A stretch of DNA of 64,000 bases from Halobacteriales archaeon QS_4_66_20 (lineage in GTDB: Archaea; Halobacteriota; Halobacteria; Halobacteriales; Haloarculaceae): assembly GCA_003021015.1 (NCBI GenBank), contig PXRK01000017.1:1-64000 (forward strand), read 5' to 3'. The position numbers and the translations under genes are program-made. The notes beneath the pieces were generated by a model. That model was given only the letters and a program-made list of their open reading frames with translations. It was not told where the DNA came from and did no database searches. Shown one piece after another: positions 1-64,000 of this stretch; positions within the stretch are counted from its first letter, which is position 1; each line of letters opens with the position of its first letter.

Positions 1-25
1 AGGCCATCACACCACGGTGATACCC

Positions 26-457
26 ATGAACGATACCACGCCGCCGCTGCACCCGATGGAGCGCGAACAGCTTCGGGCCGAATCAACCCTCGTCGTGACT
101 GTGAAGTCGTCCAGTGAGTTCCACGACGGCGTCACCGACGGGATCGAGGCGCTCGAACGGAGCGATACGGTGGATTCCACGCCGACGCTCTCGTTCACCA
201 GCTACGACGATCTGATGGAGACGCTGACGCCGCGCGTCCTCGATCTCATCGAAGCCATCCGCCGGGAAGAGCCAGCCAGCATCAACGAAACCGCACGGGT
301 CGTTGACCGGGACGTGAAGAACGTCCACGAGGAACTCAGCCGACTGGCCCAGCTGGGCATCATCTTCTTCGAGGAAGACGGCCAGAGTAAGCGGCCGGTT
401 GTCTGGTTCGACGAACTCGTCATCACCCTCCCGTTCGATCCAGAGGCGACAGTATGA
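26..457 (+). CDS. HVO_A0114-type winged-helix DNA-binding protein (antitoxin-like)
   Basis: A 143-residue protein with an HTH in its C-terminal half: helices around LTPRVLDLIEAIRREEPASI and ARVVDRDVKNVHEELSRLAQ, then a short beta wing (FFEEDGQSKRPVVW). This is the layout of the haloarchaeal HVO_A0114 family, whose members often lie directly downstream of a TumE-like toxin gene and act as its antitoxin/autorepressor (family knowledge). The partner would lie upstream, outside the window. A GTG at 17 is also in frame; ATG 26 is chosen because GTG 17 adds only three residues. Both starts are very close to the window edge, which fits overlap with an upstream gene. The antitoxin role is inferred from the family only. 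Confidence 0.72.
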   Translation: MNDTTPPLHPMEREQLRAESTLVVTVKSSSEFHDGVTDGIEALERSDTVDSTPTLSFTSYDDLMETLTPRVLDLIEAIRREEPASINETARVVDRDVKNVHEELSRLAQLGIIFFEEDGQSKRPVVWFDELVITLPFDPEATV

Positions 458-462
458 CGCGT

Positions 463-511
463 CACAGAGTCACGTCCGGGTGTATATGAGTGAATCACGT
501 CTGGCTGTATA
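463..511 (+). repeat. Two tandem solo right arms of fam2 inverted-repeat elements
   Basis: Immediately after the stop of the HTH gene are two successive fam2 right ends: AGTCACGTCCGGGTGTA ending at 484 and GAATCACGTCTGGCTGTA ending at 509, each followed by TA. The first arm matches the element at 54462-54681, the second the elements at 16781, 44091 and 59288. No left arms are present, so these are remnants. Confidence 0.65.
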
Positions 512-569
512 CGTGTTCATCCCACGATCCAGCCGGTAGTTCGTGTGTGTACGGCCACCACATTCGGCA

Positions 570-577
570 TATATAAG
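570..577 (+). promoter_or_regulatory. TATA box of the BMP/nucleoside transporter operon
   Basis: TATATAAG is centred about 29 bases before ATG 602, the distance expected for an archaeal promoter of a leaderless transcript. It therefore also supports ATG 602 over the in-frame ATG 593 and GTG 545. Confidence 0.6.
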
Positions 578-601
578 AAGGTGTATCTCGCAATGCAACT
601 T

Positions 602-1786
602 ATGACGTGGGACAGGCGCACGTTCATCGCAGGAACTGGGGCAGGAGTAGCCGGCTTGCTCGCCGGTTGTGTCGGCGGCGACGACGGGTCGGGCAACGGC
701 GACGACGGTGGTAACGGCAATGGGAACGGAAACGGCAACGGAAATGGGAACGGCAACGGAAATGGGAACGGCAACGGGAACGGCAACGGAAACGGGAACG
801 GCGACCCGATGCAGGTCGGGATGGTGTACGCGACGGGCGGTCTCGGTGACCAGTCGTTCAACGACATGGCTCACGAAGGGATCCAGCAGGCCCAGGAGGA
901 CCTGGGGCTGGAGTTCCGGAACGCCGAACCCGACGCGCCGGCCGACATAGGCGAACTCCAGCGGAACTTCGCACGGTCGTCGGACCCGGACTTCGGCCTG
1001 ATCTGCTGTATCGGCTTCGTCCAGGAGACGGACCTCGTCGAGAACGCGACGGACTTCCCGGATCAGAACTGGATGATCGTCGACGCGGTCGCCTCGGACG
1101 ACGACGGCCCCCTCGACAACGTGGCGAGCTACGTCTACCGCGAACACGAGGGGTCGTTCCAGGTGGGCGTCCTCGCCGGGATGCTCACGGGCATGGATTA
1201 CAGCCACAGCGGCGGATCGACGAACACGGACGAGCAGATGGTCGGGTTCGTCGGCGGCAAGGAGATCCCGCTCATCGAGCGGTTCGAGGCAGGGTACAGG
1301 GCCGGCGTCCAGCACGTCGACGCCGAGATCGGGTTCACGTCCGCATACGCCGGCGACTGGAACGACCCGGCGACCGGCCAGGAGATCGCCACCGGGATGT
1401 ACGACGACGGCGCCGACATCGTCTACCACGCGGCGGGCGGGACCGGCACCGGCGTGTTCGAGGCAGCCCAGTCGGAAGGCCGGTACGCGATCGGCGTCGA
1501 CAGCGACCAGTCGCGGTCCGCCGCGGAGTTCTCCGACGTGATCGTCGCGTCGATGACCAAGCGGGTCGACACGGCCGTCTACGAGTCTGCGAACAACGCC
1601 GCCAACGACTCCTTTCAGGGCGGACAGATCAACGATCTCGGGCTGGCCGAGGACGGCATCGGCACCGTCATCGGGCAGGACTTCGAAGGCGAACTGCCCG
1701 CGGAGATCACGGACGAACTCGAGACGACCAGACAGTCGATCGTCGACGGCGACATCAGCGTTCCTGACAACCTCGACGACGTGTAG
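602..1786 (+). CDS. BMP-family (PnrA/TmpC-like) substrate-binding lipoprotein of a nucleoside-type ABC transporter
   Basis: A 394-residue extracellular binding protein. The N terminus is a Tat lipoprotein signal: RR at residues 5-6 (DRRTFIAG), a hydrophobic stretch and lipobox LAGC with lipidated Cys23. A Gly/Asp-rich linker follows, then about fifteen Asn-Gly pairs (residues 38-67), then the BMP fold beginning QVGMVYATGGLGDQSFND, which matches the PnrA/BmpA purine-nucleoside-binding family. It is the first gene of a four-gene operon whose ATPase starts 6 bases after its stop. The probable substrate is a nucleoside, from the combination of BMP protein with double ATPase and two permeases; the sequence does not fix the specificity. 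Confidence 0.9.
   Translation: MTWDRRTFIAGTGAGVAGLLAGCVGGDDGSGNGDDGGNGNGNGNGNGNGNGNGNGNGNGNGNGNGNGDPMQVGMVYATGGLGDQSFNDMAHEGIQQAQEDLGLEFRNAEPDAPADIGELQRNFARSSDPDFGLICCIGFVQETDLVENATDFPDQNWMIVDAVASDDDGPLDNVASYVYREHEGSFQVGVLAGMLTGMDYSHSGGSTNTDEQMVGFVGGKEIPLIERFEAGYRAGVQHVDAEIGFTSAYAGDWNDPATGQEIATGMYDDGADIVYHAAGGTGTGVFEAAQSEGRYAIGVDSDQSRSAAEFSDVIVASMTKRVDTAVYESANNAANDSFQGGQINDLGLAEDGIGTVIGQDFEGELPAEITDELETTRQSIVDGDISVPDNLDDV
713..802 (+). repeat. Asn-Gly codon repeat tract inside the BMP lipoprotein gene
   Basis: Ninety bases made only of AAY-GGN codon pairs (about 15), with 18-base near-perfect sub-repeats (aacggcaacggaaatggg occurs twice). It encodes the flexible linker between the lipid anchor and the binding domain. 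Third-base variation among units shows it is not a very recent expansion, but length polymorphism in steps of 6 or 18 bases is plausible. Confidence 0.85.
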
Positions 1787-1792
1787 TCACAA

Positions 1793-3373
1793 ATGATCGA
1801 CCAGAGGGGTGTTCGGGCCGGCGACGAGGGCCGGGAGTCGACGTACGCGGTGAAGATGGACGGCATCACGAAGCGGTTTCCCGGCGTCGTCGCCAACGAC
1901 GACGTTGATTTCGCAGTCGAGCGCGGGACCGTCCACGCGCTGGTCGGCGAGAACGGCGCCGGCAAGACGACGCTGATGAACATCCTCTACGGCCTGTACG
2001 AACCCACCGAGGGGACCGTCCACGTCGACGGCGTCCCGCGCGAGTTCGACTCGCCGCGCGACGCGATGGACGCCGGGATCGGGATGATCCACCAGCACTT
2101 CATGCTGATCGAGCCGATGACCGTCGCGGAGAACGTCGTCCTCGGCGCGGAGCCGACAAAACTGTTCGGCCTGCTCACGGACGAGGACGCCGCCGTCGAG
2201 GTGACCCGCGACCTCGCCGAGCGGTACGGGTTCGACATCGATCCGACCGACAGGATCCGCGAGACGAGCGTCGGCGAGCAACAGCGCGTGGAGATCCTCA
2301 AAGCCCTCTACAGGGGAGCCGAGACGCTCATCCTGGACGAGCCGACGGCGGTGCTCACCCCCCAGGAGGTCGAGGGGCTGTACGGGATGTTCGACGAGCT
2401 GCTCGGCGAGGGCAAGACGATCATCTTCATCACGCACAAACTCGGCGAGGCGCTGCGGGCGGCCGACCGGATCAGCGTCCTCCGCGACGGGGAACTCATC
2501 GCGACGGTGCAGGCCGGGGAGACGACCCGGGAGGAGCTCGCGAGCATGATGGTCGGGCGGGACGTGCTGTTCGACGTCTCCAGCAAGGCAGTCGAACTCG
2601 GCGATACGACGCTGGCGGTCGAGGACCTCGTTGTCGACGACGACCGGGGGATCAGGGCGGTCGACAGCGTCTCCTTTTCGATCGACGACGGCGAGGTGTT
2701 CGGCGTCGCGGGCGTCGACGGGAACGGGCAGGCGGAACTGGTGGAGGCGCTCACCGGGCTCCGGTCCGCGGAGTCCGGCGCGATCACCTTCGACGGGGCG
2801 GACGTGACGGACCACTCCCGGCGCCAGCGGATCGCCGACGGCATGTCCTACGTCGCCGAGGACCGCCAGCACCGGAGCCTCGTGATGGAGTACGACCTCC
2901 TCCGGAACGGGTTGCTCGGCTGTCAGCGGCTGCCGGCGTTCTCGAACGGGCCGCTGGTCGACTGGGAGGCGACCGGCCAGTACGTCGACGACGTGCTGGA
3001 GCAGTACGACGTCCGGCCGCCCGACAGGAGCGCCCTGGCCCGGTCGCTGTCCGGCGGCAACCAGCAGAAGTTCGTCGTCGGCCGGGAGTTCGAGCGCGAC
3101 CCGTCGCTCGTGGTCGCCGCACAGCCCACGCGGGGCGTCGACATCGGGAGCATCGAGTTCATCCACAACCGGCTGCTCGACCTCCGGGCCGAGGGGGCGG
3201 CGATCCTGCTCGTCTCCTCGAAACTGGAGGAGGTACAGCGCCTTTCGGACCGGATGGCCGTGATGTACGACGGCCGGTTCATGGACGTCGTCGACCCCGA
3301 CGAGGTGACCGAAGAGGAGGTCGGCCTGCTGATGGCCGGCGAACAGCCCGATGGGGGCGCCGGTGACCGATGA
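1793..3373 (+). CDS. Nucleoside-type ABC transporter, double ATP-binding subunit
   Basis: A 526-residue protein with two fused ABC ATPase domains, as in YufO/RbsA-like importers. Domain 1 (about residues 18-260) has Walker A GENGAGKT at 52-59, signature SVGEQQR and Walker B ILDEPTAVLT. Domain 2 (about 275-510) has the degenerate P-loop GVDGNGQAEL typical of this class and signature LSGGNQQK. It energises the two permeases that follow; its stop overlaps the start of the first permease by 4 bases (ATGA), suggesting translational coupling. Expected at the inner face of the membrane, powering import of the ligand bound by the BMP lipoprotein. Confidence 0.92.
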   Translation: MIDQRGVRAGDEGRESTYAVKMDGITKRFPGVVANDDVDFAVERGTVHALVGENGAGKTTLMNILYGLYEPTEGTVHVDGVPREFDSPRDAMDAGIGMIHQHFMLIEPMTVAENVVLGAEPTKLFGLLTDEDAAVEVTRDLAERYGFDIDPTDRIRETSVGEQQRVEILKALYRGAETLILDEPTAVLTPQEVEGLYGMFDELLGEGKTIIFITHKLGEALRAADRISVLRDGELIATVQAGETTREELASMMVGRDVLFDVSSKAVELGDTTLAVEDLVVDDDRGIRAVDSVSFSIDDGEVFGVAGVDGNGQAELVEALTGLRSAESGAITFDGADVTDHSRRQRIADGMSYVAEDRQHRSLVMEYDLLRNGLLGCQRLPAFSNGPLVDWEATGQYVDDVLEQYDVRPPDRSALARSLSGGNQQKFVVGREFERDPSLVVAAQPTRGVDIGSIEFIHNRLLDLRAEGAAILLVSSKLEEVQRLSDRMAVMYDGRFMDVVDPDEVTEEEVGLLMAGEQPDGGAGDR

Positions 3374-4539
3374 GCGGACAGGACCCGGGCGGGCTGCTGG
3401 ACCGCCTCGTCGACGCGACTGTGATCGAACGGATCGTGATCAGCGTCGCCTCGCTGCTGTTCGCGGTCGTCGTCGGCGGCGTCATCGTCACCGTCTCCGG
3501 GACGGTCGCTACGTGTCGGGAGCCGGCGTTCGTCCTCGCCGACCGGGAGTTCTGCTACGACCCGATCGAACTGTACCGGACGCTGTTCGACGGCGCGTTC
3601 GGCTCGCTGATCAATCTCGGCCTGACGCTGCAGGAGACGAGCATCCTGCTATTCACGGGGCTGTCCGTCGCCGTGGCGTTCCGCGCGGGCCTGTTCAACA
3701 TCGGAACCCAGGGCCAGATGGTCCTCGGTGCCCTCGGAAGCGCGCTGACCATCGGCTGGGTCGCGCCGTCACTCCCCGGGAACATCGCCGGGACGCTCGT
3801 GATCGTCCCGCTCGCCGTGCTCGTCGCGACGGTCGTCGGCGGGCTGTACGGCGCACTGCCCGGCGTGATGAAGGCCTACGCCGACGCACACGAGGTCATC
3901 ACGACGATCATGCTCAACTTCGTCGCAATGGGGGTCGCGTTCTACCTCGTCCGCAACCACGTCGGGGACATGACGACCGACTCCGTGCAGACGACGCCGA
4001 TCCCGGAGTTCGCCCGCCTCTCGCCGACGATCGACGGCACGCGGTTTTCGGTGCTGGTGCTTTTGTTCGGGCTGCTCGCGGCGGCCCTGATCTACCTGCT
4101 GTACGAGCGGACGGTCGTCGGGTACGACCTCCGGACCAGCGGGCTCGCGCCGGAGGCAGCCGACTACGGCGGCGTCGACGCCAAGCGCAACATCGTCGGG
4201 AGTATGTCGCTGTCAGGGGCGCTTGGCGGGATCGCCGGCGCGATGTACGTGCTGATGGTCCACTACCGCTGGGAGACGGACATGCCGGCGCTCGGGTTCG
4301 ACGGGATCGCCGTCTCCATCCTGGCGGGGAACAACCCGCTGGGCGTGATCCCGGCGGCGCTTTTGTTCGGCGCGCTGAAGGGCGGGAGCCTGCAGATCGA
4401 CTTCGCGCTTGGCATCCCGCCCGAACTCGTGGAGGTGCTGCGGGGGTTCATCATCCTGTTCGTCGCGATGCCGGAGTTTTTCCGCATGATCGGGAACTAC
4501 GCCGGCTACGGCACCGAGGGCGGTGAGACCGATGGCTGA
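3370..4539 (+). CDS. Nucleoside-type ABC transporter permease 1 (BPD_transp_2 family)
   Basis: A 389-residue membrane protein. After one N-terminal membrane segment and a short extracytoplasmic part containing two Cys (ATCREP..REFCYD), the conserved permease core starts near residue 85, with motifs FNIGTQGQMV and VLAGNNP-like ILAGNNPLGVIP that are characteristic of YufP/NupB-type permeases. About eight to nine hydrophobic segments are visible. It overlaps the ATPase by 4 bases and permease 2 by 8 bases, so all four genes form one operon. It makes half of the membrane channel. Confidence 0.9.
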   Translation: MSGQDPGGLLDRLVDATVIERIVISVASLLFAVVVGGVIVTVSGTVATCREPAFVLADREFCYDPIELYRTLFDGAFGSLINLGLTLQETSILLFTGLSVAVAFRAGLFNIGTQGQMVLGALGSALTIGWVAPSLPGNIAGTLVIVPLAVLVATVVGGLYGALPGVMKAYADAHEVITTIMLNFVAMGVAFYLVRNHVGDMTTDSVQTTPIPEFARLSPTIDGTRFSVLVLLFGLLAAALIYLLYERTVVGYDLRTSGLAPEAADYGGVDAKRNIVGSMSLSGALGGIAGAMYVLMVHYRWETDMPALGFDGIAVSILAGNNPLGVIPAALLFGALKGGSLQIDFALGIPPELVEVLRGFIILFVAMPEFFRMIGNYAGYGTEGGETDG

Positions 4540-5587
4540 TCAGCGGACCGTTCGCCGCACCGCCGGGATCGTCGCCGGACTGCTCATCGCGCTGGTGTTC
4601 CTCCTCGTCATCGTTCCGGGCGCCCTCGCCATCGGGCTGAAGCTACTCGGAATCATCGACGCGTCGTACGCCCGGTCGGCACTCCGGCTGACAGTCCCGA
4701 TCGCCTTCGCGGGGATGGGCGGTATCTTCGCGGAGAAGTCCGGCGTCATCAACATCGGGCTCGAGGGGCTGTTGATCATCTCGGCGTTCTCGGCGATCGC
4801 AGTCATGTGGTTCATCGGCGGCGGCGGAACCGGTGCCAGGATGATTGCCCTGTTCGGCGGCGTGCTCGCTAGCCTGGTCGTGACGCTTTTGTTCGCGATC
4901 ATCTGTATCGAGTTCAAGGCCGACCAGATCATCGCTGGCCTCGCTGTGTGGCTGATCGCGCTCGGCTTCGCCCCGTTCGGGAGCATCGTCATCTGGGAAA
5001 CGGTCAACAGCGACAGCGTCGGCTCGTTCGACTCGCTTGCGATGCCGCTGCTTTCTGACGTGCCGTACGTCGGCGATGTGCTGTTCACCGCGACGCCGCC
5101 GGTGTTTCTGATGCTGGCCGCCGTGCCGTTCTCCTGGTACCTGCTCAACCGGACGGCGTTCGGGAAACACCTGCAGGCGAGCGGCGAGGACCCCAGAACG
5201 CTGGACACCGCGGGCGTCAGCGTCCGGAAGGTGCGGTACATGGGCGTGCTTCTCTCCGGCCTGTACTGCGGCATCGGCGGGGCCGGGCTGGCGCTGAACG
5301 CCGGCCAGTTCGCCGGCGGCGGCGAAACGATCACGAGCGGCCGCGGCTGGATCGGCCTCACGACGTACCTGATCGCCAACTACAACCCCGTCGGCGCGTT
5401 CCTGGCGTCGTTCGGCTTCGCCGGCCTCGACGCGCTCCAGCTCCAGATCCAGGGCGTTCCCGGCGTCGAACTGTCGTCGACCCTTATCGAGATTATCCCG
5501 TACGTGGCTGTGCTCGTCGTCCTCGCCTTCGTGGGCAAAACCAGGATGCCGGAGTCCGCCGGGGAACACTACGAATCCGAGGAGTGA
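4532..5587 (+). CDS. Nucleoside-type ABC transporter permease 2 (BPD_transp_2 family)
   Basis: A 351-residue hydrophobic protein with the second-permease signature: GGIFAEKSGVINIGLEGLLI near the N terminus, ADQIIAGLAVWLIALG in the middle and GRGWIGLTTYLIANYNPVGA near the end. It pairs with the preceding permease, as YufQ/NupC pairs with YufP/NupB. ATG 4532 is preferred to GTG 4523; both overlap the end of permease 1. Its stop is 32 bases from the end of the convergent protease gene, so the two transcripts meet here. Confidence 0.88.
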   Translation: MADQRTVRRTAGIVAGLLIALVFLLVIVPGALAIGLKLLGIIDASYARSALRLTVPIAFAGMGGIFAEKSGVINIGLEGLLIISAFSAIAVMWFIGGGGTGARMIALFGGVLASLVVTLLFAIICIEFKADQIIAGLAVWLIALGFAPFGSIVIWETVNSDSVGSFDSLAMPLLSDVPYVGDVLFTATPPVFLMLAAVPFSWYLLNRTAFGKHLQASGEDPRTLDTAGVSVRKVRYMGVLLSGLYCGIGGAGLALNAGQFAGGGETITSGRGWIGLTTYLIANYNPVGAFLASFGFAGLDALQLQIQGVPGVELSSTLIEIIPYVAVLVVLAFVGKTRMPESAGEHYESEE

Positions 5588-5619
5588 TCGACCGTGGCAG
5601 CAACGGCGGGAACGGTCGA

Positions 5620-8600
5620 CTACGCTCCCGCGTGGACCCACTCGCAGTTCCCCTGGTCGACCTCCAGGTGCGCGGACGCTTGGTGGCCGTGGCAGGCCTG
5701 TCGCGCGATTTCGATGATCCGTTCGATGTCGCGTTCGCCGAGTCTGATCCCGAGCTCGTCGGCCTCCTCGTGGAGGGTCTCGTTGACCGCTTCCCAAATA
5801 GCGACGGGATCGTCGGTTTCGGCAGCCTCGTCGGCTGCCGCGTCGAGAGTGGCGTTGACGAGGTGTTCGACCGTCTCGTGGTCCATCCGTCCCTGTTCGA
5901 GCGCAGCGACCCGCTCGGTCGCATCGGTCGTCTGGACGATTTTCTCGGGGAGGTAACTCGCTTCGGTGAGGTTCGTGTCAGTACCGGTCAGGGACGGCCG
6001 TTCGAGGCCGAGCTGTTCGTGGAGCTCGTAGACTGTCGGGTTCGCAGAGAGCCTGAACTCGAGCGGCACGGGACGCTGGGCGTCCACGACGTAGCCGGCG
6101 AAGGGACTCACCTCGTCCTCCGCGGCGTCAGGTCCAAGCTGCCCGGTCGGCTGAATGGCCACCTGTTTCTCCAGGGTGACGGCGTCGGACGGCGTCGCGA
6201 ATGCCGCGTCGGGCTCGTCGTACAACGGCGCTGCGACGACGTTCTGTCCCCGATCCAGCGAGATCGGCGGTTTCCCAGGCCCCGCCGGCGGGTTCTTGCC
6301 GGATTCGGCCTGGAAGTTCGCGACGAGAGTCGTGTTCTCCTCCGGCGTTACCCGGAGGACGTCGAGCGGGTCAAGCTGAACGCCGGACCCGACGTCGACC
6401 GGCTCCCAGTCACCGCGCTGCTTGTCGTACATCTCGACGGTGCCCTCGAACGCCGACCCCAGTATCTCCGCGACGGTCTGGTCGGTTGGCCCGGGGATCC
6501 CGACCGCCTGGGTCTCGTTGGCAGCCAGCTCGAGGTGCGTCGCCAGCTCGGTCGTCTCGTCGGCATCGGTCGCGACGTCCGCCGGCGGAGCCGTCAGGAA
6601 CGGATCGTACCGGTTGACGGCAGCCGGATCGGGACCGCGTTCACCGAAGTAGTTCAGCCGGAGGTCCGGATCGAATTCGGGCGGGTCCCCGAAGTAGCTA
6701 ATAGTGTCCTTCTCGAATACGGTGTCGCTCGCCGAGAAATCGTTGTACCGGACCTCGACGGTCGGGTCGGTCTTGTCCACAACCCGGAGTCCGGTTTCGG
6801 CCTCGACGTGGTTCTCCGTCACCCGGGCGGTGTTGAAGTCCTGAACGCGGATGGCACCGAGAATCTCGATGCCAGTCCCGCTGTTCAGGACGTCGTTGTT
6901 CCGGACCTCGAACTGCCGCACGCCGTTGTTGATGACAATGCCGGCCTGGCTGTCGTTGAACGTGCTGTTCTCGAGCGTCGTGTTCCACGCGAAGCCGCCG
7001 ACGAAGCCGCCGTCACACTCGGGCGCGAAGAAGCCCTCATCACCCTCGCAGCCCTCCACGGTGACGTTAGTGTAGGTGACGCCGGTGCCCCACACGTGGT
7101 CGATACCGGTGGCGTCGGTCGTAAAGAAGCCTTCGCCAGCCGGTTTGAGGTTCCGGAACTCGGTATCGGATACCTCGAGGCCGTCGTAGGTGCCGTAGCC
7201 GCCGAAGAAGCCAGTCTCACCGACCACCATTCCGACCGGCCCGTCGGCGACGGTGACGCCGGTGATGGTCGTGTCCCTGGCGTCCACGAACAGCCCCTCC
7301 CGGAAATTGGAGTTCGCGAGGGCGATGCCCGTGCCGGCTTCGTAGATCTCGACGTCTCGGATCGTTGTCTCCCGGGTGTTCCCCCGGAGTTCGATCCCGT
7401 AATAGTCCCCGATGTTGGAGCCCCTGTCAGCGAGCTCCTCGGCTTCGTGATCGATCGTCAATCCGTCGACGGTCACTCCGGGCTGTTCGATCCGGAGCAC
7501 TGCCTCCCACTGTTTGGCATCTTTGCCCGGTTCCAGGACGGGGTCAGCACCGGGCGCGGCGGCGAGCGTTACGCCGGGCTGGTCGACGATCAACTGGCCT
7601 TTGTAGGTGCCGTTCGCGACGTGGACCGTCGCGCCCGGGAGGAGCATCGCGTTCGCCTCGTCCAATCCATCGACGTCCTCGCCGACGACGAGCGGCGGCT
7701 CGTACACCGCCGTCGTCCCCGTGAGGACGGTCAGCGGATGCTCCGCGCCAGCGGTCTCGACGGTCGTCTTGAGCGCCACTGCGCCGGCCTCGTCGGCCTC
7801 GACGGCGACCGTCACCTCGCCGTCCCGCTCGTCGAACTCGACGGTTTCGTCGAAGCCGACCGTCTCACCGTCGACCGAGAGGGTCAGCTCGTCCGCCGAG
7901 AGCGTCGACCGCTCGGCGACAGCGACGGAGAGCGATTCGAGGTCCGACACCTCGAACGTTGCCTCGACCGATTCGTCGGGGTCGACGCGGTCGGGCGGGG
8001 CGCGCTCGAGGGTTGCCTGCGGTTCCTGGCCCAGATACTGGACGGAGTTGACGAGCACATCGTCGGCGGCGTCGGTGAACTGGTCGTTCTCGGCCTTGAA
8101 ATACCGCCCCATCGACGCAGCGAGGACGGTCCGGGTCTTCTCGTCGATCGCGAGGCCCGGGCCTTTCACGCCAGCGTCGATCGTGTACCCGCCCTCGGGC
8201 AGGTTCACGCCAGCGAGCGTCTGTCCCGAGAACTCCTCGAAGGTCGTGTACTCGATCCTCCGATCGCGTTCCTGGATGGTGACGTTCTCGCCCGGTTCTG
8301 CGACGCCGTCGAGGATCGGGTGCGCCCGATCGACGCTGTACTGCAGGAAGTCGGTGGCGAACGTTTTATCCGACTTCGTGCGCTTGGGATCGTTCGTCGC
8401 CCGTGACAGCTGCGTGATCGCGTTGCTCGTGTCCGGCCGAGTGAACAGCAGTTGCGGCTGCTGATCGAGGTAGACGACCCCGGTTCCGGGGTCGGACGTG
8501 GCCTCGTGGAAGTCACCGGCGAGTTCCTCCCCGGATCCGAAGTTCTGGACGACGAACACGTCGTACTCGTCGGTCACGTCGAGGAGGTCCTCGGAACTGA

Positions 8601-10881
8601 CGTACTCGAACCGGTAGTTCGCCGGCAGTTCGGTGTCTAGTACCAGCTGCACGTTCCCCGCGTACCCGAACTTGTAGGCGCCGACGACGCCGACGTCAAC
8701 GAACCGGTCGGTTACGAGCGTCGACGGGGTGGTGACCGTCGCGGTCTCGCCGGCTCCGGTGACCGTGTGTTCGAGTTTGACATTTCCGTCGCCCTCCGCG
8801 ACGTGGACGCTGATCTCGACCGGGCCAGTGTAATCGTCGAACTCGACGGTTTCGCCGAACGCGACCGCCTCGCCGTCGACGAACAGCGTCGCATCGCCTT
8901 CGAAGTCACCGACCTGCTCGACGGTCCACGACTCGACGTTGGCCGTCCGGACCGTCATTGCGGTCTCGTTGTCGGGCAGTATCGCCTCTGCCGGTGATGA
9001 GACAGGTTCGACAGCGAGGGTTTCCTCAAGCGTGAAGTCGAGTTCGGTGAACTCGCTCTCGTTCACCGTTCCGGTCGCCGTCTCGGGCTCGTAGCCGAAC
9101 CCGTCGGCGGTCACCTCGTACTCACCCTCCGTCTCGCGGAGCGTGTAACTTCCGTCCTCGTCGAGTTCGACGTTGAAGCCGTCGAGTTCGGCGGTCCCAT
9201 CCGTGACCGGTTCGCCGTCGGGGCCGGTCACCGTGCCGGTGAATCCGCTGTTGGCGGCCACCCGATCGACGGCGCCCTTGGCGTCGAGAATCCCCCAGCC
9301 GTAGCCGGGGTCTTTCCCGTCGGGGGCACACTCGCCCTCGACGGGCGGATAACCGCCCTCGAACTCCTCGTCGCAGTCGGCGGGCTTCCAGACCGAGGAC
9401 GTCACGGCGTTTTTCAGCTGGTCGACCGACTCGTTGTCCGCCGCCGACAGCGCGAGCGCAATCGTCCCGGAGACGTGTGGCGTCGCCATCGAACTTCCGG
9501 ATACCTTGCGGTAGTCGCCGAGCCTGCCGATAGCACTCTTTATGTCGTCTCCAGGGGCGACGATGTCGGGCACAATGTACTCGTCGGGCCATTCTTCCGG
9601 AGCGAAGGGATACCACGCCTCCTGTGTGTCGATCTCCGTACCGCCGGAGAAGGACGGCAGGCCATCCCCCTCGTCACTGGCGCCGATCGTCAGCGAATCG
9701 TAGACGGCACCGGGAGTCCCGGTCCGGTCGCGGTCGTTCCCCTCGGCAGCTACCACCGCGACGCCCGCGTCCTCGGCGTTCCGAACGGGCTCGATGAACG
9801 ACGGGTACGTGCCGGGCGCACCCAGACTCATGCTGATGACGTCGGCGTCGTTGTCGACGGCCCACTGCATCGAGGCGATGATCTGAGCGAAGGTCCCGGT
9901 GCCACGGGAGAGAGCGAGGGCGTGCATCAGGTCAGCGTCCGGAGCCATCCCGATGTACTCGCCGCTCGCGTTCCCGCCGACGACGGTCCCACTGACGTGC
10001 GTTCCGTGCCCGATGAAGGTCCCGGAATCGTAGGGTTCGGAGCCCTCGACTCGCTTGCCATCCGCATCGAATTCGGCCCAGCCGCCCGGATACGTCGGAT
10101 CGTCGGGATCCTCCGTGAACAGATCGATGTCCGGATGATCGACCCTCACGCCGGTGTCGAGCACCGCGACCTTCACGCCCTCACCGCGGGTCCCGTACTC
10201 CGACCAGACCTCCGTCGCGTTCGCCCGGTCGAGCCCCCACGTGGTGTCGTACTCACCTGCAGTCGCGGTACTGCCCGCTGTCTCCGTGCCAGTCCCGTTT
10301 TCGACCGGCTCGGGTATCTCCACCTCGAAGTTCTCGTGCAGACGGGTGACGTTCTCGACCTCGGCCAGCGCGTCCAGGTCGGCCCGCTCGGTATCGACCT
10401 CCAGCAGTACCGCGTTGGCGAGCCAGAACCGCTCGGTCACCTCGACGCCCGGGGTCGCCCTGGCGTGATCGACGACCGGCTTCTGGGACTGTTCGGCGAC
10501 CTCTTTCATCCGCTCGCGCGCCCGATCAGAGGCGTTCTCCGGCAACGAGCGGGCCCCAGGTCTGTCGTCGAGTTCGACTGCCTCGACTCTGGCGACGACG
10601 CTGACGGTCCCGTTCGCGTCCGCGGGTCTGTCGTTCCCGTGACCTGGCGGATCGTCATTCGCTGGCTGGGCCCCGGTTAGAACGGCCCCATTCGCTGGGG
10701 CGTCCCCGACGCGATCACGATCAGCCAGGGCCGCGTTCGGTCCCCGGTCTCCAGCGAGTTCGTCGTGCGCCGTCGGGCCGTCCGCCGTCGCACCGGCCGT
10801 CGGAGCGAACCCCATGGCTACCATCGACAGTACCATGATCGCCGTCAGGACAACGCCGCCGATCTGTCTACCGTGTCTCAT
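5620..10881 (-). CDS. Very large secreted subtilisin-family protease with carboxypeptidase-regulatory and beta-helix domains
   Basis: A 1753-residue exported protein. Residues 1-32 are a Sec-type signal peptide. About 90-190 resembles an I9 propeptide. The S8 domain spans about 212-500 with the triad Asp242 (AVLDTGV), His292 (GHGTHVSG), Ser464 (SGSSMATPHV) and oxyanion Asn382 (AEGND). Next comes a carboxypeptidase-regulatory-like domain (about 535-600, GTVTGPDGEPVTDG), two beta-rich segments around an unassigned middle region, then a long right-handed beta-helix of the NosD/pectate-lyase type (about 1080-1420). A tail similar in style to haloarchaeal surface-protein modules ends without an obvious PGF sorting motif or terminal membrane helix. 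It probably degrades or processes extracellular or cell-surface protein, with the beta-helix perhaps binding polysaccharide. The domain calls after residue 600 are less certain than the protease. Confidence 0.88.
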   Translation of the reverse strand: MRHGRQIGGVVLTAIMVLSMVAMGFAPTAGATADGPTAHDELAGDRGPNAALADRDRVGDAPANGAVLTGAQPANDDPPGHGNDRPADANGTVSVVARVEAVELDDRPGARSLPENASDRARERMKEVAEQSQKPVVDHARATPGVEVTERFWLANAVLLEVDTERADLDALAEVENVTRLHENFEVEIPEPVENGTGTETAGSTATAGEYDTTWGLDRANATEVWSEYGTRGEGVKVAVLDTGVRVDHPDIDLFTEDPDDPTYPGGWAEFDADGKRVEGSEPYDSGTFIGHGTHVSGTVVGGNASGEYIGMAPDADLMHALALSRGTGTFAQIIASMQWAVDNDADVISMSLGAPGTYPSFIEPVRNAEDAGVAVVAAEGNDRDRTGTPGAVYDSLTIGASDEGDGLPSFSGGTEIDTQEAWYPFAPEEWPDEYIVPDIVAPGDDIKSAIGRLGDYRKVSGSSMATPHVSGTIALALSAADNESVDQLKNAVTSSVWKPADCDEEFEGGYPPVEGECAPDGKDPGYGWGILDAKGAVDRVAANSGFTGTVTGPDGEPVTDGTAELDGFNVELDEDGSYTLRETEGEYEVTADGFGYEPETATGTVNESEFTELDFTLEETLAVEPVSSPAEAILPDNETAMTVRTANVESWTVEQVGDFEGDATLFVDGEAVAFGETVEFDDYTGPVEISVHVAEGDGNVKLEHTVTGAGETATVTTPSTLVTDRFVDVGVVGAYKFGYAGNVQLVLDTELPANYRFEYVSSEDLLDVTDEYDVFVVQNFGSGEELAGDFHEATSDPGTGVVYLDQQPQLLFTRPDTSNAITQLSRATNDPKRTKSDKTFATDFLQYSVDRAHPILDGVAEPGENVTIQERDRRIEYTTFEEFSGQTLAGVNLPEGGYTIDAGVKGPGLAIDEKTRTVLAASMGRYFKAENDQFTDAADDVLVNSVQYLGQEPQATLERAPPDRVDPDESVEATFEVSDLESLSVAVAERSTLSADELTLSVDGETVGFDETVEFDERDGEVTVAVEADEAGAVALKTTVETAGAEHPLTVLTGTTAVYEPPLVVGEDVDGLDEANAMLLPGATVHVANGTYKGQLIVDQPGVTLAAAPGADPVLEPGKDAKQWEAVLRIEQPGVTVDGLTIDHEAEELADRGSNIGDYYGIELRGNTRETTIRDVEIYEAGTGIALANSNFREGLFVDARDTTITGVTVADGPVGMVVGETGFFGGYGTYDGLEVSDTEFRNLKPAGEGFFTTDATGIDHVWGTGVTYTNVTVEGCEGDEGFFAPECDGGFVGGFAWNTTLENSTFNDSQAGIVINNGVRQFEVRNNDVLNSGTGIEILGAIRVQDFNTARVTENHVEAETGLRVVDKTDPTVEVRYNDFSASDTVFEKDTISYFGDPPEFDPDLRLNYFGERGPDPAAVNRYDPFLTAPPADVATDADETTELATHLELAANETQAVGIPGPTDQTVAEILGSAFEGTVEMYDKQRGDWEPVDVGSGVQLDPLDVLRVTPEENTTLVANFQAESGKNPPAGPGKPPISLDRGQNVVAAPLYDEPDAAFATPSDAVTLEKQVAIQPTGQLGPDAAEDEVSPFAGYVVDAQRPVPLEFRLSANPTVYELHEQLGLERPSLTGTDTNLTEASYLPEKIVQTTDATERVAALEQGRMDHETVEHLVNATLDAAADEAAETDDPVAIWEAVNETLHEEADELGIRLGERDIERIIEIARQACHGHQASAHLEVDQGNCEWVHAGA

Positions 10882-11165
10882 TTCCCCGATCCCCCGTTCA
10901 GCATCGTACTGGAGACGTTCATGACCCAGTCCATGGTGAGTACGAACAGGTGGGTGCTCAATGAAGATTTTGTGAACTCTGATTACCCCGGGTCGGCCCT
11001 GTTCACGCGCTCTCCCAGCCAGGACCTTCTGGCGGAAAACCGGAAGACTTCGGCGGTTTGGGGCCTGGCATCCCGGGGCACAGAACGATCCAGTCTTCCC
11101 GGACCGGTTTATATTGATCGTTCGGCCGTCCCCGTCGTCCGGACCGGAGTCGAGAGCCCGGGGAG

Positions 11166-12119
11166 TTACGACCGGTGTCGCCGGGAACTGATCACCCGAA
11201 AGTCGTTGTCGAGGTGGACGTCCAGCCGCTCGTCGCCGAGTTCGAACGAGAGGCCGACCTCGATGGGATCGACGTCGAGGACGGTCACCGACTGCTCGGC
11301 GTCGATGAAGACGTCGTCCCAGTCGTGACAGAGCCGCGGGTCGCGGTCGTTGTCCCGGAAGAAGCGCCGCACCGGGGGCGTTGTCAGCGCGACAGTCGGG
11401 ACGTCACAGGGACAGAACGTGTTGCACGTGCTACACCAGAACACCGCCCGAACCTCGGACTCGTACCCCTCCTCCCAGTAGTCGCCCTCCCAGAACTCGT
11501 CGAGGCTGTCGGTCAGTTCGGCGTTGACCCGGCCGTCGCAGTTCGGACAGAGGCTTTCCCGGAACATGCTGACGTAGTGGTGAAACTTCAGTCGGAAAGC
11601 CTCGATCGCTTCCGCTGATGTCCGCTCCTCGAACCCCCGCGGCGAGAACGCGATGGCGAAGAACTTCTGTTCGCACTGCCGACAGACGATCAGGCAGAAG
11701 TGCCCCGAGTGCCGCTCCATCACGAGTTCGCCGTCGCACCGACACCGACCGACCTCGATCGCCTCTATCCCGGCACGGTCCGTCAAAGTGCCTGATACGA
11801 TCGTCCGGTACAGCTTCCGTCCCGGAACGTTCAGGTGATACCCCTCCTCCGACTGGTCGACGAACGGACCGACGAGTTTCTCCAGGTGGTAGTTGAACCG
11901 CCCGCTGTTTTGCACGTCGACTCGTTGCTTGAGTTCGGAATACGGGAGGTGCTCTTTCACCATCTGCTCGTCGTCCCACGCCTTCCCGATCTCGAGGAGA
12001 ATCCGGATCCGCGTCTCGTTGCCGATTATCTTCGCGGCCTCGTCCAGCGAGAGCGATTCCGGAATGCCGTCCGCTGATTCCTGTCCTCTCTCCGTTCTTT
12101 GCTTGTTTTCCACTCCCAT
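11166..12119 (-). CDS. Winged-helix transcriptional regulator with C-terminal zinc-ribbon segments
   Basis: A 317-residue haloarchaeal regulator. Residues about 25-95 form an ArsR-like winged helix (SLDEAAKIIGNETRIRILLE, then SGRFNYHLEKLVG as the recognition region). The C-terminal part has Cys pairs typical of zinc ribbons: RCRCDGELV with VCRQCEQ, CPNCDGR, and CSTCNTFCPC. ATG 12119 is preferred to GTG 12131. Start-proximal DNA is occupied by a fam1 element (12147-12226) whose end lies about 28 bases upstream of the ATG, where the TATA box should be, so the element may have replaced or supplied the promoter. Target genes are unknown. Confidence 0.8.
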   Translation of the reverse strand: MGVENKQRTERGQESADGIPESLSLDEAAKIIGNETRIRILLEIGKAWDDEQMVKEHLPYSELKQRVDVQNSGRFNYHLEKLVGPFVDQSEEGYHLNVPGRKLYRTIVSGTLTDRAGIEAIEVGRCRCDGELVMERHSGHFCLIVCRQCEQKFFAIAFSPRGFEERTSAEAIEAFRLKFHHYVSMFRESLCPNCDGRVNAELTDSLDEFWEGDYWEEGYESEVRAVFWCSTCNTFCPCDVPTVALTTPPVRRFFRDNDRDPRLCHDWDDVFIDAEQSVTVLDVDPIEVGLSFELGDERLDVHLDNDFRVISSRRHRS

Positions 12120-12146
12120 GATTTTACTCACAGTGTAAACGCCTCA

Positions 12147-12226
12147 TAGTGATTATTGTGACTGTTTACCGGGTCGGCCGCACGCAGTCGTGCGGTCGAT
12201 CCCGTAACGACTCACAATAATCACTA
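12147..12226 (+). mobile_element. fam1 inverted-repeat element (76 bases) flanked by TA
   Basis: GTGATTATTGTGA at the left end is matched by TCACAATAATCAC at the right end, and TA flanks both sides. The whole 76 bases fold into one nearly perfect hairpin with a CAGT loop (interior arms TTTACCGGG and CCCGTAAC). It is the same length as the copy at 35713-35788 and shares its ends with copies at 33518, 36370, 55247 and 61366. It is non-coding; TA duplication suggests mobilisation by an IS630/Tc1-mariner-like transposase (inference). Confidence 0.8.
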
Positions 12227-12317
12227 TCAATCGTTATAACTTTCGGCCGCCCGTATTTGGCGAGGCTCCACGGCGTGCTGGGGAACGGAAGCAAGTCGTT
12301 CTCGTCGATCAGCGCAA

Positions 12318-12353
12318 TTGACTTCCTCCCCGCCCTGACGGGCGAGGCTTCCG
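12318..12353 (-). repeat. IS200/IS605-like (IS1341-type) end hairpin, solo
   Basis: Read on the minus strand, a stem made of CCTCGCCCG and CGGGCGGGGAGG-like arms is followed by AAGTCAA. This is the form of the right end left behind by haloarchaeal tnpB elements (established pattern, recognised by eye). A similar hairpin occurs at 56331-56370. The rest of 12227-12406 holds nothing I can identify. Confidence 0.45.
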
Positions 12354-12406
12354 CTGGCTATCCGTCATACCGTCGTTCGTGATTCGTTACCGCTACGGTG
12401 TCACAA

Positions 12407-12847
12407 TTAGGGAGTTCGGGGCTCGTAGGAGCCACACTCCTCAAGCCGGTCGAGGAGTGCGTCGACATCCACCGCGTCCGCAGTCGGGGCGGCGACGAGC
12501 GGGTCAGTCACGTCGGCGTCCCCGAGCGCGACAGTCGGGAGGGCGGCGTCGCCGTACCCCTCGACGATGGCGTAGTCGCAGGTCCTCGCAAGATCGTCGA
12601 GCGCGTCCGCGAGCGTCCGGTCGTCGCCGGTCGCGAACCAGGTGCCGGCGGTCGTGATACCCTCGGTGCGGGCCGCGCCGGCTGCACGGTGGCGGGCGGT
12701 GTCTTTCCCCTCGGTGTCGATGTCCGGCTCGCAGTCGATGTGTTTAATCGTCCCCACGCGTCCGCGCTCGCTCAGCCGTTCGACGACCCGCTCGACGAGC
12801 GTCGTCTTGCCCGTATCTGAGGGCCCGACGACCCGGAGCACCTTCAT
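12407..12847 (-). CDS. mobB: Molybdopterin-guanine dinucleotide biosynthesis adapter protein MobB
   Basis: A 146-residue GTP-binding protein. The P-loop GPSDTGKTTL occupies residues 8-17, followed by IKHIDCE and the switch-like DTARHRAAGA segment, both characteristic of MobB. ATG 12847 places the P-loop at the usual position near the N terminus; the reading frame is open far upstream but that part overlaps the divergent moeA. It is divergent from moeA (117-base gap) and helps attach GMP to molybdopterin for bis-MGD enzymes. The nearby formate dehydrogenase is the obvious consumer of this cofactor. Confidence 0.9.
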   Translation of the reverse strand: MKVLRVVGPSDTGKTTLVERVVERLSERGRVGTIKHIDCEPDIDTEGKDTARHRAAGAARTEGITTAGTWFATGDDRTLADALDDLARTCDYAIVEGYGDAALPTVALGDADVTDPLVAAPTADAVDVDALLDRLEECGSYEPRTP

Positions 12848-12964
12848 GGGGGGCAGTTGCGAACGCGGGCAGTTGAGGCTGTCGGCGAGGAGTGTGAGAC
12901 TGTCAGCGGTACGTTTGCGGCAGTCGACGGTGGGTACTTGTAGCGCGGCGTCCGATTGGGAGGT

Positions 12965-14824
12965 ATGACCCGCCGCGAGTTCCGCGACCTCTCGACGCCA
13001 CGGGAAGCAACCGAGGCCATCGACGCGCTCGACATCCGCGGCGGCACCGAGGAGCGATCCCCGGTCGAGGCGCGCGGACTGCGGCTGGCCGAGCGGATCG
13101 ACGCCGCGATCGACGTCCCCGGGTTCGACCGCGCGGCGATGGACGGGTACGCCCTCCGGGCCGCCGACACGTTCGGGGCCAGCGAAGGCGAACCGGTGAC
13201 CCTGCCCGTTATTGCGAGCCTCAAGCCCGGCAACGCGCCCGACGCGACCGTCGAGGAGGGCGAGGCCGTCCAAGTCGCGACCGGCGCCGTCCTGGCGCCG
13301 GGTGCGGACGCGGTCGTGCCCGTCGAGCGGACCGTGGAGGGTGAGGACAGCGTCGAGATCCGCACCGCCGTCGCGCCGGGCGACAGTGTGATGCCCCGCG
13401 GCGCCGACCTCGCTGCCGGCGACCGTGCGCTCGCGCCCGGAACGCGCCTGGGGCCCCGTCACGTCGGCCTGCTCGCCGCACTGGGTCGGGAGACGGTGCC
13501 CGTCCGGGTTCCGCCCCGGGTCGCGGTGGTATCGACCGGCGAGGAGCTCCTCCAGCCGGGGGCAAAACTTGACCCGTCGGCCGGCCAGATCTACGACGTA
13601 AACGGCCAGTCAATCGCGGCGGCCGTCGAGGCTGCCGGGGGCAAGGCCGTCCGTTACGTCGAGACGTCCGACGACGCGGCGGCGTTGCGGGAAACGCTCT
13701 CGGCTGCGGCGGCGGAGACGGATCTCCTGCTGACCTCCGGATCGACGAGCGCCGGGACCGGCGATGTGCTCGTCGAACTGCTTGAGGAGCACGGCGAGCG
13801 GCTGGTCCACGGGGTCGCGGTGAAGCCGGGCCGGCCGCTGCTCGTCGGCCGGCTGTTCGACACCCCGTACGTCGGACTGCCGGGCTATCCCGTCTCGGCG
13901 CTGTCCGTGTTCCGGACGTTCGTCGCGCCGGCACTCGGGGAAGGGACCGATCAGTCAGCCACCGATGCTGCCGGCGAAACCGAGGCGACGCTCGCGACGC
14001 GTGTCCGCTACGACGGCGGTCGCCTCCGCTTACTCGCCGTGGGGCTGGTCACCGACGGCGACGGCGACCGGGTTGCGTACGCCTCGACGAAGGGCAGCGG
14101 CGCGACCACGACGCTGGTCGAGACCGACGGCGTCGTCCGGATGCCGCCCGAAACCTCAGTGCTCGCCGCCGGCTCGACGGTGGCGGTCGAGCGGTTCGAC
14201 GACGCGCCGATCCCGACGCTTCTGGGCGTCGGCGACCCGGACCCGGCGTTCTGGCGGCTCCTCGACGGCCTCGACCGCACCCGGTATCTGACACTGCCCG
14301 ACGCGGACGCCGGCCGGTGGCTCGCGGACGGGATCCCCGACGTGGCGGTGACCGGCGAGCCGACCCCCGGCGGCGAGGAACTCGCGAGCTGGCGCCGGGA
14401 GTGGGGGCTGGTCGTCCCCCAGGGCAACCCGGCAGGGCTCTCGGATCTCGGGGATCTCGCGGATGGGGGCCGTCAGTTTGCGAGCCTCGACGTGTCGCTC
14501 TCTCTGAGAGATGCGTTCGACGACCACCTGGAGGCACAGGACGTCGACCCGGATGCCATCGACGGCTATCACAGGGCGCTTCCGGGGATCGAGTCCCCCG
14601 CACGGAGCGTCGCTGCCGGGCGTGCCGACGCCGGACTCGGCCTCCGCGCGACCGCCACGGATCTCGACCTCGGCTTCGTCCCGGTCGGGAGCCAGCGGCT
14701 GACGGTGACGCTGAATCGCGACCGAACCGGGAAAGCGAGCGTCCAGGGCCTGCGATCACGCCTGGATGAGTCCCTGGACGGACTCCTCTCCGAGGAAGCC
14801 GGATACGAATCCGCAGACCAGTAA
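12965..14824 (+). CDS. moeA: MoeA molybdopterin molybdenumtransferase fused to a periplasmic-binding-like domain
   Basis: A 619-residue protein. Residues 1-about 395 are MoeA: domain start with the conserved FDRAAMDGYALRAADTFG, then VATGAVLAPGADAVV, and VVSTGEELLQPG in the nucleotide-binding subdomain. Residues about 415-619 form an extra domain (FWRLLDGLDRTRYLTLPDAD ... WGLVVPQGNPAGL ... AAGRADAGLGLRATA) that resembles the PBP-like/LysR-substrate-type domain found fused to archaeal MoeA, probably binding a ligand such as molybdate or tungstate (inference). It inserts metal into adenylylated molybdopterin. It is first of a three-gene run with a second moeA and mobA. Confidence 0.9.
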   Translation: MTRREFRDLSTPREATEAIDALDIRGGTEERSPVEARGLRLAERIDAAIDVPGFDRAAMDGYALRAADTFGASEGEPVTLPVIASLKPGNAPDATVEEGEAVQVATGAVLAPGADAVVPVERTVEGEDSVEIRTAVAPGDSVMPRGADLAAGDRALAPGTRLGPRHVGLLAALGRETVPVRVPPRVAVVSTGEELLQPGAKLDPSAGQIYDVNGQSIAAAVEAAGGKAVRYVETSDDAAALRETLSAAAAETDLLLTSGSTSAGTGDVLVELLEEHGERLVHGVAVKPGRPLLVGRLFDTPYVGLPGYPVSALSVFRTFVAPALGEGTDQSATDAAGETEATLATRVRYDGGRLRLLAVGLVTDGDGDRVAYASTKGSGATTTLVETDGVVRMPPETSVLAAGSTVAVERFDDAPIPTLLGVGDPDPAFWRLLDGLDRTRYLTLPDADAGRWLADGIPDVAVTGEPTPGGEELASWRREWGLVVPQGNPAGLSDLGDLADGGRQFASLDVSLSLRDAFDDHLEAQDVDPDAIDGYHRALPGIESPARSVAAGRADAGLGLRATATDLDLGFVPVGSQRLTVTLNRDRTGKASVQGLRSRLDESLDGLLSEEAGYESADQ

Positions 14825-14872
14825 CCCTGCAACAACCACGATGATTTTGGGGCGTGACGACTACGGGGAGGT

Positions 14873-16141
14873 ATGGGCAATGCCGGCTTCACCGAGGTGA
14901 CGCAGCTCGCCGCCGCCCGGGAACTGTTGGCCGAGTACTGCGAGCCGCACGGCCGGACCCAGCGCCGGTCGCCGGCCGACGCCGTGGGACACGTCCTCGC
15001 GGACGGCGTCGAGGCGGTCCGCCCGGTCCCGCACTACGACCGCGCGGCGATGGACGGGTACGCCGTCCAGGCAGCCGACACGTTCGGCGCGACAGATCGA
15101 TCGCCCGCTCGTTTCGAACGCGCCGAAGAAATCGTCGACGCCGGCACGGCGGTCCAGGTCAACACCGGCAGCGCAGTCCCCGAGGGTGCCGACGCCGTCG
15201 TGATGGTCGAGGAGACGGAACGCCGCGACGACTCGCTGCTAGTTTACGACGCCGTCGCGGAGCGCGAGAACGTCGCGCCTGCCGGGGAGGACGTGGAAGC
15301 GTCACAGCACCTCTTCGAGGCGGGCCACCGACTCACGCCGTCGGACGTTGCACTCCTCCGGGCCGCGGGCCGTGAGGCCGTCCCGGTTCGAGAGCAACCC
15401 CGGGTGAGCGTCCTCCCGACCGGCGAGGAGCTCGTCGACCCGGACGAGACCCCAGGACCTGGTGAGATTGTCGAGACGAACGGGTTGCTCGTCTCATCGC
15501 TGGTGACCCAGTGGGGCGGAGTGCCGAGCTACCGGGACGTCGTCACCGACGAGGAGGACGCGCTCCGGGCGGCCGTCGAGGGCGGCCTCGATCACGACGT
15601 CGTCGTCACGACGGGCGGTTCGTCGGTCGGCGAGCGGGACCTCGTCCCGGACGTCGTTGACGACCTCGGCGAGGTGCTCGTCCACGGGATCAGCCTCAAA
15701 CCCGGCCACCCGGTCGGGTTCGGCGTCGTCGACGGGACGCCCGTGGTGCTGCTGCCGGGCTACCCCGTCTCCTGTCTGGTTACTGCCGTCCAGCTTTTGC
15801 GCCCGGCGCTCGCGTGGCTGGCCGGGACCGAGCCACAGTCACAGCCGACCGTCCGGGCGACGCTGTCCCGGAAACTCCCGAGTGCGCCCGGCGAACGCAC
15901 CTTCGCTCGGGTCCGTCTCGAGGACGGGCATTCGGAGGAGGGTGGGGACGGGACCGAACCGACCGCCAGCCCGGTCCAGACGGGTGGCGCCGGCGTCATG
16001 TCGAGCGTCGCGTTCGCGGACGGCTGGGTCGAGGTACCCGAATCGCGCGAGGGAATCGCGGCCGGCGAGACCGTCACCGTCCAGCAGTGGGAACGTCCCG
16101 TGTTTCCGGGCGACAACGACGGGAGCACATCGGGGGAGTGA
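14873..16141 (+). CDS. moeA: MoeA molybdopterin molybdenumtransferase, second paralogue
   Basis: A 422-residue MoeA of normal length, without the extra C-terminal domain of its upstream neighbour. Conserved segments include HYDRAAMDGYAVQAADTFGA, VNTGSAVPEGADAVVMVEE, SVLPTGEELVDP, and VVTTGGSSVGERD. It is 48 bases after the first moeA and 7 bases before mobA. Two paralogues side by side are common in archaea; division of labour (molybdenum versus tungsten, or adenylate hydrolysis steps) is a guess that the sequence does not decide. Confidence 0.92.
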   Translation: MGNAGFTEVTQLAAARELLAEYCEPHGRTQRRSPADAVGHVLADGVEAVRPVPHYDRAAMDGYAVQAADTFGATDRSPARFERAEEIVDAGTAVQVNTGSAVPEGADAVVMVEETERRDDSLLVYDAVAERENVAPAGEDVEASQHLFEAGHRLTPSDVALLRAAGREAVPVREQPRVSVLPTGEELVDPDETPGPGEIVETNGLLVSSLVTQWGGVPSYRDVVTDEEDALRAAVEGGLDHDVVVTTGGSSVGERDLVPDVVDDLGEVLVHGISLKPGHPVGFGVVDGTPVVLLPGYPVSCLVTAVQLLRPALAWLAGTEPQSQPTVRATLSRKLPSAPGERTFARVRLEDGHSEEGGDGTEPTASPVQTGGAGVMSSVAFADGWVEVPESREGIAAGETVTVQQWERPVFPGDNDGSTSGE

Positions 16142-16148
16142 GGCGACG

Positions 16149-16772
16149 ATGACGACGACAGATCGCAGCGGGGTCGTGCTGGCCGGCGGGCACTCGCGGC
16201 GGTTTGGGCAACAGGACAAGGCGCTCGCGGAACTCGACGGCGAGCCGATGGTGAAGCGGGTCGTCGAGCGGACGAGCCCGGTCGTCGACGAACTCCTCGT
16301 CAGCTGTCGTGAGGCCCAGCGAGCCAGGTTCGAGGCCGTACTCGATTCGGCCGCTGGGTCGGTGGAGTTCGTCACCGATCCGGAGCCGGGCGCCGGCCCG
16401 CTCGCTGGCGTGAACGCGGCGCTTCAGCACACCTCCGGGGAGTACGTCGCCGTCGTCGCCTGCGACATTCCCGCGGTCGACCCGGAGTTCCTGGCGTTCT
16501 TCTTCGAGCAGGCTAGCGGCCGGCAGGCTGCCGTCCCGCGGCTCCAGGGCGGGACCCCGCAGCCGGCGCTGGCTGTCTACGAAGCCGCGGCAATGCGTCG
16601 AGTGAGTACGGCGCTACTTGACGACGGCGTGCGACGGTTCCGGTCGGCGCTCGAAGAACTGGACGTCTGCTTCGTCGCGCCCGAGGAAGTCGAGGCTCGG
16701 ACGGAATGGCACACGCTCCAGAACGTCAACACGCCCGAGGAGCTGGCGGAACTCGAAGACGAGCTCCGGTGA
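16149..16772 (+). CDS. mobA: Molybdenum cofactor guanylyltransferase MobA
   Basis: A 207-residue nucleotidyltransferase. The N-terminal GTP-binding loop is LAGGHSRRFGQQDKAL; the metal-binding Asp lies in VAVVACDIPAVDP, and the C-terminal WHTLQNVNTPEEL is typical of MobA. It transfers GMP from GTP to Mo-molybdopterin to make (bis-)MGD. It follows moeA by 7 bases, so it belongs to the same operon. A fam2 element starts 8 bases after its stop codon. Confidence 0.92.
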   Translation: MTTTDRSGVVLAGGHSRRFGQQDKALAELDGEPMVKRVVERTSPVVDELLVSCREAQRARFEAVLDSAAGSVEFVTDPEPGAGPLAGVNAALQHTSGEYVAVVACDIPAVDPEFLAFFFEQASGRQAAVPRLQGGTPQPALAVYEAAAMRRVSTALLDDGVRRFRSALEELDVCFVAPEEVEARTEWHTLQNVNTPEELAELEDELR

Positions 16773-16778
16773 GGCTGC

Positions 16779-16891
16779 TATACAGCCAGACGTGACTCCG
16801 TCCAGTGCCAGAACAGTCCATCGGCTGTGTCATGGCCCGAACAACGGGAGTTGGGACGGCATGGCGTACCTGAATCACGTCTGGCTGTATA
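16779..16891 (+). mobile_element. fam2 inverted-repeat element (109 bases) with TA duplication
   Basis: Ends TACAGCCAGACGTGA and TCACGTCTGGCTGTA are perfect inverted repeats at 16781 and 16889, flanked by TA on each side. The core is nearly identical to the copies at 44091-44199 and 59288-59395. It has no coding capacity. It lies 8 bases after the mobA stop. Confidence 0.85.
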
Positions 16892-16966
16892 TGATGGCGT
16901 GCTGTTGCTTCCTCGAACTCTGGCAGGCATTGGTGAATGGAGTGAGTCAGGTACAGACAGCATGAA

Positions 16967-17085
16967 AGCCCCCGGCCGCTCACCCGTCCGGGACTCGTTG
17001 CGCGCTTCACTCGCTCACTTCGTTCGCTCGTTGCAGTGCTTGCGTCGTCCGGGACGGAGTGAGCGTCTCGGGGCTTTCATGCTGT
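16967..17085 (+). repeat. 119-base palindromic element with ACAGCATGAAAGCCCC ends
   Basis: A perfect 16-base inverted repeat, ACAGCATGAAAGCCCC at 16967-16982 and GGGGCTTTCATGCTGT at 17070-17085. The interior is rich in short tetranucleotide-like repeats (CACTCGCTCACTTCGTTCGC). Palindromes with these CATGAAAGCCCC ends are common dispersed elements in haloarchaeal genomes (established, from memory). Together with the fam2 element it fills most of the 398-base gap 16773-17170. Confidence 0.7.
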
Positions 17086-17134
17086 TCGGAATGCTATTGA
17101 GTCCTACTTTCGACCCGGCTGTTCCGGAACGATG

Positions 17135-17142
17135 AAATATAC
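17135..17142 (+). promoter_or_regulatory. TATA box of the CDGSH-domain gene
   Basis: AAATATAC lies about 32 bases before ATG 17171, a distance fitting a leaderless or nearly leaderless transcript. It overlaps the region just after an alternative in-frame ATG (17132), which would then be outside the transcript. Confidence 0.45.
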
Positions 17143-17170
17143 TTCCGGCTGCCACGCGGAATGTCAGAGC

Positions 17171-17443
17171 ATGGGACGGTTGATCGAACACGAGGCGACC
17201 GGGCCCCGAAAACTCGACGAGTCAGACATCGACCCCGAGAAGGGCGACATCGCAGTCTGTCAGTGCGGGCTCTCGGACGAGTACCCGTTTTGTGACGGCT
17301 CGCACAGGCAGACGGACGGGGAAGAGGAGGATACCACCTACCGGTACGTAGACGATGAAGGTATGGACCAGCGCCGAGTGGTCGAACGCGTGGTCTTCGC
17401 CGACGGGTCCGAGGAAACACTGGAGCCGTCAGCGTCCGAGTGA
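17171..17443 (+). CDS. CDGSH iron-sulfur domain protein
   Basis: A 90-residue protein carrying a CDGSH motif with three Cys and one His as [2Fe-2S] ligands: C-Q-C at residues about 34-36 in VCQCGLSDEYPFCDGSH, then C and H of CDGSH. Proteins of this size bind a labile redox- and pH-sensitive cluster; the physiological role in haloarchaea is not established. A start at 17132 would add 13 residues, but the TATA box at 17135 argues for 17171. It stands alone between a palindromic element and a degenerate fam3 arm. Confidence 0.85.
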   Translation: MGRLIEHEATGPRKLDESDIDPEKGDIAVCQCGLSDEYPFCDGSHRQTDGEEEDTTYRYVDDEGMDQRRVVERVVFADGSEETLEPSASE

Positions 17444-17472
17444 TCGCAGGTCCGGTTCCGCCAGTGCGCTCA

Positions 17473-17505
17473 TACTGGTGGCTGTAAATACGTGAAAACT
17501 CGAAC
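17473..17505 (-). repeat. Degenerate solo right arm of a fam3 element
   Basis: TACTGGTGGCTGTAaatacgtgaaaactcgaact matches the minus-strand reading of fam3 right ends (TACTGGTGGCTGTACGTACGTGAACACTCGAATT) with a few changes, and is preceded by TCA. No second arm is nearby, so it is a remnant between two genes. Confidence 0.6.
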
Positions 17506-17613
17506 TCGAGCCCTCGAAAACTCTACACTCGGATAGTCTGACAGGACTGGTTTGCAAGCTGAGAGATACATCCTTTACCGACCGACGGCGTACTCGACCA
17601 CGAGCGACCGGAC

Positions 17614-18216
17614 ATGACGAGCTACAGAACGCAGCCGATCGACGAGTTCCTCTCCGGGATCGCCTCGCGCCGCGTGACGCCGGCCGGAGGCAGCGCATCG
17701 GCTGTCAGTGGCGCGATCGGCGCCTCGCTGTGTGAAATGGTCTGCCTGCACACCGTCGAGAAGGCCGGGGACGATGCAGTGTCTCAGGAACTCGTCGAGG
17801 CCGGCGAGACCCTCCGGACCCAGCGCGATGGGCTGTTGACACTCGCGGACGCGGACGCAGCCGTCGTCGACGGACTGTTCGGAGCCAACGGCGACCAGCG
17901 GGACGAACAACAGCTCAAGCGGGCGATCGGCGTCCCACTCACGATCGCCCGGGCGTGTCTGACTGTCGTCGAATCAGCTGAAGTGGTAGCCGACACAGGC
18001 ACGAGAACGGCGCTTGCCGACGCCGCGACCGGGGTGATGCTCGCCCGGGCCGCGCTCCGGGCGTCGGTGTTCACTGCCCGGAGCAACCTCGACGCCGTCC
18101 CGGACCAGTCGTTCGTCGACGGGATCGAACGACGAACGACCGGGATCGAGCGGACGGCCGAGGAACACGCCGAGCGCGTGCTGCAGACGATCAACCGACG
18201 ACTGGCGGACGCGTGA
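17614..18216 (+). CDS. Cyclodeaminase/cyclohydrolase family protein (FchA-like)
   Basis: A 200-residue all-helical protein of the formiminotransferase-cyclodeaminase C-terminal family, recognised from RVTPAGGSASAVSGAIGASL near the N terminus and the following long helices. Stand-alone members act either as formimidoyl-tetrahydrofolate cyclodeaminases or as methenyl-tetrahydrofolate cyclohydrolases (FchA). Since the window also encodes FolD, formate-tetrahydrofolate ligase and formate dehydrogenase, a cyclohydrolase role in the same C1 route is attractive but inferred. Histidine-degradation genes, which would favour the cyclodeaminase role, are not in the window. Confidence 0.82.
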   Translation: MTSYRTQPIDEFLSGIASRRVTPAGGSASAVSGAIGASLCEMVCLHTVEKAGDDAVSQELVEAGETLRTQRDGLLTLADADAAVVDGLFGANGDQRDEQQLKRAIGVPLTIARACLTVVESAEVVADTGTRTALADAATGVMLARAALRASVFTARSNLDAVPDQSFVDGIERRTTGIERTAEEHAERVLQTINRRLADA

Positions 18217-18250
18217 GCGAGAAGCCAGTCGGGCGTGAGCGGCGCTTTCA

Positions 18251-18436
18251 CTAGACCTCGGAATCGCTGTCGATGGCCAGTTCGCGGGCTGACGCGCCCA
18301 GTTCCGCGTCCCCGTGAAGGTCCAGTGAGAAACAAGGCAGGTGGGAGCGGTCCGGGGTAAGCTCCTCATACCACTCCCGTCCGAAGGTCTCGGTCACTTC
18401 AACGGGGGGAGACACCCTCACAAATCTTAATACCAC
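18251..18436 (-). CDS. Small hypothetical protein
   Basis: A possible 61-residue protein (VEVTETFGREWYEELTPDRS ... LDLHGDAELGAS) on the strand opposite its neighbours, starting with GTG. I do not recognise it. Its composition is acidic and protein-like, it fills an otherwise empty gap between the cyclodeaminase-type gene and the formate dehydrogenase operon, but the start region overlaps the probable promoter of that operon and no strong promoter of its own is evident. It may be non-coding. Confidence 0.32.
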   Translation of the reverse strand: MVLRFVRVSPPVEVTETFGREWYEELTPDRSHLPCFSLDLHGDAELGASARELAIDSDSEV

Positions 18437-18464
18437 AACGCCACGTTATGCGACGTAGTATCAA

Positions 18465-19958
18465 ATGTCACTACTTGACACGGACAGGACAACAGTTCGG
18501 ATCGCGTCTCGGGAGGCGGAGACCGCGATCGGGGACGTACTGCGGGACGCTGACAGTGAGGTTCACGCGGTCGGGTCGACGGGGGTACCGGCAGTCGAAC
18601 CCCTCGTGTTGCTCACCGAAGACGGACGGACCGCGTTCTTCGCAGCGTGTTCTGTCGGCCGCGCGGAGGCACTCCTGACGGGGCTCGAGGACGGGTTCGA
18701 CAGCGTCGTCGACGGCGCGGACGCGGTCGTCGAGCACGACCCGAATGCTGCACGGCTGCCCGCCACTGACCTGCCGGAACTGTCCGCCGGCCAGCGCACA
18801 GTGCTCGGCCCCTGCGGGTGGCTCCGGCCCACGGACCCCGACGACTACGAGGCTGCGGTCGGCTTCGGCGGCTCCGACCCGGAAACGATTCGCGAACTCG
18901 GCGCGGAGATCCTCGGCCGCGGCTGGGGCGACTGGTGTCAGGACCGCACGCTGGCCGACAGCTGGGAAACGGCACGCGAGGCAGATGGCGACCCGACAGT
19001 GGTCGTCAATGCCCACGGGACGGGAGCCGACACACTGCTATCGTCGAGCGCGCCGTTCGCAGTGCTCGACGGGGCGGCGGCGGTGGCACGCGCGACCGAC
19101 GCCGAGCGGATCGTCGTGTACATCTCGCAGGACGACGACCACGCCGTCGATCAGGTCGAAACAGCGGTGTGGGGGTACCCCGATCCCCCTGTTTCGATGT
19201 CGGTCGTGACCGGCCCTGCCGTCTACCGCGCGGCCGAGCCGACGATGGCGATCGAGGCCATCGAGGGCAACCACCGGCTCGAAGCGCGGCTTCGGCCACC
19301 GGGCCCGGACGAAACCGGCATCCACGACCGGCCGACTGTCGTCCACACCGCCAGGACGGTCGCACACCTCGCGGCCGCACTCGACACCGGCAGCCCGGCC
19401 GACTCGCGGCTGGTCACGGTCACCGGCGACGTGGCCGCGCCAGCGACGGTCGAACTGCCGGAACGGGCCAGGCTCGCGGCGGCGCTTGACGCCGTCGACG
19501 GCGCCGAGGAGTACAAAGCCGCCTGCGTCGGCGGGCGCTTCGGCGGGCTCACGGATTCGCTCGACGTCCGGGCCGGCCCCGAGTCGCTGCTCGACGCCGG
19601 CCTCGGGACGGAGGGCGTCGTCGAACTGCTCGGCGAGGACCGCTGCGTTGTCAAGTTCGTCGGCGAGCGGGCACAGTTCGCCGCCGACACGAACTGCGGG
19701 CGCTGTGTCCCCTGTCGGGAAGGAACGACACAGCTCGCGGAGCTGCTGCGCGACCTCTACGACGGGCGGTACCGCCGCGACGGCATCGAGGAACTGATCG
19801 GCGTGATGGAGCGGTCGAGTATCTGCACGTTCGGAGTCGACGCCGGCCGGCCGACCCGGACGGCGATGACCGAGTTCGAATCCGAGTTCCACGCCCACGC
19901 GGACGGGCGGTGTCCGGCCGGCAGCTGTCCGCGGAAAGCCGAGGTGTCTACCACATGA
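18465..19958 (+). CDS. NuoF-like iron-sulfur subunit of formate dehydrogenase with degenerate FMN/NADH site
   Basis: A 497-residue protein. The C-terminal part keeps the NuoF [4Fe-4S] site: CGRCVPCREGTTQL plus SSICTFGVDAG (four Cys). The central Fp-type fold is recognisable but the nucleotide motifs are altered: LGRGWGDWCQ where GRGGAGFP is expected, VVNAHGTGADT in place of VNADEGEPG, and GPAVYRAAEPTMAIEAIEG in place of GAYICGEET. Normal NuoF uses these to bind FMN and NADH, so this subunit may pass electrons to something other than NAD (inference). It is first in the operon; its TGA overlaps the next ATG (ATGA). A TATA-like CTTAATAC lies at about 18427-18434. Confidence 0.82.
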   Translation: MSLLDTDRTTVRIASREAETAIGDVLRDADSEVHAVGSTGVPAVEPLVLLTEDGRTAFFAACSVGRAEALLTGLEDGFDSVVDGADAVVEHDPNAARLPATDLPELSAGQRTVLGPCGWLRPTDPDDYEAAVGFGGSDPETIRELGAEILGRGWGDWCQDRTLADSWETAREADGDPTVVVNAHGTGADTLLSSSAPFAVLDGAAAVARATDAERIVVYISQDDDHAVDQVETAVWGYPDPPVSMSVVTGPAVYRAAEPTMAIEAIEGNHRLEARLRPPGPDETGIHDRPTVVHTARTVAHLAAALDTGSPADSRLVTVTGDVAAPATVELPERARLAAALDAVDGAEEYKAACVGGRFGGLTDSLDVRAGPESLLDAGLGTEGVVELLGEDRCVVKFVGERAQFAADTNCGRCVPCREGTTQLAELLRDLYDGRYRRDGIEELIGVMERSSICTFGVDAGRPTRTAMTEFESEFHAHADGRCPAGSCPRKAEVSTT

Positions 19959-20863
19959 GTTCCGAACCGTTCGATTCCGACGACGCACCGCCACTGACAG
20001 AGACGATCGCGCCGGGGACGGCGTCCGACCCGCCGCTGGGCGCCGAGGACGCGGTCACCGTCACCGTCGACGGGACCGAGGTGACCGTCGGCAGTGGCGC
20101 GACGCTGCTCGACGCCGTCGAGGCCGTCGACACCGACGACAGCGTCCCCGCGCTCTGTCAGTACGACCGCCAGGACATCGGCCCCAGAAGCGAGTGCCGG
20201 ACCTGCATGGTCGAGACCGACGAGCACGGCGTCGTGCCGGCCTGTAGCTTCCCTGCCGAGGAGGGCCTGGACGTCGAGACCGCCGCGGCCGACGCCGCCG
20301 AGGCCCGCGACGTGAACCTCGACCTGGTGCTGTCGGATCACAACCTCCGGTGTACCACCTGCGGGAAGAACGGCCGGTGTGACCTCCAGGACGCCGCTAT
20401 CGAACAGGAGGTCGAGGAGCCACGGTACGGCGTGCTGGGCGACCGCGAGGAGTACGAGCCGATCGACGACTCCTCGTCGTTCATCCAGATCGACCGCAAC
20501 AAGTGCATCCTCTGCAACCGATGTGTCGAGGCCTGCAACGACGTCCAGGTCGAGGGCGTCCTCCGCATGGAGGGCTCGGGCCAGGACACCCGGATCGGCT
20601 TCCAGAACGGCGCGGAGACGATGGAGGACTCGACCTGTGTCTCCTGTGGCCACTGCGCGACGGTGTGTCCGACCGGCGCGCTCGTCGAGAAAGGGATCGA
20701 GGACGCGACCACGATCCCGCTGCCCGGCTTCACACAGAAGAACAGCGTCGGGAAGGTGATCGACGGCACGGACGACTCCAAGGAGCCCATGACGCCGAAG
20801 AAGCGTGATCTACCAGTCGACACCGCCCCCGAGGAGGACAAGGAGGTGCGCGACTGGCCATGA
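19955..20863 (+). CDS. NuoG-N-like ferredoxin subunit of formate dehydrogenase
   Basis: A 302-residue electron-transfer protein with the N-terminal NuoG/FdhA layout: a [2Fe-2S] plant-type site (CQYDRQ, then CRTCMVE and a further Cys in PACSF), a His-Cys3 [4Fe-4S] segment (DHNLRCTTCGKNGRCDL), and two [4Fe-4S] ferredoxin sites (CILCNRCVEACN and CVSCGHCATVCP). It should carry electrons between the molybdenum subunit and the NuoF-like subunit. It overlaps both neighbours by 4 bases (ATGA). In many bacteria this region is fused to the catalytic subunit; here it is separate. Confidence 0.9.
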   Translation: MSSEPFDSDDAPPLTETIAPGTASDPPLGAEDAVTVTVDGTEVTVGSGATLLDAVEAVDTDDSVPALCQYDRQDIGPRSECRTCMVETDEHGVVPACSFPAEEGLDVETAAADAAEARDVNLDLVLSDHNLRCTTCGKNGRCDLQDAAIEQEVEEPRYGVLGDREEYEPIDDSSSFIQIDRNKCILCNRCVEACNDVQVEGVLRMEGSGQDTRIGFQNGAETMEDSTCVSCGHCATVCPTGALVEKGIEDATTIPLPGFTQKNSVGKVIDGTDDSKEPMTPKKRDLPVDTAPEEDKEVRDWP

Positions 20864-23169
20864 CCGACGACGACCTCGACGGCGTGGCCGGCTACATGCA
20901 GCAGGCCAGACAGCAGGCGCTGAAAAACGTCGAGAACGTCGCCGAAGGGGTGGCCGCCGAGACGCTGCCCGAGGGCAAGCTGTTCGAGATCGCCCAGTCG
21001 ATCGGCGACAAGCGCCTAGATGAGCTGAACGTCGCGGACACGACCTGCGGGTACTGCGCCGTCGGCTGCCGGTTCGACCTCTACTCCGACGGCGAGGAGA
21101 TCCTGGCGGCCCGGCCGACCGACGAGGAGGACGCGCCGGTCAACGGGATTTCCACCTGCGTCAAGGGGAAGTTCGGTTACGACTTCATCAACTCCGACGA
21201 CCGCCTGACAGCGCCGCTGGTCCGCGGCGAGGGCGGCGAGTTCCGCGAGGCGAGCTGGGACGAGGCGCTCGACCGGGTCGCGGAGGGTCTGAGAGAGATC
21301 AAGGACGAACACGGCGGCGAGGCGCTGTCAGTGATCGCCTCCTCGAAGGCCACCAACGAGGAGAACTACCTGATGGGCAAGTTCGCCCGGCAGGTGCTTG
21401 GCACCAACAGCGTCGACAACTGCAACCGGCTGTGTCACTCCTCGACGGTCGCCGCGCTCGCGAAGGTGTACGGCTACGGCGCGGCCTCGGTCAGCACCGA
21501 GGATCTGGAGACGACCGACTGCTACCTGCTGACCGGCTCGAACACGACCGAGGCCCACCCCGTGATTGCGACCCGGATCAAGCAGAACGTCCGGGACGGC
21601 GCGGACCTGCTGGTGTTCGACCCCCGCGAGATCCAGATGGCCGAGTACGCCGACCAGTACACGCAGGTCAACCCCGGCTACGACGCCACCTGGATCAACG
21701 CCATCACGAAGTACATCATCGACAACAACCTCTATGACGAGGAGTTCGTCGACGAGCGAACGACGGGCTTCCAGGACGTCACGGAGAGCGTCCAGGAGTT
21801 CACGCCCGAGCGCGTCGAGGAAATCTCGGGGGTCCCCCACGAGGAGATTGTCTCGGCAGCCGAAACCATCGCCGAGGCCGACACGTGCGTGTTCGGGTGG
21901 ACGCTCGGGCTGACCGAACACTCCCACGGCACGGAGAACGTCATCGCGATGGCGAACCTCGCGGCGATCACGGGCAACCTCGGCAAGCCCGGCACTGGCG
22001 TCTCACCCTTCAGGGGGCAGAACAACGTCCAGGGCGGGGGCGGCGACATGGGCCCGCTGCCGGACAACTTCCCCGGCTACCAGGACGTCGCTGACGACGA
22101 GATCCGCGCGAAGTTCGAGGAGGCGTGGGACTGTGACATCTCCGGCGAGTACGGCTACTACACGACCCAGATGTTCCTCGAAGCCGACAAGGGCAACATC
22201 CGCGGGATGTACATCATCGGCGAGAACTCCGCGCTCTCCGAACCCGGCGTCAACCACGCCGAGGCGGTCCTGGAGAACCTCGACTTCCTCGTCGTCCAGG
22301 ACCTGTTCGTCACCGAGACCGCGAAGTACGCCGACGTCGTACTCCCGGTGTCGTCGTTCGTCGAGAAGACGGGGACGTTCACCAACACCGACCGGACCGT
22401 CCAGATGGTCAAGGAGGTGATGCCGCCCAAGGGCGACTCGCGGCCGGACTGGAAGATCCTCCAGGACCTCGCAAACCGGATGGGCCGGGACTGGGACTAC
22501 GACGACACCGAGGAAGTAATGGAGGAGGTCAACTCCCTGACGCCCCTGTACGGCGGGATTTCCCACGAGCGCATCGAGGAGCACGGCGGGCTCCAGTGGC
22601 CCTGCTGGGACACGGACCACCCCGGGACGACCCGGCTGTACGCCGACGAGTTCAACACGCACAACGGCAAGGCGAACCTCGAGGGCGTCGGGTTCAGCGA
22701 GCCGGCGGAGCTGCCGGACGAGGACTACCCGTTCACGCTGACGACCGGGCGGGTGCTGTACCAGTACCACACGGGGACGATGACCCACCGCGAGGAGGGA
22801 ATCATGCAGTACACCCCCAGCGACTTCGTGGAGATCCACCCACAGACCGCCGCGAACTACGGCATCGAGAGCGGCGAGATGGTCACCGTCACCTCCCGTC
22901 GCGGGGAGATCACCGTTCCGGCGCAGGTGACCGACCGGATCGGCCCCGACAGCGTGTTCGCGCCGATCCACTTCGCCGAGACCGCCGTCAACCGCCTCAC
23001 CGACGAGGAACACCTCGACCCCGCGGCCGCGACGCCGGAGTACAAGGTGTCGGCCGTGCGGATCACGCCCGCCGAGGGCGAGCCACAGCCGATCGGGGCC
23101 GGCGCCGGCGAACCAGCGGCGGAGGAGGCCGACCGGCCCGACGAGGGCGAAACCACGGGGGACGACTGA
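20860..23169 (+). CDS. fdhA: Formate dehydrogenase alpha subunit (Mo/W-bis-PGD, Cys type)
   Basis: A 769-residue catalytic subunit of the DMSO-reductase superfamily. The N-terminal [4Fe-4S] site is Cys63, Cys66, Cys70 and Cys100. The active-site segment NSVDNCNRLCHSSTV places Cys188 where selenocysteine sits in E. coli FdhF, followed by the conserved His193 (LCH), so this is a cysteine-type formate dehydrogenase. Later conserved stretches include NLAAITGNLGKPGTGVSPFR and the molydopterin dinucleotide-binding domain at about 610-735 (TLTTGRVLYQYHTGTMTHR). Oxidises formate to CO2, passing electrons to the two upstream subunits. Substrate identity rests on the operon and active-site match; an assignment to a related oxidoreductase is less likely. 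Confidence 0.88.
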   Translation: MTDDDLDGVAGYMQQARQQALKNVENVAEGVAAETLPEGKLFEIAQSIGDKRLDELNVADTTCGYCAVGCRFDLYSDGEEILAARPTDEEDAPVNGISTCVKGKFGYDFINSDDRLTAPLVRGEGGEFREASWDEALDRVAEGLREIKDEHGGEALSVIASSKATNEENYLMGKFARQVLGTNSVDNCNRLCHSSTVAALAKVYGYGAASVSTEDLETTDCYLLTGSNTTEAHPVIATRIKQNVRDGADLLVFDPREIQMAEYADQYTQVNPGYDATWINAITKYIIDNNLYDEEFVDERTTGFQDVTESVQEFTPERVEEISGVPHEEIVSAAETIAEADTCVFGWTLGLTEHSHGTENVIAMANLAAITGNLGKPGTGVSPFRGQNNVQGGGGDMGPLPDNFPGYQDVADDEIRAKFEEAWDCDISGEYGYYTTQMFLEADKGNIRGMYIIGENSALSEPGVNHAEAVLENLDFLVVQDLFVTETAKYADVVLPVSSFVEKTGTFTNTDRTVQMVKEVMPPKGDSRPDWKILQDLANRMGRDWDYDDTEEVMEEVNSLTPLYGGISHERIEEHGGLQWPCWDTDHPGTTRLYADEFNTHNGKANLEGVGFSEPAELPDEDYPFTLTTGRVLYQYHTGTMTHREEGIMQYTPSDFVEIHPQTAANYGIESGEMVTVTSRRGEITVPAQVTDRIGPDSVFAPIHFAETAVNRLTDEEHLDPAAATPEYKVSAVRITPAEGEPQPIGAGAGEPAAEEADRPDEGETTGDD

Positions 23170-23170
23170 G

Positions 23171-23761
23171 ATGGCCGAACCAGCCGATTCCTACCCCGAG
23201 TCGGCGACGCTCAGGGACGAGGACGGCGGGGCCGAGAAGGCGGAACCCGAGGACCTGCGGGCGGCGCTGGCCGCACACGACGAGGAGCTCGCGGCGGCCG
23301 TCGAGGGGACCGGCGAGCTCGGTGACCTGTTGACGACGGCGATCCTCGTGGCCGCCAGCGCCGACGACGAGGAGGTCGAGCACCTGACTGACAGGACGTC
23401 GAACCTCGTCGCGGCGGCCGACGGCCTCGCCACGGACGAGACGGCGGCGCTCGCGGCCGACCTCGGCGAGAACGCCGGCGAACTCGCGCGGCTGCTGGAA
23501 ACGTTGCTGGCGCTCCAGCGGGAGGGTCACCTCGACGACCTGATCGAACTGGCCGAGCCGCTCGCGGCGCTGGAGATCGACGAGGACACAGCGGAGGGGC
23601 TGAACGCCGTCCTCGGCGCCGTCGGCGAGGCGGGGACCGACTCCGGGCCGCTGTCGCTGTCCGGGCTGGTGAGTGACCTCCGGAGCTCGGAGCTGCGTGC
23701 CGGCGTGGGCTACCTGCTGTCGCTCCTGAAAGCGCTCGGGCGGCGAGTCCAGGAGAGCTGA
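23171..23761 (+). CDS. DUF1641 protein associated with formate dehydrogenase
   Basis: A 196-residue, highly acidic, helical protein with the DUF1641 pattern (repeated Leu-rich amphipathic helices such as LLTTAILVAASADDEEVEHL and LSGLVSDLRSSELRAGVGYL). DUF1641 genes accompany FdhF-type formate dehydrogenases in other organisms (for example the yrhD-yrhE pair of Bacillus), so it is probably an assembly or accessory factor; no activity is established. It starts one base after the fdhA stop and its stop overlaps the next start by one base (TGATG). Confidence 0.8.
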   Translation: MAEPADSYPESATLRDEDGGAEKAEPEDLRAALAAHDEELAAAVEGTGELGDLLTTAILVAASADDEEVEHLTDRTSNLVAAADGLATDETAALAADLGENAGELARLLETLLALQREGHLDDLIELAEPLAALEIDEDTAEGLNAVLGAVGEAGTDSGPLSLSGLVSDLRSSELRAGVGYLLSLLKALGRRVQES

Positions 23762-25716
23762 TGGAAGACGACCGCGAGACCGTCTGCTCGCTGTGTGCGG
23801 TCGGCTGCCGACTCGCGCCCGGCGCGGAGGGCTCGCGCGCGGTCGGGCGGGAGGGTCCGGTCAACACCGGCGGCCGGCTCTGCCGGAAGGGGATCCACGC
23901 ACTCGAGCGGATTCCGGACGACGAGCGGCTCACGACGCCGCTGGTCCGCCGCGACGGCTCGCTGGAACCGGCGAGCTGGACGGCGGCCTACGACCGGGTT
24001 GTGTCGGGTATCGAGCGGGCGGTCGAGCGACACGGCCCGGACGCGCTGGCGTTTCTCGGCGCGCCACACTCGACGACCGAGGAGAACTACCTGCTCGGGA
24101 AACTCGCCCGGACGCTGGGGACCAACAACGTCGACAACCGCGCCCGCCTGTGTCACGTCTCCTCGGCGCGGGCGCTTTCCGACCGGCTGGGCTGGCCGGC
24201 CTCGACGAACGGCCTGGCCGACCTCCGGGATGCGGCGGTGATCCTCGTCGTCGGCGCCAACCCCGCCGAGCGCCAGCCGATCGCGTTCAACGGCTACGTC
24301 AGGCCGGCCGTCAACGCCGGGGCAACGCTGATTCACGTCGATCCGGTCGGCAACGAGACGACGCGGCTGGCCGACGCCCACCTGGCGCCACGTCCCGACA
24401 CGGACGGGCTGGTGCTGGATCTGCTGTGCGCGGCGGTGCTGGACGCCGGCGGGGTCGACCGGTCGTTCGTCGAGGCGCGGACGTCGGGGACCGATCGGTT
24501 CGTCGACGAACTGGCGGCGCTCGACCGGGCGGCGCTCGCGGAGGCGGCGGGGGTCGAACAGGACGCCGTCGAGCGCGTCGCGGAGACGATCAGCGACGCG
24601 GACGGCGTGGCATCGATCGTCGGAACAGGTATCGAAACCGACGAGCGCGAGCCCAGCGCCGCGGATTCGTTGCTCAACCTGCTGTTGCTGACGGGCAACG
24701 TCGGGCGGCCCGGGGCGGGCCTCCACGTGTTTCGCGGGCTGTCCAACGAGCAGGGGGCGACCGACGCCGGCTGCGTCCCCGATCGACTCCCGGGCCACCA
24801 GCCACTGGACGATCCGGAGGCTCGCACCCGGATCGAGCGCGAGTGGGGCGTCGCTCCGCCGGAGACGCCGGGCCGGACGGCGCACGAACTGCTGGCTGCG
24901 TTCGGCCAGGAGATTCACTGCGCGCTCGTCGTGGGCGAGAACCCGGGAGTGTCGAAGCGCGATCCCGACTGGATCGGGGACCGACTCGGCGGACTGGACA
25001 CCCTTGCCGTGGTCGAACTGACCGAAAGCGAGACGACCCGCCACGCGGACGTGGTGCTGCCGGCCGCTGCGCCGGCGGAGAAACGCGGCACCATGACGAA
25101 CCTCGACCGGCGGATCCAGCCGCTGCAGCCCGTGCGGGAGCCGCCCGCGTCGGCCCGGACGGACTTCGAGATCCTGCGGACCATCGGAGCGGAGTTCGGC
25201 GAGTTCGAGTACGAGGATCCAGAGGACGCCTTCGCGGAACTGTGCGCCGTCGCACCGCCGTATCGAGGTATCGAGTACCCGGAACCGGGGGAGCAGGGTG
25301 CGCGCTGGCCCGCCGGGAGCGGGCGCGTGCTCTACCGGGAGGCGTTCCGGACGCCCGACGGCCGGGCGCCGTTGGTCTCCCCGGCCCATCGTCCCGAATC
25401 GACGCCCGGTAGCGGTCTGGAACTCGTCGTCGGCGGGCGCGCGACAGACGCGTCGTCGGCCGGGGAGGAGGGACAGGTCCGGCTCCATCCCGCCGACGCC
25501 GCGGACCGCGACGTGGACGACGGCGACCGAGTCCGCGTGGCGACCGGCGGCGCCGACCTCAGAGCTACGGCCCGACTCGAGTGGTCGGTCCGCCGGGGGA
25601 CTGTCTCCCTGCACGCAGCCGTCGCCGACCCACTCGTCCGCACCGGGGCCGACCGGGTGTCGATCGAACCGCTCGCCGGGTCGTCCGGCAGGGACGCGAC
25701 CGACGGCCGGCCCTAA
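23761..25716 (+). CDS. Second molybdopterin oxidoreductase-like protein lacking the metal-ligand Cys
   Basis: A 651-residue paralogue of the preceding fdhA. It retains the [4Fe-4S] motif (Cys9, Cys12, Cys16, Cys41), the bis-MGD fold segments (LLLTGNVGRPGAGLHVFRG) and a C-terminal dinucleotide-binding domain (about 560-640), but the active-site stretch reads NNVDNRARLCHVSS: Arg127 occupies the position of Cys188 of FdhA. Without a Cys/Sec/Ser/Asp ligand there, it may be an inactive scaffold, a cofactor-loading partner or an enzyme of altered chemistry (inference). It is the last gene of the operon and ends 9 bases from the convergent threonine ammonia-lyase gene. Confidence 0.8.
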   Translation: MEDDRETVCSLCAVGCRLAPGAEGSRAVGREGPVNTGGRLCRKGIHALERIPDDERLTTPLVRRDGSLEPASWTAAYDRVVSGIERAVERHGPDALAFLGAPHSTTEENYLLGKLARTLGTNNVDNRARLCHVSSARALSDRLGWPASTNGLADLRDAAVILVVGANPAERQPIAFNGYVRPAVNAGATLIHVDPVGNETTRLADAHLAPRPDTDGLVLDLLCAAVLDAGGVDRSFVEARTSGTDRFVDELAALDRAALAEAAGVEQDAVERVAETISDADGVASIVGTGIETDEREPSAADSLLNLLLLTGNVGRPGAGLHVFRGLSNEQGATDAGCVPDRLPGHQPLDDPEARTRIEREWGVAPPETPGRTAHELLAAFGQEIHCALVVGENPGVSKRDPDWIGDRLGGLDTLAVVELTESETTRHADVVLPAAAPAEKRGTMTNLDRRIQPLQPVREPPASARTDFEILRTIGAEFGEFEYEDPEDAFAELCAVAPPYRGIEYPEPGEQGARWPAGSGRVLYREAFRTPDGRAPLVSPAHRPESTPGSGLELVVGGRATDASSAGEEGQVRLHPADAADRDVDDGDRVRVATGGADLRATARLEWSVRRGTVSLHAAVADPLVRTGADRVSIEPLAGSSGRDATDGRP

Positions 25717-25725
25717 CTGTCGCCA

Positions 25726-26988
25726 TCAGACCCGACGATCACTGGCGGTGTGGTTGACCACGTCGACCTCGTAGCCGTGATCGCGGATCGCGTCGACGAT
25801 GTTGCCGGCGTGTTCGGCCCCGCTGGTCTCGACGTCGAACACGATGTAGGCCTCACCCACTTCCAGGTCCTCGACGGAGCGATCGTGGCGGACGTCGTGG
25901 ATGTTGGCCTTGAAGTCGGCGATGACGCCGGAGATCTCTTCGAGCACACCCGGCCGGTCCGTGATCCGGACGCGTAGCCGCAGGAGCTGCTGGCGCTCGG
26001 TCAGCGCGTGGACCAGCACTGTCTGGAGCTGCGTCATGTCCAGGTTCCCGCCACAGAGCAGCGGCATCACCGTCTCGCCGGAGACGTCGAGGTCGTCGCT
26101 CAGGATCGCGGCGACCGACGCCGCCCCCGCGCCCTCGACGACCTGCTTCGCGCGCTCCATCAGCAGGAGGATCGCGCGGGCGATCTCCGTGTCCGAGACG
26201 GTGACGACCTCGTCGACGTTCGCCTGGATGATCCGGAGCGTCGCCTCGGAGATGCCGCCGGTCGCGATCCCGTCGGCGATGGTGTCGACCTCGTCGAGCG
26301 TCACCGGGATCCCCTTGTCGAGACTCTTGTGGACGGTCTCGGCGCCGGTGGCCTGGACGCCGACGACCCGCGTTTCGGGCGAGAGGTGTTTGATCGCCGT
26401 CGAGATGCCGCTGATGAGGCCGCCGCCGCCGATCGGCACCACCACCGTCTCCACGTTGGGGTGGTCGTGGTACATCTCGGTGCCGAGCGTCCCCTGGCCC
26501 GCGATGATGTCCGTGTCGTCGTAGGCGTGGACGAACTCGGCGTCGCGGTCCTGGACGACCTCCTTGGCGTGGGCCATCGTCTTCTGGAAGTCCTGGCCGA
26601 CGAGTTCGACCGTCGCGCCGTACCCCCGCGTCGCGTCGATCTTCGTCTGTGGCGCGTTCTCCGGCATGAAGATCGTCGAGTCCGCGCCACAGCGCGTGGC
26701 CGCGAGCGCGACGCCCTGGGCGTGGTTGCCCGCGCTCGCGGCGACGAACTCCTCGACGCCGCGCTCGACGTCCTGGACGATCTTGTTGTACGCGCCGCGG
26801 GTCTTGAACGAGCCCGTCCACTGGAGGTGCTCCATCTTCAGGTACACGTCGCCGCCGACGAACTCGCCGAGCGACGTGCTCTGCTCGACCGGCGTCTCCT
26901 TGACGACGGTGTCGTCGTCGATCCGCTCGCGTGCCCGTTCGATGTCCTCGTACTGAACGGGGAGTTCCTCCGAGTCTGGCGAAGTCAT
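25726..26988 (-). CDS. ilvA: Threonine ammonia-lyase with C-terminal ACT domain
   Basis: A 420-residue PLP enzyme of fold type II. Lys62 in TGSFKTRGAYNK binds PLP; SAGNHAQGVA and the glycine loop GGGGLISG hold the phosphate. Residues about 335-420 form an ACT regulatory domain (LRVRITDRPGVLEEISGVIA). It deaminates threonine (and probably serine) to 2-oxoacids, feeding isoleucine synthesis or catabolism; the ACT domain suggests control by an amino acid. ATG 26988 is chosen because upstream in-frame sequence is not protein-like. The window also has RidA, which clears the enamine produced by such enzymes. Confidence 0.9.
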   Translation of the reverse strand: MTSPDSEELPVQYEDIERARERIDDDTVVKETPVEQSTSLGEFVGGDVYLKMEHLQWTGSFKTRGAYNKIVQDVERGVEEFVAASAGNHAQGVALAATRCGADSTIFMPENAPQTKIDATRGYGATVELVGQDFQKTMAHAKEVVQDRDAEFVHAYDDTDIIAGQGTLGTEMYHDHPNVETVVVPIGGGGLISGISTAIKHLSPETRVVGVQATGAETVHKSLDKGIPVTLDEVDTIADGIATGGISEATLRIIQANVDEVVTVSDTEIARAILLLMERAKQVVEGAGAASVAAILSDDLDVSGETVMPLLCGGNLDMTQLQTVLVHALTERQQLLRLRVRITDRPGVLEEISGVIADFKANIHDVRHDRSVEDLEVGEAYIVFDVETSGAEHAGNIVDAIRDHGYEVDVVNHTASDRRV

Positions 26989-27037
26989 GGGTTCTGTATT
27001 GTCGATGTCATGGTCGCTCTGGTGACGTTTGCATTGG

Positions 27038-29590
27038 CTACCTGATGATCTTGTCCCGCCCCGGATCGAACAGCGGTTCGTCCCGGATCGTCGCGTCGTA
27101 GCGCTGGCCCTCACACTGCACGGTGACCGACGTGCCCGCCTCGGCGTACTCATCAGGGACGTACGTGTAGGCGATGGACTCGCCGAGGGTGTAGCCGTAG
27201 TTGCCCGCCTGGACGTACCCGATCGCCTCGCCGTCCTTCATCACCGGGCGGCCGCTGAGCATGATGTCCGTCGAATCGTCGAGGGTGAGGGGCGTGATGC
27301 GGTTGTCGATGCCGGCCTCGCGGGCCTGCGCGAGCGCCTCCTTGCCGACGAAGTCGGTGTCCATGTCGACAGCGAACGGCAGCCCCGCCTCGAAGGGGTT
27401 GGAGTCCGTGTCGATGTCGGTGCCCCACAGCCGGTAGCCTTTCTCGAGGCGCATCGAACTCAGGGCGCCGCCGCCCATCGGCCGGACGTCGAGATCCTGG
27501 CCGGCCTCCCACAGCGTCTCCCAGAGCCGCTGGCCGTACTCGACGGGCGCCCACAGCTCCCAGCCGAGTTCGCCCACGTAGGAGACCCGCAGCGCGAGCA
27601 CCGGCACCTCGCCGACGTACATCTGTTTCGCGCGGAAGTAGGGGAACCCGCTGTTGGTCACATCGGCATCGGTACACCGCTGGAGCAGCAGCCGCGATTT
27701 CGGCCCCCACAGCCCGATCGTCGACCTGCCGCCCTCCTGGATCTGCACCGACACGGTGTCGGGGGCGTGCTCCGCGAGCCAGCCGCCGTGGATCCCGGGG
27801 GAGTTGCCGCCGCCGGTCGTAACCACGTACTCCTCCTCGTCGAGTTTGACGACGGTCACGTCCGCGAGGATGGTGCCGCCCTCGTTGAGCAGCAGCGAGT
27901 ACCGGACCTGCCCGACGTCGATGTCGATATCGTTCGAACACATCCGCTGGAGGAAGGCACGGGCGCCGTCGCCGGAGACCTCGATCGAGGAGAACGTCGT
28001 CATGTCGAACATCGAGACGTGCTCGCGGGTGTGGAGGTGCTCGGCCCCCTCGATCGGCGAGCGGTTGATCGCCTGCCAGCCGTCCTGCTCGGGGATCTGG
28101 TCCTCGTAGCGCTCCAGGAGGTCCGCGTTGTGCTCGTAGTACTGCGGCGACTCCCAGCCGCCGGACTGGTAGAACTCCGCCCCCAGTTCCTGCTGCTGGT
28201 GGTAGAACGGGCTGGTGCGCAGGCCGCGGTGATCGTCGGGCTGCCAGCGCGGGTCGACGACCATGTACACCTGCTCGTACCGGGTCGCGCCGCGATCGAC
28301 GAAGTACTCTTTCTCGCCGGCGTGTGGTTCGAACCGCCGGACGTGGATGCCGCCGGTGTCGACCGGTCCGGAGGGGAGCCGCGGGACGCCGTTCTCCATC
28401 CACTCGGCGAGGATCCGGCCGTAGCCGCCCGAGTGCGTCCACCAGATCGCCAGCGCGCTCCAGAGGCCGTCGACGGCGGCCGTCGGCCCGACCGCGGGCA
28501 TGCCGTCCGGCGTGAACACGAAGATGCCGTTTTCGGTCGCCTCGTAGGACGCGTCGGCGCTGGCCGGCAGCAGTTCGTCGAACGCCTGCTTTGCCGATTT
28601 GTCGCGGTGGCGGTGGGTCGGCTCCGTCCAGTGTTCCTCGGTGAACCCGCGCACCGAAGCCTGCCGGTCCTCGCTGTTTGTGCCCATCTCCTCGGGGTCG
28701 ACCGACAGCGTCTCGTGGTTGTACGACCCCATCCCGAGCGCGTCGCCGTGCGTGCGGAAGTACAGCGAGTGGTCCTGGTCGCGGCCGACCGGCCGGGTCG
28801 GCCCCTGGCTCATGTACTCCTGGATCGAACGGTCGCCCGGTACGTCCAGGCCGGTCGTGTGCTCGCCGACCGAACTGTCGAACTCCGACAGCTCCGGCAG
28901 GGGTTCGGTGACGACGTACTGGTGTTCGACCGGCGCGATGGGGAGGTCCAGCCCCGCGAGCTGGCCGGTCTGGTACCCCCAGTTGTTCGTCGCCATCACG
29001 CACCGGTCGCACTCGATGCGGCCGCGGTCGGTGACGGCGGCCCGGATCTCGCCGCCCGCCACCTCCAGGTCCTCGACGGTGGTGTTGCCGTAGAAGGCGG
29101 CGTCGCTGTGCTCTATGTACCACTGCAGGGCGCCGATCCCGTCGACGCGGCCGTCGGTCGGCGAGTAGTACCCGCCCAGGATCTCCTCCTCGTTCACCAT
29201 CGGGAGGGACTCGGTCACCTCGGCCGGCGAGAGGAGTTGCGGGTCCGGCAGACCGTAGGAGGTCGCCCACTCCTCGCGCCGGCGCAGGAACGCCATGCGC
29301 CGCTCGCTGCGGGCCACCTCGATGCCGCCGACCTCGTCGTAGACGCCCGCGTCGGCGAACAGCCTGCTCGTGTAGTGCGCTGTCTTCGTCTGGAGCTTCG
29401 ACGGCGACGTCTGGAACATGATGCCCGGCGCGTGTACCGACGAGCCGCCGGTCACCGGGAGCGGTCCCTGGTCGATGACCGCCACGTCCTCGGCGCCGAG
29501 TTCCGTCAGATGATACGCGACGCTGCACCCGACCGCGCCGGCGCCGATGACCAGAGTCTGTACCTGTGATGGGGGGTCTGTGCTGCTCAT
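27038..29590 (-). CDS. Dimethylglycine/sarcosine dehydrogenase-like FAD-GcvT protein 1
   Basis: An 850-residue protein with an N-terminal FAD-dependent DAO domain (Rossmann motif GAGAVG at 16-21, and SSVHAPGIMF with His53 at the position that carries covalent FAD in dimethylglycine dehydrogenase) and a C-terminal GcvT-type aminomethyltransferase domain from about residue 430 (MFDMTTFSSIEVSGDGARAF ... VGELGWELWAPVEYG ... FVGKEAL). Such enzymes demethylate dimethylglycine or sarcosine and pass the carbon to tetrahydrofolate as 5,10-methylene. Which of the two substrates is used cannot be read from the sequence. A TATA-like box at 29621-29627 suggests its own promoter. Confidence 0.85.
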   Translation of the reverse strand: MSSTDPPSQVQTLVIGAGAVGCSVAYHLTELGAEDVAVIDQGPLPVTGGSSVHAPGIMFQTSPSKLQTKTAHYTSRLFADAGVYDEVGGIEVARSERRMAFLRRREEWATSYGLPDPQLLSPAEVTESLPMVNEEEILGGYYSPTDGRVDGIGALQWYIEHSDAAFYGNTTVEDLEVAGGEIRAAVTDRGRIECDRCVMATNNWGYQTGQLAGLDLPIAPVEHQYVVTEPLPELSEFDSSVGEHTTGLDVPGDRSIQEYMSQGPTRPVGRDQDHSLYFRTHGDALGMGSYNHETLSVDPEEMGTNSEDRQASVRGFTEEHWTEPTHRHRDKSAKQAFDELLPASADASYEATENGIFVFTPDGMPAVGPTAAVDGLWSALAIWWTHSGGYGRILAEWMENGVPRLPSGPVDTGGIHVRRFEPHAGEKEYFVDRGATRYEQVYMVVDPRWQPDDHRGLRTSPFYHQQQELGAEFYQSGGWESPQYYEHNADLLERYEDQIPEQDGWQAINRSPIEGAEHLHTREHVSMFDMTTFSSIEVSGDGARAFLQRMCSNDIDIDVGQVRYSLLLNEGGTILADVTVVKLDEEEYVVTTGGGNSPGIHGGWLAEHAPDTVSVQIQEGGRSTIGLWGPKSRLLLQRCTDADVTNSGFPYFRAKQMYVGEVPVLALRVSYVGELGWELWAPVEYGQRLWETLWEAGQDLDVRPMGGGALSSMRLEKGYRLWGTDIDTDSNPFEAGLPFAVDMDTDFVGKEALAQAREAGIDNRITPLTLDDSTDIMLSGRPVMKDGEAIGYVQAGNYGYTLGESIAYTYVPDEYAEAGTSVTVQCEGQRYDATIRDEPLFDPGRDKIIR

Positions 29591-29620
29591 GTCGTTCGGT
29601 AGATGGTCTTCTGTCACAAT

Positions 29621-29627
29621 CATAAAG
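29621..29627 (-). promoter_or_regulatory. TATA box of FAD-GcvT gene 1
   Basis: Minus-strand ACTTTATG lies about 33 bases upstream of ATG 29590. It indicates that this gene is transcribed separately from its upstream paralogue, from which it is separated by 245 bases (29591-29835) with no other feature seen. Confidence 0.4.
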
Positions 29628-29835
29628 TCATTGGTAGCGCGAGAATGTTTGTACCGAGAAACGCGGATAGAGGGATTCAGGCACCAAGAATCGACAGATC
29701 GGGGCAGACAGCGGATCGTGGCGAATCAGCCCGGATGTCCGGTGTGGAGTGCAACCACAGATTGACAGAGAGACGAAACGATGTTTCTGCGGCAGGAATA
29801 CCCCGATCGCCGCGAGTCGAGTTCCCCGGAAGGGA

Positions 29836-32415
29836 TCAGTCGACCAGCGGTTCCTCGCGAACCGTCGCAGCGTAGCGGTCGCCCTCGTAAAGGATCTCCA
29901 GGTCGGTGCCGGGGTCGGCGTACTCCGGCGGGACGTACGTGTAGGCGACGCAGGCGCCGACGGTGTACCCGTACTCGGCGCTGTGGACGTAGCCGAGCGC
30001 CTCGTCCTCGCCGGGCGCGAACACGGGGCGGTTGTCGAGGATCGTCTCCTCCTCGTCGTCCAGCGTCAGGCAGGCGATCTTGTGGTCGATGTTGTCGCCG
30101 TCGGCCGCCGCGGCCACCGCCTCCTTGCCGACGAAGTCGGTCTCCAGGTCGACTGCCCAGCCCAGGTCCGTCTCGTAAGGGTTGTGTTCGGTGTGGAGGT
30201 CCTCGCCCCACAGGCGGAACCCTTTCTCGATACGGAGGGCGTCCAGCGCGCCGTTGCCGTACGGCCGGATGTCGTACTCCTTGCCGGCGGCGAGCACGTG
30301 CTCCCAGAGGCGTTCGCCGTACTCCGAGGGCGTGTACAGCTCCCAGCCGAGTTCGCCCGCATACGAGACTCGCAGCGCCCGGACGGGGACGTTCTTGACG
30401 AACGTCTCCTCGCTCGTGTAGAACGGGAACGCCTCGTCCGAGAGGTCGGTGTCCATCACTTTCGAGAGCACCTTGCGGGCGTCCGGGCCCGTACAGACCA
30501 TCGCCGCGAGGCTGGAGGTGACGTCGTTGACGACGACGCCCTCCGGCGCGCGGTCGCGGATCCACGCGACGTGGTTGTTCCCGACCTCGCGGCCGGTCGT
30601 CAACACGAGGTAGCGGTCCGCGTCGGTCCGCGTGACTGTCACGTCCGCGCGGACGCCCCCGCCCTCGTTGCACATGAGCGTGTAGGTGATGTCGTCGACG
30701 TCCAGATCGATGTCGTTCGTACAGAGAGACTGGAGGTACTCGCCGGCGTCGGCGCCGATCACCTCGATCTTGTTGAACGACGTCATGTCGTGGAGCCCGA
30801 CGTGCTCGCGGACGTGGAGGGCTTCGGCCCCCTCGATCGGCGACCAGTACGTGCCCTCCCAGCCGTGGCGGTCCGGGATCCGGTCCTCGTAGCGCTCGAG
30901 GAGGTCCTCGTTGGACTCGAACCACTGTGGCTCCTCCCAGCCGGCTTCGGCCCACAGTTCGGCGTCGTACTCCTGGTGGGAGTGGTACATCGGCGTCCGC
31001 CGGATGTCGCGCTGGTGCTCGGTCCACACCCACTTTGGGTGCATCACGTTGTACACGATGCGGTACTCCTCGCCGCCGATGTCGCGGGCGAACTCCCAAC
31101 TGCCCTCGTGCTCGTCGAAGCGGTTGACGTTACACCGCGAGAGGTCGATCGGCCCGTCGGGCAGCCGCGGCACGCCGTTCTCCATCCATTCGGCGAGCGC
31201 CTTGCCGGCGCCGCCGGCGTGAGTGACCCAGATCGCCGCCGCGGTCCAGAGCCCCTCGTACTGCTGGACAGGGCCCAGCACCGGCAGGCCGTTCGGCGAC
31301 TCGGCGAACATCCCGTTGTACTTGAACTCCAGGTCCTTGCCGGCCGTCGCGGGCAGGAGTTCGTCGCTGGCCTGGCGGGCGGACTTGTGTGGGCGGTCGG
31401 GGTGCGTCGGGTTGTTCATGTGGTAGTCGGTGAATTCCCGGACGGAGCCCTGTTCGCCCTCGGGGTCGTTGCCGCCGAGCTCCTGGGGATCGGGGACGAT
31501 CGGCTCGTGGTTGTACGACCCGATCCCGTAGGAGTCCCCGTGGGTCCGGTAGTACATCGCGTTGTCCTGGTCCCGGAGGATCGGCCGGTCTGGTCCCAGG
31601 AGCAGCCGCTTGGCCTTCTCGCCGGAGACGTTTTCGTAGTTCTCGAACAGCGGGTGATCGGTGACGTCGACGCCGCTTTTGGACAGCTCCTCCAGCGGCT
31701 CCGTCATCGTGTACTGGTGTTCGACCGGCGTCACCGGCAGGTGGACACCGATCCGCTCGCCGAGCTGGCGCGCCCAGATGTTCGTCGCGATGACGACCTC
31801 GTCGCACTCGATGGTGCCGTTCTCTGTCACGACACCCTGGACCGCGCCGTCCGCGACGTGGACGTCCTCGGTGCGGGTGTGCGGAACGAACTCCGCGCCG
31901 CGCTCCATCGCCTCGCGGGCGAGCGCGTCGCAGGCGATGACGCCCGACACCTGGCCGTCGGTCGGCGAGTAGTACCCGCCCAGGATCTCCTCTTCGTCCA
32001 CCAGCGGCAGGTGGTCGGTCACCTCGTCCGAGCTGAGCAGCTGGGGGTCCTCGATCCCCCAGGCGTGGCCCCACTCGACGCGACGCTGGAGAAACGCCAT
32101 TCGCTCCTCGCTGCGCGCGACCTCGATGCCGCCCGTCTCGTTGTACGCCTGCTGGCCGTCGGCGCCCTCCAGCCGGGAGTACAGCTGTCGGCTGTAGTTG
32201 GCGAACTGCGTGAGTTCCTTCGGCTCGGCAGTCTGGAACATGATCCCCGGCGCGTGCGTCGAGGAGCCGCCGGTCGTCGGCATCGGCCCCTGGTCGACGA
32301 CGACAACGTCCTCGCGACCGAGCTGCGTCAGCTGGTATGCGACGTTGCAGCCGACGATCCCGGCCCCGACGACCACTGTGCCTGCCTCCTCGGGCAGGCG
32401 CTCTGTCGTTTGCAT
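29836..32415 (-). CDS. Dimethylglycine/sarcosine dehydrogenase-like FAD-GcvT protein 2
   Basis: An 859-residue paralogue of the next gene on this strand, with the same two parts: DAO domain with GAGIVG at 17-22 and STHAPGIMF containing His54, and a GcvT domain from about 445 (LHDMTSFNKIEVIGADAGEY ... YAGELGWELYTPSEYGERLW ... FVGKEAVAAA). Together the two would allow consecutive demethylations (dimethylglycine to sarcosine to glycine) with capture of both carbons on tetrahydrofolate; this division is inference. ATG 32415 is preferred to an upstream start at 32463 because an AT-rich promoter (32446-32456) lies between them. Confidence 0.85.
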   Translation of the reverse strand: MQTTERLPEEAGTVVVGAGIVGCNVAYQLTQLGREDVVVVDQGPMPTTGGSSTHAPGIMFQTAEPKELTQFANYSRQLYSRLEGADGQQAYNETGGIEVARSEERMAFLQRRVEWGHAWGIEDPQLLSSDEVTDHLPLVDEEEILGGYYSPTDGQVSGVIACDALAREAMERGAEFVPHTRTEDVHVADGAVQGVVTENGTIECDEVVIATNIWARQLGERIGVHLPVTPVEHQYTMTEPLEELSKSGVDVTDHPLFENYENVSGEKAKRLLLGPDRPILRDQDNAMYYRTHGDSYGIGSYNHEPIVPDPQELGGNDPEGEQGSVREFTDYHMNNPTHPDRPHKSARQASDELLPATAGKDLEFKYNGMFAESPNGLPVLGPVQQYEGLWTAAAIWVTHAGGAGKALAEWMENGVPRLPDGPIDLSRCNVNRFDEHEGSWEFARDIGGEEYRIVYNVMHPKWVWTEHQRDIRRTPMYHSHQEYDAELWAEAGWEEPQWFESNEDLLERYEDRIPDRHGWEGTYWSPIEGAEALHVREHVGLHDMTSFNKIEVIGADAGEYLQSLCTNDIDLDVDDITYTLMCNEGGGVRADVTVTRTDADRYLVLTTGREVGNNHVAWIRDRAPEGVVVNDVTSSLAAMVCTGPDARKVLSKVMDTDLSDEAFPFYTSEETFVKNVPVRALRVSYAGELGWELYTPSEYGERLWEHVLAAGKEYDIRPYGNGALDALRIEKGFRLWGEDLHTEHNPYETDLGWAVDLETDFVGKEAVAAAADGDNIDHKIACLTLDDEEETILDNRPVFAPGEDEALGYVHSAEYGYTVGACVAYTYVPPEYADPGTDLEILYEGDRYAATVREEPLVD

Positions 32416-32445
32416 AATTCTGGTCGAAACGTCACGCTGGCGCGC

Positions 32446-32456
32446 AAATATAGTTA
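32446..32456 (-). promoter_or_regulatory. TATA box of FAD-GcvT gene 2
   Basis: Minus-strand TAACTATATTT lies 31-41 bases before ATG 32415 in otherwise GC-rich DNA. Confidence 0.5.
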
Positions 32457-32573
32457 TCGCCACCCCAACCCGTTTTCAACGTATCAGCGACGGACGAAGT
32501 AGAGGTATCGGAACGGCGTCCGGGCTGGCCCGCCCCCGATGGATCCTTTATCCGCTGGGCACCAATGGGGAGT

Positions 32574-33521
32574 ATGAGTCACGAGCGGGTCGCGCACACG
32601 GCCACGGAGCGGACACTGGGGCGGCTCCCGTCGGGGGCCGACGTCGCCGTCACCGTCCACCGGTACGAGGGCGGCGACGGGCCGACCGTGTACGTCCAGG
32701 CCGCACAGCACGGAATCGAACTCAACGGCCCGGCGACGCTCCGGCGGTTGCACGAGGCGTTGCTGGACGCGGAACTGGCGGGCACCGTCGTCGCGGTGCC
32801 GCTGGCGAACCGGCCGGCGTTCGATCACCGCTCGTACGGCGCCCCGCCGGAGTTCGACGCCGTGAACCCGAACATGAACCGGGTCTGGCCCGGCGACGAG
32901 GACGGCACCTTCCAGGAGCGGCTCGCGGCCGAGCTGTGGGAGCTCGTCTCGGCTGCCGACGTGATCGTCGACCTGCACACCGGGACCGCGGACATGCTCG
33001 AACACGTCAGAGTGACCGGGGGCGACCCGGAGGCGCGCGGGCTCGCGGAGGTGTTTGGCACGGAGTTTCTGCTCGTCGACGACCCCGATGACACCCCCGG
33101 CGGGAAGCTCCGGACGGCCGCAGCCGACGCCGACATCCCCGCGGTCGCGGTCGAACTCGCGAACAGCCGGCAGGTAAGCCACGACGCCGTCGACGCGGGC
33201 GTCCGGGGCGTCCGGAACCTGCTGCGGGAACTCGGCGTCCTCGCGGGGCGTCCCGATCCGCCGCCGGAGCAGACAGTGCTCCGGGACGACGCCGAGCGGA
33301 CGGCGGCCCAGGCCTCGGGGCTGTTCGAGTTGCGGCCGGACGTCGGAGTCGGTGAGTACCTCGAGGCCGGGAGCGAACTCGGAACGATCTACTGCCCGTC
33401 GTCGTTCGAGCGGCTTCAGACTGTCACCGTCGCGGACAGCGGCGTCGCGTACTCGCTGACCCGCGAAGGCGTAATGGTCGCAGGGGAACGACTCGCCGCT
33501 GTCGGCCGGCGCGTCGAGTGA
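32574..33521 (+). CDS. Succinylglutamate desuccinylase/aspartoacylase-family zinc hydrolase
   Basis: A 315-residue M14-like deacylase. The zinc site is visible as His46 and Glu49 in AAQHGIELNG and the His of VDLHTGTADM; a catalytic Glu candidate is in VAVELANSRQ. Family members cut N-acyl amino acids or ectoine-type compounds; substrate here is unknown. It is divergent from FAD-GcvT gene 2. An ATG at 32565 (three residues longer) is possible. The stop TGA (33519-33521) lies inside the left end of a fam1 element, so the present C terminus may be set by that insertion. Confidence 0.8.
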   Translation: MSHERVAHTATERTLGRLPSGADVAVTVHRYEGGDGPTVYVQAAQHGIELNGPATLRRLHEALLDAELAGTVVAVPLANRPAFDHRSYGAPPEFDAVNPNMNRVWPGDEDGTFQERLAAELWELVSAADVIVDLHTGTADMLEHVRVTGGDPEARGLAEVFGTEFLLVDDPDDTPGGKLRTAAADADIPAVAVELANSRQVSHDAVDAGVRGVRNLLRELGVLAGRPDPPPEQTVLRDDAERTAAQASGLFELRPDVGVGEYLEAGSELGTIYCPSSFERLQTVTVADSGVAYSLTREGVMVAGERLAAVGRRVE

Positions 33522-33615
33522 TTATTTTCGGCACCATGTCGAAATAGCGGCGGTTTCACGGCCCGAGACTGACGTCTGACGAATACCCGGCGGTAACGAG
33601 TCACAACAATCACTA
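33518..33615 (+). mobile_element. fam1 element, 96-base degenerate copy covering the upstream stop codon
   Basis: The right end TCACAACAATCAC followed by TA is intact; the left end GTGATTATTTTCGG has lost part of its repeat. The core (GGTTTCACGGC, GACGAATACCCGGCGGTAA) matches the 105-base copies at 36370-36474 and 61366-61470, so it is the same sub-type. Downstream 33616-33765 holds only the promoter region of the next gene. Confidence 0.7.
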
Positions 33616-33765
33616 ACTGTCGGACGTGACTCTGTGGACTGCCAAGACACGCAAACCGGTGTATTCACCCTCGCTGCTCGAACCGATTCGGGGCGTTCGT
33701 ACTGGGGCTGACTTCAATGGGTTATCTGTTCCACATATACGACTATGAACAACAGTGTGTCATAT

Positions 33766-34797
33766 ATGCACCAGGTTATGGGAGTGAGAAACACATTCGA
33801 TGTCCTTTCGGACATTACCGAACACTACGAGTCTCACGGGGCGTGCGTGCGCAACGTCGAGGCAGTGTCGGGTGAGGCGAGTGGTGGTGTCCTTCGGGCC
33901 AGCCTCGAACTGGTGGTATCGCTCTGCTCGGCGACGGCCGAGGAGACAGCTGTAACGCCGACGGACGCGAGGTTCACGGCCGAGGGCGGGTTCCAGGTCG
34001 AACTCGACCCGTCGGAACTGCTCTCGCTCCCCGCGAAAGACGGCGTCACAGTCCAGAGCGAGGAGTCCCTCGGGGTGACGGAAGACGGCATGCTGGTCGT
34101 CGAGGTCGACCTCGCGGTCCGTCCCCCCGACGGGGAGACGGAAGGCAGCATCGTCGACGTACAGCCAGCCCCACGCCACAGAGCCACGCGGGGAGCGATC
34201 GACAGGGCCGGAACGGCCGGAGGCGACGGACACGAGGGGGACCCGCTCGCGGCTGCCCGCGACGAGTCGGTTCCTCCCTACGAGGACACCCCGTACCTCG
34301 AACGGCTCTACGGGACCTGCGAGACGTTCGAGGAGATGAGCCGGGAGATCGAGATGGACGTCTCCGCCGAGACCGTCCGGCGGTACATGATCGAGGCCGA
34401 AATCCACGAGCCGGAGTCATACGAGACCCGCCAGCGGGGCCGGGCCGACGACGATCAAGAGGTCGACACAACCGACCCGTCCCCGGCGTCGACTGACGAC
34501 CCGCTGGAGACGATCCCCGACGAGCAGCTGATCACGGACGGCATCGGGCTGCCAGCGGAGGTCACGATCACGGACATCGGCGACGCGGTCGTCGGTTCGC
34601 GCAGCGCCCACGAGGTGACGCAGAAGCTCGATCTGACCGAGGAACAGACCCGGGAGCTGCTACGGCAGCTGAACCTGCTGGACCTGGTGTTACACCGCGT
34701 CGGGGACGAGCCCCGGAAGACGCCGACGTACCACACCGTCGCCACGCGGATCCGCCAGTGTACGCCCGAGACGGTGGAACCGACCGGTGGTATATAA
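33766..34797 (+). CDS. Haloarchaeal HTH regulator, function unknown
   Basis: A 343-residue acidic protein that I recognise only as a haloarchaeal DNA-binding regulator. Residues about 10-120 form a beta-rich N-terminal domain (FDVLSDITEHYESHGACVRN); a middle HTH lies near ERLYGTCETFEEMSREIEMD / SAETVRRYMIEAEIHEPES; a second predicted helical domain follows near LPAEVTITDIGDAVVGSRSA with KLDLTEEQTRELLRQLNLLD. ATG 33766 is chosen because ACATATAC at 33733-33740 would serve as TATA box for a leaderless start there; ATG 33745 is the alternative. It ends 58 bases before the MetF-like gene, whose promoter overlaps its stop, so it may regulate that gene. Confidence 0.6.
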   Translation: MHQVMGVRNTFDVLSDITEHYESHGACVRNVEAVSGEASGGVLRASLELVVSLCSATAEETAVTPTDARFTAEGGFQVELDPSELLSLPAKDGVTVQSEESLGVTEDGMLVVEVDLAVRPPDGETEGSIVDVQPAPRHRATRGAIDRAGTAGGDGHEGDPLAAARDESVPPYEDTPYLERLYGTCETFEEMSREIEMDVSAETVRRYMIEAEIHEPESYETRQRGRADDDQEVDTTDPSPASTDDPLETIPDEQLITDGIGLPAEVTITDIGDAVVGSRSAHEVTQKLDLTEEQTRELLRQLNLLDLVLHRVGDEPRKTPTYHTVATRIRQCTPETVEPTGGI

Positions 34798-34798
34798 A
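34791..34798 (+). promoter_or_regulatory. TATA box of the MetF-like gene
   Basis: TATATAAA overlaps the stop codon of the preceding regulator gene and lies about 61 bases before ATG 34856, giving a short leader. A second TATA-like TTTATAAA at 34841-34848 is too close to the ATG to be used for this start. Confidence 0.45.
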
Positions 34799-34855
34799 CA
34801 TGTTCGGAGGAGCACCCACAGAGAGAAGTAGCGCAAGCCCTTTATAAACGGACAG

Positions 34856-35710
34856 ATGGCACAACAGAGTTTCTCGCGATCGGACGGGGCGGACGCGCTG
34901 CTTCGCGACGCCCGGTTCGAGCTGATGCCGTTCGACAGTTTCGACGACGAACTGACGTACCTGCCCGATGGGGCGACGATCGCGATCACGACCTCCCCGC
35001 AGCTCGGGATCGAGCGGACGGTCGAGCGGTCCGAACAGGCGGCCGCGGACGGGTACGAACCCGTGCCCCACATCGCCGCGCGGTACGTGCGCGATGGGGA
35101 CCACCTCGAGGAGATCGCCCGCCGGCTCACCGAGGCGGGCGTCACCGAGATCTTCGTCCCGGGCGGCGACCGCGAGGAGCCAGTCGGCGAGTTCGAATCT
35201 GCCTACCAGCTGCTCGTGGCGCTCGACGAGACGGAGTACAGCTTCGAGGAGGTCGGGATTACCGGGTACCCCGAGGGACACGAGTTCCTCGACGAACAGA
35301 CGCTCCGGACCGAGATGGACAAGAAAGCCCCCTACGCCACGTTCATCGTCACGCAGCTCTGTTACGATCCCGAGGCAGTGATCGAGTGGATCGAGAAGAT
35401 CAGGGGTCGCGGCGTCGACCTCCCCGTCGAAGTGGGGATTCCGGGCGTCATGAAGTACAGCCGCCTGCTGCAGATCTCCCGGAAGGTCGGCGTCGGTGAC
35501 TCCGTCAAGTTCCTCAGGAAGACGACCGGTGTGGTCGATTTCGTCCGCCAGATCGTCGGCTCACGGGGAACGTACAAGCCCGACGAACTGGTCGACGGCC
35601 TCGGCCCGTACGCTGACGACGAGGAGTACAGGATCAGCGGGATCCACATCTATACGTTCAACCAGACCAAGGACACGGAAGACTGGCGGCGCGGACGACT
35701 CCAGGGCTAA
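34856..35710 (+). CDS. Methylenetetrahydrofolate reductase family protein (MetF-like)
   Basis: A 284-residue TIM-barrel protein of the 5,10-methylenetetrahydrofolate reductase family: FELMPFDSFDDEL near the start, PVPHIAARYV in the FAD-binding region, FVPGGDREEP, GITGYPEGH, and ATFIVTQLCYDPEAV with the expected Gln-Leu. Normal members reduce methylene-H4F to methyl-H4F using FAD. In a window rich in demethylases and folate enzymes it could run in the oxidative direction, turning methyl-H4F from an O- or S-demethylase into methylene-H4F (inference). A fam1 element is inserted exactly after the stop codon. Confidence 0.85.
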   Translation: MAQQSFSRSDGADALLRDARFELMPFDSFDDELTYLPDGATIAITTSPQLGIERTVERSEQAAADGYEPVPHIAARYVRDGDHLEEIARRLTEAGVTEIFVPGGDREEPVGEFESAYQLLVALDETEYSFEEVGITGYPEGHEFLDEQTLRTEMDKKAPYATFIVTQLCYDPEAVIEWIEKIRGRGVDLPVEVGIPGVMKYSRLLQISRKVGVGDSVKFLRKTTGVVDFVRQIVGSRGTYKPDELVDGLGPYADDEEYRISGIHIYTFNQTKDTEDWRRGRLQG

Positions 35711-35790
35711 TAGTGATTATTGTGAGTCCTTACCGGAGCGACCGCAGTAAGGCGTGTGGTCGCACCGGTAAACAGTCACAATAATCACTA
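35711..35790 (+). mobile_element. fam1 inverted-repeat element (76 bases) directly after a stop codon
   Basis: GTGATTATTGTGA (35713) pairs with TCACAATAATCAC (to 35788), flanked by TA on both sides. The TAA stop of the MetF-like gene ends at 35710. The interior is a second inverted repeat (TTACCGG/CCGGTAA), so the whole element is one hairpin, the same size as the copy at 12149. The rest of the gap to 35932 shows no other feature. Confidence 0.8.
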
Positions 35791-35932
35791 TAACAGCCCC
35801 GTGCGCGAGAGCGGACCCCCTGAATTTTTCGTGTGGATTGCAAACAATTAACACGATCCGTGCCGAACCGTCCATACTGCTCCGGCGCCAGCGGGACGGC
35901 GCGGCGACCGGGGCGCTCACCGAGGTGATACG

Positions 35933-36367
35933 ATGGCAACAACAGACACGAACACGGCAGACCTCGTCCGGCGCTATCTGCGAGCGTTCAGCGACAGGGA
36001 CGAGGAGACACTCAGGGAACTGCTCGCCGATGACGTGGTCGAACACGGGGTTCACGAGGAACTCCACGGACCCGACGAGGTCGTCGCCTTCCTGGAATCG
36101 TACTTCGAGACGTTCCCGGACTACGAGGGCAGCACCGAGGCGATGATCGCCGAGGGCGACACGGTCGCCGTCCGGTACTCTGCCCGCGGGACCCAGAGCG
36201 CCGAACTCCAGGACGTCGAGCCGACGGGCCAGGCGGTCGAGTGGACCGGGATGGCGATGTACCGGGTCGAGAACGGACAGATCGCCGAGGTGTGGGTCGA
36301 GGAGAACCGCCTCAAGATGCTCGAACAGCTACAGGCCGTCGACCCACCGGCCCATCTTCGGATCTGA
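35933..36367 (+). CDS. SnoaL-like / ester cyclase family protein
   Basis: A 144-residue NTF2-fold protein of the SnoaL polyketide-cyclase-like group: VRRYLRAFSDRDEETLRELL at the N terminus, FLESYFETFPDYEGSTEAMI and GDTVAVRYSARGT in the middle, and EWTGMAMYRVENGQIAEVWVEEN. These proteins are binding or isomerase-type domains of varied function; no substrate can be assigned. It stands between two fam1 elements, one ending 142 bases upstream and another starting immediately after its stop. Confidence 0.8.
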   Translation: MATTDTNTADLVRRYLRAFSDRDEETLRELLADDVVEHGVHEELHGPDEVVAFLESYFETFPDYEGSTEAMIAEGDTVAVRYSARGTQSAELQDVEPTGQAVEWTGMAMYRVENGQIAEVWVEENRLKMLEQLQAVDPPAHLRI

Positions 36368-36476
36368 TGGTGATTGTTGTGAGTTTTTTCGGCATTGCAT
36401 CGCACTAACAGTAGTTTCACGGCTCGAAACTAGGGTTTGACGAATGCCCGGCGGTAAATAATCACAACAATCACTA
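36368..36476 (+). mobile_element. fam1 inverted-repeat element (105 bases) directly after a stop codon
   Basis: GTGATTGTTGTGA at 36370 pairs with TCACAACAATCAC ending at 36474; TA follows on the right, TG precedes on the left. The stop of the SnoaL-like gene ends at 36367. Its sequence is the reverse complement of the 105-base copy at 61366-61470 over its full length with few differences, so the two are recent relatives. Confidence 0.82.
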
Positions 36477-36545
36477 TGAGAGAAGATCGAGATTCTCCCT
36501 TCTGGGCCGCGGACGACTCGTCGTGTACTTCGCCGTCGATCGCAA

Positions 36546-37928
36546 TCAGTCGTCGTGTTCGTTGGCTTCGGCCTCGCGTTTGGCGCCGAGCTTGGCCTGC
36601 TCGCGTGCGCTGGGGTTGACAGACTCCTTGAACGGCACCTTCGCGGTCGTCGCGAACACCGGTTCCCCCGGCTCCTCGGCGTACTCGTCGGGCAGGTGGA
36701 CCCGGAACTCCAGGTCGAGGTCCGCGTCGTAGATCTCGTCGTTCAGCGGCACGTCGGTCTCCTCCTGGAGCATGTCGGCCGGCACGAACCCCATCCCGAT
36801 GTTCGTGTCCAGGTCGGGGTTGTACCACGGCGAGGTCAGGTAGCCGACCTCCTCGCCGGTGTCGGGGTCCGAGATCAGCCAGAAGTCCGGGGCGTAGTCC
36901 CGGATCGGTTCGCCGGCGATCTTCAGCCCGATCAGCTTGTGGTTGAACGGGTACTCGCCGTTCTCGATCAGTTCCTGCTGGCGTTCGAGCGCCTCCTTGC
37001 CGATGTAGTCGGCGTCCTTGTCGTCGGGCACCTGGTAGCCGAGGTTGACCTGGAACGGCGAGGTCTCGTGGTCGAGGTCCTGCCCCCAGGACATGATGCC
37101 GGCGGCGATCCGGCGGTGGTGGCCGGGCGCGATCTGCATCCCGCCGTGTTCGACGACGCTCTCGTGGACCGGGTCCCAGACCCGCTCGGCGTTCTCCATG
37201 GCGTTTTTGACGTAGATCTCGAAGCCCTTCTCCCCGGAGAAGCCGGTCTGGCTGATCAGCACCTCGCAGCCGTCGATCTCGGACTCCATCAGCCCGTAGT
37301 AGGGAATCTCGCTGACCTCCTCGCCGACGACGTCGATCATGACGTCCTCCGAGAGCGGCCCCTGGATCTGCATCGGCGCAACATCGATCTCGTCGATCTC
37401 GACGTCGAAGTCCATGCCGACGTTGACGCCCTGCAGCCACTGCATCAGCGTGGAGTCCGAGATCGAGAACCAGAACTCGTCCTCCTCCGGCCGCAGCAGC
37501 ACCGGGTCGTTCAGCACGCCGCCGTCCTCGTTGCAGAGGATGACGTACTTCCCGTCCATCGCGTCCATCGTGCTCACGTCGCGGGTGACGACGTAGTTGG
37601 TGAGCGCCTCGGCGTCGGGACCTTTCACGCGGATCTGGCGCTCGACTGCCACGTCCCAGATGGTGACGCTGTTGGTCAGTGCCTCGTACTCTGCCATCGC
37701 GCCGCCGTCTTCCGGTTCGACGAGCCCCCGCGGGTGGTAGAGCCGGTTGTACACCGTGCACCGCCAGGCGCCGTTCTCGCCGAAGGACTTGTGGAAGAAC
37801 GGCGATTTGCGCACGCGCGTCGAAACCAGCATCTCGATGCCTGGATCGCCGGTCTGCCGGAGATTTCTCGGGACGATACGGTCGGACTGATCCACACTGG
37901 GGTAGTTCGGGTGGTCGCTATCTGACAT
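36546..37928 (-). CDS. GcvT-family aminomethyltransferase/demethylase (LigM/DmdA-like)
   Basis: A 460-residue stand-alone GcvT-fold protein, longer than glycine-cleavage GcvT (about 365) and near the length of LigM/DesA O-demethylases. Conserved features: IWDVAVERQIRVKGPDAEAL, CNEDGGVLNDPVLLR, ISQTGFSGEKGFEIYVK, and ADYIGKEALERQ. It should transfer a methyl or aminomethyl group from a substrate to tetrahydrofolate. Candidates are a methoxy-aromatic, a methylated sulfonio- or amino-compound; no glycine-cleavage partner genes are present. A TATA box at 37954-37962 gives a leaderless start at ATG 37928. It is followed by no gene on its strand for over 4 kb, hence monocistronic. Confidence 0.78.
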   Translation of the reverse strand: MSDSDHPNYPSVDQSDRIVPRNLRQTGDPGIEMLVSTRVRKSPFFHKSFGENGAWRCTVYNRLYHPRGLVEPEDGGAMAEYEALTNSVTIWDVAVERQIRVKGPDAEALTNYVVTRDVSTMDAMDGKYVILCNEDGGVLNDPVLLRPEEDEFWFSISDSTLMQWLQGVNVGMDFDVEIDEIDVAPMQIQGPLSEDVMIDVVGEEVSEIPYYGLMESEIDGCEVLISQTGFSGEKGFEIYVKNAMENAERVWDPVHESVVEHGGMQIAPGHHRRIAAGIMSWGQDLDHETSPFQVNLGYQVPDDKDADYIGKEALERQQELIENGEYPFNHKLIGLKIAGEPIRDYAPDFWLISDPDTGEEVGYLTSPWYNPDLDTNIGMGFVPADMLQEETDVPLNDEIYDADLDLEFRVHLPDEYAEEPGEPVFATTAKVPFKESVNPSAREQAKLGAKREAEANEHDD

Positions 37929-37953
37929 TCCTCTAGGACGACGCTTCAGACCG

Positions 37954-37962
37954 GTATAAAAG
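37954..37962 (-). promoter_or_regulatory. TATA box of the LigM/GcvT-like gene
   Basis: Minus-strand CTTTTATAC lies about 29 bases upstream of ATG 37928, in a GC-rich setting. The spacing implies a leaderless transcript. Confidence 0.6.
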
Positions 37963-38089
37963 ATACTGTGAACTATTCCCTCTGTTTATCCCCTGTGGGA
38001 TATCTTCACACCCCGCCCGAGATAGTGTCGATACTCTGAGGTTTCCGGGGAGTCGCGTCAGATTGTAGGGCGTCCGGGGACCACTTCTG

Positions 38090-38749
38090 TTACTGCTCGG
38101 GGGTGTCCTCGGCGATCGTCGTGGCGATCAGGTTCCGGATCCCGCGGCGCAGACGGCCGCTCATCGCCGTCGAGGAGAGGTCCATCTCCTCGGCGATCTC
38201 CTCGAGGGAGGTCTCCCGCGGTTCGAAGAAGTACCCCATCTCGTGGGCGGCCTGCAGCGCGGTCCGCTGTTCGTCGGTCAGGCCGTAGGACTCCGCGCCG
38301 ACGGCGTACTCGTTGGCGTACACGTCCATGATCTCGAAGGAGATGTCCTCCTCGCTGGTGTACTCCCAGATGGCGTTGAGCGCCGATCGCTCGGGCAAGA
38401 GCAGCCGCACCAGCCAGCCCCCGTCCGTGGTCTCGGACTCGACCAGGAACCCGTTGACCTCCGTCACGACAGTGCTGATGAGCTTCGTCTCCGGGGTGTG
38501 TTCGACGTAGTAGATCCCCTGCTGGTCGGCCCAGTCGACGAGTTCGTACGCCTCGACCGTCGGGTCGGAATCGAGCACCCGCTCCAGCTCCCGGCGGTCG
38601 GTGTACTCGAACAGAAACGGGAAGTGCGACACCTCCGGATCCGTGTTGACCTGGGTGATCACCCGGACGTTCACCCCCTGGAGGGACTGGACGGTCGGGA
38701 TCAACGCGAGATGGTCGTGCTGGATGTGAACCGTGGCTGTAATCGACAT
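38090..38749 (-). CDS. Bacterio-opsin activator (HTH_10) family regulator
   Basis: A 219-residue regulator with the haloarchaeal layout: an N-terminal ligand-sensing beta domain (residues about 1-150) and a C-terminal HTH_10 domain (LTDEQRTALQAAHEMGYFFE then SLEEIAEEMDLSSTAMSGRL). It lies between the GcvT-like demethylase and folD on the same strand and is a reasonable candidate to control C1-metabolism genes, though that is only positional inference. The 161-base gap to the demethylase holds that gene's promoter. Confidence 0.85.
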   Translation of the reverse strand: MSITATVHIQHDHLALIPTVQSLQGVNVRVITQVNTDPEVSHFPFLFEYTDRRELERVLDSDPTVEAYELVDWADQQGIYYVEHTPETKLISTVVTEVNGFLVESETTDGGWLVRLLLPERSALNAIWEYTSEEDISFEIMDVYANEYAVGAESYGLTDEQRTALQAAHEMGYFFEPRETSLEEIAEEMDLSSTAMSGRLRRGIRNLIATTIAEDTPEQ

Positions 38750-38838
38750 TGTGGGTGCCCGCGCGAGTCTCCTGTCCCGCTCGTATGCTAGTCGGTGCCG
38801 CGTGGGATATGAAGATTTGGCTCTCCGATCCTGGTGTT

Positions 38839-38854
38839 TGATACGGTCGTGCGT
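38839..38854 (+). repeat. Solo left arm of a fam4 element
   Basis: TGA followed by TACGGTCGTGCGT matches the left end of the fam4 element at 55297. No partner arm is nearby. It lies between folD and the HTH_10 regulator. Confidence 0.45.
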
Positions 38855-38898
38855 ATGACAGTCAAACAGCGGTGTGGCACACGACGGCAGAACGCGTC

Positions 38899-39792
38899 CT
38901 ACGGCAGATCGACGTCGACGCCGGACTGAAGACTCGCCGCTTTGACGGTGTTGTACGTGAGCATCGCGATTGTCAGCGGCCCGACGCCGCCGGGAACGGG
39001 GGTGATGGCGCTGGCTTTCTCCTTCGCGCTCTCGAACTCGACATCGCCGACGAGTTCGTACCCTTTCTCGGTGTCGGCCTCAACGCGGTTGACGCCGACA
39101 TCGATCACGACCACGCCGTCGGAGAGCATCGACCCGTCGATCATCTCCGGGACGCCCGCGGCCGCGATCACGATGTCGGCGTCGCGCGTCTTCTCCGCGA
39201 GGTTCTCGGTCCGCGAGTGACAGACAGTCGTCGTCGCGTTGCCGCCCTCGCCGTACTGGACCAGGAGGTTCGCCATCGGCTTGCCGACGATGTCCGAGCG
39301 CCCGACGACCACCGCGTCTTTGCCTTCCGTCTCGATCCCCTCGGCGGCCAGGATCTTCTGGATCCCGTGGGGGGTACAGGGTTTGTACCGGGCGTGGCCC
39401 GCGACCATCCGGCCGACGTTCTCGGGATGGAACGCGTCGACGTCCTTCAGCGGGTCGATCCGTTCGAGTACTGTGCGTTTCTCGACGTGGTCGGGCACCG
39501 GCATCTGGACGAGGATCCCGTGCACCGACGGGTCCTCATTCAGTTCGTCGATGCGCTCGAACAGCACCTCGGCCGGCGCCGACGGGTCGATCTCGTCGTG
39601 GATGTTCTCGATCCCCATCTCCGCGCAGGCGCGGTGTTTCATCGAGACGTACGTCTCGCTGGCGTCGTCGTCGCTCATCAGGACCGTCGCCAGCCCGGGT
39701 CTGGTGCCCGCCGCCACGAGGTCGTCCACGCAGTCTGTCAGGTCGGCTCTGATCCGGTCTGCGATCGCGTTCCCGTCGATTATCGTAGTCAT
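38899..39792 (-). CDS. folD: Bifunctional methylenetetrahydrofolate dehydrogenase/cyclohydrolase FolD
   Basis: A 297-residue FolD of normal length. Catalytic Lys52 with Tyr48 lies in ETYVSMKHRA; the substrate motifs HGILVQMPVP and CTPHGI and the dinucleotide motif VVVGRSDIVGKPMA are all present. It oxidises methylene-H4F to methenyl-H4F and hydrolyses this to 10-formyl-H4F, in the cytoplasm, normally with NADP. It forms the centre of the C1 route encoded around it, linking the FAD-GcvT enzymes to formate-tetrahydrofolate ligase. Confidence 0.95.
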   Translation of the reverse strand: MTTIIDGNAIADRIRADLTDCVDDLVAAGTRPGLATVLMSDDDASETYVSMKHRACAEMGIENIHDEIDPSAPAEVLFERIDELNEDPSVHGILVQMPVPDHVEKRTVLERIDPLKDVDAFHPENVGRMVAGHARYKPCTPHGIQKILAAEGIETEGKDAVVVGRSDIVGKPMANLLVQYGEGGNATTTVCHSRTENLAEKTRDADIVIAAAGVPEMIDGSMLSDGVVVIDVGVNRVEADTEKGYELVGDVEFESAKEKASAITPVPGGVGPLTIAMLTYNTVKAASLQSGVDVDLP

Positions 39793-39984
39793 GGTGTGTC
39801 TCGATCGGCGCCGGGTCGCTCAGCCGCGGCTGCGAGCCGGCGTCGCTCTCGGTCCCCACCACCGCCCACGTCGTAATAATGGCTGCTGGGGAATACTCCA
39901 CCCTTTGAAATACTCCCCTGTATATTCCCAGCGATAACCGCCCATTTACGTTCAAACACACAATATCAGACCCTCTTAGATGAC

Positions 39985-40016
39985 CTACGCAAGATTTTTC
40001 GGGTAGAACTGCGTAG
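39985..40016 (+). promoter_or_regulatory. Small inverted repeat upstream of the anthranilate synthase genes
   Basis: CTACGCA at 39985-39991 and TGCGTAG at 40010-40016 flank an 18-base loop that includes a T-run, about 55 bases before ATG 40070. It could be an operator or an RNA hairpin controlling the downstream pair. The same 277-base gap also has two AATACTCC direct repeats at about 39890-39915; no known regulator site is recognised. Confidence 0.3.
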
Positions 40017-40069
40017 ATGTAAAGCAGCAACCGGAGGCACGTTTGCCGGACCTCCGGGACCGAGAGACA

Positions 40070-41572
40070 ATGAGTCAGGTACGCATCGTGACCGACCGAG
40101 CGGCGTTCGTCGAGACCGCGGCGTCGGCCCCGGCCGGGGCACGCGTCCCGGTCGAGGCCCGAATCTCCGTCGCGGACCCGTTCGAGGCCTACCGCCGCGC
40201 ACGGGACCGCGACTGCGAGGGGTTCTACCTCGAAACCACCGGCGGCCAGAACGGCTGGGGGTACTTCGGCGTGGAGCCCGTCGAACTCCTGACCGTCCAG
40301 GAGGAGGCGACAGGAATCGACGATGGGAGCCCGAGCATCGCGGCGATCGACTCGCTACTGGCGCGCGAGAGGCTGGTCCGGGGAGGCTGTGAGGTGCCGT
40401 ACCCCTGTGGCGCGTTCGGGTGGCTCTCCTACGACGTCGCCAGGGAGCTCGAAGAGATCCCGGAAACGACGTACTCCGAGGGCCTCCCGCGGGTCCAGCT
40501 CGGCGTGTTCGACACCGTCGCCGCCTGGCAGGAACCCCGCGAGGGCGAGGTCGACCTCCACGTCACGGCCTGCCCGGTCGTCGGGGACTCGCCCGCGGCC
40601 ACCTACGAGGAGGCGACGGACGCGGTAACGTCGCTGGCCACGGCGGCCGTCAACGGGGAGACAGGCGTGCAGTCGCGGCCGACTGCAGTCCAGCAGGCAA
40701 CGTTCGAGAGCGAGTGCGGGAAGGCGGCGTTCACCGACCGCGTCCGGACGATCAAGCAGTACGTCAGGGACGGGGACACGTTCCAGACCAACGTCTCCCA
40801 CCGGCTGGTCGCGCCGGCGTCGGTCCACCCGGTCAAGACCTTCGACGCGCTGCGCCAGGTGAACCCGGCGCCGTACTCCGGGTTGGTCGAGTTCCCGGGC
40901 GTCGATCTGGTCAGCGCCAGCCCGGAACTGCTGCTGGAGGTCGACGGCGACCGCCTCCTCACGGAGCCGATTGCGGGGACGCGACCCCGTGGAGAGACGC
41001 CGGCCGAGGACGCGGACCTGGAGCGTGATCTCACGGCCGACGAGAAGGAGCGCGCCGAGCACGCGATGCTGGTCGACCTCGAGCGCAACGACCTCGGGAA
41101 GGTCTGTGCGTACGGGACCGTCGACGTGACTGAATATCGGCGCGTCGACCGCTACTCGGAGGTGATGCACCTCGTCTCCCTGATCGAGGGCCAGTTGCGC
41201 GACGACGCCGGCATCGCGGACGCGGTGGCAGCCGTCTTCCCCGGCGGGACGATCACCGGTGCGCCCAAGCCCCGCACGATGGAGATCATCGACGAGGTGG
41301 AACTGACCCGGCGGGGGCCCTACACCGGTAGCATGGGCGTATTCGGCTTCGACGGCCGGGCGACGCTCAACATCACGATCCGGACGCTAGTCCACCACCA
41401 GGGGGAGTACCGCCTCCGCGTCGGGAGCGGCATCGTCCACGACTCCGACCCGGAACGGGAGTACCAGGAGACGCTGGACAAAGCCCGCGCCCTCGTGACC
41501 GCTGTCGACGAGGCGCTCGGGGAGGGCGGTTCGTTCGCGATCGAGACCGGGACCGCGGAGGGCGTCCGATGA
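40070..41572 (+). CDS. trpE: Anthranilate synthase component I (TrpE; PabB possible)
   Basis: A 500-residue chorismate-binding enzyme. The C-terminal catalytic half has [48 protein letters not shown] and [20 protein letters not shown]. The motif [11 protein letters not shown] has Ala where aminodeoxychorismate synthases usually have Lys (PIKGT), which favours anthranilate synthase (established distinction). No other trp gene follows, and folate genes are abundant in the window, so a PabB role is the alternative. It overlaps the glutaminase gene by 4 bases. ATG 40070 is preferred to an in-frame TTG/GTG further upstream. Confidence 0.82.
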
Positions 41573-42141
41573 TCCTTATCGTCGACAACTACGACTCCTT
41601 CGCGTACAACCTCGTCCAGTACGTCGGCGAGTTCGCGCCGGTCAAGGTCCGCCGCAACGACGCGATCGACGTCGAGGGGATCTGCGAGCTACACCCCGAC
41701 GGGATCGTCGTCTCGCCGGGTCCTGGAACGCCACAGGAGGCTGGCGTCTCCATCGACGTGTTCGCCGAGACCGACTACCCCGCGCTGGGCGTCTGTCTGG
41801 GCCACCAGGCGCTATGTGCGGCCCACGGGGCGGCGGTCGGGCACGCCCCGGACGTGGTCCACGGCAAGCCATCGGAGATTACCCACGACGGCAACGGTCT
41901 GTACGAGGGCGTCGCCAACCCCTTCGAGGTCGGGCGGTACCACTCGCTGGCCGTCGAGCGCGAGGATCTGCCCGAGGAGTTGATCGAGACGGCCTACACC
42001 ACCGACGAGCAGGGCGTCGTGATGGGTGTCCGACACGTCGACAGCCCACAGATCGGGGTCCAGTTCCACCCCGAGAGCATCCTCACGGACGCGGGCAAGC
42101 GGATCGTCGAGAACTTCTGTACTTCGGTCGCAGGCAGTTGA
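41569..42141 (+). CDS. trpG: Anthranilate synthase component II, glutamine amidotransferase (TrpG/PabA)
   Basis: A 190-residue class I glutaminase. The nucleophile Cys is in GVCLGHQAL, the catalytic His and Glu in VQFHPESIL, and the N terminus [20 protein letters not shown] is canonical. It supplies ammonia to the preceding component I; the ATGA overlap suggests tightly coupled translation. As with its partner, service to para-aminobenzoate synthesis is possible because many amidotransferases of this family are shared. Confidence 0.9.
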
Positions 42142-42191
42142 TACCGGTCCGCCGCGGCAGTGACCGACAGGGGTCCATCCGCCCCCACCGG

Positions 42192-44048
42192 TCAGTCCTC
42201 GTCGGGCGGGTCGAGGTCGTGGTGGGTCTGGATCGTCGGCAGTCGGTCGCGGGCGCGGCCGACCAGCGACTGGTGGCCGCGTTCGTTGCGGTACAGCGTC
42301 AGCGTGAGCGCGCCGAGCGAGACCAGCGTGAGCACCGCGAACGGGCCGCCGGTCAGGACGGAAATCGCCTGCAGTGTCTCGGAGCCGCCGACGATCAGCA
42401 CGGAGACAGCGACGGCGCCCTGGAACACGCCCCAGAAGACGATGCTGCCGGTCGACGGGGCGAGACCGCGGCGCGTCGAGAGGAACGCGACGACGAGCGT
42501 CGACGTGTCGGCGGAGGTGGCCATGAACACTACGATCAGCGACAGGAAAAGGAAGGTGAGCAGCTCGGTCAGCGGGAGCGCCCCGAACAGGGGGTAGCCC
42601 GCCACAGCTTCCGAGCTGGCGTAGTCAGCGATCACGGCGAGGATGTCCGCCTCCCCGGAGTGCTGGACGAACAGCGACGTCCCGCCCAGCAGGAGAAACC
42701 AGACCATCGACGCGGCCGAGGTGGCGACGACGCTGGTCAGCACGACGGTCCTGATCCGCCGGCCCCGCGAGACCGCGGCGATAAACAGGCCGGCGAAGGG
42801 CGCCCAGGAGAACCACCACGACCAGTTCCAGACCGTCCAGTCGGCGACCCACTGCCCCCCGGCGTACAGGCTCATCGGGACGAAGTTCACGGCGTAGCTC
42901 CCGACCGCGCTGGTGGCGCGCTCAAGCACGAACGAGCGCGGGCCGATCCCGACCAGGATCAGCGCGAAGAGGCCGAACAGCACGACGTTGAGCGCGGCGA
43001 TGCGGCGGATCCCCCGGTGGATGCCCGACGCCGCCGAGAGCACGAAGATGATCGTGAGCCCGCCGACGAACAGCACCGGGCCGACCTCGCCCGAGGAGAC
43101 GCCCCACTTGGACGCGATCCCGGTGAGGAACTGCTCGCTCACCAGCGCGATGGACGTCGCGATCCCGCCGATGGTCGCGAACACGGCGAGCGTGTCCACC
43201 AGCCTGCTCCAGACCGAATCCAGCCCGTCGACGCCGAGAAACGGGGTCAGGATCGTCGACACCCGCAGCGGCGCGCCGCGCTTGAACACGAAGTACGCAA
43301 TGGGAACGCCGATCACGGTATACGCGCTCCAGGCAGAGAACCCCCAGTGAAACAGCACGTACGTCAGCGCCCCGTCGATCGCCGCCCCCGACTCCGGCGC
43401 CGCGTCGAAGTACGGCGGCGGCGTCTGGTAGTGAGTCAGCGCCTCGGCCGGCCCCCAGAACACGATCCCGGCCGCGATGCCGGCGGTGAAGATCAGCGTG
43501 AAGTACATCGGGTAGGTGTAGCTCGGCTCGGTGTCCGGGCTGCCGAGTTTGACCTCCCCCCAGGGACCGACGAGCAAGAACAGACAGTAGAGGACCGCCA
43601 GGAAGACGGCACCGAGAAACACCGGGCCACCTTCGGTCAGGATCCCCTGTGAAGCCTCGTCGACCGTCTCCGTCACGCTCGCAGGGAAGGCGATCTGTAG
43701 GAGCAGAAACAGGGCGAACACGACGACCGGCACCAGCAGGACGATCGGGTCCTGCCTCGTCACGAACTCCCGGACGACGTCGACGAGCTTCGTCCGTCTG
43801 ATCCGGAGCAGCGCCAGCTCGCCGGACTGCCTGTCGGCGTCCGGGTCGTACGGCAGGACTGCCAGATACCCCAGGCCCGAACTGAAAAACAGGAGCGAGA
43901 CGGTCAGCCAGGACTGCCCCGAGACGGCGTTGCCGACGAATGCGGGGAAGAAAAACCCCGACAGAACGAGCGCGCCGGAGAGCACGCACAGCGGTAACAG
44001 CACCTTCGCGAGGACCTGCTCTGCGGCACTGATCCCGTCTGTCGTCAT
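42192..44048 (-). CDS. BCCT-family carrier 1 (betaine/carnitine/choline type), divergent
   Basis: A 618-residue membrane protein with about 12 membrane segments. The BCCT signature region reads DWTVWNWSWWFSWAPFAGLF, which departs from the canonical DWTxFYWAWWIAWSPFVG seen in the second BCCT of this window. Other family stretches: MYFTLIFTAGIAAGIVFWGP and FHWGFSAWSAYTVIGVPIAY. It likely imports betaine or a related quaternary amine by ion coupling, for osmoprotection or as substrate for the demethylases nearby. The N-terminal extension of about 130 residues contains extra hydrophobic segments. It is convergent with trpG, 50 bases apart. Confidence 0.85.
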   Translation of the reverse strand: MTTDGISAAEQVLAKVLLPLCVLSGALVLSGFFFPAFVGNAVSGQSWLTVSLLFFSSGLGYLAVLPYDPDADRQSGELALLRIRRTKLVDVVREFVTRQDPIVLLVPVVVFALFLLLQIAFPASVTETVDEASQGILTEGGPVFLGAVFLAVLYCLFLLVGPWGEVKLGSPDTEPSYTYPMYFTLIFTAGIAAGIVFWGPAEALTHYQTPPPYFDAAPESGAAIDGALTYVLFHWGFSAWSAYTVIGVPIAYFVFKRGAPLRVSTILTPFLGVDGLDSVWSRLVDTLAVFATIGGIATSIALVSEQFLTGIASKWGVSSGEVGPVLFVGGLTIIFVLSAASGIHRGIRRIAALNVVLFGLFALILVGIGPRSFVLERATSAVGSYAVNFVPMSLYAGGQWVADWTVWNWSWWFSWAPFAGLFIAAVSRGRRIRTVVLTSVVATSAASMVWFLLLGGTSLFVQHSGEADILAVIADYASSEAVAGYPLFGALPLTELLTFLFLSLIVVFMATSADTSTLVVAFLSTRRGLAPSTGSIVFWGVFQGAVAVSVLIVGGSETLQAISVLTGGPFAVLTLVSLGALTLTLYRNERGHQSLVGRARDRLPTIQTHHDLDPPDED

Positions 44049-44090
44049 TCGATCGATACCTGCACGTGTGGTCAGTTAGCTCTTGGCATG

Positions 44091-44199
44091 TACAGCCAGA
44101 CGTGACTCTGTCCAGTGCCAGGACAGTCTCTCGGCTGTGTCATGCCCCGAACAACGGGAGTTGGGACGGCATGGCTCAACTGAATCACGTCTGGCTGTA
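44091..44199 (+). mobile_element. fam2 inverted-repeat element (109 bases)
   Basis: TACAGCCAGACGTGA and TCACGTCTGGCTGTA ends, with a core nearly identical to the copy at 16781. Flanks are TG and CA instead of a clear TA duplication. It occupies the promoter side of BCCT carrier 1, 43 bases upstream of its ATG. The remainder of the gap to 44289 shows nothing else. Confidence 0.8.
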
Positions 44200-44289
44200 C
44201 AAAACCACAGGTATCAGAACTGCAAGGGGTAGAGGATGCCGCTCCGTGCGGTGGGGCTGGGCGTCGACTGAGCGATGCAGCGGCACTCG

Positions 44290-45519
44290 TCAGGCGGTAT
44301 CGTCTTCCTCGAACACGTCAGTCAAGGCCAGCTCCGCCTCCTCATCGAGGATCGACGCACCCAGGAGCCGGCCGCCGATCTGGTGGGGGTTGATCACCTC
44401 GTTGGCGCCGACCGAGATGAGTTTCTCGACGTGTTTCTGGCTGTTGGCGCCGGCGACGACGCGGACGTCCGGGGCGACGTTTTTCGCCGCGATGACCGAG
44501 AGGACGTCGGTCGCATCGTCGTCGCTCCCGACGACGGCGCCGCGGGCGATGTCCAGGCCTGCGTCCTCCAGCACCGCCTCGTCCGTCGGATCGCCGGTGA
44601 GGACGTTGATCCCCTCCGAGTCCAGCGACGAGGCGACATCGGAGTCCGACGTCACGACAACCAGGTCGGTTTCACCGTCGAGTGATTGCAGCAACGATTC
44701 GGTGACTTCGCCGTAGCCGAGGACCACCACGTGATCCTCGAGGAGTGAGAGTTCTTCTGCTTTCATGTTTCCGAACGCTGCGGCCATGCGGGACTCGATC
44801 GCCGGGCCCAGGAGAGCGCCGACGGCGACCGTGAACGCGCCGGTCCCGAAGACGATGATCGAGAGCGAGAACCACTTCGCCACGGGCGTGAGCGGCGTGA
44901 TGTCGCCGTATCCCACGGTCGCGATTGTGACGATCACGTAGTAGATCGCATCACCCCACCCGTTCACGTCGACGAACTGCTCTCTGAGGCCGTAGGCACC
45001 CATCGTCCCGTAGACGACGACGCCGACGATCGAGAACAGCGACGCGACCTGGAGCGGCGAGAGTTCGACCGGCCTGTCGAACCGCTGGCGGTTCCAGACC
45101 AACAGTGGGTACGTCACACACAGCACAAGCAACAGCGGGATGTCCGTCGTCTGCAGCGTCGTCAGCGGCAGCAGTGCGAGCAGCGGGAGCACGAGGAGCG
45201 CGACCCGGAGTGCGAGTCGTTTGCGCCGCTGGAGGCCGAACGTCACGAGACCCAGCAGGAACGCCGCGATCACGCCGGCGAACCGTGCGAACAGATCCGC
45301 GGCTGGCATCACCGGCGCCAGCGGTCCCTCCAGCAGGATCTCCGTCTGGCTGAGGTTCGACAGCCCCGTCACGAACGACAGCCCCGTCACGACGCCGGTC
45401 AGCACGACGGCCGGTTTCGCCCCCGAGAACTCGTCCCAGTTGACGAACGGAACCATCTCGTGGGGGTAAAACAGCTCCTCGATGGCTTGCTCCAGCGCGT
45501 CGTCCGGGCTGTCGGCCAT
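44290..45519 (-). CDS. Potassium channel with TrkA-type NAD-binding domain
   Basis: A 409-residue ion channel. Four N-terminal hydrophobic segments (residues about 30-150) precede a two-helix pore with selectivity filter TVGYGDITPL near residue 200; then a soluble TrkA-N/RCK domain (VVLGYGEVTESLLQSLDG) and a short TrkA-C-like end. It should gate K+ flow in response to a nucleotide or ion bound by the RCK domain, relevant to potassium-based osmotic balance in halophiles. TATA sequence at 45541-45550 gives a leaderless start, and a 30-base tandem repeat array lies directly behind it. Confidence 0.88.
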   Translation of the reverse strand: MADSPDDALEQAIEELFYPHEMVPFVNWDEFSGAKPAVVLTGVVTGLSFVTGLSNLSQTEILLEGPLAPVMPAADLFARFAGVIAAFLLGLVTFGLQRRKRLALRVALLVLPLLALLPLTTLQTTDIPLLLVLCVTYPLLVWNRQRFDRPVELSPLQVASLFSIVGVVVYGTMGAYGLREQFVDVNGWGDAIYYVIVTIATVGYGDITPLTPVAKWFSLSIIVFGTGAFTVAVGALLGPAIESRMAAAFGNMKAEELSLLEDHVVVLGYGEVTESLLQSLDGETDLVVVTSDSDVASSLDSEGINVLTGDPTDEAVLEDAGLDIARGAVVGSDDDATDVLSVIAAKNVAPDVRVVAGANSQKHVEKLISVGANEVINPHQIGGRLLGASILDEEAELALTDVFEEDDTA

Positions 45520-45540
45520 GACTCACGTATTCTCGCACTG

Positions 45541-45550
45541 GTGTAAAAAT
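45541..45550 (-). promoter_or_regulatory. TATA box of the K+ channel gene
   Basis: Minus-strand ATTTTTACAC is centred about 27 bases upstream of ATG 45519. The tandem repeats at 45551-45650 start immediately upstream, occupying the BRE/activator position. Confidence 0.55.
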
Positions 45551-45650
45551 CGGTCGCCGCCCATCGCCGAGGGATGGGGCCGATCGCTGCCCATCGCCGG
45601 GCGACGGGGCCGATCGCCGTCTATCGCCGGGCGAAGACGCCGATCGCCGC
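45551..45650 (+). repeat. Three 30-base tandem repeats plus a partial fourth upstream of the K+ channel
   Basis: Units at 45551-45580, 45581-45610 and 45611-45640, with a partial unit from 45641. They follow the pattern CGATCGCCGCCCATCGCCGG then GCGACGGGGC with a few changes per unit. There are no spacers, so it is not CRISPR. The 30-base period is about three helical turns, so repeated binding sites on one DNA face are possible. This array fills much of the 283-base gap 45520-45802. Confidence 0.75.
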
Positions 45651-45772
45651 CCTGTGCGCCCGCACGCGACGCCAGCGGAAGACACCGGCAGCGACTGTCG
45701 GCCGGCTCGTCTCCCAGACGACGGCCCGAACACAACACGTCGGCCACGTTTCAGACTGAGGCGCCGGCGGGG

Positions 45773-45779
45773 TTTAACA
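45773..45779 (+). promoter_or_regulatory. TATA-like box of ridA
   Basis: TTTAACA is centred about 27 bases before ATG 45803, fitting a leaderless transcript. Confidence 0.45.
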
Positions 45780-45802
45780 CGGCGTCACCGGAACCATGAG
45801 CC

Positions 45803-46183
45803 ATGAAGCGCGTGATCAACACGGCCGACGCACCAGCAGCAGTGGGCGCGTACAGCCAGGCGACGACGAACGGCGACCTCTTCATCACGGCGGGACAGCT
45901 CCCGCTGACGACCGACGGCGAACTCCTCGACGACGAGCCAGTCGGCGACCAGACCCGCCAGTGTCTCAGAAATGTCGAGGCGATCCTCGAATCCAAGGGG
46001 TACTCGCTGTCGGACGTGCTGAAGACGACGGTGTATCTCGACGACATCGACGACTTCGACGCGTTCAACGAGGCCTACAGCGAGTTCTTCGAGGCGGAGC
46101 CGCCGGCACGCAGCGCGGTCGGCGTCGACGCGGTGCCGAAAGGTGCAGCCGTCGAAATCGAAGCGATCGCGACGACCGAGTAA
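45803..46183 (+). CDS. ridA: RidA family enamine/imine deaminase
   Basis: A 126-residue RidA (YjgF/UK114) protein: VINTADAPAAVGAYSQATTN at the start, LFITAGQLPL, QTRQCLRNVEAILESKGY, and the substrate-carboxylate-binding Arg in PPARSAVGVDAVPKGAAVEI. It forms trimers and hydrolyses reactive 2-aminoacrylate and related enamines released by PLP enzymes; the threonine ammonia-lyase at 25726-26988 is such a source. It is convergent with the formate-tetrahydrofolate ligase gene, 14 bases apart. Confidence 0.92.
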   Translation: MKRVINTADAPAAVGAYSQATTNGDLFITAGQLPLTTDGELLDDEPVGDQTRQCLRNVEAILESKGYSLSDVLKTTVYLDDIDDFDAFNEAYSEFFEAEPPARSAVGVDAVPKGAAVEIEAIATTE

Positions 46184-46197
46184 CCCCCGCGCGACGG

Positions 46198-47925
46198 TCA
46201 GAACAGCCCGGAGATGTTGCCGTCCTCGTCGATGTCCATGTCGGCGGCGGCGGGGCGCTGTGGCAGCCCCGGCATGGTCAGCGCGTCGGCGGTGAGGGCG
46301 ACGATGAACCCGGCACCGGCCGAGGGGTACACCTCGCTGATCTCCAGTTCCCACCCGCTCGGGGCGCCTTTCTTGCTGGCGTCGTCGCTCAGCGAGTGGA
46401 ACGTCTTGGACATGACCACTGGGACGTCCCCGAAGCCGAGGTCGTTCATGCGCTCGATGTCGTCGAGCGCGCCGCCGGTGAACTTGACGCCGTCGGCGCC
46501 GTAGATGTCCGTCGCGACTGTCTCGATTTTCTCCTCGATCGGATCGTCCTCGTCGTAGAGAAACTCGAACTCGGACTCGTTGCTCTCGTCGACTGCAGCA
46601 ATCACGCGTTCGCCGAGGTCGACGCCGCCCTCGCTACCCTTCTCGAACACCTCGGAGGCGGCCGCCTTGACGCCCAGTTCGTCCCGGCAGTGGTCGATGA
46701 CGGTCTGGATCTCCTCGTCGGAGTCGTCCGGGAAGCGGTTGACCGCGACCACGATCGGGACGCCGAACTGCTGGAGGTTCGAGACGTGCTTGTCGAGGTT
46801 CTCGAACCCGGCCTCGACCGCGTCGACGCCCGCCTCGTCGATCTCGTCGTAGTCGACGGGCCACTGCTCCAGCCCGTGGTACTTCAGCGCCCGGATCGAG
46901 GAGACCAGCACGACGGCGTTGGGCACCATGTCGCCCATCCGGCAGACGACGTTCATGAACTTCTCGGCGCCCAGGTCCGAGCCGAACCCGGCCTCGGTGA
47001 CGAGGTAGTCGGCCATGCCGAACGCCGCCTTGTCGGCGATCAGCGAGTTCGTCCCGTGGGCGATGTTAGCGAACGGCCCGCCGTGGACGAACGCGGGCGT
47101 CCCCTCGATGGTCTGGACGACGTTGGGCTTGATCGCGTCCCGGAGCAGCATCGTGGCCGGCCCGGTGGCCTCGATGTCGTCGACCGTGATCGGGTCGCCC
47201 TCGGAATCGTAGGCGACGATGATCCGGGCGACGCGCTCTTTGAGATCCGCCAGGTCCGTCGCCAGGCAGAGCACCGCCATCAGTTCCGAGGCCGCGGTCA
47301 GTTCGAACCCGTCCTCGCGGGGCGTGCCGCCGCTCTTGCCGCCCAAGCCGACGACCGTCTTGCGTAGCGCGCGGTCGTTCATGTCCAGGGCGCGCTTCCA
47401 GGCGACCTCGTTGACGTCGATGTCGAGGTCGTTGCCCTGCGAGAGGCGGGCGTCGAGCATCGCCGCGATCAGGTTGTGCGCGGAGGTGAGTGCGTGGAGG
47501 TCGCCGGTGAAGTGGAGGTTGATGTCCTCCATCGGAAGCACCTGCGAGCGCCCGCCGCCGGCCGCGCCGCCCTTGACCCCGAACACCGGGCCAAGCGACG
47601 GCTCCCGGATCGCCGTCATCGTCTCCTCGCCGAGGTGGTTGAGCGTCTGGCCCAGGCCGACCGTCGTCACGGTCTTCCCCTCGCCTTTCGGCGTCGGCGT
47701 CATCCCCGTCACCAGTACGAGGTTCTGCTCGCGGTCCTCGGCCTGATCCCGGAGGCGATCGATGGCGTGGTGTTTGACCTTCGCGGTGTACTCGCCGAAG
47801 TACTGGAGGTCGTCGAGCCCGAGGCCCCAGGGTTCGACCAGCTCCCAGATCGGCTCCATGTCAGTCGATTGTGCGAGTTCGTAGTCCGTTGGAATCGGCT
47901 CCTGTGTGTCGTCGTCTGATGACAT
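46198..47925 (-). CDS. fhs: Formate-tetrahydrofolate ligase
   Basis: A 575-residue ligase, close to the usual 555-560. The P-loop motif TPTPKGEGKTVTTVGL is intact, followed by REPSLGPVFGVKGGAAGGG, the family's diagnostic substrate-binding segment, and FTGDLHALTSAHNLI. It interconverts formate, ATP and H4F with 10-formyl-H4F. In an oxidative C1 route it would run in reverse and yield formate and ATP, feeding the formate dehydrogenase of this window (inference). ATG 47925 is chosen because the in-frame extension to 48027 is not protein-like. Confidence 0.94.
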   Translation of the reverse strand: MSSDDDTQEPIPTDYELAQSTDMEPIWELVEPWGLGLDDLQYFGEYTAKVKHHAIDRLRDQAEDREQNLVLVTGMTPTPKGEGKTVTTVGLGQTLNHLGEETMTAIREPSLGPVFGVKGGAAGGGRSQVLPMEDINLHFTGDLHALTSAHNLIAAMLDARLSQGNDLDIDVNEVAWKRALDMNDRALRKTVVGLGGKSGGTPREDGFELTAASELMAVLCLATDLADLKERVARIIVAYDSEGDPITVDDIEATGPATMLLRDAIKPNVVQTIEGTPAFVHGGPFANIAHGTNSLIADKAAFGMADYLVTEAGFGSDLGAEKFMNVVCRMGDMVPNAVVLVSSIRALKYHGLEQWPVDYDEIDEAGVDAVEAGFENLDKHVSNLQQFGVPIVVAVNRFPDDSDEEIQTVIDHCRDELGVKAAASEVFEKGSEGGVDLGERVIAAVDESNESEFEFLYDEDDPIEEKIETVATDIYGADGVKFTGGALDDIERMNDLGFGDVPVVMSKTFHSLSDDASKKGAPSGWELEISEVYPSAGAGFIVALTADALTMPGLPQRPAAADMDIDEDGNISGLF

Positions 47926-48135
47926 CCTACGTGTACATCTCTCCCATCGCCTCATGAGGGTTCGTATATCTGACATGGGTCGGAAAGGATGTGGCCACCT
48001 CGGGTCCGGAGCCGCTGTGTGACACAACTGTTCATCTCGGTGAGTGATTGTGGTTCGCTCGGCCCGCGCTGTCCCCGGCTGTCGGGCGGGCAGGAGCCCG
48101 ATAGGTTAATCAGGAGCCCACCGGGGACATGTGAT

Positions 48136-50541
48136 ATGGAGTATCACGAGGCAGCCGACTATCTCACGTCCCTGCAGCAACACCGGCCCAAGCTCGGGCT
48201 GGACACGACGGCACGGATGCTCGCTCACCTCGGCGACCCGCAGGACGAGGTCGACTGGGTGCAGATCGCGGGCTCGAACGGCAAGGGAAGCACCGCCCGG
48301 ATACTCGACAGCGCCTTCAGGACCGGCGGGCTGGACGTCGGACTGTTCACCTCGCCCCGGCTGAATGACGTCCGCGAGCAGGTCTGCGTCAACGGCCGGA
48401 AGATCCCCACGGAACGGCTCGCAGAGATCCTCACGGAGCTCAAGCCCTGCATCGAGCGCCTCCGGGCCGACGACGACATGCCCACCCACTTCGAGGTGCT
48501 GACGACGCTGGCGATCGCCCACTTCGGCGCCGCGGACGTCGACGTCGGGGTGCTGGAAGTCGGTATCGGCGGGCGCTACGACGCGACCAGCGTGGTCGAC
48601 CCGGTCGCCGCTGCCGTCACCAGCGTCAGCCTGGAGCACACGGAGCTGCTGGGCGAGACCGTCGAGGAGATCGCCCGCGACAAGGCGCAGGTCGCGCCGT
48701 CCGGGGCGCCGCTGGTGACGGGAGCCAGCGGGGACGCGCTGGCGGCGATCCGGGAAGAGACGGACGTCGTCACCGTGGGCGGGCCCGACGCGGACGTGCA
48801 CGCGGTCGAGGACGGGATGCGCTCCGAAATCGAGAGCCACGTCTCGATCACGGGCACGGACTGGGCGCTGGAGAGTCGGCTGCCGCTTCTGGGCGCCCAC
48901 CAGGCGACGAACGCGGGCGTCGCGTCGGTGCTGGCGCGGCAGGTCGCCGACCTGTCGACCTCGACGATCGCCGAGGGGCTACAGGGCGCGACGTGGCCAG
49001 GGCGGTTCGAGATCCGCTCGACCGACCCCATGGTCGTGCTCGACGGCTCGCACAACCCCGGCGCCGCCGGGACCCTGCGCGACCTCGTCGGCCGGTACGA
49101 GTACGACGACCTGCACGTGGTGTTTGCGGCAATGCGGGACAAGAACCACGAGCGGATGGTGGCGGCGTATCCCGACGTCGACACCGCATACACCACGCGG
49201 CCAGACAACGACCGCGCGGCGGACCCGGCTGCCCTCGCGGCGACGTTCGAGGGACACGCCGACACGGTCCACCAGATCCCCTCGGTGCCGGAGGCGACCG
49301 AGCGGGCCATCGCGTCGGCCGATCCGGACGACTTCGTGCTCGTGACGGGCTCGCTGTACGCGGTTGCGGAGGCGCGGGACCGCTGGACGCGGCTGCTGGT
49401 CCCGAAAGACCGCGGCCGGCGGCTGACCCGGGACGCCGTCTTCACCGGCGCGGCGTTCCAGGAAGCGACCGTCGAGGCCGTCGACACCCGGGTGTTCAAC
49501 GCGTATCTGCGCAAAGAGCAGGCCAGGACTGTCGCGGAGCACCTCGAGGCGATCGGCGGGACGTGCCTGCGGTCCACGACGGGTGCCCCGGGCAAGTTCG
49601 TCGTGACGGTGCTCTCGGGGACCGGGCCACAGCTGCGAACGCTCGCTGACACCATCGCCGAGGAGGGCGACGGGCTCGCGCACCTTTCCCGACAGCTTCG
49701 GGCGGCCGTCGACACGGGCAGATCACGGCCGGGATCGTGGGACGCCGTCGAGACGGACCGGACGGCCGTGATGGGCGTCCTGAACGTCACGCCCGACAGC
49801 TTCTACGACGGCGGCGAGTACGACCGGCTGGACGCGGCAGTCGAGCGCGCCGAGGAGATGGTCGCCGAGGGGGCGGACGTCGTTGACATCGGCGGCGAAA
49901 GTACCCGGCCCGGGGCCGATCCGGTGTCGGTCGAGGAGGAGATCGAGCGGGTCGTCCCGGTCATCGAGGCGCTCTCGTCGCTCGACATTGCCCTCTCGGT
50001 CGACACACGGAAGGCGGCGGTCGCCGACGCCGCACTCGCCGCGGGCGCCGACGTGGTGAACGACGTCTCCGGGCTCTCGGACCCGGAGATGCGGTTCATC
50101 GTCGCCGACCACGACGCTTCGCTGGTGGTGATGCACAGCCAGTCGACGCCCGTCGACCCGGACCGCAGCACGTCGTACGGTGACGTCGTCGAGGACGTCC
50201 TCTACGAACTGAACGAGCGGGTCCTGCTCGCCGAGCAGGCCGGCATCGACCGGGAGCAGATCGTCGTCGACCCGGGCTGTGGGTTCGGCAAGCGCCCCGC
50301 GGAGTCGTTCGAACTCGTCGACCGGGTCGCCGAGTTCCAGGCGCTGGGCTGTCCGGTGATGGTCGGCCACTCCCGAAAGTCGATGTACGATCACGTCGGC
50401 TGCGGGAGCGGCGAACGCCTCGCCCCGACGCTCGCGCTGACCGCCATGGCGGCCGAACGCGGTGCGGACGTCGTCAGGGTCCACGATGTCGCGGAGAATG
50501 CGGCGGTAGTGCGGAGCGTCGCTGCGATGAACGGTGGCTGA
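48136..50541 (+). CDS. folCP: Bifunctional folylpolyglutamate synthase / dihydropteroate synthase (FolC-FolP fusion)
   Basis: An 801-residue fusion. Residues 1-about 420 are FolC/Mur-ligase-like with P-loop GSNGKGSTARIL at about 46-57 and VLDGSHNPGAAGTL. Residues about 440-530 are a linker region with an extra small domain. Residues about 540-801 are dihydropteroate synthase, with VMGVLNVTPDSFYDGG, DIGGESTRPGADPV, SVDTRKAAVADAAL and VMVGHSRKSMYD. It covers two steps of folate synthesis, pterin-pABA condensation and glutamylation; this fusion is known from haloarchaea. A TATA-like GGTTAATC lies about 30 bases upstream of ATG 48136. It supplies the carrier for the window's C1 enzymes. Confidence 0.92.
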   Translation: MEYHEAADYLTSLQQHRPKLGLDTTARMLAHLGDPQDEVDWVQIAGSNGKGSTARILDSAFRTGGLDVGLFTSPRLNDVREQVCVNGRKIPTERLAEILTELKPCIERLRADDDMPTHFEVLTTLAIAHFGAADVDVGVLEVGIGGRYDATSVVDPVAAAVTSVSLEHTELLGETVEEIARDKAQVAPSGAPLVTGASGDALAAIREETDVVTVGGPDADVHAVEDGMRSEIESHVSITGTDWALESRLPLLGAHQATNAGVASVLARQVADLSTSTIAEGLQGATWPGRFEIRSTDPMVVLDGSHNPGAAGTLRDLVGRYEYDDLHVVFAAMRDKNHERMVAAYPDVDTAYTTRPDNDRAADPAALAATFEGHADTVHQIPSVPEATERAIASADPDDFVLVTGSLYAVAEARDRWTRLLVPKDRGRRLTRDAVFTGAAFQEATVEAVDTRVFNAYLRKEQARTVAEHLEAIGGTCLRSTTGAPGKFVVTVLSGTGPQLRTLADTIAEEGDGLAHLSRQLRAAVDTGRSRPGSWDAVETDRTAVMGVLNVTPDSFYDGGEYDRLDAAVERAEEMVAEGADVVDIGGESTRPGADPVSVEEEIERVVPVIEALSSLDIALSVDTRKAAVADAALAAGADVVNDVSGLSDPEMRFIVADHDASLVVMHSQSTPVDPDRSTSYGDVVEDVLYELNERVLLAEQAGIDREQIVVDPGCGFGKRPAESFELVDRVAEFQALGCPVMVGHSRKSMYDHVGCGSGERLAPTLALTAMAAERGADVVRVHDVAENAAVVRSVAAMNGG

Positions 50542-50606
50542 CTCCCGAGTGACCGTCAGGACTTCTCGTCCCGAACGTTCTCATAGTGACTGTGGGACGG
50601 CGATCG

Positions 50607-50984
50607 TCACTCCAGGCGGGCACGGATCGCGTCGCGTGCCCGCTTCGCACACGAGCGCTTGCCACGGCCGAGGTGCAGGGTGTTTTCGTCGACCGGCGTC
50701 GACAGCCGGCTTGCAGTGTCGTTTTCGAACCCGGCTTGCTCGATCTGAATGTAGCTGATGACGAGTCGCCCGGCGTAGGTGACGCCGGTAACCTCGATCA
50801 GGGGAATCGTCTTCTCCGCGAACTTGGATCGCGACGTGCGCTCGATGACGACCTCGTCGTCGTAAACGTTCAGCGTCCCGTCCTGAAACTCACAGGTGAC
50901 GACCGGATCGACGTCGTCGACTGGGTCCGGGGTGGAGTCGCTGGCCTCCTCGTCGCCCTCGCCGCGCCAGGGAAGATCGACCAT
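50607..50984 (-). CDS. PH-domain-like hypothetical protein
   Basis: A 125-residue acidic protein. After a short Asp/Glu-rich N terminus, residues about 35-120 have the alternating beta pattern and C-terminal helix of prokaryotic PH-like domains (GTLNVYDDEVVIERTSRSKF, EKTIPLIEVTGVTYAGRLVI, GKRSCAKRARDAIRARLE). Function unknown; such domains bind lipids or proteins. ATG 50984 is preferred over a TTG at 51074; an AT-rich GATATCTTTTT segment on the minus strand about 30 bases upstream may be its TATA box. It is convergent with folCP, 65 bases apart. Confidence 0.62.
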   Translation of the reverse strand: MVDLPWRGEGDEEASDSTPDPVDDVDPVVTCEFQDGTLNVYDDEVVIERTSRSKFAEKTIPLIEVTGVTYAGRLVISYIQIEQAGFENDTASRLSTPVDENTLHLGRGKRSCAKRARDAIRARLE

Positions 50985-51142
50985 CGTCCCGTCAAGAGGA
51001 TCAGCGCGCCGAAAAAGATATCGACGGGGACCCCGGTCATCGTCTATCCCGTGGTACTGTTCCACAATAGTCAATAATGGTTTTACATACCCAAAGAATA
51101 ATTCACAAGCGTTAAATCCGTCCGGCTCCGAGATTGATATGT

Positions 51143-51319
51143 ATGAGTGAGAGAACCGCGAAAGCGACGAACAGTTCGGAAACCAGCGAGGAGCTCCCGT
51201 ACTACCTTCCCGCGGGGCCGGAGCCCTCCCGCGAACCCGGCCGCATCGGTCGGTTCATCCAGAAGTTGCTGCGGCGTCGGGGTGACCTCGTTCCGGCCGG
51301 GCAGTCCGGCCGCAACTGA
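51143..51319 (+). CDS. Small hypothetical protein, basic C terminus
   Basis: A 58-residue protein with a Ser/Thr/Glu-rich N terminus, a Pro-rich centre (PYYLPAGPEPSREP) and a basic helical segment (IGRFIQKLLRRRGDLV). I do not recognise it. A TATA-like GTTAAATC at 51111-51118 lies about 29 bases before ATG 51143, which supports expression. A fam3 element is inserted exactly at its TGA stop. Confidence 0.5.
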   Translation: MSERTAKATNSSETSEELPYYLPAGPEPSREPGRIGRFIQKLLRRRGDLVPAGQSGRN

Positions 51320-51540
51320 TACTGGTGGCTGTAATTCTTTAATTCACTAGTCTCTGCTATACTGCCGGACGTGATTCCGTTTCCACCCGGCTAGCGCTCA
51401 GCATCTGAGACAACCGAAACCCCTAGTCCGCGTATCACTCGGAGTAACAGAGTCACGTCCGGCAGTATATCTGCGGAGACAGGCCCGTTCTGCCTGGATT
51501 CTCAATTCGAGTTTTCACGTACGTACAGCCACCAGTATGA
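51317..51540 (+). mobile_element. fam3 inverted-repeat element (outer, 218 bases) containing a nested fam2-like element
   Basis: Perfect 14-base ends TACTGGTGGCTGTA (51320) and TACAGCCACCAGTA (ending 51537), with TGA on both sides (51317-51319, 51538-51540) as a 3-base target duplication. The left TGA is the stop codon of the 58-residue gene. Without the nested insertion it would be 108 bases, the size of the intact copies at 54509 and 57127. Confidence 0.88.
51358..51469 (+). mobile_element. fam2-like element (108 bases) nested in a fam3 copy at a TA
   Basis: Ends TACTGCCGGACGTGA (51360) and TCACGTCCGGCAGTA (ending 51467), TA duplicated on both sides. The fam3 sequence reads CTCTGC-TA before and TA-TCTGCGG after, exactly restoring the uninterrupted fam3 sequence when removed. 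The core differs from other fam2 copies, so it is a distinct sub-type with related ends. Confidence 0.85.
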
Positions 51541-51660
51541 GACGGGACTCGTCTCATCGGGCCCTGTGCGGTTCTGGACGGATTCGATCTCTCTTCGCGT
51601 CCAGGACGGCTGTACACAGTCGGTTTTATCTGTCGGCACCCCGAACGTCGGGTAGTTCGA

Positions 51661-51948
51661 ATGGTATCATTACTCGACAAAGCCATAGACTGCCACCGGT
51701 GTGGGCACGGGCTGGAGCGTGGGGACGTCACCTGTTCGAACTGTGGGTTCAGACCGAAGGAGAAGGGGCTCCGTATCGCGATGTCGTTTCTGTTCTTGGT
51801 AGTCCTGTCGATGACAGCCACGATGATCGTGCCGTCACCGCTGTTCGTCCTGCTTGCAGCACTCTCGTTTTTGCTCACGATCTGCATGTTCGTCCTCTCG
51901 TTCGTCGCGAGGCCGTACCGGTTCGGCTCGCTGTTCGTGCGGTTCTGA
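51661..51948 (+). CDS. Zinc-ribbon membrane protein
   Basis: A 95-residue protein with an N-terminal zinc ribbon (CHRCGHGLERGDVTCSNCG, four Cys in two CxxC pairs) and two membrane segments at about residues 40-58 and 60-82. Similar small zinc-ribbon/two-helix proteins are widespread in haloarchaea without known function. A TATA-like GTTTTATC at 51623-51630 is about 34 bases before the ATG. The preceding 120 bases contain no other feature. Confidence 0.72.
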   Translation: MVSLLDKAIDCHRCGHGLERGDVTCSNCGFRPKEKGLRIAMSFLFLVVLSMTATMIVPSPLFVLLAALSFLLTICMFVLSFVARPYRFGSLFVRF

Positions 51949-52036
51949 GCCGGATCCCCGCCGACGACCTGACCGCCGCTGGCGGCGGGGCCGACGGAAT
52001 ACTTATAATTTTATATCTTATGTCACTGAACAGACG

Positions 52037-52052
52037 AACGTCTATAGACGTT
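52037..52052 (+). promoter_or_regulatory. 16-base perfect palindrome upstream of BCCT carrier 2
   Basis: AACGTCTATAGACGTT is a perfect palindrome in an AT-rich 300-base intergenic stretch (51949-52257) that also contains several TATA-like sequences (CTTATAATTTTATATC near 52006-52021, ATTATAATTATC near 52100, GTTTATACC near 52121). It is a candidate operator for an osmotically or substrate-controlled carrier gene. No known regulator site is matched. Confidence 0.4.
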
Positions 52053-52257
52053 GATGAAACGTTCACCCTCTCACGCCGAAACTATTGTTGTCCATCAGAT
52101 TATAATTATCGAAGCACTGAAGTTTATACCAGCGGTCAATCACAACCGCGCTAGTGAGTGGCACTCAAAATGGCGAGGTGCCGCCACTGATTCCGACGGC
52201 AACACAAAGCATGACTCACAAACGTCAATACGGCAAAGAAGGGATCGGAGGCAAACC

Positions 52258-54066
52258 ATGAGTGGGAGTGATGACGACGACGGGTTCGGAGGGGACGGGC
52301 TACAGGTAGAGCTGTTCCACGCCGAAACCGACCGCGAACCGGGAGACACCAACTGGCAAGGGTACGGCTTCGACGTGCACCCACAGGTGTTTTTCATCTC
52401 AGCAGGGGTCATCCTCCTGTTCATCGCAGTGTCGCTGGTGTTCCAGGATGCGGCGGCTGACCTGTACACGAATGTCCGTCAAGGGGTATCGACGACGTTC
52501 GGGTGGCTGTTCATCCTGGCAGCGAACCTGTTCATCGTGTTCATGGTCTATCTCGCTGTCAGCAAATACGGGAAGATACGTCTCGGCGGCGTGAACGCGG
52601 ACAAGGAGTTCAGCGACATATCGTGGATCGCGATGTTGTTCAGCGCGGGCATGGGGATCGGACTCATGTTCTTCGGCGTCGCCGAGCCGACGTGGCACTT
52701 CTTCGACCCGCACCTGGGCGCGGACAGCGGTACGTCGGCGGCAGGCGAGGTCGCGATGGCCGTCTCGATCTTCCACTGGGGGTTCCACCCCTGGGCGATA
52801 TACGCGCTGGTCGGCCTGTCGCTGGCCTTTTTCTCGTTCAACCGCGGCCTGCCGCTGACGTTCCGGTCGATCTTCTGGCCCGTCCTGGGCGAGCGGATCT
52901 ACGGCTGGCCCGGTCACATCATCGACATTCTGACCGTGTTCGCGACGCTGTTCGGGCTGACGACGTCGCTGGGGCTCGGCGCGCTCCAGATCAACGCGGG
53001 ACTCAACTTCCTCGGAGAGAGCTCGGGCGCGTTCCCGTCAGTCCCGGTCGGAACCAGCGTGCAGGTCGGGATCATCGCGTTCGTCACACTGATCGCGGTG
53101 TTCTCCGTCGCCGCAGGGCTCGACGGCGGCGTCAAGCGGCTGAGTAACCTGAACCTGTTCCTGATGTTCGCCCTGCTGGGTGCGACGCTCGTGCTCGGTC
53201 CGACGGTCTTCATCCTGGGGCTCATCCCCCAGGGGCTCGGGGCGTACTTCGGGAACTTCTTCGAGCTGTCGTTCTTCACCGGGGCGCTGTACGATCACTT
53301 CTTCGCCGGGTCCGGGTACTACGGGCCAGGCGGAGCAGGGGAAGGGGATTTCCTCGTCGACTGGACGGTGTTCTACTGGGCCTGGTGGATCGCCTGGTCG
53401 CCGTTCGTCGGGATGTTCATCGCCCGGATATCGAAGGGACGCACCGTGCGCGAGTTCATCTCCGGCGTGCTGGTCCTGCCGGTGATGTTCTCGGTTGTCT
53501 GGTTCGGGGCGCTCGGCGGCACGGCGCTCAACATCGAGCTGAACGGCAACGCCGCGGTGAGCGGCGCCATGTTTGCCGAGGGCGTCGAAGTGCCCAGGGC
53601 AGTCGCCCTGTTCTCGATGCTGGACACGCTTCCGGGGACGCTGATCCTCTCGTCGCTCGCGGTTCTGCTAGTCGCGACGTTCTTCATCACGTCCTCGGAC
53701 TCGGGGTCGCTGGTGATCGACCACCTGACCTCCGGCGGCAAGCACGACGCGCCGGTGACGATGCGCATCTTCTGGGCCGTCGTGGAAGGAATCGTCGCGG
53801 CGACGCTTCTCGTGGCCGGCGGTGACGCGGGGCTGGAGGCGCTCCAGGCCGCCGCGATCTCCACCGGGTTACCGTTCGTGCTAATACTGATCTTCATGAT
53901 GTACGCGATCTGGAAGGGGTTAGATACCGAGTACCAGGTGCTCGAATCCCAGGAGTTCCAGGAACGCGTGGCCGAAATGGCCGAAGAAGGCGAAGTCGTG
54001 ATCGACACCGAGGGCGGCGAAATCGTGACGGACATCACGTCCGGTGAAGAGGAACCTGGCGACTGA
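52258..54066 (+). CDS. BCCT-family carrier 2 (betaine/carnitine/choline type)
   Basis: A 602-residue carrier with 12 membrane segments and the canonical signature DWTVFYWAWWIAWSPFVGMF followed by IARISKGRTVREF. Other family stretches: GYGFDVHPQVFFISAGVILL, FSAGMGIGLMFFGVAEP, and TSSDSGSLVIDHL in the sodium-site region. It imports a trimethylammonium compound such as glycine betaine, coupled to Na+ or H+. The acidic C-terminal tail (residues about 560-602) may sense osmolality, as in BetP-like carriers (inference). ATG 52258 is preferred because GGAGG lies 8 bases upstream and the in-frame upstream extension is poor in protein-like composition. Confidence 0.93.
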   Translation: MSGSDDDDGFGGDGLQVELFHAETDREPGDTNWQGYGFDVHPQVFFISAGVILLFIAVSLVFQDAAADLYTNVRQGVSTTFGWLFILAANLFIVFMVYLAVSKYGKIRLGGVNADKEFSDISWIAMLFSAGMGIGLMFFGVAEPTWHFFDPHLGADSGTSAAGEVAMAVSIFHWGFHPWAIYALVGLSLAFFSFNRGLPLTFRSIFWPVLGERIYGWPGHIIDILTVFATLFGLTTSLGLGALQINAGLNFLGESSGAFPSVPVGTSVQVGIIAFVTLIAVFSVAAGLDGGVKRLSNLNLFLMFALLGATLVLGPTVFILGLIPQGLGAYFGNFFELSFFTGALYDHFFAGSGYYGPGGAGEGDFLVDWTVFYWAWWIAWSPFVGMFIARISKGRTVREFISGVLVLPVMFSVVWFGALGGTALNIELNGNAAVSGAMFAEGVEVPRAVALFSMLDTLPGTLILSSLAVLLVATFFITSSDSGSLVIDHLTSGGKHDAPVTMRIFWAVVEGIVAATLLVAGGDAGLEALQAAAISTGLPFVLILIFMMYAIWKGLDTEYQVLESQEFQERVAEMAEEGEVVIDTEGGEIVTDITSGEEEPGD

Positions 54067-54084
54067 TCCAGGCCGTCCGCGAAC

Positions 54085-54095
54085 AGTTTTTTTCG
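54085..54095 (+). terminator. T-run between convergent genes
   Basis: A run of seven T (54087-54093) within GAACAGTTTTTTTCGTTC lies 21 bases after the BCCT carrier 2 stop and just before the end of the opposing gene. Oligo-T runs serve as archaeal termination signals. Confidence 0.5.
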
Positions 54096-54096
54096 T

Positions 54097-54393
54097 TCAC
54101 GGGTATCGATAGTCCGGGGTTTCGTCCACGTCCGACTCGTCGCGCTCGGCTACCGGTGTCAGGTTCCGTTCGTCAGTGGCGTAGCCGAGCCACACCCCAA
54201 GCAGAATCGCGACGAACAGGAGGTAGACGGGAAACAGCGTCAGCGTCGTCGTCACGTGGAACGGGTCCGACAGCGAGAGCAGGCCGATCCAGTAGCACAC
54301 GACGAGCGCCACGGCACCCGAGACGGCAGCGATCCTGAAGTACGTCTCGAAGGTCTGCTCCGCGATCGGGCCGGGTGACGCGTCCACGCCCAT
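54097..54393 (-). CDS. Small membrane protein, two hydrophobic segments
   Basis: A 98-residue protein with two membrane segments (about 22-42, AAVSGAVALVVCYWIGLLSL, and 50-70, TLTLFPVYLLFVAILLGVWL) and an acidic C-terminal tail (ERNLTPVAERDESDVDETPD). The pattern is reminiscent of small accessory subunits beside transporters, and it is convergent with BCCT carrier 2, but no function can be assigned. ATG 54393 is the only good start. Confidence 0.65.
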   Translation of the reverse strand: MGVDASPGPIAEQTFETYFRIAAVSGAVALVVCYWIGLLSLSDPFHVTTTLTLFPVYLLFVAILLGVWLGYATDERNLTPVAERDESDVDETPDYRYP

Positions 54394-54461
54394 ACTACCT
54401 CTAATCGAGACGCGGGTTTAAGCTGCACGTCGGGTGTGGTCGTGCGGTGGGGGTCGCAAGA

Positions 54462-54683
54462 TATACCCGGACGTGACTTCCCTATACGTCAGGACGTGAT
54501 GTTCATGATACTGGTGGCTGTAATTCGTTTACTCACCAGTCTCTGCTATCTGTGGATACAGACCCGTTCCGCCTGGATTCTCAATTCGAGTGTTCACGTA
54601 CGTACAGCCGCCAGTATGAGTAGCGACCGTGACAATCCCGATGTGTGCCGTGATAGCTTGAGCGAATCACGTCCGGGTGTATA
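54462..54683 (+). mobile_element. fam2-like element (outer) interrupted by a nested fam3 element
   Basis: Outer ends TATACCCGGACGTGA (54462) and TCACGTCCGGGTGTA (ending 54681), one mismatch between the arms, TA following on the right. Removing the nested fam3 element and one TGA copy leaves 109 bases, the standard fam2 length. It sits in the 321-base gap 54394-54714, which holds nothing else. Confidence 0.75.
54506..54619 (+). mobile_element. fam3 element (108 bases) nested in a fam2-like element
   Basis: TACTGGTGGCTGTA at 54509 and TACAGCCGCCAGTA ending 54616 (one mismatch), with TGA duplicated on both sides (54506-54508 and 54617-54619). Uninterrupted: it reads CTCTGCTATCTG at the site where other fam3 copies carry fam2 insertions. 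Confidence 0.85.
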
Positions 54684-54714
54684 CAGCGCGTATGCCCGGT
54701 TGCGCCGGAGCCGA

Positions 54715-55089
54715 TCAGTCGTCGTAGTCGTGCTGGTACTCCCAGTGATACTGGCAATCCGTACACGAGGCCCACTCGGGAAAGTCCATCATCTCGGGGT
54801 GGCGGACGCCGTAGTCCAGCTGCCGTTGGCAGTGCGGGCACGCGAACATCAGGACGTCAACCTTCCCGAACTTGTCGGGAGGTGACTCGAAGCCACAGGT
54901 CGGACAGTCGATGAAGTCGTTGGCGAACTCGTGTGTGAACGAGCTGCTGCAGGTGGGGCACTCGACCACCGCGGGCGGCCGTTTGGCCCAGCCGACGTCC
55001 CCCCGCTTGAACGTGCTGTGGGCCTCCGGCACTGCCAGGGTGAACGTCTCCGGCCCCTCTTTCTCCCACGGCGGCTCGAGAACAAACAT
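54715..55089 (-). CDS. Multi-zinc-ribbon protein
   Basis: A 124-residue acidic protein with at least three zinc knuckles in its C-terminal two thirds: VECPTCSSSF with DCPTCGFE, FACPHCQRQL, and SCTDCQYHW. N-terminal FVLEPPWEKEGPETFTLAVP looks like a structured beta segment. Haloarchaea have many such proteins with unknown roles in RNA, protein or metal binding. ATG 55089 is chosen; longer in-frame starts at 55116 and beyond are not favoured. The upstream gap 55090-55460 is occupied by the nested fam1/fam4 elements from 55245 on. Confidence 0.7.
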   Translation of the reverse strand: MFVLEPPWEKEGPETFTLAVPEAHSTFKRGDVGWAKRPPAVVECPTCSSSFTHEFANDFIDCPTCGFESPPDKFGKVDVLMFACPHCQRQLDYGVRHPEMMDFPEWASCTDCQYHWEYQHDYDD

Positions 55090-55244
55090 CACACATTTTT
55101 TTAGTAAACTCAACATTATGCAGATCTAGGGGTTCGAACGGCATAAGCGGCGCGGGTACGACCTCAGGTACCCGTGACCTGCCGGATGCTCAAGTACGAA
55201 CGTCCCAGAGCTGGCACGCTCTGCAGGCCCGGCGGGCGCTCTCA

Positions 55245-55460
55245 TAGTGGTTGTTGTGACTCTGTACCGCCGAGCGGACACAGTACCGACGATTCATACG
55301 GTCGTGCGTGACTATTTTCAGGACCAGGATAGCGTATCGGCTGTTTCCCGCCCTCTGATGCCATATCTGTGTCGCCACGGCGGTAAAGACTCACGCATGA
55401 CCGTATCAAGCCCTGCAATCCCTGTTCGTCCGAGGCAGTCTGTAAACAATCACAACACCA
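55245..55460 (+). mobile_element. fam1 element (outer, degenerate) containing a nested fam4 element
   Basis: Left end TA-GTGGTTGTTGTGAC at 55245 and right end ATCACAACACCA at about 55449-55460 are imperfect fam1 arms. Removing the nested fam4 element leaves about 100 bases, a normal fam1 size. The right end runs into the stop codon of the 79-residue gene on the minus strand. Confidence 0.65.
55294..55408 (+). mobile_element. fam4 inverted-repeat element (109 bases) nested in a fam1 element
   Basis: TACGGTCGTGCGTGACT at 55297 and AGTCTTTACC-flanked right arm ACTCACGCATGACCGTA ending at 55405 are imperfect inverted repeats, and TCA is duplicated on both sides (55294-55296, 55406-55408). Solo fam4 arms occur at 38839 and 60838. 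Like fam3 it starts with TAC and uses a 3-base TGA/TCA target. Confidence 0.7.
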
Positions 55461-55700
55461 TCAGTAGTAGTCCCACTCGTCGTCGGTATCCCCCTTTGTG
55501 ACACCGCTATCGCCGTCTTTGGTTTTCTCCGGCGCGACCTCGCGGGGGTCTTTCATCCCGTCACCTTTCATCGACCGGTAGAGGAACACGCCCATCGAGA
55601 CCATCCCCCCGAGCAACAGCAGCGCCCCGGCGACCAGCGCGAGCGAGAACGCCATCTCGAACACCCCGGATGGGAACGATTGAAGCACAGGAGTCTGCAT
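55461..55700 (-). CDS. Small single-pass membrane protein
   Basis: A 79-residue protein with one membrane segment at about residues 16-42 (MAFSLALVAGALLLLGGMVS and onward) and a charged C-terminal tail ending in DDEWDYY. No family recognised. The stop codon coincides with the right edge of the fam1 element. Confidence 0.6.
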   Translation of the reverse strand: MQTPVLQSFPSGVFEMAFSLALVAGALLLLGGMVSMGVFLYRSMKGDGMKDPREVAPEKTKDGDSGVTKGDTDDEWDYY

Positions 55701-55828
55701 ACGAGCCGGTACGGGCTCTGTCTACATGAGTATTTTCCGGGACACTCGCTGTGACCCGGAGATTCCGTGACTCCTCTGGCGGGAGCGCGACCCCGTGTCG
55801 CGGCCGGCGTTGTCCCCGAACCGACCGT

Positions 55829-56263
55829 TCACTCGTTTTTCGGACCGATGGCTGTCACCGGAACGTCGGTCTTGCGCATGACCTTCTCCGCCGTGCTCCC
55901 GATGTACTTGTCGACCGTCGCGCCGCGGCCCTGCTGGCCCATGATGATGGTACCGATGTCGTTTCCTTCCGCGTACTCGACGATCTCCTCGGCGATCCCC
56001 CCCTTCCGGACGATACCTCGACCCTCCAGCCCGCGGTCCTTCGCTCGCTCGACGACATCTGTCACGACTTCTTCGCCGTACTCCTTGTACTCCTCCATGT
56101 CCTCGTCCGAGAGCCCGACAGTCAGGATGTACGTCGCCTGCGTCTCGACCACGTACAGCGCGTGAACCTCGGCGTCGAACGCCTCCGCGAGGTCGATCGC
56201 ATAGTTGACTGCCCGCTCGACTTCCTCGCTCCCGTCCGTTGCGATGAGAACTGTTTCGTGCAT
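55829..56263 (-). CDS. Universal stress protein UspA family
   Basis: A 144-residue UspA: ETVLIATDGSEEVERAVNYA at the N terminus and the ATP-binding motif GQQGRGATVDKYIGSTAEKV (G-x2-G-x9-G-S/T) at about 112-131. ATP-binding Usp proteins form dimers and respond to stress; a specific role is not visible. A TATA box at 56294-56303 lies about 32 bases upstream of ATG 56263. Confidence 0.92.
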   Translation of the reverse strand: MHETVLIATDGSEEVERAVNYAIDLAEAFDAEVHALYVVETQATYILTVGLSDEDMEEYKEYGEEVVTDVVERAKDRGLEGRGIVRKGGIAEEIVEYAEGNDIGTIIMGQQGRGATVDKYIGSTAEKVMRKTDVPVTAIGPKNE

Positions 56264-56293
56264 ATTTCTCGTCCTGTTACCGTTCTCAACTTC

Positions 56294-56303
56294 AAATAAA
56301 ATA
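56294..56303 (-). promoter_or_regulatory. TATA box of the UspA gene
   Basis: Minus-strand TATTTTATTTG in a GC-rich background lies about 32-41 bases upstream of ATG 56263. Confidence 0.55.
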
Positions 56304-56330
56304 ATTTTTCATCTACTGGTTTCCTGTCAC

Positions 56331-56860
56331 TTGACCTCCTCCCCGCGCTACAGCGCGAGGATTCCTCCGTGGGGAATCCTGCCTGCGTGATTCCCCCGGC
56401 TGTGAACTTGCGGGTTTGCTGATACACCTTCGGCCCTGGAAATGAGGGTGTGGCGTCTTGGGTATCCGCTCGGTGTTGCCCTCCGTTCTGGAGTGGCACT
56501 CACAGGCGTCCAGCACAGTGAGCAGCGGGCCGGGCCATCGGCCCGACTCCCCAGTTGCAGCCACCGCTGGGGGAGTCCTGTCGTGACATGCCAACCCGCT
56601 GCTGGTTGGGCTACGAAGGTGTGTGAGTGTGAGTGGGCAGACCCACTCGTTGCCAGCTTGAGCATGAGCAGGTTCCCCGCAGCAGCATGTCGCATGTCTA
56701 CTCTTATATTCCATGTCGGGAACTATAAGTAGTGGGATTCCCATCGGGAGACAGCGAGTGGGATTGGTCATATCGTGTCGGCTTCATCCCCGCCCTGTTC
56801 GGCTCGTCGTTCCGACTAGTGTCGGACCACTCGTCGCTCACGGGAAGGGCGGGGCTTTCG
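56331..56860 (-). mobile_element. Probable degenerate IS200/IS605-type (IS1341-like) remnant
   Basis: This 530-base non-coding block fills most of the 702-base gap 56264-56965. It ends at 56331-56370 in a hairpin that, on the minus strand, reads GGATTCCTCGCGCT...AGCGCGGGGAGGAGGTCAA-like, the right-end form of haloarchaeal tnpB elements; another stem (CCCCGCCCT at 56788-56796, AGGGCGGGG at 56846-56854) closes the other side. Frames in between are open by GC bias but I recognise no TnpB motif, so the gene itself seems lost. Confidence 0.4.
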
Positions 56861-56965
56861 CCTCGAATTTTCCGTAATCGCCGTCGATAGCGGCTGTATC
56901 GGGCGATCTTTACTTGACCGTGTTTGGTTCCCTGTCTGATGTGTGGCGTTTCGGGACGTGTTCAC

Positions 56966-57118
56966 TCATTTGCTTGTTTCTCTGACATAAATAGCGAACG
57001 CCGCGAGGACGAACAGCGTCCCGGAGAGGACGAACCGGTCAGCGGAGAGGGTCACGAGCGCCGCGATCCCGAACAGGGCGGCGGCGACGGTCGCCCCGAC
57101 TGCGATGACGTTTACCAT
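56966..57118 (-). CDS. Small two-helix membrane protein
   Basis: A 50-residue protein, MVNVIAVGATVAAALFGIAA, then a second hydrophobic stretch (FVLSGTLFVLAAFAIYV). ATG 57118 is chosen; an in-frame ATG at 57127 is formed by the junction with a fam3 element (its A is the first base of the element). Its start is therefore directly abutted by the element, and its present promoter must lie within or beyond it. No family recognised. Confidence 0.5.
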   Translation of the reverse strand: MVNVIAVGATVAAALFGIAALVTLSADRFVLSGTLFVLAAFAIYVRETSK

Positions 57119-57123
57119 TGTGT

Positions 57124-57237
57124 TCATACTGGTGACTGTAATTCGTTTACTCACCAGTCTCTGCTCTCTGCGGAGACAGACCCGTTCCGCCTGGATTCTC
57201 AATTCGAGTGTTCACGTACGTACAGCCACCAGTACCA
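57124..57237 (+). mobile_element. fam3 inverted-repeat element (108 bases) between two small membrane-protein genes
   Basis: TACTGGTGACTGTA at 57127 and TACAGCCACCAGTA ending at 57234 (one mismatch); flanks TCA and CCA, an imperfect 3-base duplication. Uninterrupted copy. On the minus strand it supplies the C-terminal codons and stop of the upstream gene (57199-57378) and abuts the start of the downstream gene. Confidence 0.82.
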
Positions 57238-57378
57238 CAGTCCGACGAGCCCGAGAAACGCGGCCACGCTGCCGAGTCCGATATTGAACAGCGAGCCTTC
57301 AAGCGTGCCCAGCACGACGAAGGCAAGCCCGCCGACGAGCAAGAATACCCGCAGTAGTGTTCGGAAACGCCAGTTCAT
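57199..57378 (-). CDS. Small membrane protein whose C terminus is encoded by a fam3 element
   Basis: A 59-residue protein starting at ATG 57378: NWRFRTLLRVFLLVGGLAFV, then GTLEGSLFNIGLGSVAAFLG, giving about two membrane segments up to residue 48. From residue 49 on, YWWLYVREHSN and the TGA stop (57199-57201) are read from the fam3 element, in the frame where both element ends carry early stops. The first 48 residues look like a real haloarchaeal membrane protein; whether the original ended at this point or was truncated is unknown. It would be co-transcribed with the 50-residue gene downstream. Confidence 0.5.
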   Translation of the reverse strand: MNWRFRTLLRVFLLVGGLAFVVLGTLEGSLFNIGLGSVAAFLGLVGLWYWWLYVREHSN

Positions 57379-57523
57379 CCGTGCTCACCCGTCTCTCGCC
57401 AGCCCCTTACGTCTTCTCACGCGCCCGTCGGGTGTGCCGGCCGCCAGGAACTCGGGACGTCCATCCCATCTGAAACTGAACCTGTCCAAGCAGTCATATA
57501 CTTCCTTGTCAAACGGGAGGGAC

Positions 57524-57658
57524 ATGGGAATCGAAGATACGAGCAGCGTCGACCAGGTTCTCCGGACGATGGTCCTGCCCGCGGACCGGAGACGGGACCA
57601 CGAGTCGCTTCCGGACAAACACCCCGCGCTCCGGTTCGACGAGGCGTACAGAACATGA
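57524..57658 (+). CDS. Small hypothetical protein, first of a two-gene unit
   Basis: A 44-residue hydrophilic protein (MGIEDTSSVDQVLRTMVLPA, then RRRDHESLPDKHPALRFDEA). I do not recognise it. Support comes from CATATACT at 57495-57502 about 26 bases upstream as TATA box, GGGAGG at 57515-57520 as ribosome-binding site, and an ATGA overlap with the next gene, which suggests translational coupling. Confidence 0.5.
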   Translation: MGIEDTSSVDQVLRTMVLPADRRRDHESLPDKHPALRFDEAYRT

Positions 57659-57852
57659 TCGACAGGGAACTGCTCGAACTCGTCCCGCATTTCGTCGCGA
57701 TGGTGGTTCTGGTTTCGGTTGTCCTTGGCGGGTTTCGACTGGTGCTCGGGACGCCCGCAGTCTGGTTCGACCCCATCGCAGCGCTCCTCGTCGTCTTCCT
57801 GTACCCTTTCGCCGTCCGCCGGCTCGGCATCGCACCGACCAGGTGGGAGTGA
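57655..57852 (+). CDS. Small two-helix membrane protein
   Basis: A 65-residue protein with two membrane segments (HFVAMVVLVSVVLGGFRLVL at about 12-31; WFDPIAALLVVFLYPFAV at about 38-55). No family recognised. It overlaps the preceding 44-residue gene by 4 bases (ATGA). A 33-base fam3 mini-element is inserted exactly after its TGA stop. Confidence 0.55.
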   Translation: MIDRELLELVPHFVAMVVLVSVVLGGFRLVLGTPAVWFDPIAALLVVFLYPFAVRRLGIAPTRWE

Positions 57853-57888
57853 TACTGGTGGCTGTCATTCGTTTACTCACCAGTATGA
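57850..57888 (+). mobile_element. 33-base minimal fam3 element
   Basis: TACTGGTGGCTGTcattcgtttactCACCAGTA (57853-57885), flanked by TGA on both sides. It equals the left 33 bases of full-length fam3 copies, ending at an internal CACCAGT that mimics the true right end. The left TGA is the stop codon of the 65-residue gene. The following 147 bases to the next start show only an AT-rich TTTAATTA promoter-like stretch near 58007. Confidence 0.75.
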
Positions 57889-58035
57889 CGAACCACGACG
57901 TCGACACCGGGTGGCTGGATCGAGCACTGACGGCCACCCACGATCCGTGGCAGACCGGGGGTCCGCCCCCTCCCGGGATTGAGGTCCTCGCGAGTCAAAG
58001 CTGGCATTTAATTACTGAGCCCGCCTACTGTGTGT

Positions 58036-59247
58036 ATGCGAGGGATACACGTCGGGACAGCAGCCGGTATCCCGATCAAACTCCACTGGACGTTTCTGAT
58101 CGTACTCCCGCTGTTCGCCGCCGCCATCGGCTGGGATATCGGGCTGCTGGCGGAGGTGGTGAGCGAACTCCCCGGCGACGACGTCGATCCGGGGGCGCTG
58201 GAGGGCGAGTACCAGCCGTGGCTCCTGGGACTGGTCGCCGCCGTGGGGCTGTTTGTCGGGGTGTTCCTCCACGAACTCGGACACTCGCTGGTGGCGTTGC
58301 GCTACGGCTACGAGATCGAGTCAATCACGCTGTGGCTGCTCGGCGGGCTAGCGAACTTCACGGAGATGCCCCGCGACTGGCGCCACGAGTTCGCGATCTC
58401 GGTGATGGGACCCATCGTGAGCGTCGGCGTCGGTGTCGCCTGCTACCTCGGGTTCCTGCTGACGCCGGCGGGTGCGGACGCTCCCAGGTTCGTCCTGGGG
58501 TATCTCGCCGTGCTCAATGTCGTGCTCGCAGGGTTCAACATGCTCCCGGCGTTCCCGATGGACGGCGGGCGCGTCCTGCGCGCGCTCCTCGCGCGGAGTC
58601 GGTCCCACGCGAAAGCGACCCAGCAAGCCGCCGAGGTCGGCAAACTGTTCGCGTTCTTCCTGGGACTCGTCGGATTGTTCAGCGCCAACATCATCCTCGT
58701 CATCCTGGCGTTTTTCATCTACATCGCGGCTTCGAGCGAGGCCCAGCAGACTGTGATGAGTGCCGCGTTCGAGGGCGTCACCGTCGCCGACATCATGACC
58801 GAGCGCGACCGGCTGGATGTCGTCGCTCCCGACGTTTCGCTCGCGGCGCTGGTCGACCGGATGCTGGAGGAGCGACACACGGGCTACCCGGTGGTCGACA
58901 ACGGCGACTTCGTGGGGATGATCACGCTCGGTGACGTCCAAGACGTCGATCCGGTGGAACGGGAGGCGTTCACCGTCGGGGACGTGATGGCCGAGGACAT
59001 CGTGACGACCTCGCCGGAAACGGAAGCGATGGACGCGCTCCGGACGTTGCAGGAACACGATATCGGCCGGCTGCCAGTCGTCGAGGACGGCGAACTGGTG
59101 GGGCTGGTCTCGCGGACCGACCTGATGACCGCATTCAACATCCTGCGGACGCGAAACGTCGACCGCGTCGCACCCGACGCCGACGACGTGACGGCAGGGC
59201 CGGGTCAGGAGGCTGGCTCGCCGCTCGAACGGACCGGACGACGCTGA
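58036..59247 (+). CDS. Site-2 protease family zinc metalloprotease with two CBS domains
   Basis: A 403-residue intramembrane protease (M50 family). The zinc site HELGH is His79-Glu80-His83 in FVGVFLHELGHSLVA, and the third-ligand motif NMLPAFPMDGGRVLRALLA lies near residue 175. About six membrane segments occupy residues 1-240; two CBS domains follow (about 250-310 and 320-380; DIMTERDRLDVVAPDVS, DVMAEDIVTTSPETEAMD). It probably cleaves membrane-bound regulators, with CBS domains sensing adenine nucleotides. ATG 58036 is preferred to the upstream GTG 58030. A fam3 element starts right after its TGA stop. Confidence 0.92.
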   Translation: MRGIHVGTAAGIPIKLHWTFLIVLPLFAAAIGWDIGLLAEVVSELPGDDVDPGALEGEYQPWLLGLVAAVGLFVGVFLHELGHSLVALRYGYEIESITLWLLGGLANFTEMPRDWRHEFAISVMGPIVSVGVGVACYLGFLLTPAGADAPRFVLGYLAVLNVVLAGFNMLPAFPMDGGRVLRALLARSRSHAKATQQAAEVGKLFAFFLGLVGLFSANIILVILAFFIYIAASSEAQQTVMSAAFEGVTVADIMTERDRLDVVAPDVSLAALVDRMLEERHTGYPVVDNGDFVGMITLGDVQDVDPVEREAFTVGDVMAEDIVTTSPETEAMDALRTLQEHDIGRLPVVEDGELVGLVSRTDLMTAFNILRTRNVDRVAPDADDVTAGPGQEAGSPLERTGRR

Positions 59248-59468
59248 TACTGGTGGCTGTAATTCGTTTACTCACCAGTCTCTGCTAGACAGCCAGACGT
59301 GACTCCGTCCAGTGTCAGGACAGTCCATCGGCTGTGTCATGGCCCGACCAACGGAGTTGGGACGGCATGGCGTACCTGAATCACGTCTGACTGTCTATCT
59401 GCGGGTACAGACCCGTTCCGCCTGGATTCTCAATTCGAGTGTTCACGTACGTACAGCCACCAGTATGA
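59245..59468 (+). mobile_element. fam3 element (outer, 218 bases) containing a nested fam2 element
   Basis: Perfect 14-base ends TACTGGTGGCTGTA (59248) and TACAGCCACCAGTA (ending 59465); TGA on both sides (59245-59247 and 59466-59468). The left TGA is the stop codon of the site-2 protease gene. Without the nested element it is 108 bases. Confidence 0.88.
59286..59397 (+). mobile_element. fam2 element (108 bases) nested in a fam3 copy at a TA
   Basis: Ends GACAGCCAGACGTGA (59288) and TCACGTCTGACTGTC (ending 59395), TA duplicated at both sides. The core nearly matches copies at 16781 and 44091. The insertion point in the host element is the same TA as that used by a different sub-type at 51358. 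Confidence 0.87.
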
Positions 59469-59524
59469 ACCCGTTTACGACGCCGTTGTGACGTGGCCCG
59501 CGTCGCTGACATGGCAGGCGGCGG

Positions 59525-60403
59525 TCAGCGGCCTTCGATTCCCCGATCGAGCCGCCGGAGCTGTTCGACCCGCTTTTCGGTCGGCGGGTGGGTGCGGAAC
59601 AGCTTCGCGATGGCGCCTTTCGAGATCGGCACGATGAACAGCGCGTTCAGCTCCGCCTCCTCCCGCATGTCCCGTTTGGGAAGCTGCTCCATATTGTCGG
59701 AGATCTCGATCAGCGCACTGGCGAGTCCCATGGGGTTGCCGGTGATCGCCGCGGCACCGCGGTCGGCCGCGTACTCGCGGTACCGCGAGAGCGCCCGGAT
59801 CAGCAGGTAGCTGACGACCCAGACGACCAACGACAGCAGGATCGCGACGAAGATGCCGCCCCCGCCCCGCCCGCGCCGACCGCCGCCGAAGAAGGCACCC
59901 CACCGGAAGAACAGGAACGCCAGCGTCGCCAGGAACGAGGCGATGGTCATCACCATCATGTCCCGGTTTTTGATGTGGGCGAGTTCGTGGGCGATCACGC
60001 CCTCCAGTTCCTCCTCGTCGAGCGTCTCCAGCAGGCCGGTCGTCACGCAGACCACGGCGTTGCCCTGGTTCCGGCCGGTCGCGAAAGCGTTCGGGACGTT
60101 GTCGTCGGCGACGGCGACGGTCGGCTCCGGCAGGTCGGCCTGCTGGGAGAGGCGCTGGACTGTCCGGTGTAACTGCGGGTACTCCCCGCGCTCGACGGTC
60201 TGCGCACCCATCGATCGGAGGGCGAGTTTGTCGCTATAGTAGTACTGGACGAGCGAGAAGCTGCCGATCAGCAGGGCGGCGATGAGGATGCTCCCGCCGG
60301 TGTACAGCCACACCCCGGCGAAGAAGACGATGTACAGCGCGAACAGGAGGAACATTGTCACGCCCATGCGGGCGCGAAGGCCCCAATCAGGTTGCCATTG
60401 CAT
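59525..60403 (-). CDS. htpX: HtpX-like M48 family membrane metalloprotease
   Basis: A 292-residue protease with HELAH in EGVIAHELAHIKNRDMM, the third zinc-ligand Glu in RYREYAADRGAAAITG, and about four membrane segments (two near residues 12-55, two flanking the Gly-rich GGGRRGRGGGG loop at about 195-205). It degrades misfolded membrane proteins. ATG 60403 gives the usual haloarchaeal start QWQPDWGLRARMG; ATG 60427 is the alternative. It is convergent with the fam3 element downstream of the site-2 protease. Confidence 0.92.
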   Translation of the reverse strand: MQWQPDWGLRARMGVTMFLLFALYIVFFAGVWLYTGGSILIAALLIGSFSLVQYYYSDKLALRSMGAQTVERGEYPQLHRTVQRLSQQADLPEPTVAVADDNVPNAFATGRNQGNAVVCVTTGLLETLDEEELEGVIAHELAHIKNRDMMVMTIASFLATLAFLFFRWGAFFGGGRRGRGGGGIFVAILLSLVVWVVSYLLIRALSRYREYAADRGAAAITGNPMGLASALIEISDNMEQLPKRDMREEAELNALFIVPISKGAIAKLFRTHPPTEKRVEQLRRLDRGIEGR

Positions 60404-60671
60404 GCGTGTCACAGCTACGTGCTCCATGACCGAAAGGGCGCCGGTGGAACAAACCGAGGCAGAAGAGCCGCGTTCGCCCACCTTCACCACTGGGCAATCG
60501 AGTACCGATTTCGATACCCAGCGACGTGATATGCGGTAGTTATTTACTATTCCGAAGGAAAATCAGCGTATATGAACGTCCTATTCACACGCAGTGCGTT
60601 GTCATTTGTTCCGCGGGCTCCCAGATGTGAACCGGATGGTTCCCGCTGCTCTGGAGGGCGGAGGTGAGTAT

Positions 60672-60860
60672 ATGCGGGACTCAGATGCTGGGCCGACGCC
60701 GCCCGATAGCATCTCCAGTACCCTGATTCACTGGGCGTATCTCGGTGATGTCCACAATGCTGAGCAGATTCGCTGTGAATCCTGTGGTGGCATCATAGAG
60801 AAGACCGAAGCTACGTGCCCGCACTACAATAGCGGTAACGAGTCACGCACGACCGTATGA
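60672..60860 (+). pseudogene. Broken zinc-knuckle reading frame completed by a fam4 arm
   Basis: A 62-residue frame with a CESCGGIIEKTEATCPH segment that looks like the first three ligands of a zinc ribbon. The last residues (NSGNESRTTV) and the TGA stop are supplied by a solo fam4 right arm and its TGA target. The local DNA is less GC-rich than its surroundings. It is most likely a gene fragment, not a working protein. The surrounding 60404-60876 shows nothing else. Confidence 0.4.
60838..60860 (+). repeat. Solo right arm of a fam4 element
   Basis: AGTCACGCACGACCGTA followed by TGA (60841-60860) matches the fam4 ends at 55297. No left arm is nearby. The TGA serves as the stop codon of the broken frame here. 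Confidence 0.5.
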
Positions 60861-60876
60861 GTCAGAATGAAAATGT

Positions 60877-61296
60877 ATGTCAAGATCACTTACAGGCCAC
60901 CTCGTTGTTCCGGTAGCAAATGAGGAAGATGCGCGTGCAACGGCGCAGATTCTCGATGAGTACGACTACGATGAGGTAACCGTCGTCCACGTTGTTGAGA
61001 AGGGAGATGGAGTTCCCGACAAACTCTCGCTTGAACAGGCCGAGAAACGTGCTTCGGAGGCATTTGATGCGTTTCGTGGAGTTATTCCGGAGAATGAGAC
61101 AGAAATCGCATACAGCAGAAACGTGGTGTCGGCCATCATTGACGTCGCGACAGATGTGGGAGCCGCTGCGATTGCGTTTCGGCCACGAGGGGGCAATCGA
61201 CTGGTTCAGTTTCTGTCCGGGGATACGGCACTCAAGCTGGTGACAAAGGCTGACCGACCGGTCATCGCACTTCCAGAGGAATCCGAAGACGAATGA
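60877..61296 (+). CDS. Universal stress protein UspA family (transport-associated)
   Basis: A 139-residue Usp-fold protein: [20 protein letters not shown] at the start, and the nucleotide-loop region [20 protein letters not shown] near the end. The opening VVPVAN is the same as in the Usp domains fused to the downstream transporter, suggesting a shared origin and related role. Codon use here is less GC-rich than in most of the window (for example GAT and GAA more frequent), a hint of transfer. It is separated from the transporter gene by a fam1 element. Confidence 0.85.
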
Positions 61297-61363
61297 TGGT
61301 CAACTGTACGCGAGTTTGCACGGACGGAGCACCGCGAATGATGACGAGTGTGATTACGTATGA

Positions 61364-61472
61364 TAGTGATTGTTGTGACTCGTTACCGCCGGGCATTCGT
61401 CAAACCCTAGTTTCGGGCCGTGAAACTACTGCTAGTGCGATGCAATGCCGAAAAAACTCACAACAATCACTA
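61364..61472 (+). mobile_element. fam1 inverted-repeat element (105 bases) abutting a start codon
   Basis: GTGATTGTTGTGA (61366) pairs with TCACAACAATCAC (ending 61470), TA on both sides. Right TA contributes the A of the transporter's ATG at 61472. It is the near-exact reverse complement of the copy at 36370-36474. Confidence 0.85.
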
Positions 61473-63811
61473 TGAGTGAGACTGAGCAGGAACTCGCACG
61501 CGATCTGGGTTTCCTCGAGGCTTACACGATCGGGCTCGGCACGATGATCGGTGCCGGGATTTTCGTTCTGCCGAGTATCGCTGCCGAGCAGGCTGGCCCC
61601 GGCAGTATGATCTCGTTTTTCGCCGGTGGGTTGGTATCCTTGCTGGCAGCCCTGTCCCTCTCGGAGCTGGCGACCGGAATGCCCAAAGCCGGTGGCAGTT
61701 ACTACTACGTCAACCGCGCGCTCGGCCCGTTTTTCGGGAGCATCGTCGGCTGGGGGATGTGGGCTGGATTGACGTTTGCCTCAGCCTTCTACATGATCGG
61801 CTTCGGCCAGTATCTTCTCCCCGGGCTCGGTCAGTACATCGGGTTCCTGGCTGGCTGGGGCCAGATCGGGATTACTGTCGCGGCGCTCGCGATGGCGGCG
61901 CTGTTGACCGCCGTCAACTACTACGGCGTCAAGGAGACTGGCTCACTGCAGAACGTCATCGTCCTCACGCTGGTCGGCCTCATCATCGCGTTCCTTGCCA
62001 TAGGCATCATCAGTGGTCCGACAATCGGGGAGTTCAACCCCGAAGGCTGGCCAGCGGTCGCGGCGACGATCGGAACCGTCTACGTGACGTTCATCGGGTT
62101 CGAGGTGATCGCGACCAGTGCCGAGGAGATCAAGAACCCGAGTCGGAACCTTCCGCTCGCGATGATCGCGTCGGTTGTCACGCCGACGCTGATGTACGTG
62201 GGTGTGATGTTCGTCTCCACCGGAACACTGTCGATCGAAGCGCTCGCTTCCTCCGAGGTCCCGGTGGCCGACGTGGCGACGGAGTTCATGGGCTCACTCG
62301 GTGCGCTTGCGATGATCGTCGGCGCCGTCCTGGCGACCGTCTCGAGCGCGAACGCGAGCATCCTCTCGGCCGCCCGCGTCAACTTCGCAATGGGGCGTGA
62401 TCGAATTCTCATCAACTGGCTCAACGAGGTCCATTCCCGGTTCCGAACGCCGTACCGAGCAATCTCGGCGACCGGGATCATCACACTCGTCCTGATCGCC
62501 ATCGGCGTCGGCATCGGGACGCTCGCCGAGGTGGCGAGCTTCATGTATCTCGTGACCTATGCCCTGGTTCACGTCACCATCGTCGTGTTGCGCCGGGCGA
62601 ACCCGGAGGCCTACGAACCGGCGTTCCAGATCCCGTCGATCCTGTATCCCTTCGTCCCAATTGTCGGGATGCTGGCGTGTTTGGCTGTCCTGTTCCAGAT
62701 GTCGGTCGAGTTCGTGCCGGCCGTCCTCACAGTCGGCCCCGTCGAACTTGCAGCACCTGCAACGCCGACACCAGTCGGTGCAATCGGGACTGTCCTTGTC
62801 GTCTTCGGCATCGGCTGGTACTACCTCTACGCGCGTGACCGCGCACTGAGCGAGAGCCTCGTCGGTGAGGCTATCGCACCCGAGCCAACGGCGATGGCGA
62901 ACGGTGAAGGCCGCTACCGTGTGGTGGTTCCGGTTGCGAACCCGGAGACAGAACAGGATCTGCTCCGGATGGCTGCGGCCAGCGCGCACGCCCACGAAGA
63001 CGAAACCGCCGAGGTCATCGCCGTGAACGTTATCGAGGTCCCCCGGCAGACGTCACTCTCACAGGACCTCGAATTCGAGGAGGAACGAGTCAAACGGCAA
63101 CAGGAACTGCTGGACTCCGCCCGCGATATCGCGGCTGATCTCGATATCGGCCTCCAGACGCGGGCAATCGTCGGTCGCCACGCGGGCTCAGTCATCTTGA
63201 ACGTCATCGAGGAGGAGAACGCTGATCACGTCCTTCTCGGCTGGCAGGGCACCCGAAGCCGGCGCGAACACGTCCTCGGGTCGACGATCGACCCTGTTAT
63301 CGGTCGCGCACCGTGTGATGCGACGCTCGTGAAGCTCGGCTCCACTGGTGAGCGTGGCGAGGGTGACATCATGGTGCTCGCTGGGGAGGGCCCGCACGCC
63401 CCGGTTGCCGCTCGGCGCGCTGCTGAGTTCCTCACAGCGGCAGATGGCGCATCGCTGACGCTGCTGAACGTACAGTCTCCGGAACCCGATACTGACGAAC
63501 AGCGCTCTCCCACCGAGCGTGGGGACGCAGTGATTGAGGAGTTAGCCGAACGCGCTGGAATCCAATACATGACCTACGAGACTGAGATCAGAGTTGCTGA
63601 GGACATCGAACAGACGATACTCGACGCTGCGGAGGACTACGACACGATCTGTGTTGGTGCGACCCGGTCTGGGGCGATTTCTCAGGCAGTGTTCGGGTCG
63701 CTCCCGGAGACCGTCGGCGAAGAAGTGGATACGACGGTCGTGATGGCCCGTGGCCCCGAGGAGTCGGCAATGTCGATTCGTGAAGCACTACTGCGGCGTC
63801 TGGAGGTGTGA
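61472..63811 (+). CDS. APC-family amino acid permease fused to two UspA domains
   Basis: A 779-residue protein. Residues about 10-460 are an APC-superfamily carrier with 12 membrane segments (LEAYTIGLGTMIGAGIFVLP in helix 1, FIGFEVIATSAEEIKNPSRN in helix 6). Residues about 485-625 and 630-770 are two Usp-like domains (YRVVVPVANPETEQDLLRMA; GDIMVLAGEGPHAPVAARRA), with LLGWQGTRSRREHVLGSTID as nucleotide-loop region. It likely imports amino acids or amines under nucleotide control. ATG 61472 spans the edge of a fam1 element; an in-frame ATG at 61445 lies within that element. The next gene, a TrkA protein, starts 5 bases after the stop. Confidence 0.9.
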   Translation: MSETEQELARDLGFLEAYTIGLGTMIGAGIFVLPSIAAEQAGPGSMISFFAGGLVSLLAALSLSELATGMPKAGGSYYYVNRALGPFFGSIVGWGMWAGLTFASAFYMIGFGQYLLPGLGQYIGFLAGWGQIGITVAALAMAALLTAVNYYGVKETGSLQNVIVLTLVGLIIAFLAIGIISGPTIGEFNPEGWPAVAATIGTVYVTFIGFEVIATSAEEIKNPSRNLPLAMIASVVTPTLMYVGVMFVSTGTLSIEALASSEVPVADVATEFMGSLGALAMIVGAVLATVSSANASILSAARVNFAMGRDRILINWLNEVHSRFRTPYRAISATGIITLVLIAIGVGIGTLAEVASFMYLVTYALVHVTIVVLRRANPEAYEPAFQIPSILYPFVPIVGMLACLAVLFQMSVEFVPAVLTVGPVELAAPATPTPVGAIGTVLVVFGIGWYYLYARDRALSESLVGEAIAPEPTAMANGEGRYRVVVPVANPETEQDLLRMAAASAHAHEDETAEVIAVNVIEVPRQTSLSQDLEFEEERVKRQQELLDSARDIAADLDIGLQTRAIVGRHAGSVILNVIEEENADHVLLGWQGTRSRREHVLGSTIDPVIGRAPCDATLVKLGSTGERGEGDIMVLAGEGPHAPVAARRAAEFLTAADGASLTLLNVQSPEPDTDEQRSPTERGDAVIEELAERAGIQYMTYETEIRVAEDIEQTILDAAEDYDTICVGATRSGAISQAVFGSLPETVGEEVDTTVVMARGPEESAMSIREALLRRLEV

Positions 63812-63816
63812 TCAGT

Positions 63817-64000
63817 ATGTACATCATCATCGTCGGCGCCGGCGATATCGGCACACCGCTCATTGATATTGCGACACAATCAGGGAACGAGGTTGTCGTC
63901 ATCGAGCGTGACGAAACGCGAGCGAATCGAGCTGCTGATGAGTTCGACTGTCTGGTACTGAATGCTGACGCGACGACGAAGGACACGTTAGCGGATGCCG
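63817..64000 (+). CDS. TrkA-type NAD-binding protein (partial, cut by window end)
   Basis: The first 61 residues of a TrkA-N/RCK protein: MYIIIVGAGDIGTPLIDIAT contains the GxGxxG dinucleotide motif, followed by VVVIERDETRANRAADEFDC with the Glu that binds ribose hydroxyls of NAD, and NADATTKDTLADA. It follows the APC-Usp transporter by 5 bases, so it is probably its regulatory subunit or part of a K+-linked control module. The remainder lies outside the window. Confidence 0.85.
   Translation, partial: MYIIIVGAGDIGTPLIDIATQSGNEVVVIERDETRANRAADEFDCLVLNADATTKDTLADA

Follow-up and report, generated by a model that had tools for sequence, protein, structure and literature searches.

The stretch of DNA analysed here (the window: 64,000 nucleotides of one contig of Halobacteriales archaeon QS_4_66_20, whose genome is ~89% complete) carries a formate dehydrogenase (FDH) operon on its forward strand. 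This operon encodes 2 FdhF-type proteins, a catalytic subunit that we call FdhA1 and a paralogue, FdhA2, that is the subject of this analysis. The genes of the operon and the features of FdhA2 are as follows:

18465..19958, + strand: NuoF-like subunit (NuoF'), 497 aa, with Pfam matches to NADH_4Fe-4S (8.8e-20) and, weakly, to Complex1_51K
19955..20863, + strand: HoxU/NuoG-N-type 2Fe-2S and 4Fe-4S electron-transfer subunit, with Pfam Fer2_4, NADH-G_4Fe-4S_3 and Fer4_7, and NCBIfam HoxU below its cut-off
20860..23169, + strand: FdhA1, FdhF-type formate dehydrogenase catalytic subunit, 769 aa, TIGR01591 837 bits (above the 666 cut-off), CH...RGQ, ligand Cys192
23171..23761, + strand: DUF1641 protein (ForE-like), 196 aa, PF07849 26.6 bits (above the cut-off of 21)
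23761..25716, + strand: FdhA2, the Arg127 paralogue, 651 aa, with a [4Fe-4S] site, ligand Cys131, His132, Arg325, an altered RGL-NEQG loop and a reduced domain IV
24121..24162, + strand: active-site loop of FdhA2, residues 121-134 (TNNVDNRARLCHVS), with Arg127 at 24139-24141 and the true ligand Cys131 at 24151-24153
24733..24765, + strand: second active-site loop of FdhA2, residues 325-335 (RGLSNEQGATD), where Arg325 corresponds to FdhF R333, Leu327 to FdhF Q335 and Glu330 to FdhF V338
25414..25716, + strand: reduced domain IV of FdhA2, residues 552-651, without the TGRxxxxxHTGTMT segment, the H655/N662 equivalents and the PEYK tail

The first of the 2 FdhF-type proteins, FdhA1, has the sequence of a canonical FDH alpha subunit, with all FDH active-site residues conserved, CH...RGQ in 34/34 homologues, and ForC1 (8rqz) as its best PDB match. 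The HoxU-type subunit is encoded here by a separate gene, whereas it is fused in FdsA and ForC. An alignment of 38 NuoF' homologues retains the N3-type 4Fe-4S cysteines, but has GRGwGD and NAHG where GRGGAGFP and the NADH-binding consensus are expected, so NuoF' is probably not an NADH-binding subunit and NAD is an unlikely acceptor. In Bacillus ForCE, the DUF1641 partner ForE is needed for menaquinone reduction (PMC8808070). The DUF1641 protein of the window matches ForE1 of 8rqz weakly in a profile comparison (E=0.13), and its AF2 model reached a pLDDT of 47, which is not good enough to search for related folds. At 196 aa it is ~40 aa shorter than most of its orthologues, with one helical repeat seemingly missing.

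The FdhA2 reading frame begins with ATG and runs for 651 codons. The original prediction held that Arg replaces the metal ligand in this protein. Residue 127 is indeed Arg, within TNNVDNRARLCH, and the upstream FdhA1 reads TNSVDNCNRLCH. The Cys of "RLCH" (Cys131 in FdhA2, Cys192 in FdhA1), however, aligns with the Sec of 9t1s ("ARLXH") by BLASTP, phmmer and MAFFT, and FdhA2 Cys131 aligns with Sec140 of E. coli FdhF, as read from NC_000913. Because of these alignments, we assign the Mo/W ligand of FdhA2 to Cys131, which is present. The misreading arose because the first of the 2 cysteines in the FdhA1 motif was taken for the ligand; Arg127 itself aligns with FdhF Cys136, a non-ligand residue, and FDH-N (FdnG) has Gln at the matching position. 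A paralogue without a metal ligand is thus refuted by the alignment of the RLCH cysteine with Sec in both 9t1s and FdhF; the attraction of this reading, an Arg in place of a Cys of the neighbor's motif, is superficial.

The remainder of the metal site is also in place. Across 40 FdhA2 orthologues, aligned together with 34 FdhA1, 21 other haloarchaeal FdhFs and E. coli FdhF, Cys131-His132 and Arg325 are invariant, and the iron-sulfur part is retained as the original prediction stated, the motif C9-x2-C12-x3-C16...C41 having all 4 cysteines in 40/40. FdhA2 scores 393 bits against TIGR01591 (NCBIfam), below the cut-off, with 2 orthologues at 465 and 488. Its AF2 model (pLDDT 87) has 8rqz (ForCE1) as the top Foldseek match, followed by other FDHs, with query-normalised TM-scores of 0.77-0.83 to solved FDHs, and the overall fold is predicted to be that of FdhF.

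Around this conserved metal site the family carries a set of fixed changes. Position 127 is Arg in every one of the 40 orthologues and Cys in 55/55 other haloarchaeal FDHs, making Arg127 diagnostic of the FdhA2 family in these alignments; the Arg also occurs in one further locus (L104). The homologue survey that the original prediction called for thus bears out the conservation of Arg127, with no close homologue having Cys at this position, and a strain-specific mutation is ruled out. Relative to the same 55 FDHs, the FdhA2-specific substitutions are, in FdhF numbering, S108A (39/40), S109P, C136R, H181Q, A316L, Q335L (38/40) and V338E, most of which fall on loops that bear or adjoin active-site residues (FdhF 108-110, 136-141 and 333-340). 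From their joint fixation, Arg127 and Glu330 perhaps form an ion pair. At the position of FdhF Lys44, the electron-relay Lys of FDHs, the window's FdhA2 has Lys (K43), as do 27/40 orthologues, and the remaining ones have Arg, Glu, Asn, Asp, Ser or Thr. To our knowledge, the active-site codes of known metal-dependent FDHs form a very small set (CH RGQ, CH RGE, CH RGH and CQ RGH). The residue following RG in FdhA2 is Leu in 38/40 orthologues, with RGM and RGP once each, and is never Gln, Glu or His. RGL fits none of the RGQ, RGE or RGH classes of the ForCE paper, where FDHs are sorted by their CH/CQ and RGQ/RGE/RGH residues (PMC8808070).

The second major change lies at the C-terminus. The cofactor-binding parts were originally described as kept, and this holds for domains I-III, with domain II/III residues such as Asn167 and Asp194 retained, but not for the C-terminal cap, domain IV, which is without its conserved segments. 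Pfam Molydop_binding (PF01568) matches FdhA2 at profile positions 28-82 of 110 only. The FdhF R581-S590 segment and the H655/N662 equivalents are gone in essentially all members, none of the 40 orthologues has the domain IV motifs or the C-terminal PEYK tail, and the equivalents of Gln428 and Arg581 are lost. FdhA2 accordingly does not have the complete domain IV with C-terminal tail that marks FdhF-type FDHs, and its model falls below pLDDT 50 at residues 560-567. In this enzyme fold the cofactor is capped by domain IV, and its guanines are bound by domains II and III (PMC5123574).

A reduced cap and the loss of several cofactor-contact residues could mean that FdhA2 has no catalytic role and serves as a structural or electron-relay subunit, for which the inactive FdhF-like domains of StnC (PMC10482914) and NuoG (PMC5123574), which are free of molybdenum cofactor (Moco), offer precedents. 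Such a scaffold would be expected to lose its metal-site residues, and instead Cys131, His132 and Arg325, for which it would have no need, persist in 40/40 sequences at ~50% overall identity, alongside Asn167 and Asp194 of domains II and III. We consider this explanation improbable.

FdhA2 did not arise as a recent tandem duplicate of FdhA1. The 2 proteins are 32% identical (BLASTP), and FdhA2 sequences form a single clade (SH-aLRT 100 by a quick method, with long branches flagged) that joins the stand-alone haloarchaeal FdhFs and not FdhA1. Omega for close FdhA2 pairs is 0.12-0.23 (Nei-Gojobori), which indicates purifying selection, rules out a decaying gene at the family level and agrees with the original statement that FdhA2 was not simply decaying. 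Close FdhA1 pairs have values of 0.02-0.14, except for the pair L094/L097 (0.30), whose FdhA1 alignment does not look trustworthy. Mean identity in 32 linked pairs is 0.54 for FdhA2 versus 0.74 for FdhA1, and by these measures FdhA2 is constrained, though less so than its neighbor. The haloarchaeal assimilatory nitrate reductases NasA and NasC were also rejected as identities for FdhA2, which scores 279 and 325 bits where the cut-offs are 1000 and 1100.

Genomes carrying FdhA2 number 42 of the 394 in the class. Carriers known by name are Haloterrigena turkmenica (on pHTUR01), Haloterrigena salifodinae, Halomicrococcus gelatinilyticus, Halocatena salina, Natrinema and Halarchaeum. Family members score 840-1020 bits with the profile and the top matches from outside the class drop to ~550 bits, and RefSeq applies only the generic name "molybdopterin-dependent oxidoreductase"; the FdhA2 family is haloarchaea-only and previously undescribed. 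A scan of genome contigs yielded L031 as its sole orthologue. This locus belongs to the nearest relative (MAG SW_10_66_29) and shows a change of frame together with a deletion in FdhA2 domain IV (7650-8010), with the C-terminal part in another frame, which may be an assembly error or a real loss.

The association with FdhA1 is close. FdhA2 was originally called a tandem paralogue, and both genes do lie in the same operon, but with the DUF1641 gene between them. The usual gene order is NuoF'-HoxU-FdhA1-DUF1641-FdhA2, with five-gene synteny in ~26 loci and FdhA1-FdhA2 linkage in a few more. The suggested co-occurrence with fdhA holds without exception in the close FdhA1 clade, FdhA2 being present in 31/31 class genomes with an FdhA1 at an identity of at least 65% (Fisher p 4e-37, with counts taken from 2 tables and shared ancestry ignored). 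Where the 2 genes are unlinked, FdhA2 is still in the genome, ~20 kb away in G310, ~170 kb away in G368 and elsewhere in G287, G196 and G335. The suggested co-occurrence with DUF1641 is looser: this gene usually adjoins, and most FdhA1 operons keep it, but it is missing beside the FdhA1-FdhA2 pairs of L090, L094, L095 and L097. In L093 (G390, 5575-8010), the FdhA1 beside an intact FdhA2 is split over several frames by frameshifts.

The operon lies among genes of one-carbon metabolism. Folate genes are found at 17614 (FTCD_C), 34856 (MTHFR-like) and 38899 (FolD), and the minus strand at 27038-32463 carries 2 tandem DMGDH/sarcosine-dehydrogenase-like proteins of 861 and 875 aa with DAO and GCV_T domains. 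These flanking genes point to formate that would come from one-carbon catabolism. Separately, a MoeA gene for Mo insertion lies at 14873-16141, ~2.3 kb upstream of the FDH operon.

This folate-rich C1 setting, with its FTCD_C, FolD, MTHFR-like and 2 DMGDH-like genes, would also suit an independent molybdo- or tungsto-enzyme that acts on another small C1 or carboxylate substrate and is co-transcribed with FDH for shared one-carbon catabolism and electron carriers. An invariant metal site surrounded by substrate-side residues that were switched in a concerted, fixed way is what such an enzyme might show, and unlinked yet co-occurring copies are compatible with it. Co-occurrence in 31/31 genomes with one FdhA1 clade, however, exceeds the usual level for a shared pathway, the reduced domain IV and the drift at Lys44 speak against full-speed turnover, and the single [4Fe-4S] site of FdhA2 is all that it has for electron transfer. 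An independent enzyme is a serious competitor that we nonetheless hold to be unlikely.

A role in cofactor maturation, the cofactor chaperone of the original prediction, would have FdhA2 hold or hand Mo/W-bisPGD to FdhA1. A profile search returned no FdhD (PF02634) sulfurtransferase at E<=0.001 in 60 haloarchaeal genomes including G000, many of which encode FDH (controls were positive in 8 of 14 genomes), and a further search likewise yielded no match over the cut-off, so that FDH maturation in these organisms would need another factor, and an open cap over a retained ligand site could suit a carrier. In genus g23, FdhA2 loci including unlinked copies (L083, L086, L087, L090, L094 and L097) have a moaA-like radical SAM gene (Mob_synth_C) close by, a hint of a molybdenum-cofactor neighborhood, and orphan copies near moaA in this one genus would be in keeping with maturation. 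We find the chaperone idea possible, though less probable than the alternatives, given that the Mo ligand, His and Arg do not vary and that haloarchaea with an FDH but no FdhA2 are likewise without a recognisable FdhD, which means that FdhA2 is not a general substitute. A carrier would moreover need no [4Fe-4S] cluster, and we know of no chaperone of this class that is a full FdhF paralogue. A dedicated maturation factor is accordingly very unlikely.

The explanation that we favor, with roughly even confidence, is that FdhA2 is a cofactor-binding, catalytically remodelled partner subunit of a ForCE-like formate:quinone oxidoreductase. The proposed complex would be soluble or peripheral and would contain FdhA1, HoxU, the flavin-less NuoF' and, usually, DUF1641/ForE, with FdhA2 as an obligate partner. 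FdhA1 would oxidise formate, and the electrons would travel via HoxU and NuoF' to DUF1641, where quinone would be reduced as it is in Bacillus ForCE. FdhA2 would bind a pterin-Mo/W centre through Cys131 within a rebuilt second sphere, in which Arg127 and Glu330 would introduce charge and Leu327 would take the place of the Gln, Glu or His that follows RG in known FDHs, and beneath a reduced cap. Because of this rebuilt second sphere and reduced cap, FdhA2 is probably not a standard-type formate dehydrogenase; most likely it would be a second, unequal subunit that docks with FdhA1 and contributes a redox or regulatory site.

The partnership is inferred from co-occurrence and synteny. Cofactor binding by FdhA2 is not certain, because Lys44 is kept in 27/40 orthologues only and the Gln428 and Arg581 equivalents are lost, and the faster divergence of FdhA2 than FdhA1 would be expected of an independent enzyme or under relaxed constraint just as much as of a partner. 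The absence of DUF1641 beside some FdhA2 genes also speaks against the proposed complex. More tentatively, FdhA2 could represent a new haloarchaea-only Mo/W-bisPGD subfamily (CH...RGL, fixed Arg127/Glu330, open cap) in an asymmetric FdhA1-FdhA2 complex, where one protomer oxidises formate and the other carries out different chemistry or gates electrons to quinone.

As a widespread paralogue, FdhA2 offers a natural test of second-sphere residues and of the cap, in which the ligand, His and Arg are kept, RGL, C136R and V338E are fixed, and the domain IV cap is opened. That it accompanies one FdhA1 clade in every case points to a formate:quinone oxidoreductase of asymmetric build, and the apparent lack of FdhD sharpens the question of how haloarchaeal FDHs mature and are sulfurated.

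Comparison with known systems places FdhA2 closest, by identity (42-47%) as well as on the tree, to stand-alone haloarchaeal FdhF-type alpha subunits (such as L006, L011 and L012; TIGR01591). These share with FdhA2 their size, domains I-III and the ligand Cys, His and Arg, but differ in having Cys at the 127 position, RGQNNVQG, an intact domain IV with a PEYK/PEFK tail, and no FdhA1 operon. Bacillus subtilis ForCE1/ForCE2 (PMC8808070; 8rqz) resembles FdhA1 in that an FDH catalytic subunit adjoins a DUF1641 partner. ForC, however, combines CQ...RGH with a fused HoxU-type N-terminus, while FdhA1 has CH...RGQ and a separate HoxU, and FdhA2 has CH...RGL; ForCE also has neither the second FdhA nor the NuoF of the haloarchaeal operon. 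The NAD-dependent FdsABG and MeFDH1 (6tg9 and 7vw6) share with the FdhA1 operon a gene set of HoxU/NuoG-N, FdhA and NuoF-type subunits, but the haloarchaeal NuoF' is without the FMN/NADH consensus in all 38 homologues, no NuoE/FdsG gene is present in the five-gene operon, and FdhA2 and DUF1641 are additional. Finally, NuoG of complex I and StnC are like FdhA2 in combining an FdhF fold and an altered cofactor region with a retained Fe-S cluster, but those proteins are without Moco or without catalytic activity (PMC5123574, PMC10482914), whereas Cys-His...Arg persists in 40/40 FdhA2 sequences.

Follow-up and report, generated by a model that had tools for sequence, protein, structure and literature searches.

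Which methyl group would a haloarchaeon pass to tetrahydrofolate (THF) with a GcvT-like protein encoded beside a MetF-like reductase? The question is raised by the window, the 64,000-nt stretch of DNA from Halobacteriales archaeon QS_4_66_20 that was analysed. The focal open reading frame (36546-37928, minus strand, 460 codons with an ATG start) encodes 460 amino acids of acidic, haloarchaeal composition (D+E 20%, K+R 7%); mean column identity among 32 aligned sequences of its family is 85% and the closest named genome, the MAG SW_7_65_23, encodes a protein 98% identical to it. The initial annotation saw here a folate-dependent demethylase resembling LigM and DesA and feeding methyl-THF oxidation. 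The second part of this reading is supported by our analysis as a prediction, the resemblance to LigM and DesA is not. The window genes that concern the argument are:

12956..14824, plus strand: MoeA-type molybdopterin biosynthesis protein (profile match)
14873..16141, plus strand: second MoeA-type protein (profile match)
17614..18216, plus strand: FchA-type methenyl-THF cyclohydrolase (116.9 bits, below the cut-off of 275)
18465..19958, plus strand: NuoF-like subunit of a formate dehydrogenase cluster (profile match)
19910..20863, plus strand: NuoG/HoxU-like iron-sulfur subunit (profile match)
20860..23169, plus strand: formate dehydrogenase alpha subunit (837 bits, above the cut-off of 666)
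23761..25716, plus strand: second molybdopterin oxidoreductase, FdhA-like (below cut-off)
25726..27153, minus strand: serine/threonine dehydratase (ilvA_1Cterm, 442.9 bits, above cut-off)
27038..29623, minus strand: second DMGDH-like flavoprotein with a GCV_T domain, 861 aa (profile matches)
29836..32463, minus strand: DMGDH-like flavoprotein with a GCV_T domain, 875 aa (profile matches)
32565..33521, plus strand: AstE/AspA-type deacylase near MetF (14 of 44 loci contain a relative)
33745..34797, plus strand: 350-aa protein without Pfam or NCBIfam match (26 of 44 loci have a relative close to the focal gene)
34856..35710, plus strand: MetF-like methylene-THF reductase, proposed direction towards methylene-THF (profile matches; accompanies the focal gene in all 69 genomes that have it)
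35933..36367, plus strand: SnoaL-like protein (Pfam), located between the MetF and focal genes
36546..37928, minus strand: focal gene, predicted DmdA-like folate-dependent methyltransferase, 460 aa (profiles, PDB match, tree)
38090..38749, minus strand: HTH_10 (Bat-type) regulator (32 of 44 distinct loci have a relative within 9 kb)
38899..39792, minus strand: FolD (549.1 bits, above cut-off)
40043..41572, plus strand: PabB-type aminodeoxychorismate synthase, folate synthesis (profile match)
41569..42141, plus strand: PabA/TrpG-type amidotransferase (profile match)
42192..44048, minus strand: BCCT transporter (glycine betaine uptake is the best model, with 373.3 bits and thus under the cut-off of 650)
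45803..46183, plus strand: RidA/L-PSP family protein (profile match)
46198..48027, minus strand: formate-THF ligase (809.5 bits)
52051..54066, plus strand: second BCCT transporter (glycine betaine uptake is again the best model, 507.4 bits and under 650; BCCT subfamily model above cut-off)

The end of the MetF-like gene lies 0.84 kb from the focal gene on the opposite strand, matching the distance of about 0.8 kb given earlier; both DMGDH-like genes, about 4 and 7 kb from the focal gene, were absent from the initial annotation. The family match of the serine/threonine dehydratase begins near residue 60, so its true start is probably internal. RidA deals with the enamines made by serine dehydratase. 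Neither gcvH nor gcvP was found among the scanned window genes, and a separate contig (C72) carries gcvT together with a frame that by eye looks gcvH-like. A search of the genome that the window comes from (89% complete), made with an internally deleted SHMT copy as query, gave no SHMT match. When window positions 35708-35832 are set beside 10037-11532 of the corresponding locus of the sister MAG SW_7_65_23 (L074), the latter is about 1.4 kb longer and holds an SHMT gene, which sits between MetF and SnoaL and is missing from the window; the MetF region differs by about 85 bp. At some loci two HTH_10 genes stand beside a relative of the 350-aa protein, which is possibly a regulator.

The family was assigned by profiles, structures and a tree. 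Pfam recognises in the focal protein GCV_T-type domains only (GCV_T with 142.8 bits, GCV_T_C with 28.0 bits; each exceeds its cut-off), the FAD oxidoreductase domain being absent. The DmdA model NF009133 ranks top in NCBIfam with 245.4 bits, below its cut-off of 410 and compared with 600.3 bits for a roseobacter DmdA, and the runners-up are GcvT models with at most 160.7 bits. DmdA (3tfh) is also the top PDB match with 154.9 bits for the single sequence, rising to 175.6 bits with a profile of the 32 family sequences. In a tree of 50 rows, rooted on one long YgfZ-like row and flagged by the program for long branches, including that of the haloarchaeal rows against their sister, the window protein falls inside a haloarchaeal branch (support 100/100), which joins DmdA and alphaproteobacterial DmdA-like proteins in a branch of 32 rows (100/100). 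This branch stands apart from the GcvT, DMGDH, TMAO-demethylase, Dmm-linked and YgfZ rows; within it the DmdA rows occupy a neighbouring bacterial branch and the haloarchaeal rows lie outside the DmdA branch proper. The TMAO demethylase (Tdm, NF053776) shares the GCV_T domain, but is much larger (763 model positions) and branches separately. Of the two placements that the initial annotation had named as contrary, the YgfZ clade did not receive the protein in the tree, and neither did a sarcosine oxidase clade, sarcosine oxidase being compared by profile only (101.7 of 1164 bits). By sequence, then, the family is a DmdA-type branch that fails DmdA's own cut-off and motif, and is not of the GcvT, LigM/DesA, sarcosine oxidase/DMGDH or YgfZ type. 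AlphaFold2, given 32 haloarchaeal sequences, produced a poor model (mean pLDDT 61.2, pTM 0.60); the underlying alignment omits the start Met, so that its numbering equals the residue numbers used here minus one.

The residues of the presumed active site were compared among 48 rows of the haloarchaeal group haloA (some sequences entered twice), 7 rows of the second paralog haloB and the reference rows. Asn140-Asp141 occurs in all haloA, haloB and DmdA rows, the GcvT rows having Asp or Glu followed by Asp; E96 and R97 are as in most rows of the DmdA branch, and E237 and Y239 align with the conserved folate-site residues given in the accessible part of PMC7487153. Phe230 and Gly232-Glu233 are found in 48 of 48 haloA and 7 of 7 haloB rows. 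The latter pair matches the GcvT and DMGDH rows, whereas the three DmdA rows, Marivivens and Phaeobacter G2 have Lys-Gln; the position of Phe230 is Trp in SAR11 DmdA and Tyr in roseobacter DmdA, and Gln227 of the haloarchaeal rows is mostly Arg in other families. Taken together, these positions suggest a fold and a presumed THF side that are DmdA-like and a presumed substrate side that is altered. Hence the focal protein has in common with DmdA of Pelagibacter ubique the GCV_T fold, the best sequence match, the Asn-Asp-Pro segment, E96/R97 and the presumed methyl transfer to THF, and differs from it in score, branch, the substrate-side residues (Gln227, Phe230, Gly-Glu) and gene company. The accessible text of PMC7487153 calls halophile DmdA homologs "non-DmdA", with F171 where Trp is expected and a DMGDH-like tertiary structure, and gives no substrate; these are apparently the same proteins as the focal family, with Phe at the position that its authors call key for DMSP. 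We dropped Phe at this W171 position as sole proof against DMSP, since the roseobacter DmdA rows (L128, L129) carry Tyr there and the residue is no strict DMSP marker.

The distribution of the gene was analysed in 292 genomes of the class Halobacteria, scoring per genome the best 3 DMGDH, 5 DmdA-like, 6 Rieske and 8 MetF candidates at E limits of 1e-120, 1e-60, 1e-60 and 1e-40, respectively. DmdA-like genes were detected in 69 genomes, MetF-like in 72, DMGDH-like in 96 and Rieske in 48; formate-THF ligase scored above cut-off in 110, the matches in G206 and G233 falling below it and being excluded. The initial annotation had presented its substrate as new for haloarchaea, which holds for the function only, for the gene is widespread there (69/292) and already published as a DmdA homolog, as seen in the part of PMC7487153 at hand. 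All 69 genomes with the DmdA-like gene also carry the MetF-like gene (DmdA-like alone 0, MetF-like alone 3, neither 220), which supports the earlier prediction that a THF-dependent demethylase passes its methyl group to oxidation through this reductase. The DmdA-like gene is patchily distributed, being found in none of three genomes of the same genus (G018, G034, G046; 1e-60) and present in more distant genera, and was possibly mobile or lost.

A DMGDH-like gene accompanies the DmdA-like gene in 65 of the 69 genomes; the other four, without match at 1e-120, all carry MTTB. Among the 96 DMGDH genomes, 50 have the DmdA-like gene only, 29 a GbcA/CntA-like Rieske gene only, 15 both and 2 neither (Fisher p 3e-11 on genomes, counts not fully corrected for phylogeny); by majority state in 32 genera the corresponding figures are 19, 10, 2 and 1 (p 1e-5). 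The gene is thus exchanged in the genomes with a betaine demethylase of known type, the Rieske partner itself scoring below the cut-off of GbcA, its best NCBIfam model (132.4 bits), and having a carnitine monooxygenase as its best solved relative (148 bits). The two states differ in their folate genes: among DMGDH-bearing genomes MetF is present in 65/65 with the DmdA-like gene versus 1/29 with Rieske only, and formate-THF ligase in 64/65 versus 2/29. A Rieske demethylase frees formaldehyde and needs neither enzyme, whereas methyl-THF needs both, and it is this contrast that argues most strongly for a methyl-THF product.

Gene company was determined at 44 distinct loci with at least 7.5 kb of flank on both sides, after removal of 26 others (3 were duplicates, 17 had a short flank and 6 belonged to paralog B). 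Within 9 kb of the DmdA-like gene we found MetF at 35 loci, DMGDH at 23, BCCT at 16, SHMT at 12, FolD at 11, serine/threonine dehydratase at 10 and DHFR at 9; at least one of BCCT, DMGDH, dehydratase and SHMT was present at 38 loci and none of the four at 6. At 15 control gcvT loci none of these genes was seen, apart from a weak DMGDH match produced by gcvT itself. Of the 50 DmdA-only genomes, 46 have the gene within 30 kb of DMGDH (32 within 10 kb, 14 at 10-30 kb); one has it at a greater distance and three carry it on a different or unlisted contig. In Rieske-only genomes the Rieske gene is within 10 kb of DMGDH in 29/29. Plasmid pNG700 of Haloarcula marismortui unites both types in one row: DHFR, DmdA-like, MetF, a hypothetical protein, AstE-type, DMGDH, Rieske, a small protein, DMGDH, threonine ammonia-lyase, USP and BCCT. 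The orthologues of H. marismortui and Haloarcula hispanica are 85-86% identical, and the genome G126, whose gene coordinates agree with those of the H. hispanica plasmid record, has the DmdA-like gene and no Rieske match at 1e-60. An SHMT lacking the PLP-lysine segment (L035:7911-9056, the same sequence as L085) was considered as a novelty and rejected, being probably one damaged or misassembled copy; the segment was intact at 12 of 16 matched loci (two duplicate pairs among them), missing at one (L085) and unreadable at three.

These observations of family placement, gene company, co-occurrence and complementarity lead us to propose that the focal enzyme is most likely a DmdA-type glycine betaine:THF methyltransferase, free of corrinoid and an O2-free alternative to GbcA; we regard this identification as reasonably probable. 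Confidence is strong for methyl-THF as the predicted product and moderate for glycine betaine as the predicted substrate, where other betaines or DMSP are possible; catalysis and reaction direction are likewise predictions from sequence. In the proposed pathway, BCCT carriers would import glycine betaine and the focal enzyme would move one N-methyl group directly to THF, yielding dimethylglycine and 5-methyl-THF. The two DMGDH-like flavoproteins would then convert dimethylglycine to sarcosine and glycine while loading methylene-THF, and glycine would proceed through serine to pyruvate (by SHMT where present, then the dehydratase) or enter the glycine cleavage system. The MetF-like enzyme would oxidise methyl-THF to methylene-THF, from which FolD/FchA, formate-THF ligase and formate dehydrogenase would take the C1 unit to CO2. 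Together the window genes could carry betaine to pyruvate and CO2, and in other haloarchaea a GbcA/CntA-like Rieske oxygenase would replace the first step.

Several observations count against betaine. Fifteen genomes carry both the DmdA-like and the Rieske gene, both window BCCTs and the Rieske protein score below the cut-offs of betaine models, and some bacterial members of the joint clade (Marivivens) are encoded in DMSP-type operons. DmdA itself is highly specific for DMSP and close analogues according to the available part of PMC5395565. The four DmdA-like genomes without a DMGDH match, all with MTTB, and the missing SHMT match in the genome of the window likewise speak against betaine. 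Some accessions in the published group of halophile DmdA homologs we take to be those of Haloquadratum walsbyi. That group, in the accessible part of PMC7487153, appears to include sequences of this species, and PMC3102087, as far as its available text goes, relates negative betaine growth reports for H. walsbyi (no enhancement) and H. utahensis. The same text describes four haloarchaea in which dimethylglycine-oxidase-like genes lie close to those for BCCT transporters, and raises the possibility of betaine use.

The same chemistry might act on another quaternary amine imported by BCCT (a choline derivative, carnitine, proline betaine or a dimethyl- or trimethyl-amino acid), with the DMGDH-like enzymes taking the demethylated product. 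We hold this to be an unlikely but serious possibility. The MTTB family spans several quaternary amines and is present in 7 of the 54 genomes that have the DmdA-like gene without a Rieske match; the BCCT matches are to betaine, choline and carnitine carriers below the equivalog cut-off, and the nearest solved relative of the Rieske partner is the carnitine enzyme. On the other hand, GbcA is the best model of that same Rieske protein, the two DMGDH-like genes per locus fit the path from betaine to glycine, and the dehydratase (10/44 loci) and SHMT (12/44) point to glycine as an end product. A sulfonium substrate, the protein being an archaeal DMSP demethylase that works like DmdA, appears more doubtful still. 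DmdA is the nearest known family, the Marivivens relative lies within a dmdB/C/D-type operon, and DMSP import via BCCT carriers is described in a 2026 abstract (PMC13270143); yet the score reaches 245.4 of 410 bits outside the DmdA branch, Gly-Glu stands for Lys-Gln after the aromatic residue and Gln for Arg227, no dmdB/C/D-type genes were found among the scanned window genes, and the complementarity with a betaine-type Rieske enzyme would be left unexplained. DmdA itself is highly specific for DMSP and close analogues according to the available part of PMC5395565.

It is improbable that the protein is no demethylase at all but an aminomethyl- or folate-handling GcvT-like partner of the DMGDH-like proteins, acting on methylene-THF. 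The GCV_T fold and the Gly-Glu-x-Gly-aromatic-Glu motif, which is GcvT/DMGDH-like, would suit such a role; against it, DMGDH occurs without the focal enzyme in the Rieske-only genomes (29/96), the link with MetF, an enzyme of methyl-THF, is total, and the tree as well as Asn140, where GcvT has Asp or Glu, places the protein with DmdA. An O-demethylase for methoxy-aromatics of the LigM/DesA type, the resemblance proposed by the initial annotation, is scarcely credible. The length is similar and weak matches exist (LigM 36.5 bits, DesA 47.9 bits; cut-offs of 580 for NF047885 and 800 for NF047633), but in these comparisons by profile score DmdA matches far better (245.4 bits; in PDB 175.6 bits versus 30.1 for LigM structures), and no aromatic-degradation genes were found among the scanned neighbours. 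We therefore rejected this reading and consider the shared length coincidental.

Returning to a betaine:THF methyltransferase, we asked which other betaine routes the same genomes encode. The accessible text of PMC12478193 names GbcAB, Bhmt and MtgB as routes of betaine demethylation. The BHMT family was found in 0 of the 54 DmdA-like genomes without a Rieske match (positive in 9 of 14 control genomes) and MTTB (PF06253) in 7, so that 47 of the 54 show none of the three routes named there. With slightly more confidence than doubt, we propose that haloarchaea use a fourth route, in which a single enzyme of the DmdA branch, corrinoid-free and oxygen-independent, would transfer a methyl group directly from a quaternary ammonium to THF, exchangeable with a Rieske monooxygenase. 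It would share with MtgB/MttB the net transfer of a betaine methyl group to THF, but these need a corrinoid protein and a second methyltransferase, belong to PF06253 and are absent in 47/54 genomes. With GbcA/CntA it would share the step or substrate class and the DMGDH-linked loci, differing in that those are unrelated Rieske oxygenases that use O2, free formaldehyde and have no MetF link here. In five of the seven MTTB genomes (G024, G108, G138, G071, G106) a distance of 16-28 kb separates MTTB from the DmdA-like gene, which hints at larger methyl-donor islands, and in the four DMGDH-less genomes MTTB could itself take betaine. In two genomes of 2.1-2.2 Mb (G057, G062; loci L130, L131) the DmdA-like gene stands alone, DMGDH is absent at 1e-120, and MTTB, MetF-like and formate-THF ligase genes are clustered elsewhere; if these are sulfur-respiring anaerobes, a guess based on their size and on the name of L114, they may stop at dimethylglycine. 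Among open-licence literature, covered by titles and abstract starts, no paper assigned betaine demethylation in haloarchaea to a GcvT/DmdA-type protein.

Related genes occur in other settings. The second haloarchaeal paralog, haloB, is 64-69% identical (L048, L049, L134-L137, L167; e.g. L136:8913-10280) and is often neighboured by an HTH regulator, twice by an MFS-type transporter, and usually by neither MetF nor DMGDH; genes for TusA, DsrE-like and YeeE proteins lie near one copy (L167), and the haloB substrate may differ. On Phaeobacter and Loktanella plasmids (L121, L122, L127) a DmdA-like gene is grouped with genes for an Lrp regulator, OsmC, enoyl-CoA hydratase and acyl-CoA synthetase; the set resembles a DMSP pathway that lacks a canonical DmdA. 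A Lichenihabitans plasmid (L124:7660-12227) combines a DmdA-like gene with metF, purU and folD and with genes for ABC transporters and an FAD oxidoreductase, and so offers a bacterial counterpart to the methyl-THF oxidation genes of haloarchaea. In SAR11, the available text of PMC3160333 postulates a DMSP role for the DmdA-like SAR11_1265 beside metF and a betaine role for the gcvT-like SAR11_1303 near betaine ABC transporter genes; by this description both resemble the focal locus in gene context, but they are bacterial, and for betaine SAR11 possesses BHMT.

Among the osmolytes of saline waters, glycine betaine is a major one. Its demethylation mechanism had stayed elusive even in marine bacteria, as stated in the accessible part of PMC12478193. 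If our reading is true, the DmdA branch would hold N-methyl chemistry beside the S-methyl chemistry of marine DmdA, and betaine breakdown by such an enzyme without oxygen or vitamin B12 would be undescribed. With a methyltransferase acting directly between betaine and THF, the methyl group would stay on folate and not be lost as formaldehyde, and the reaction would run in brines without oxygen or B12. It would explain the unassigned "aminomethyltransferase" genes in about a quarter of the sampled haloarchaeal genomes, and would give the DmdA-like genes beside metF in bacteria such as Lichenihabitans and SAR11 (SAR11_1265, in the text available of PMC3160333) a testable substrate.
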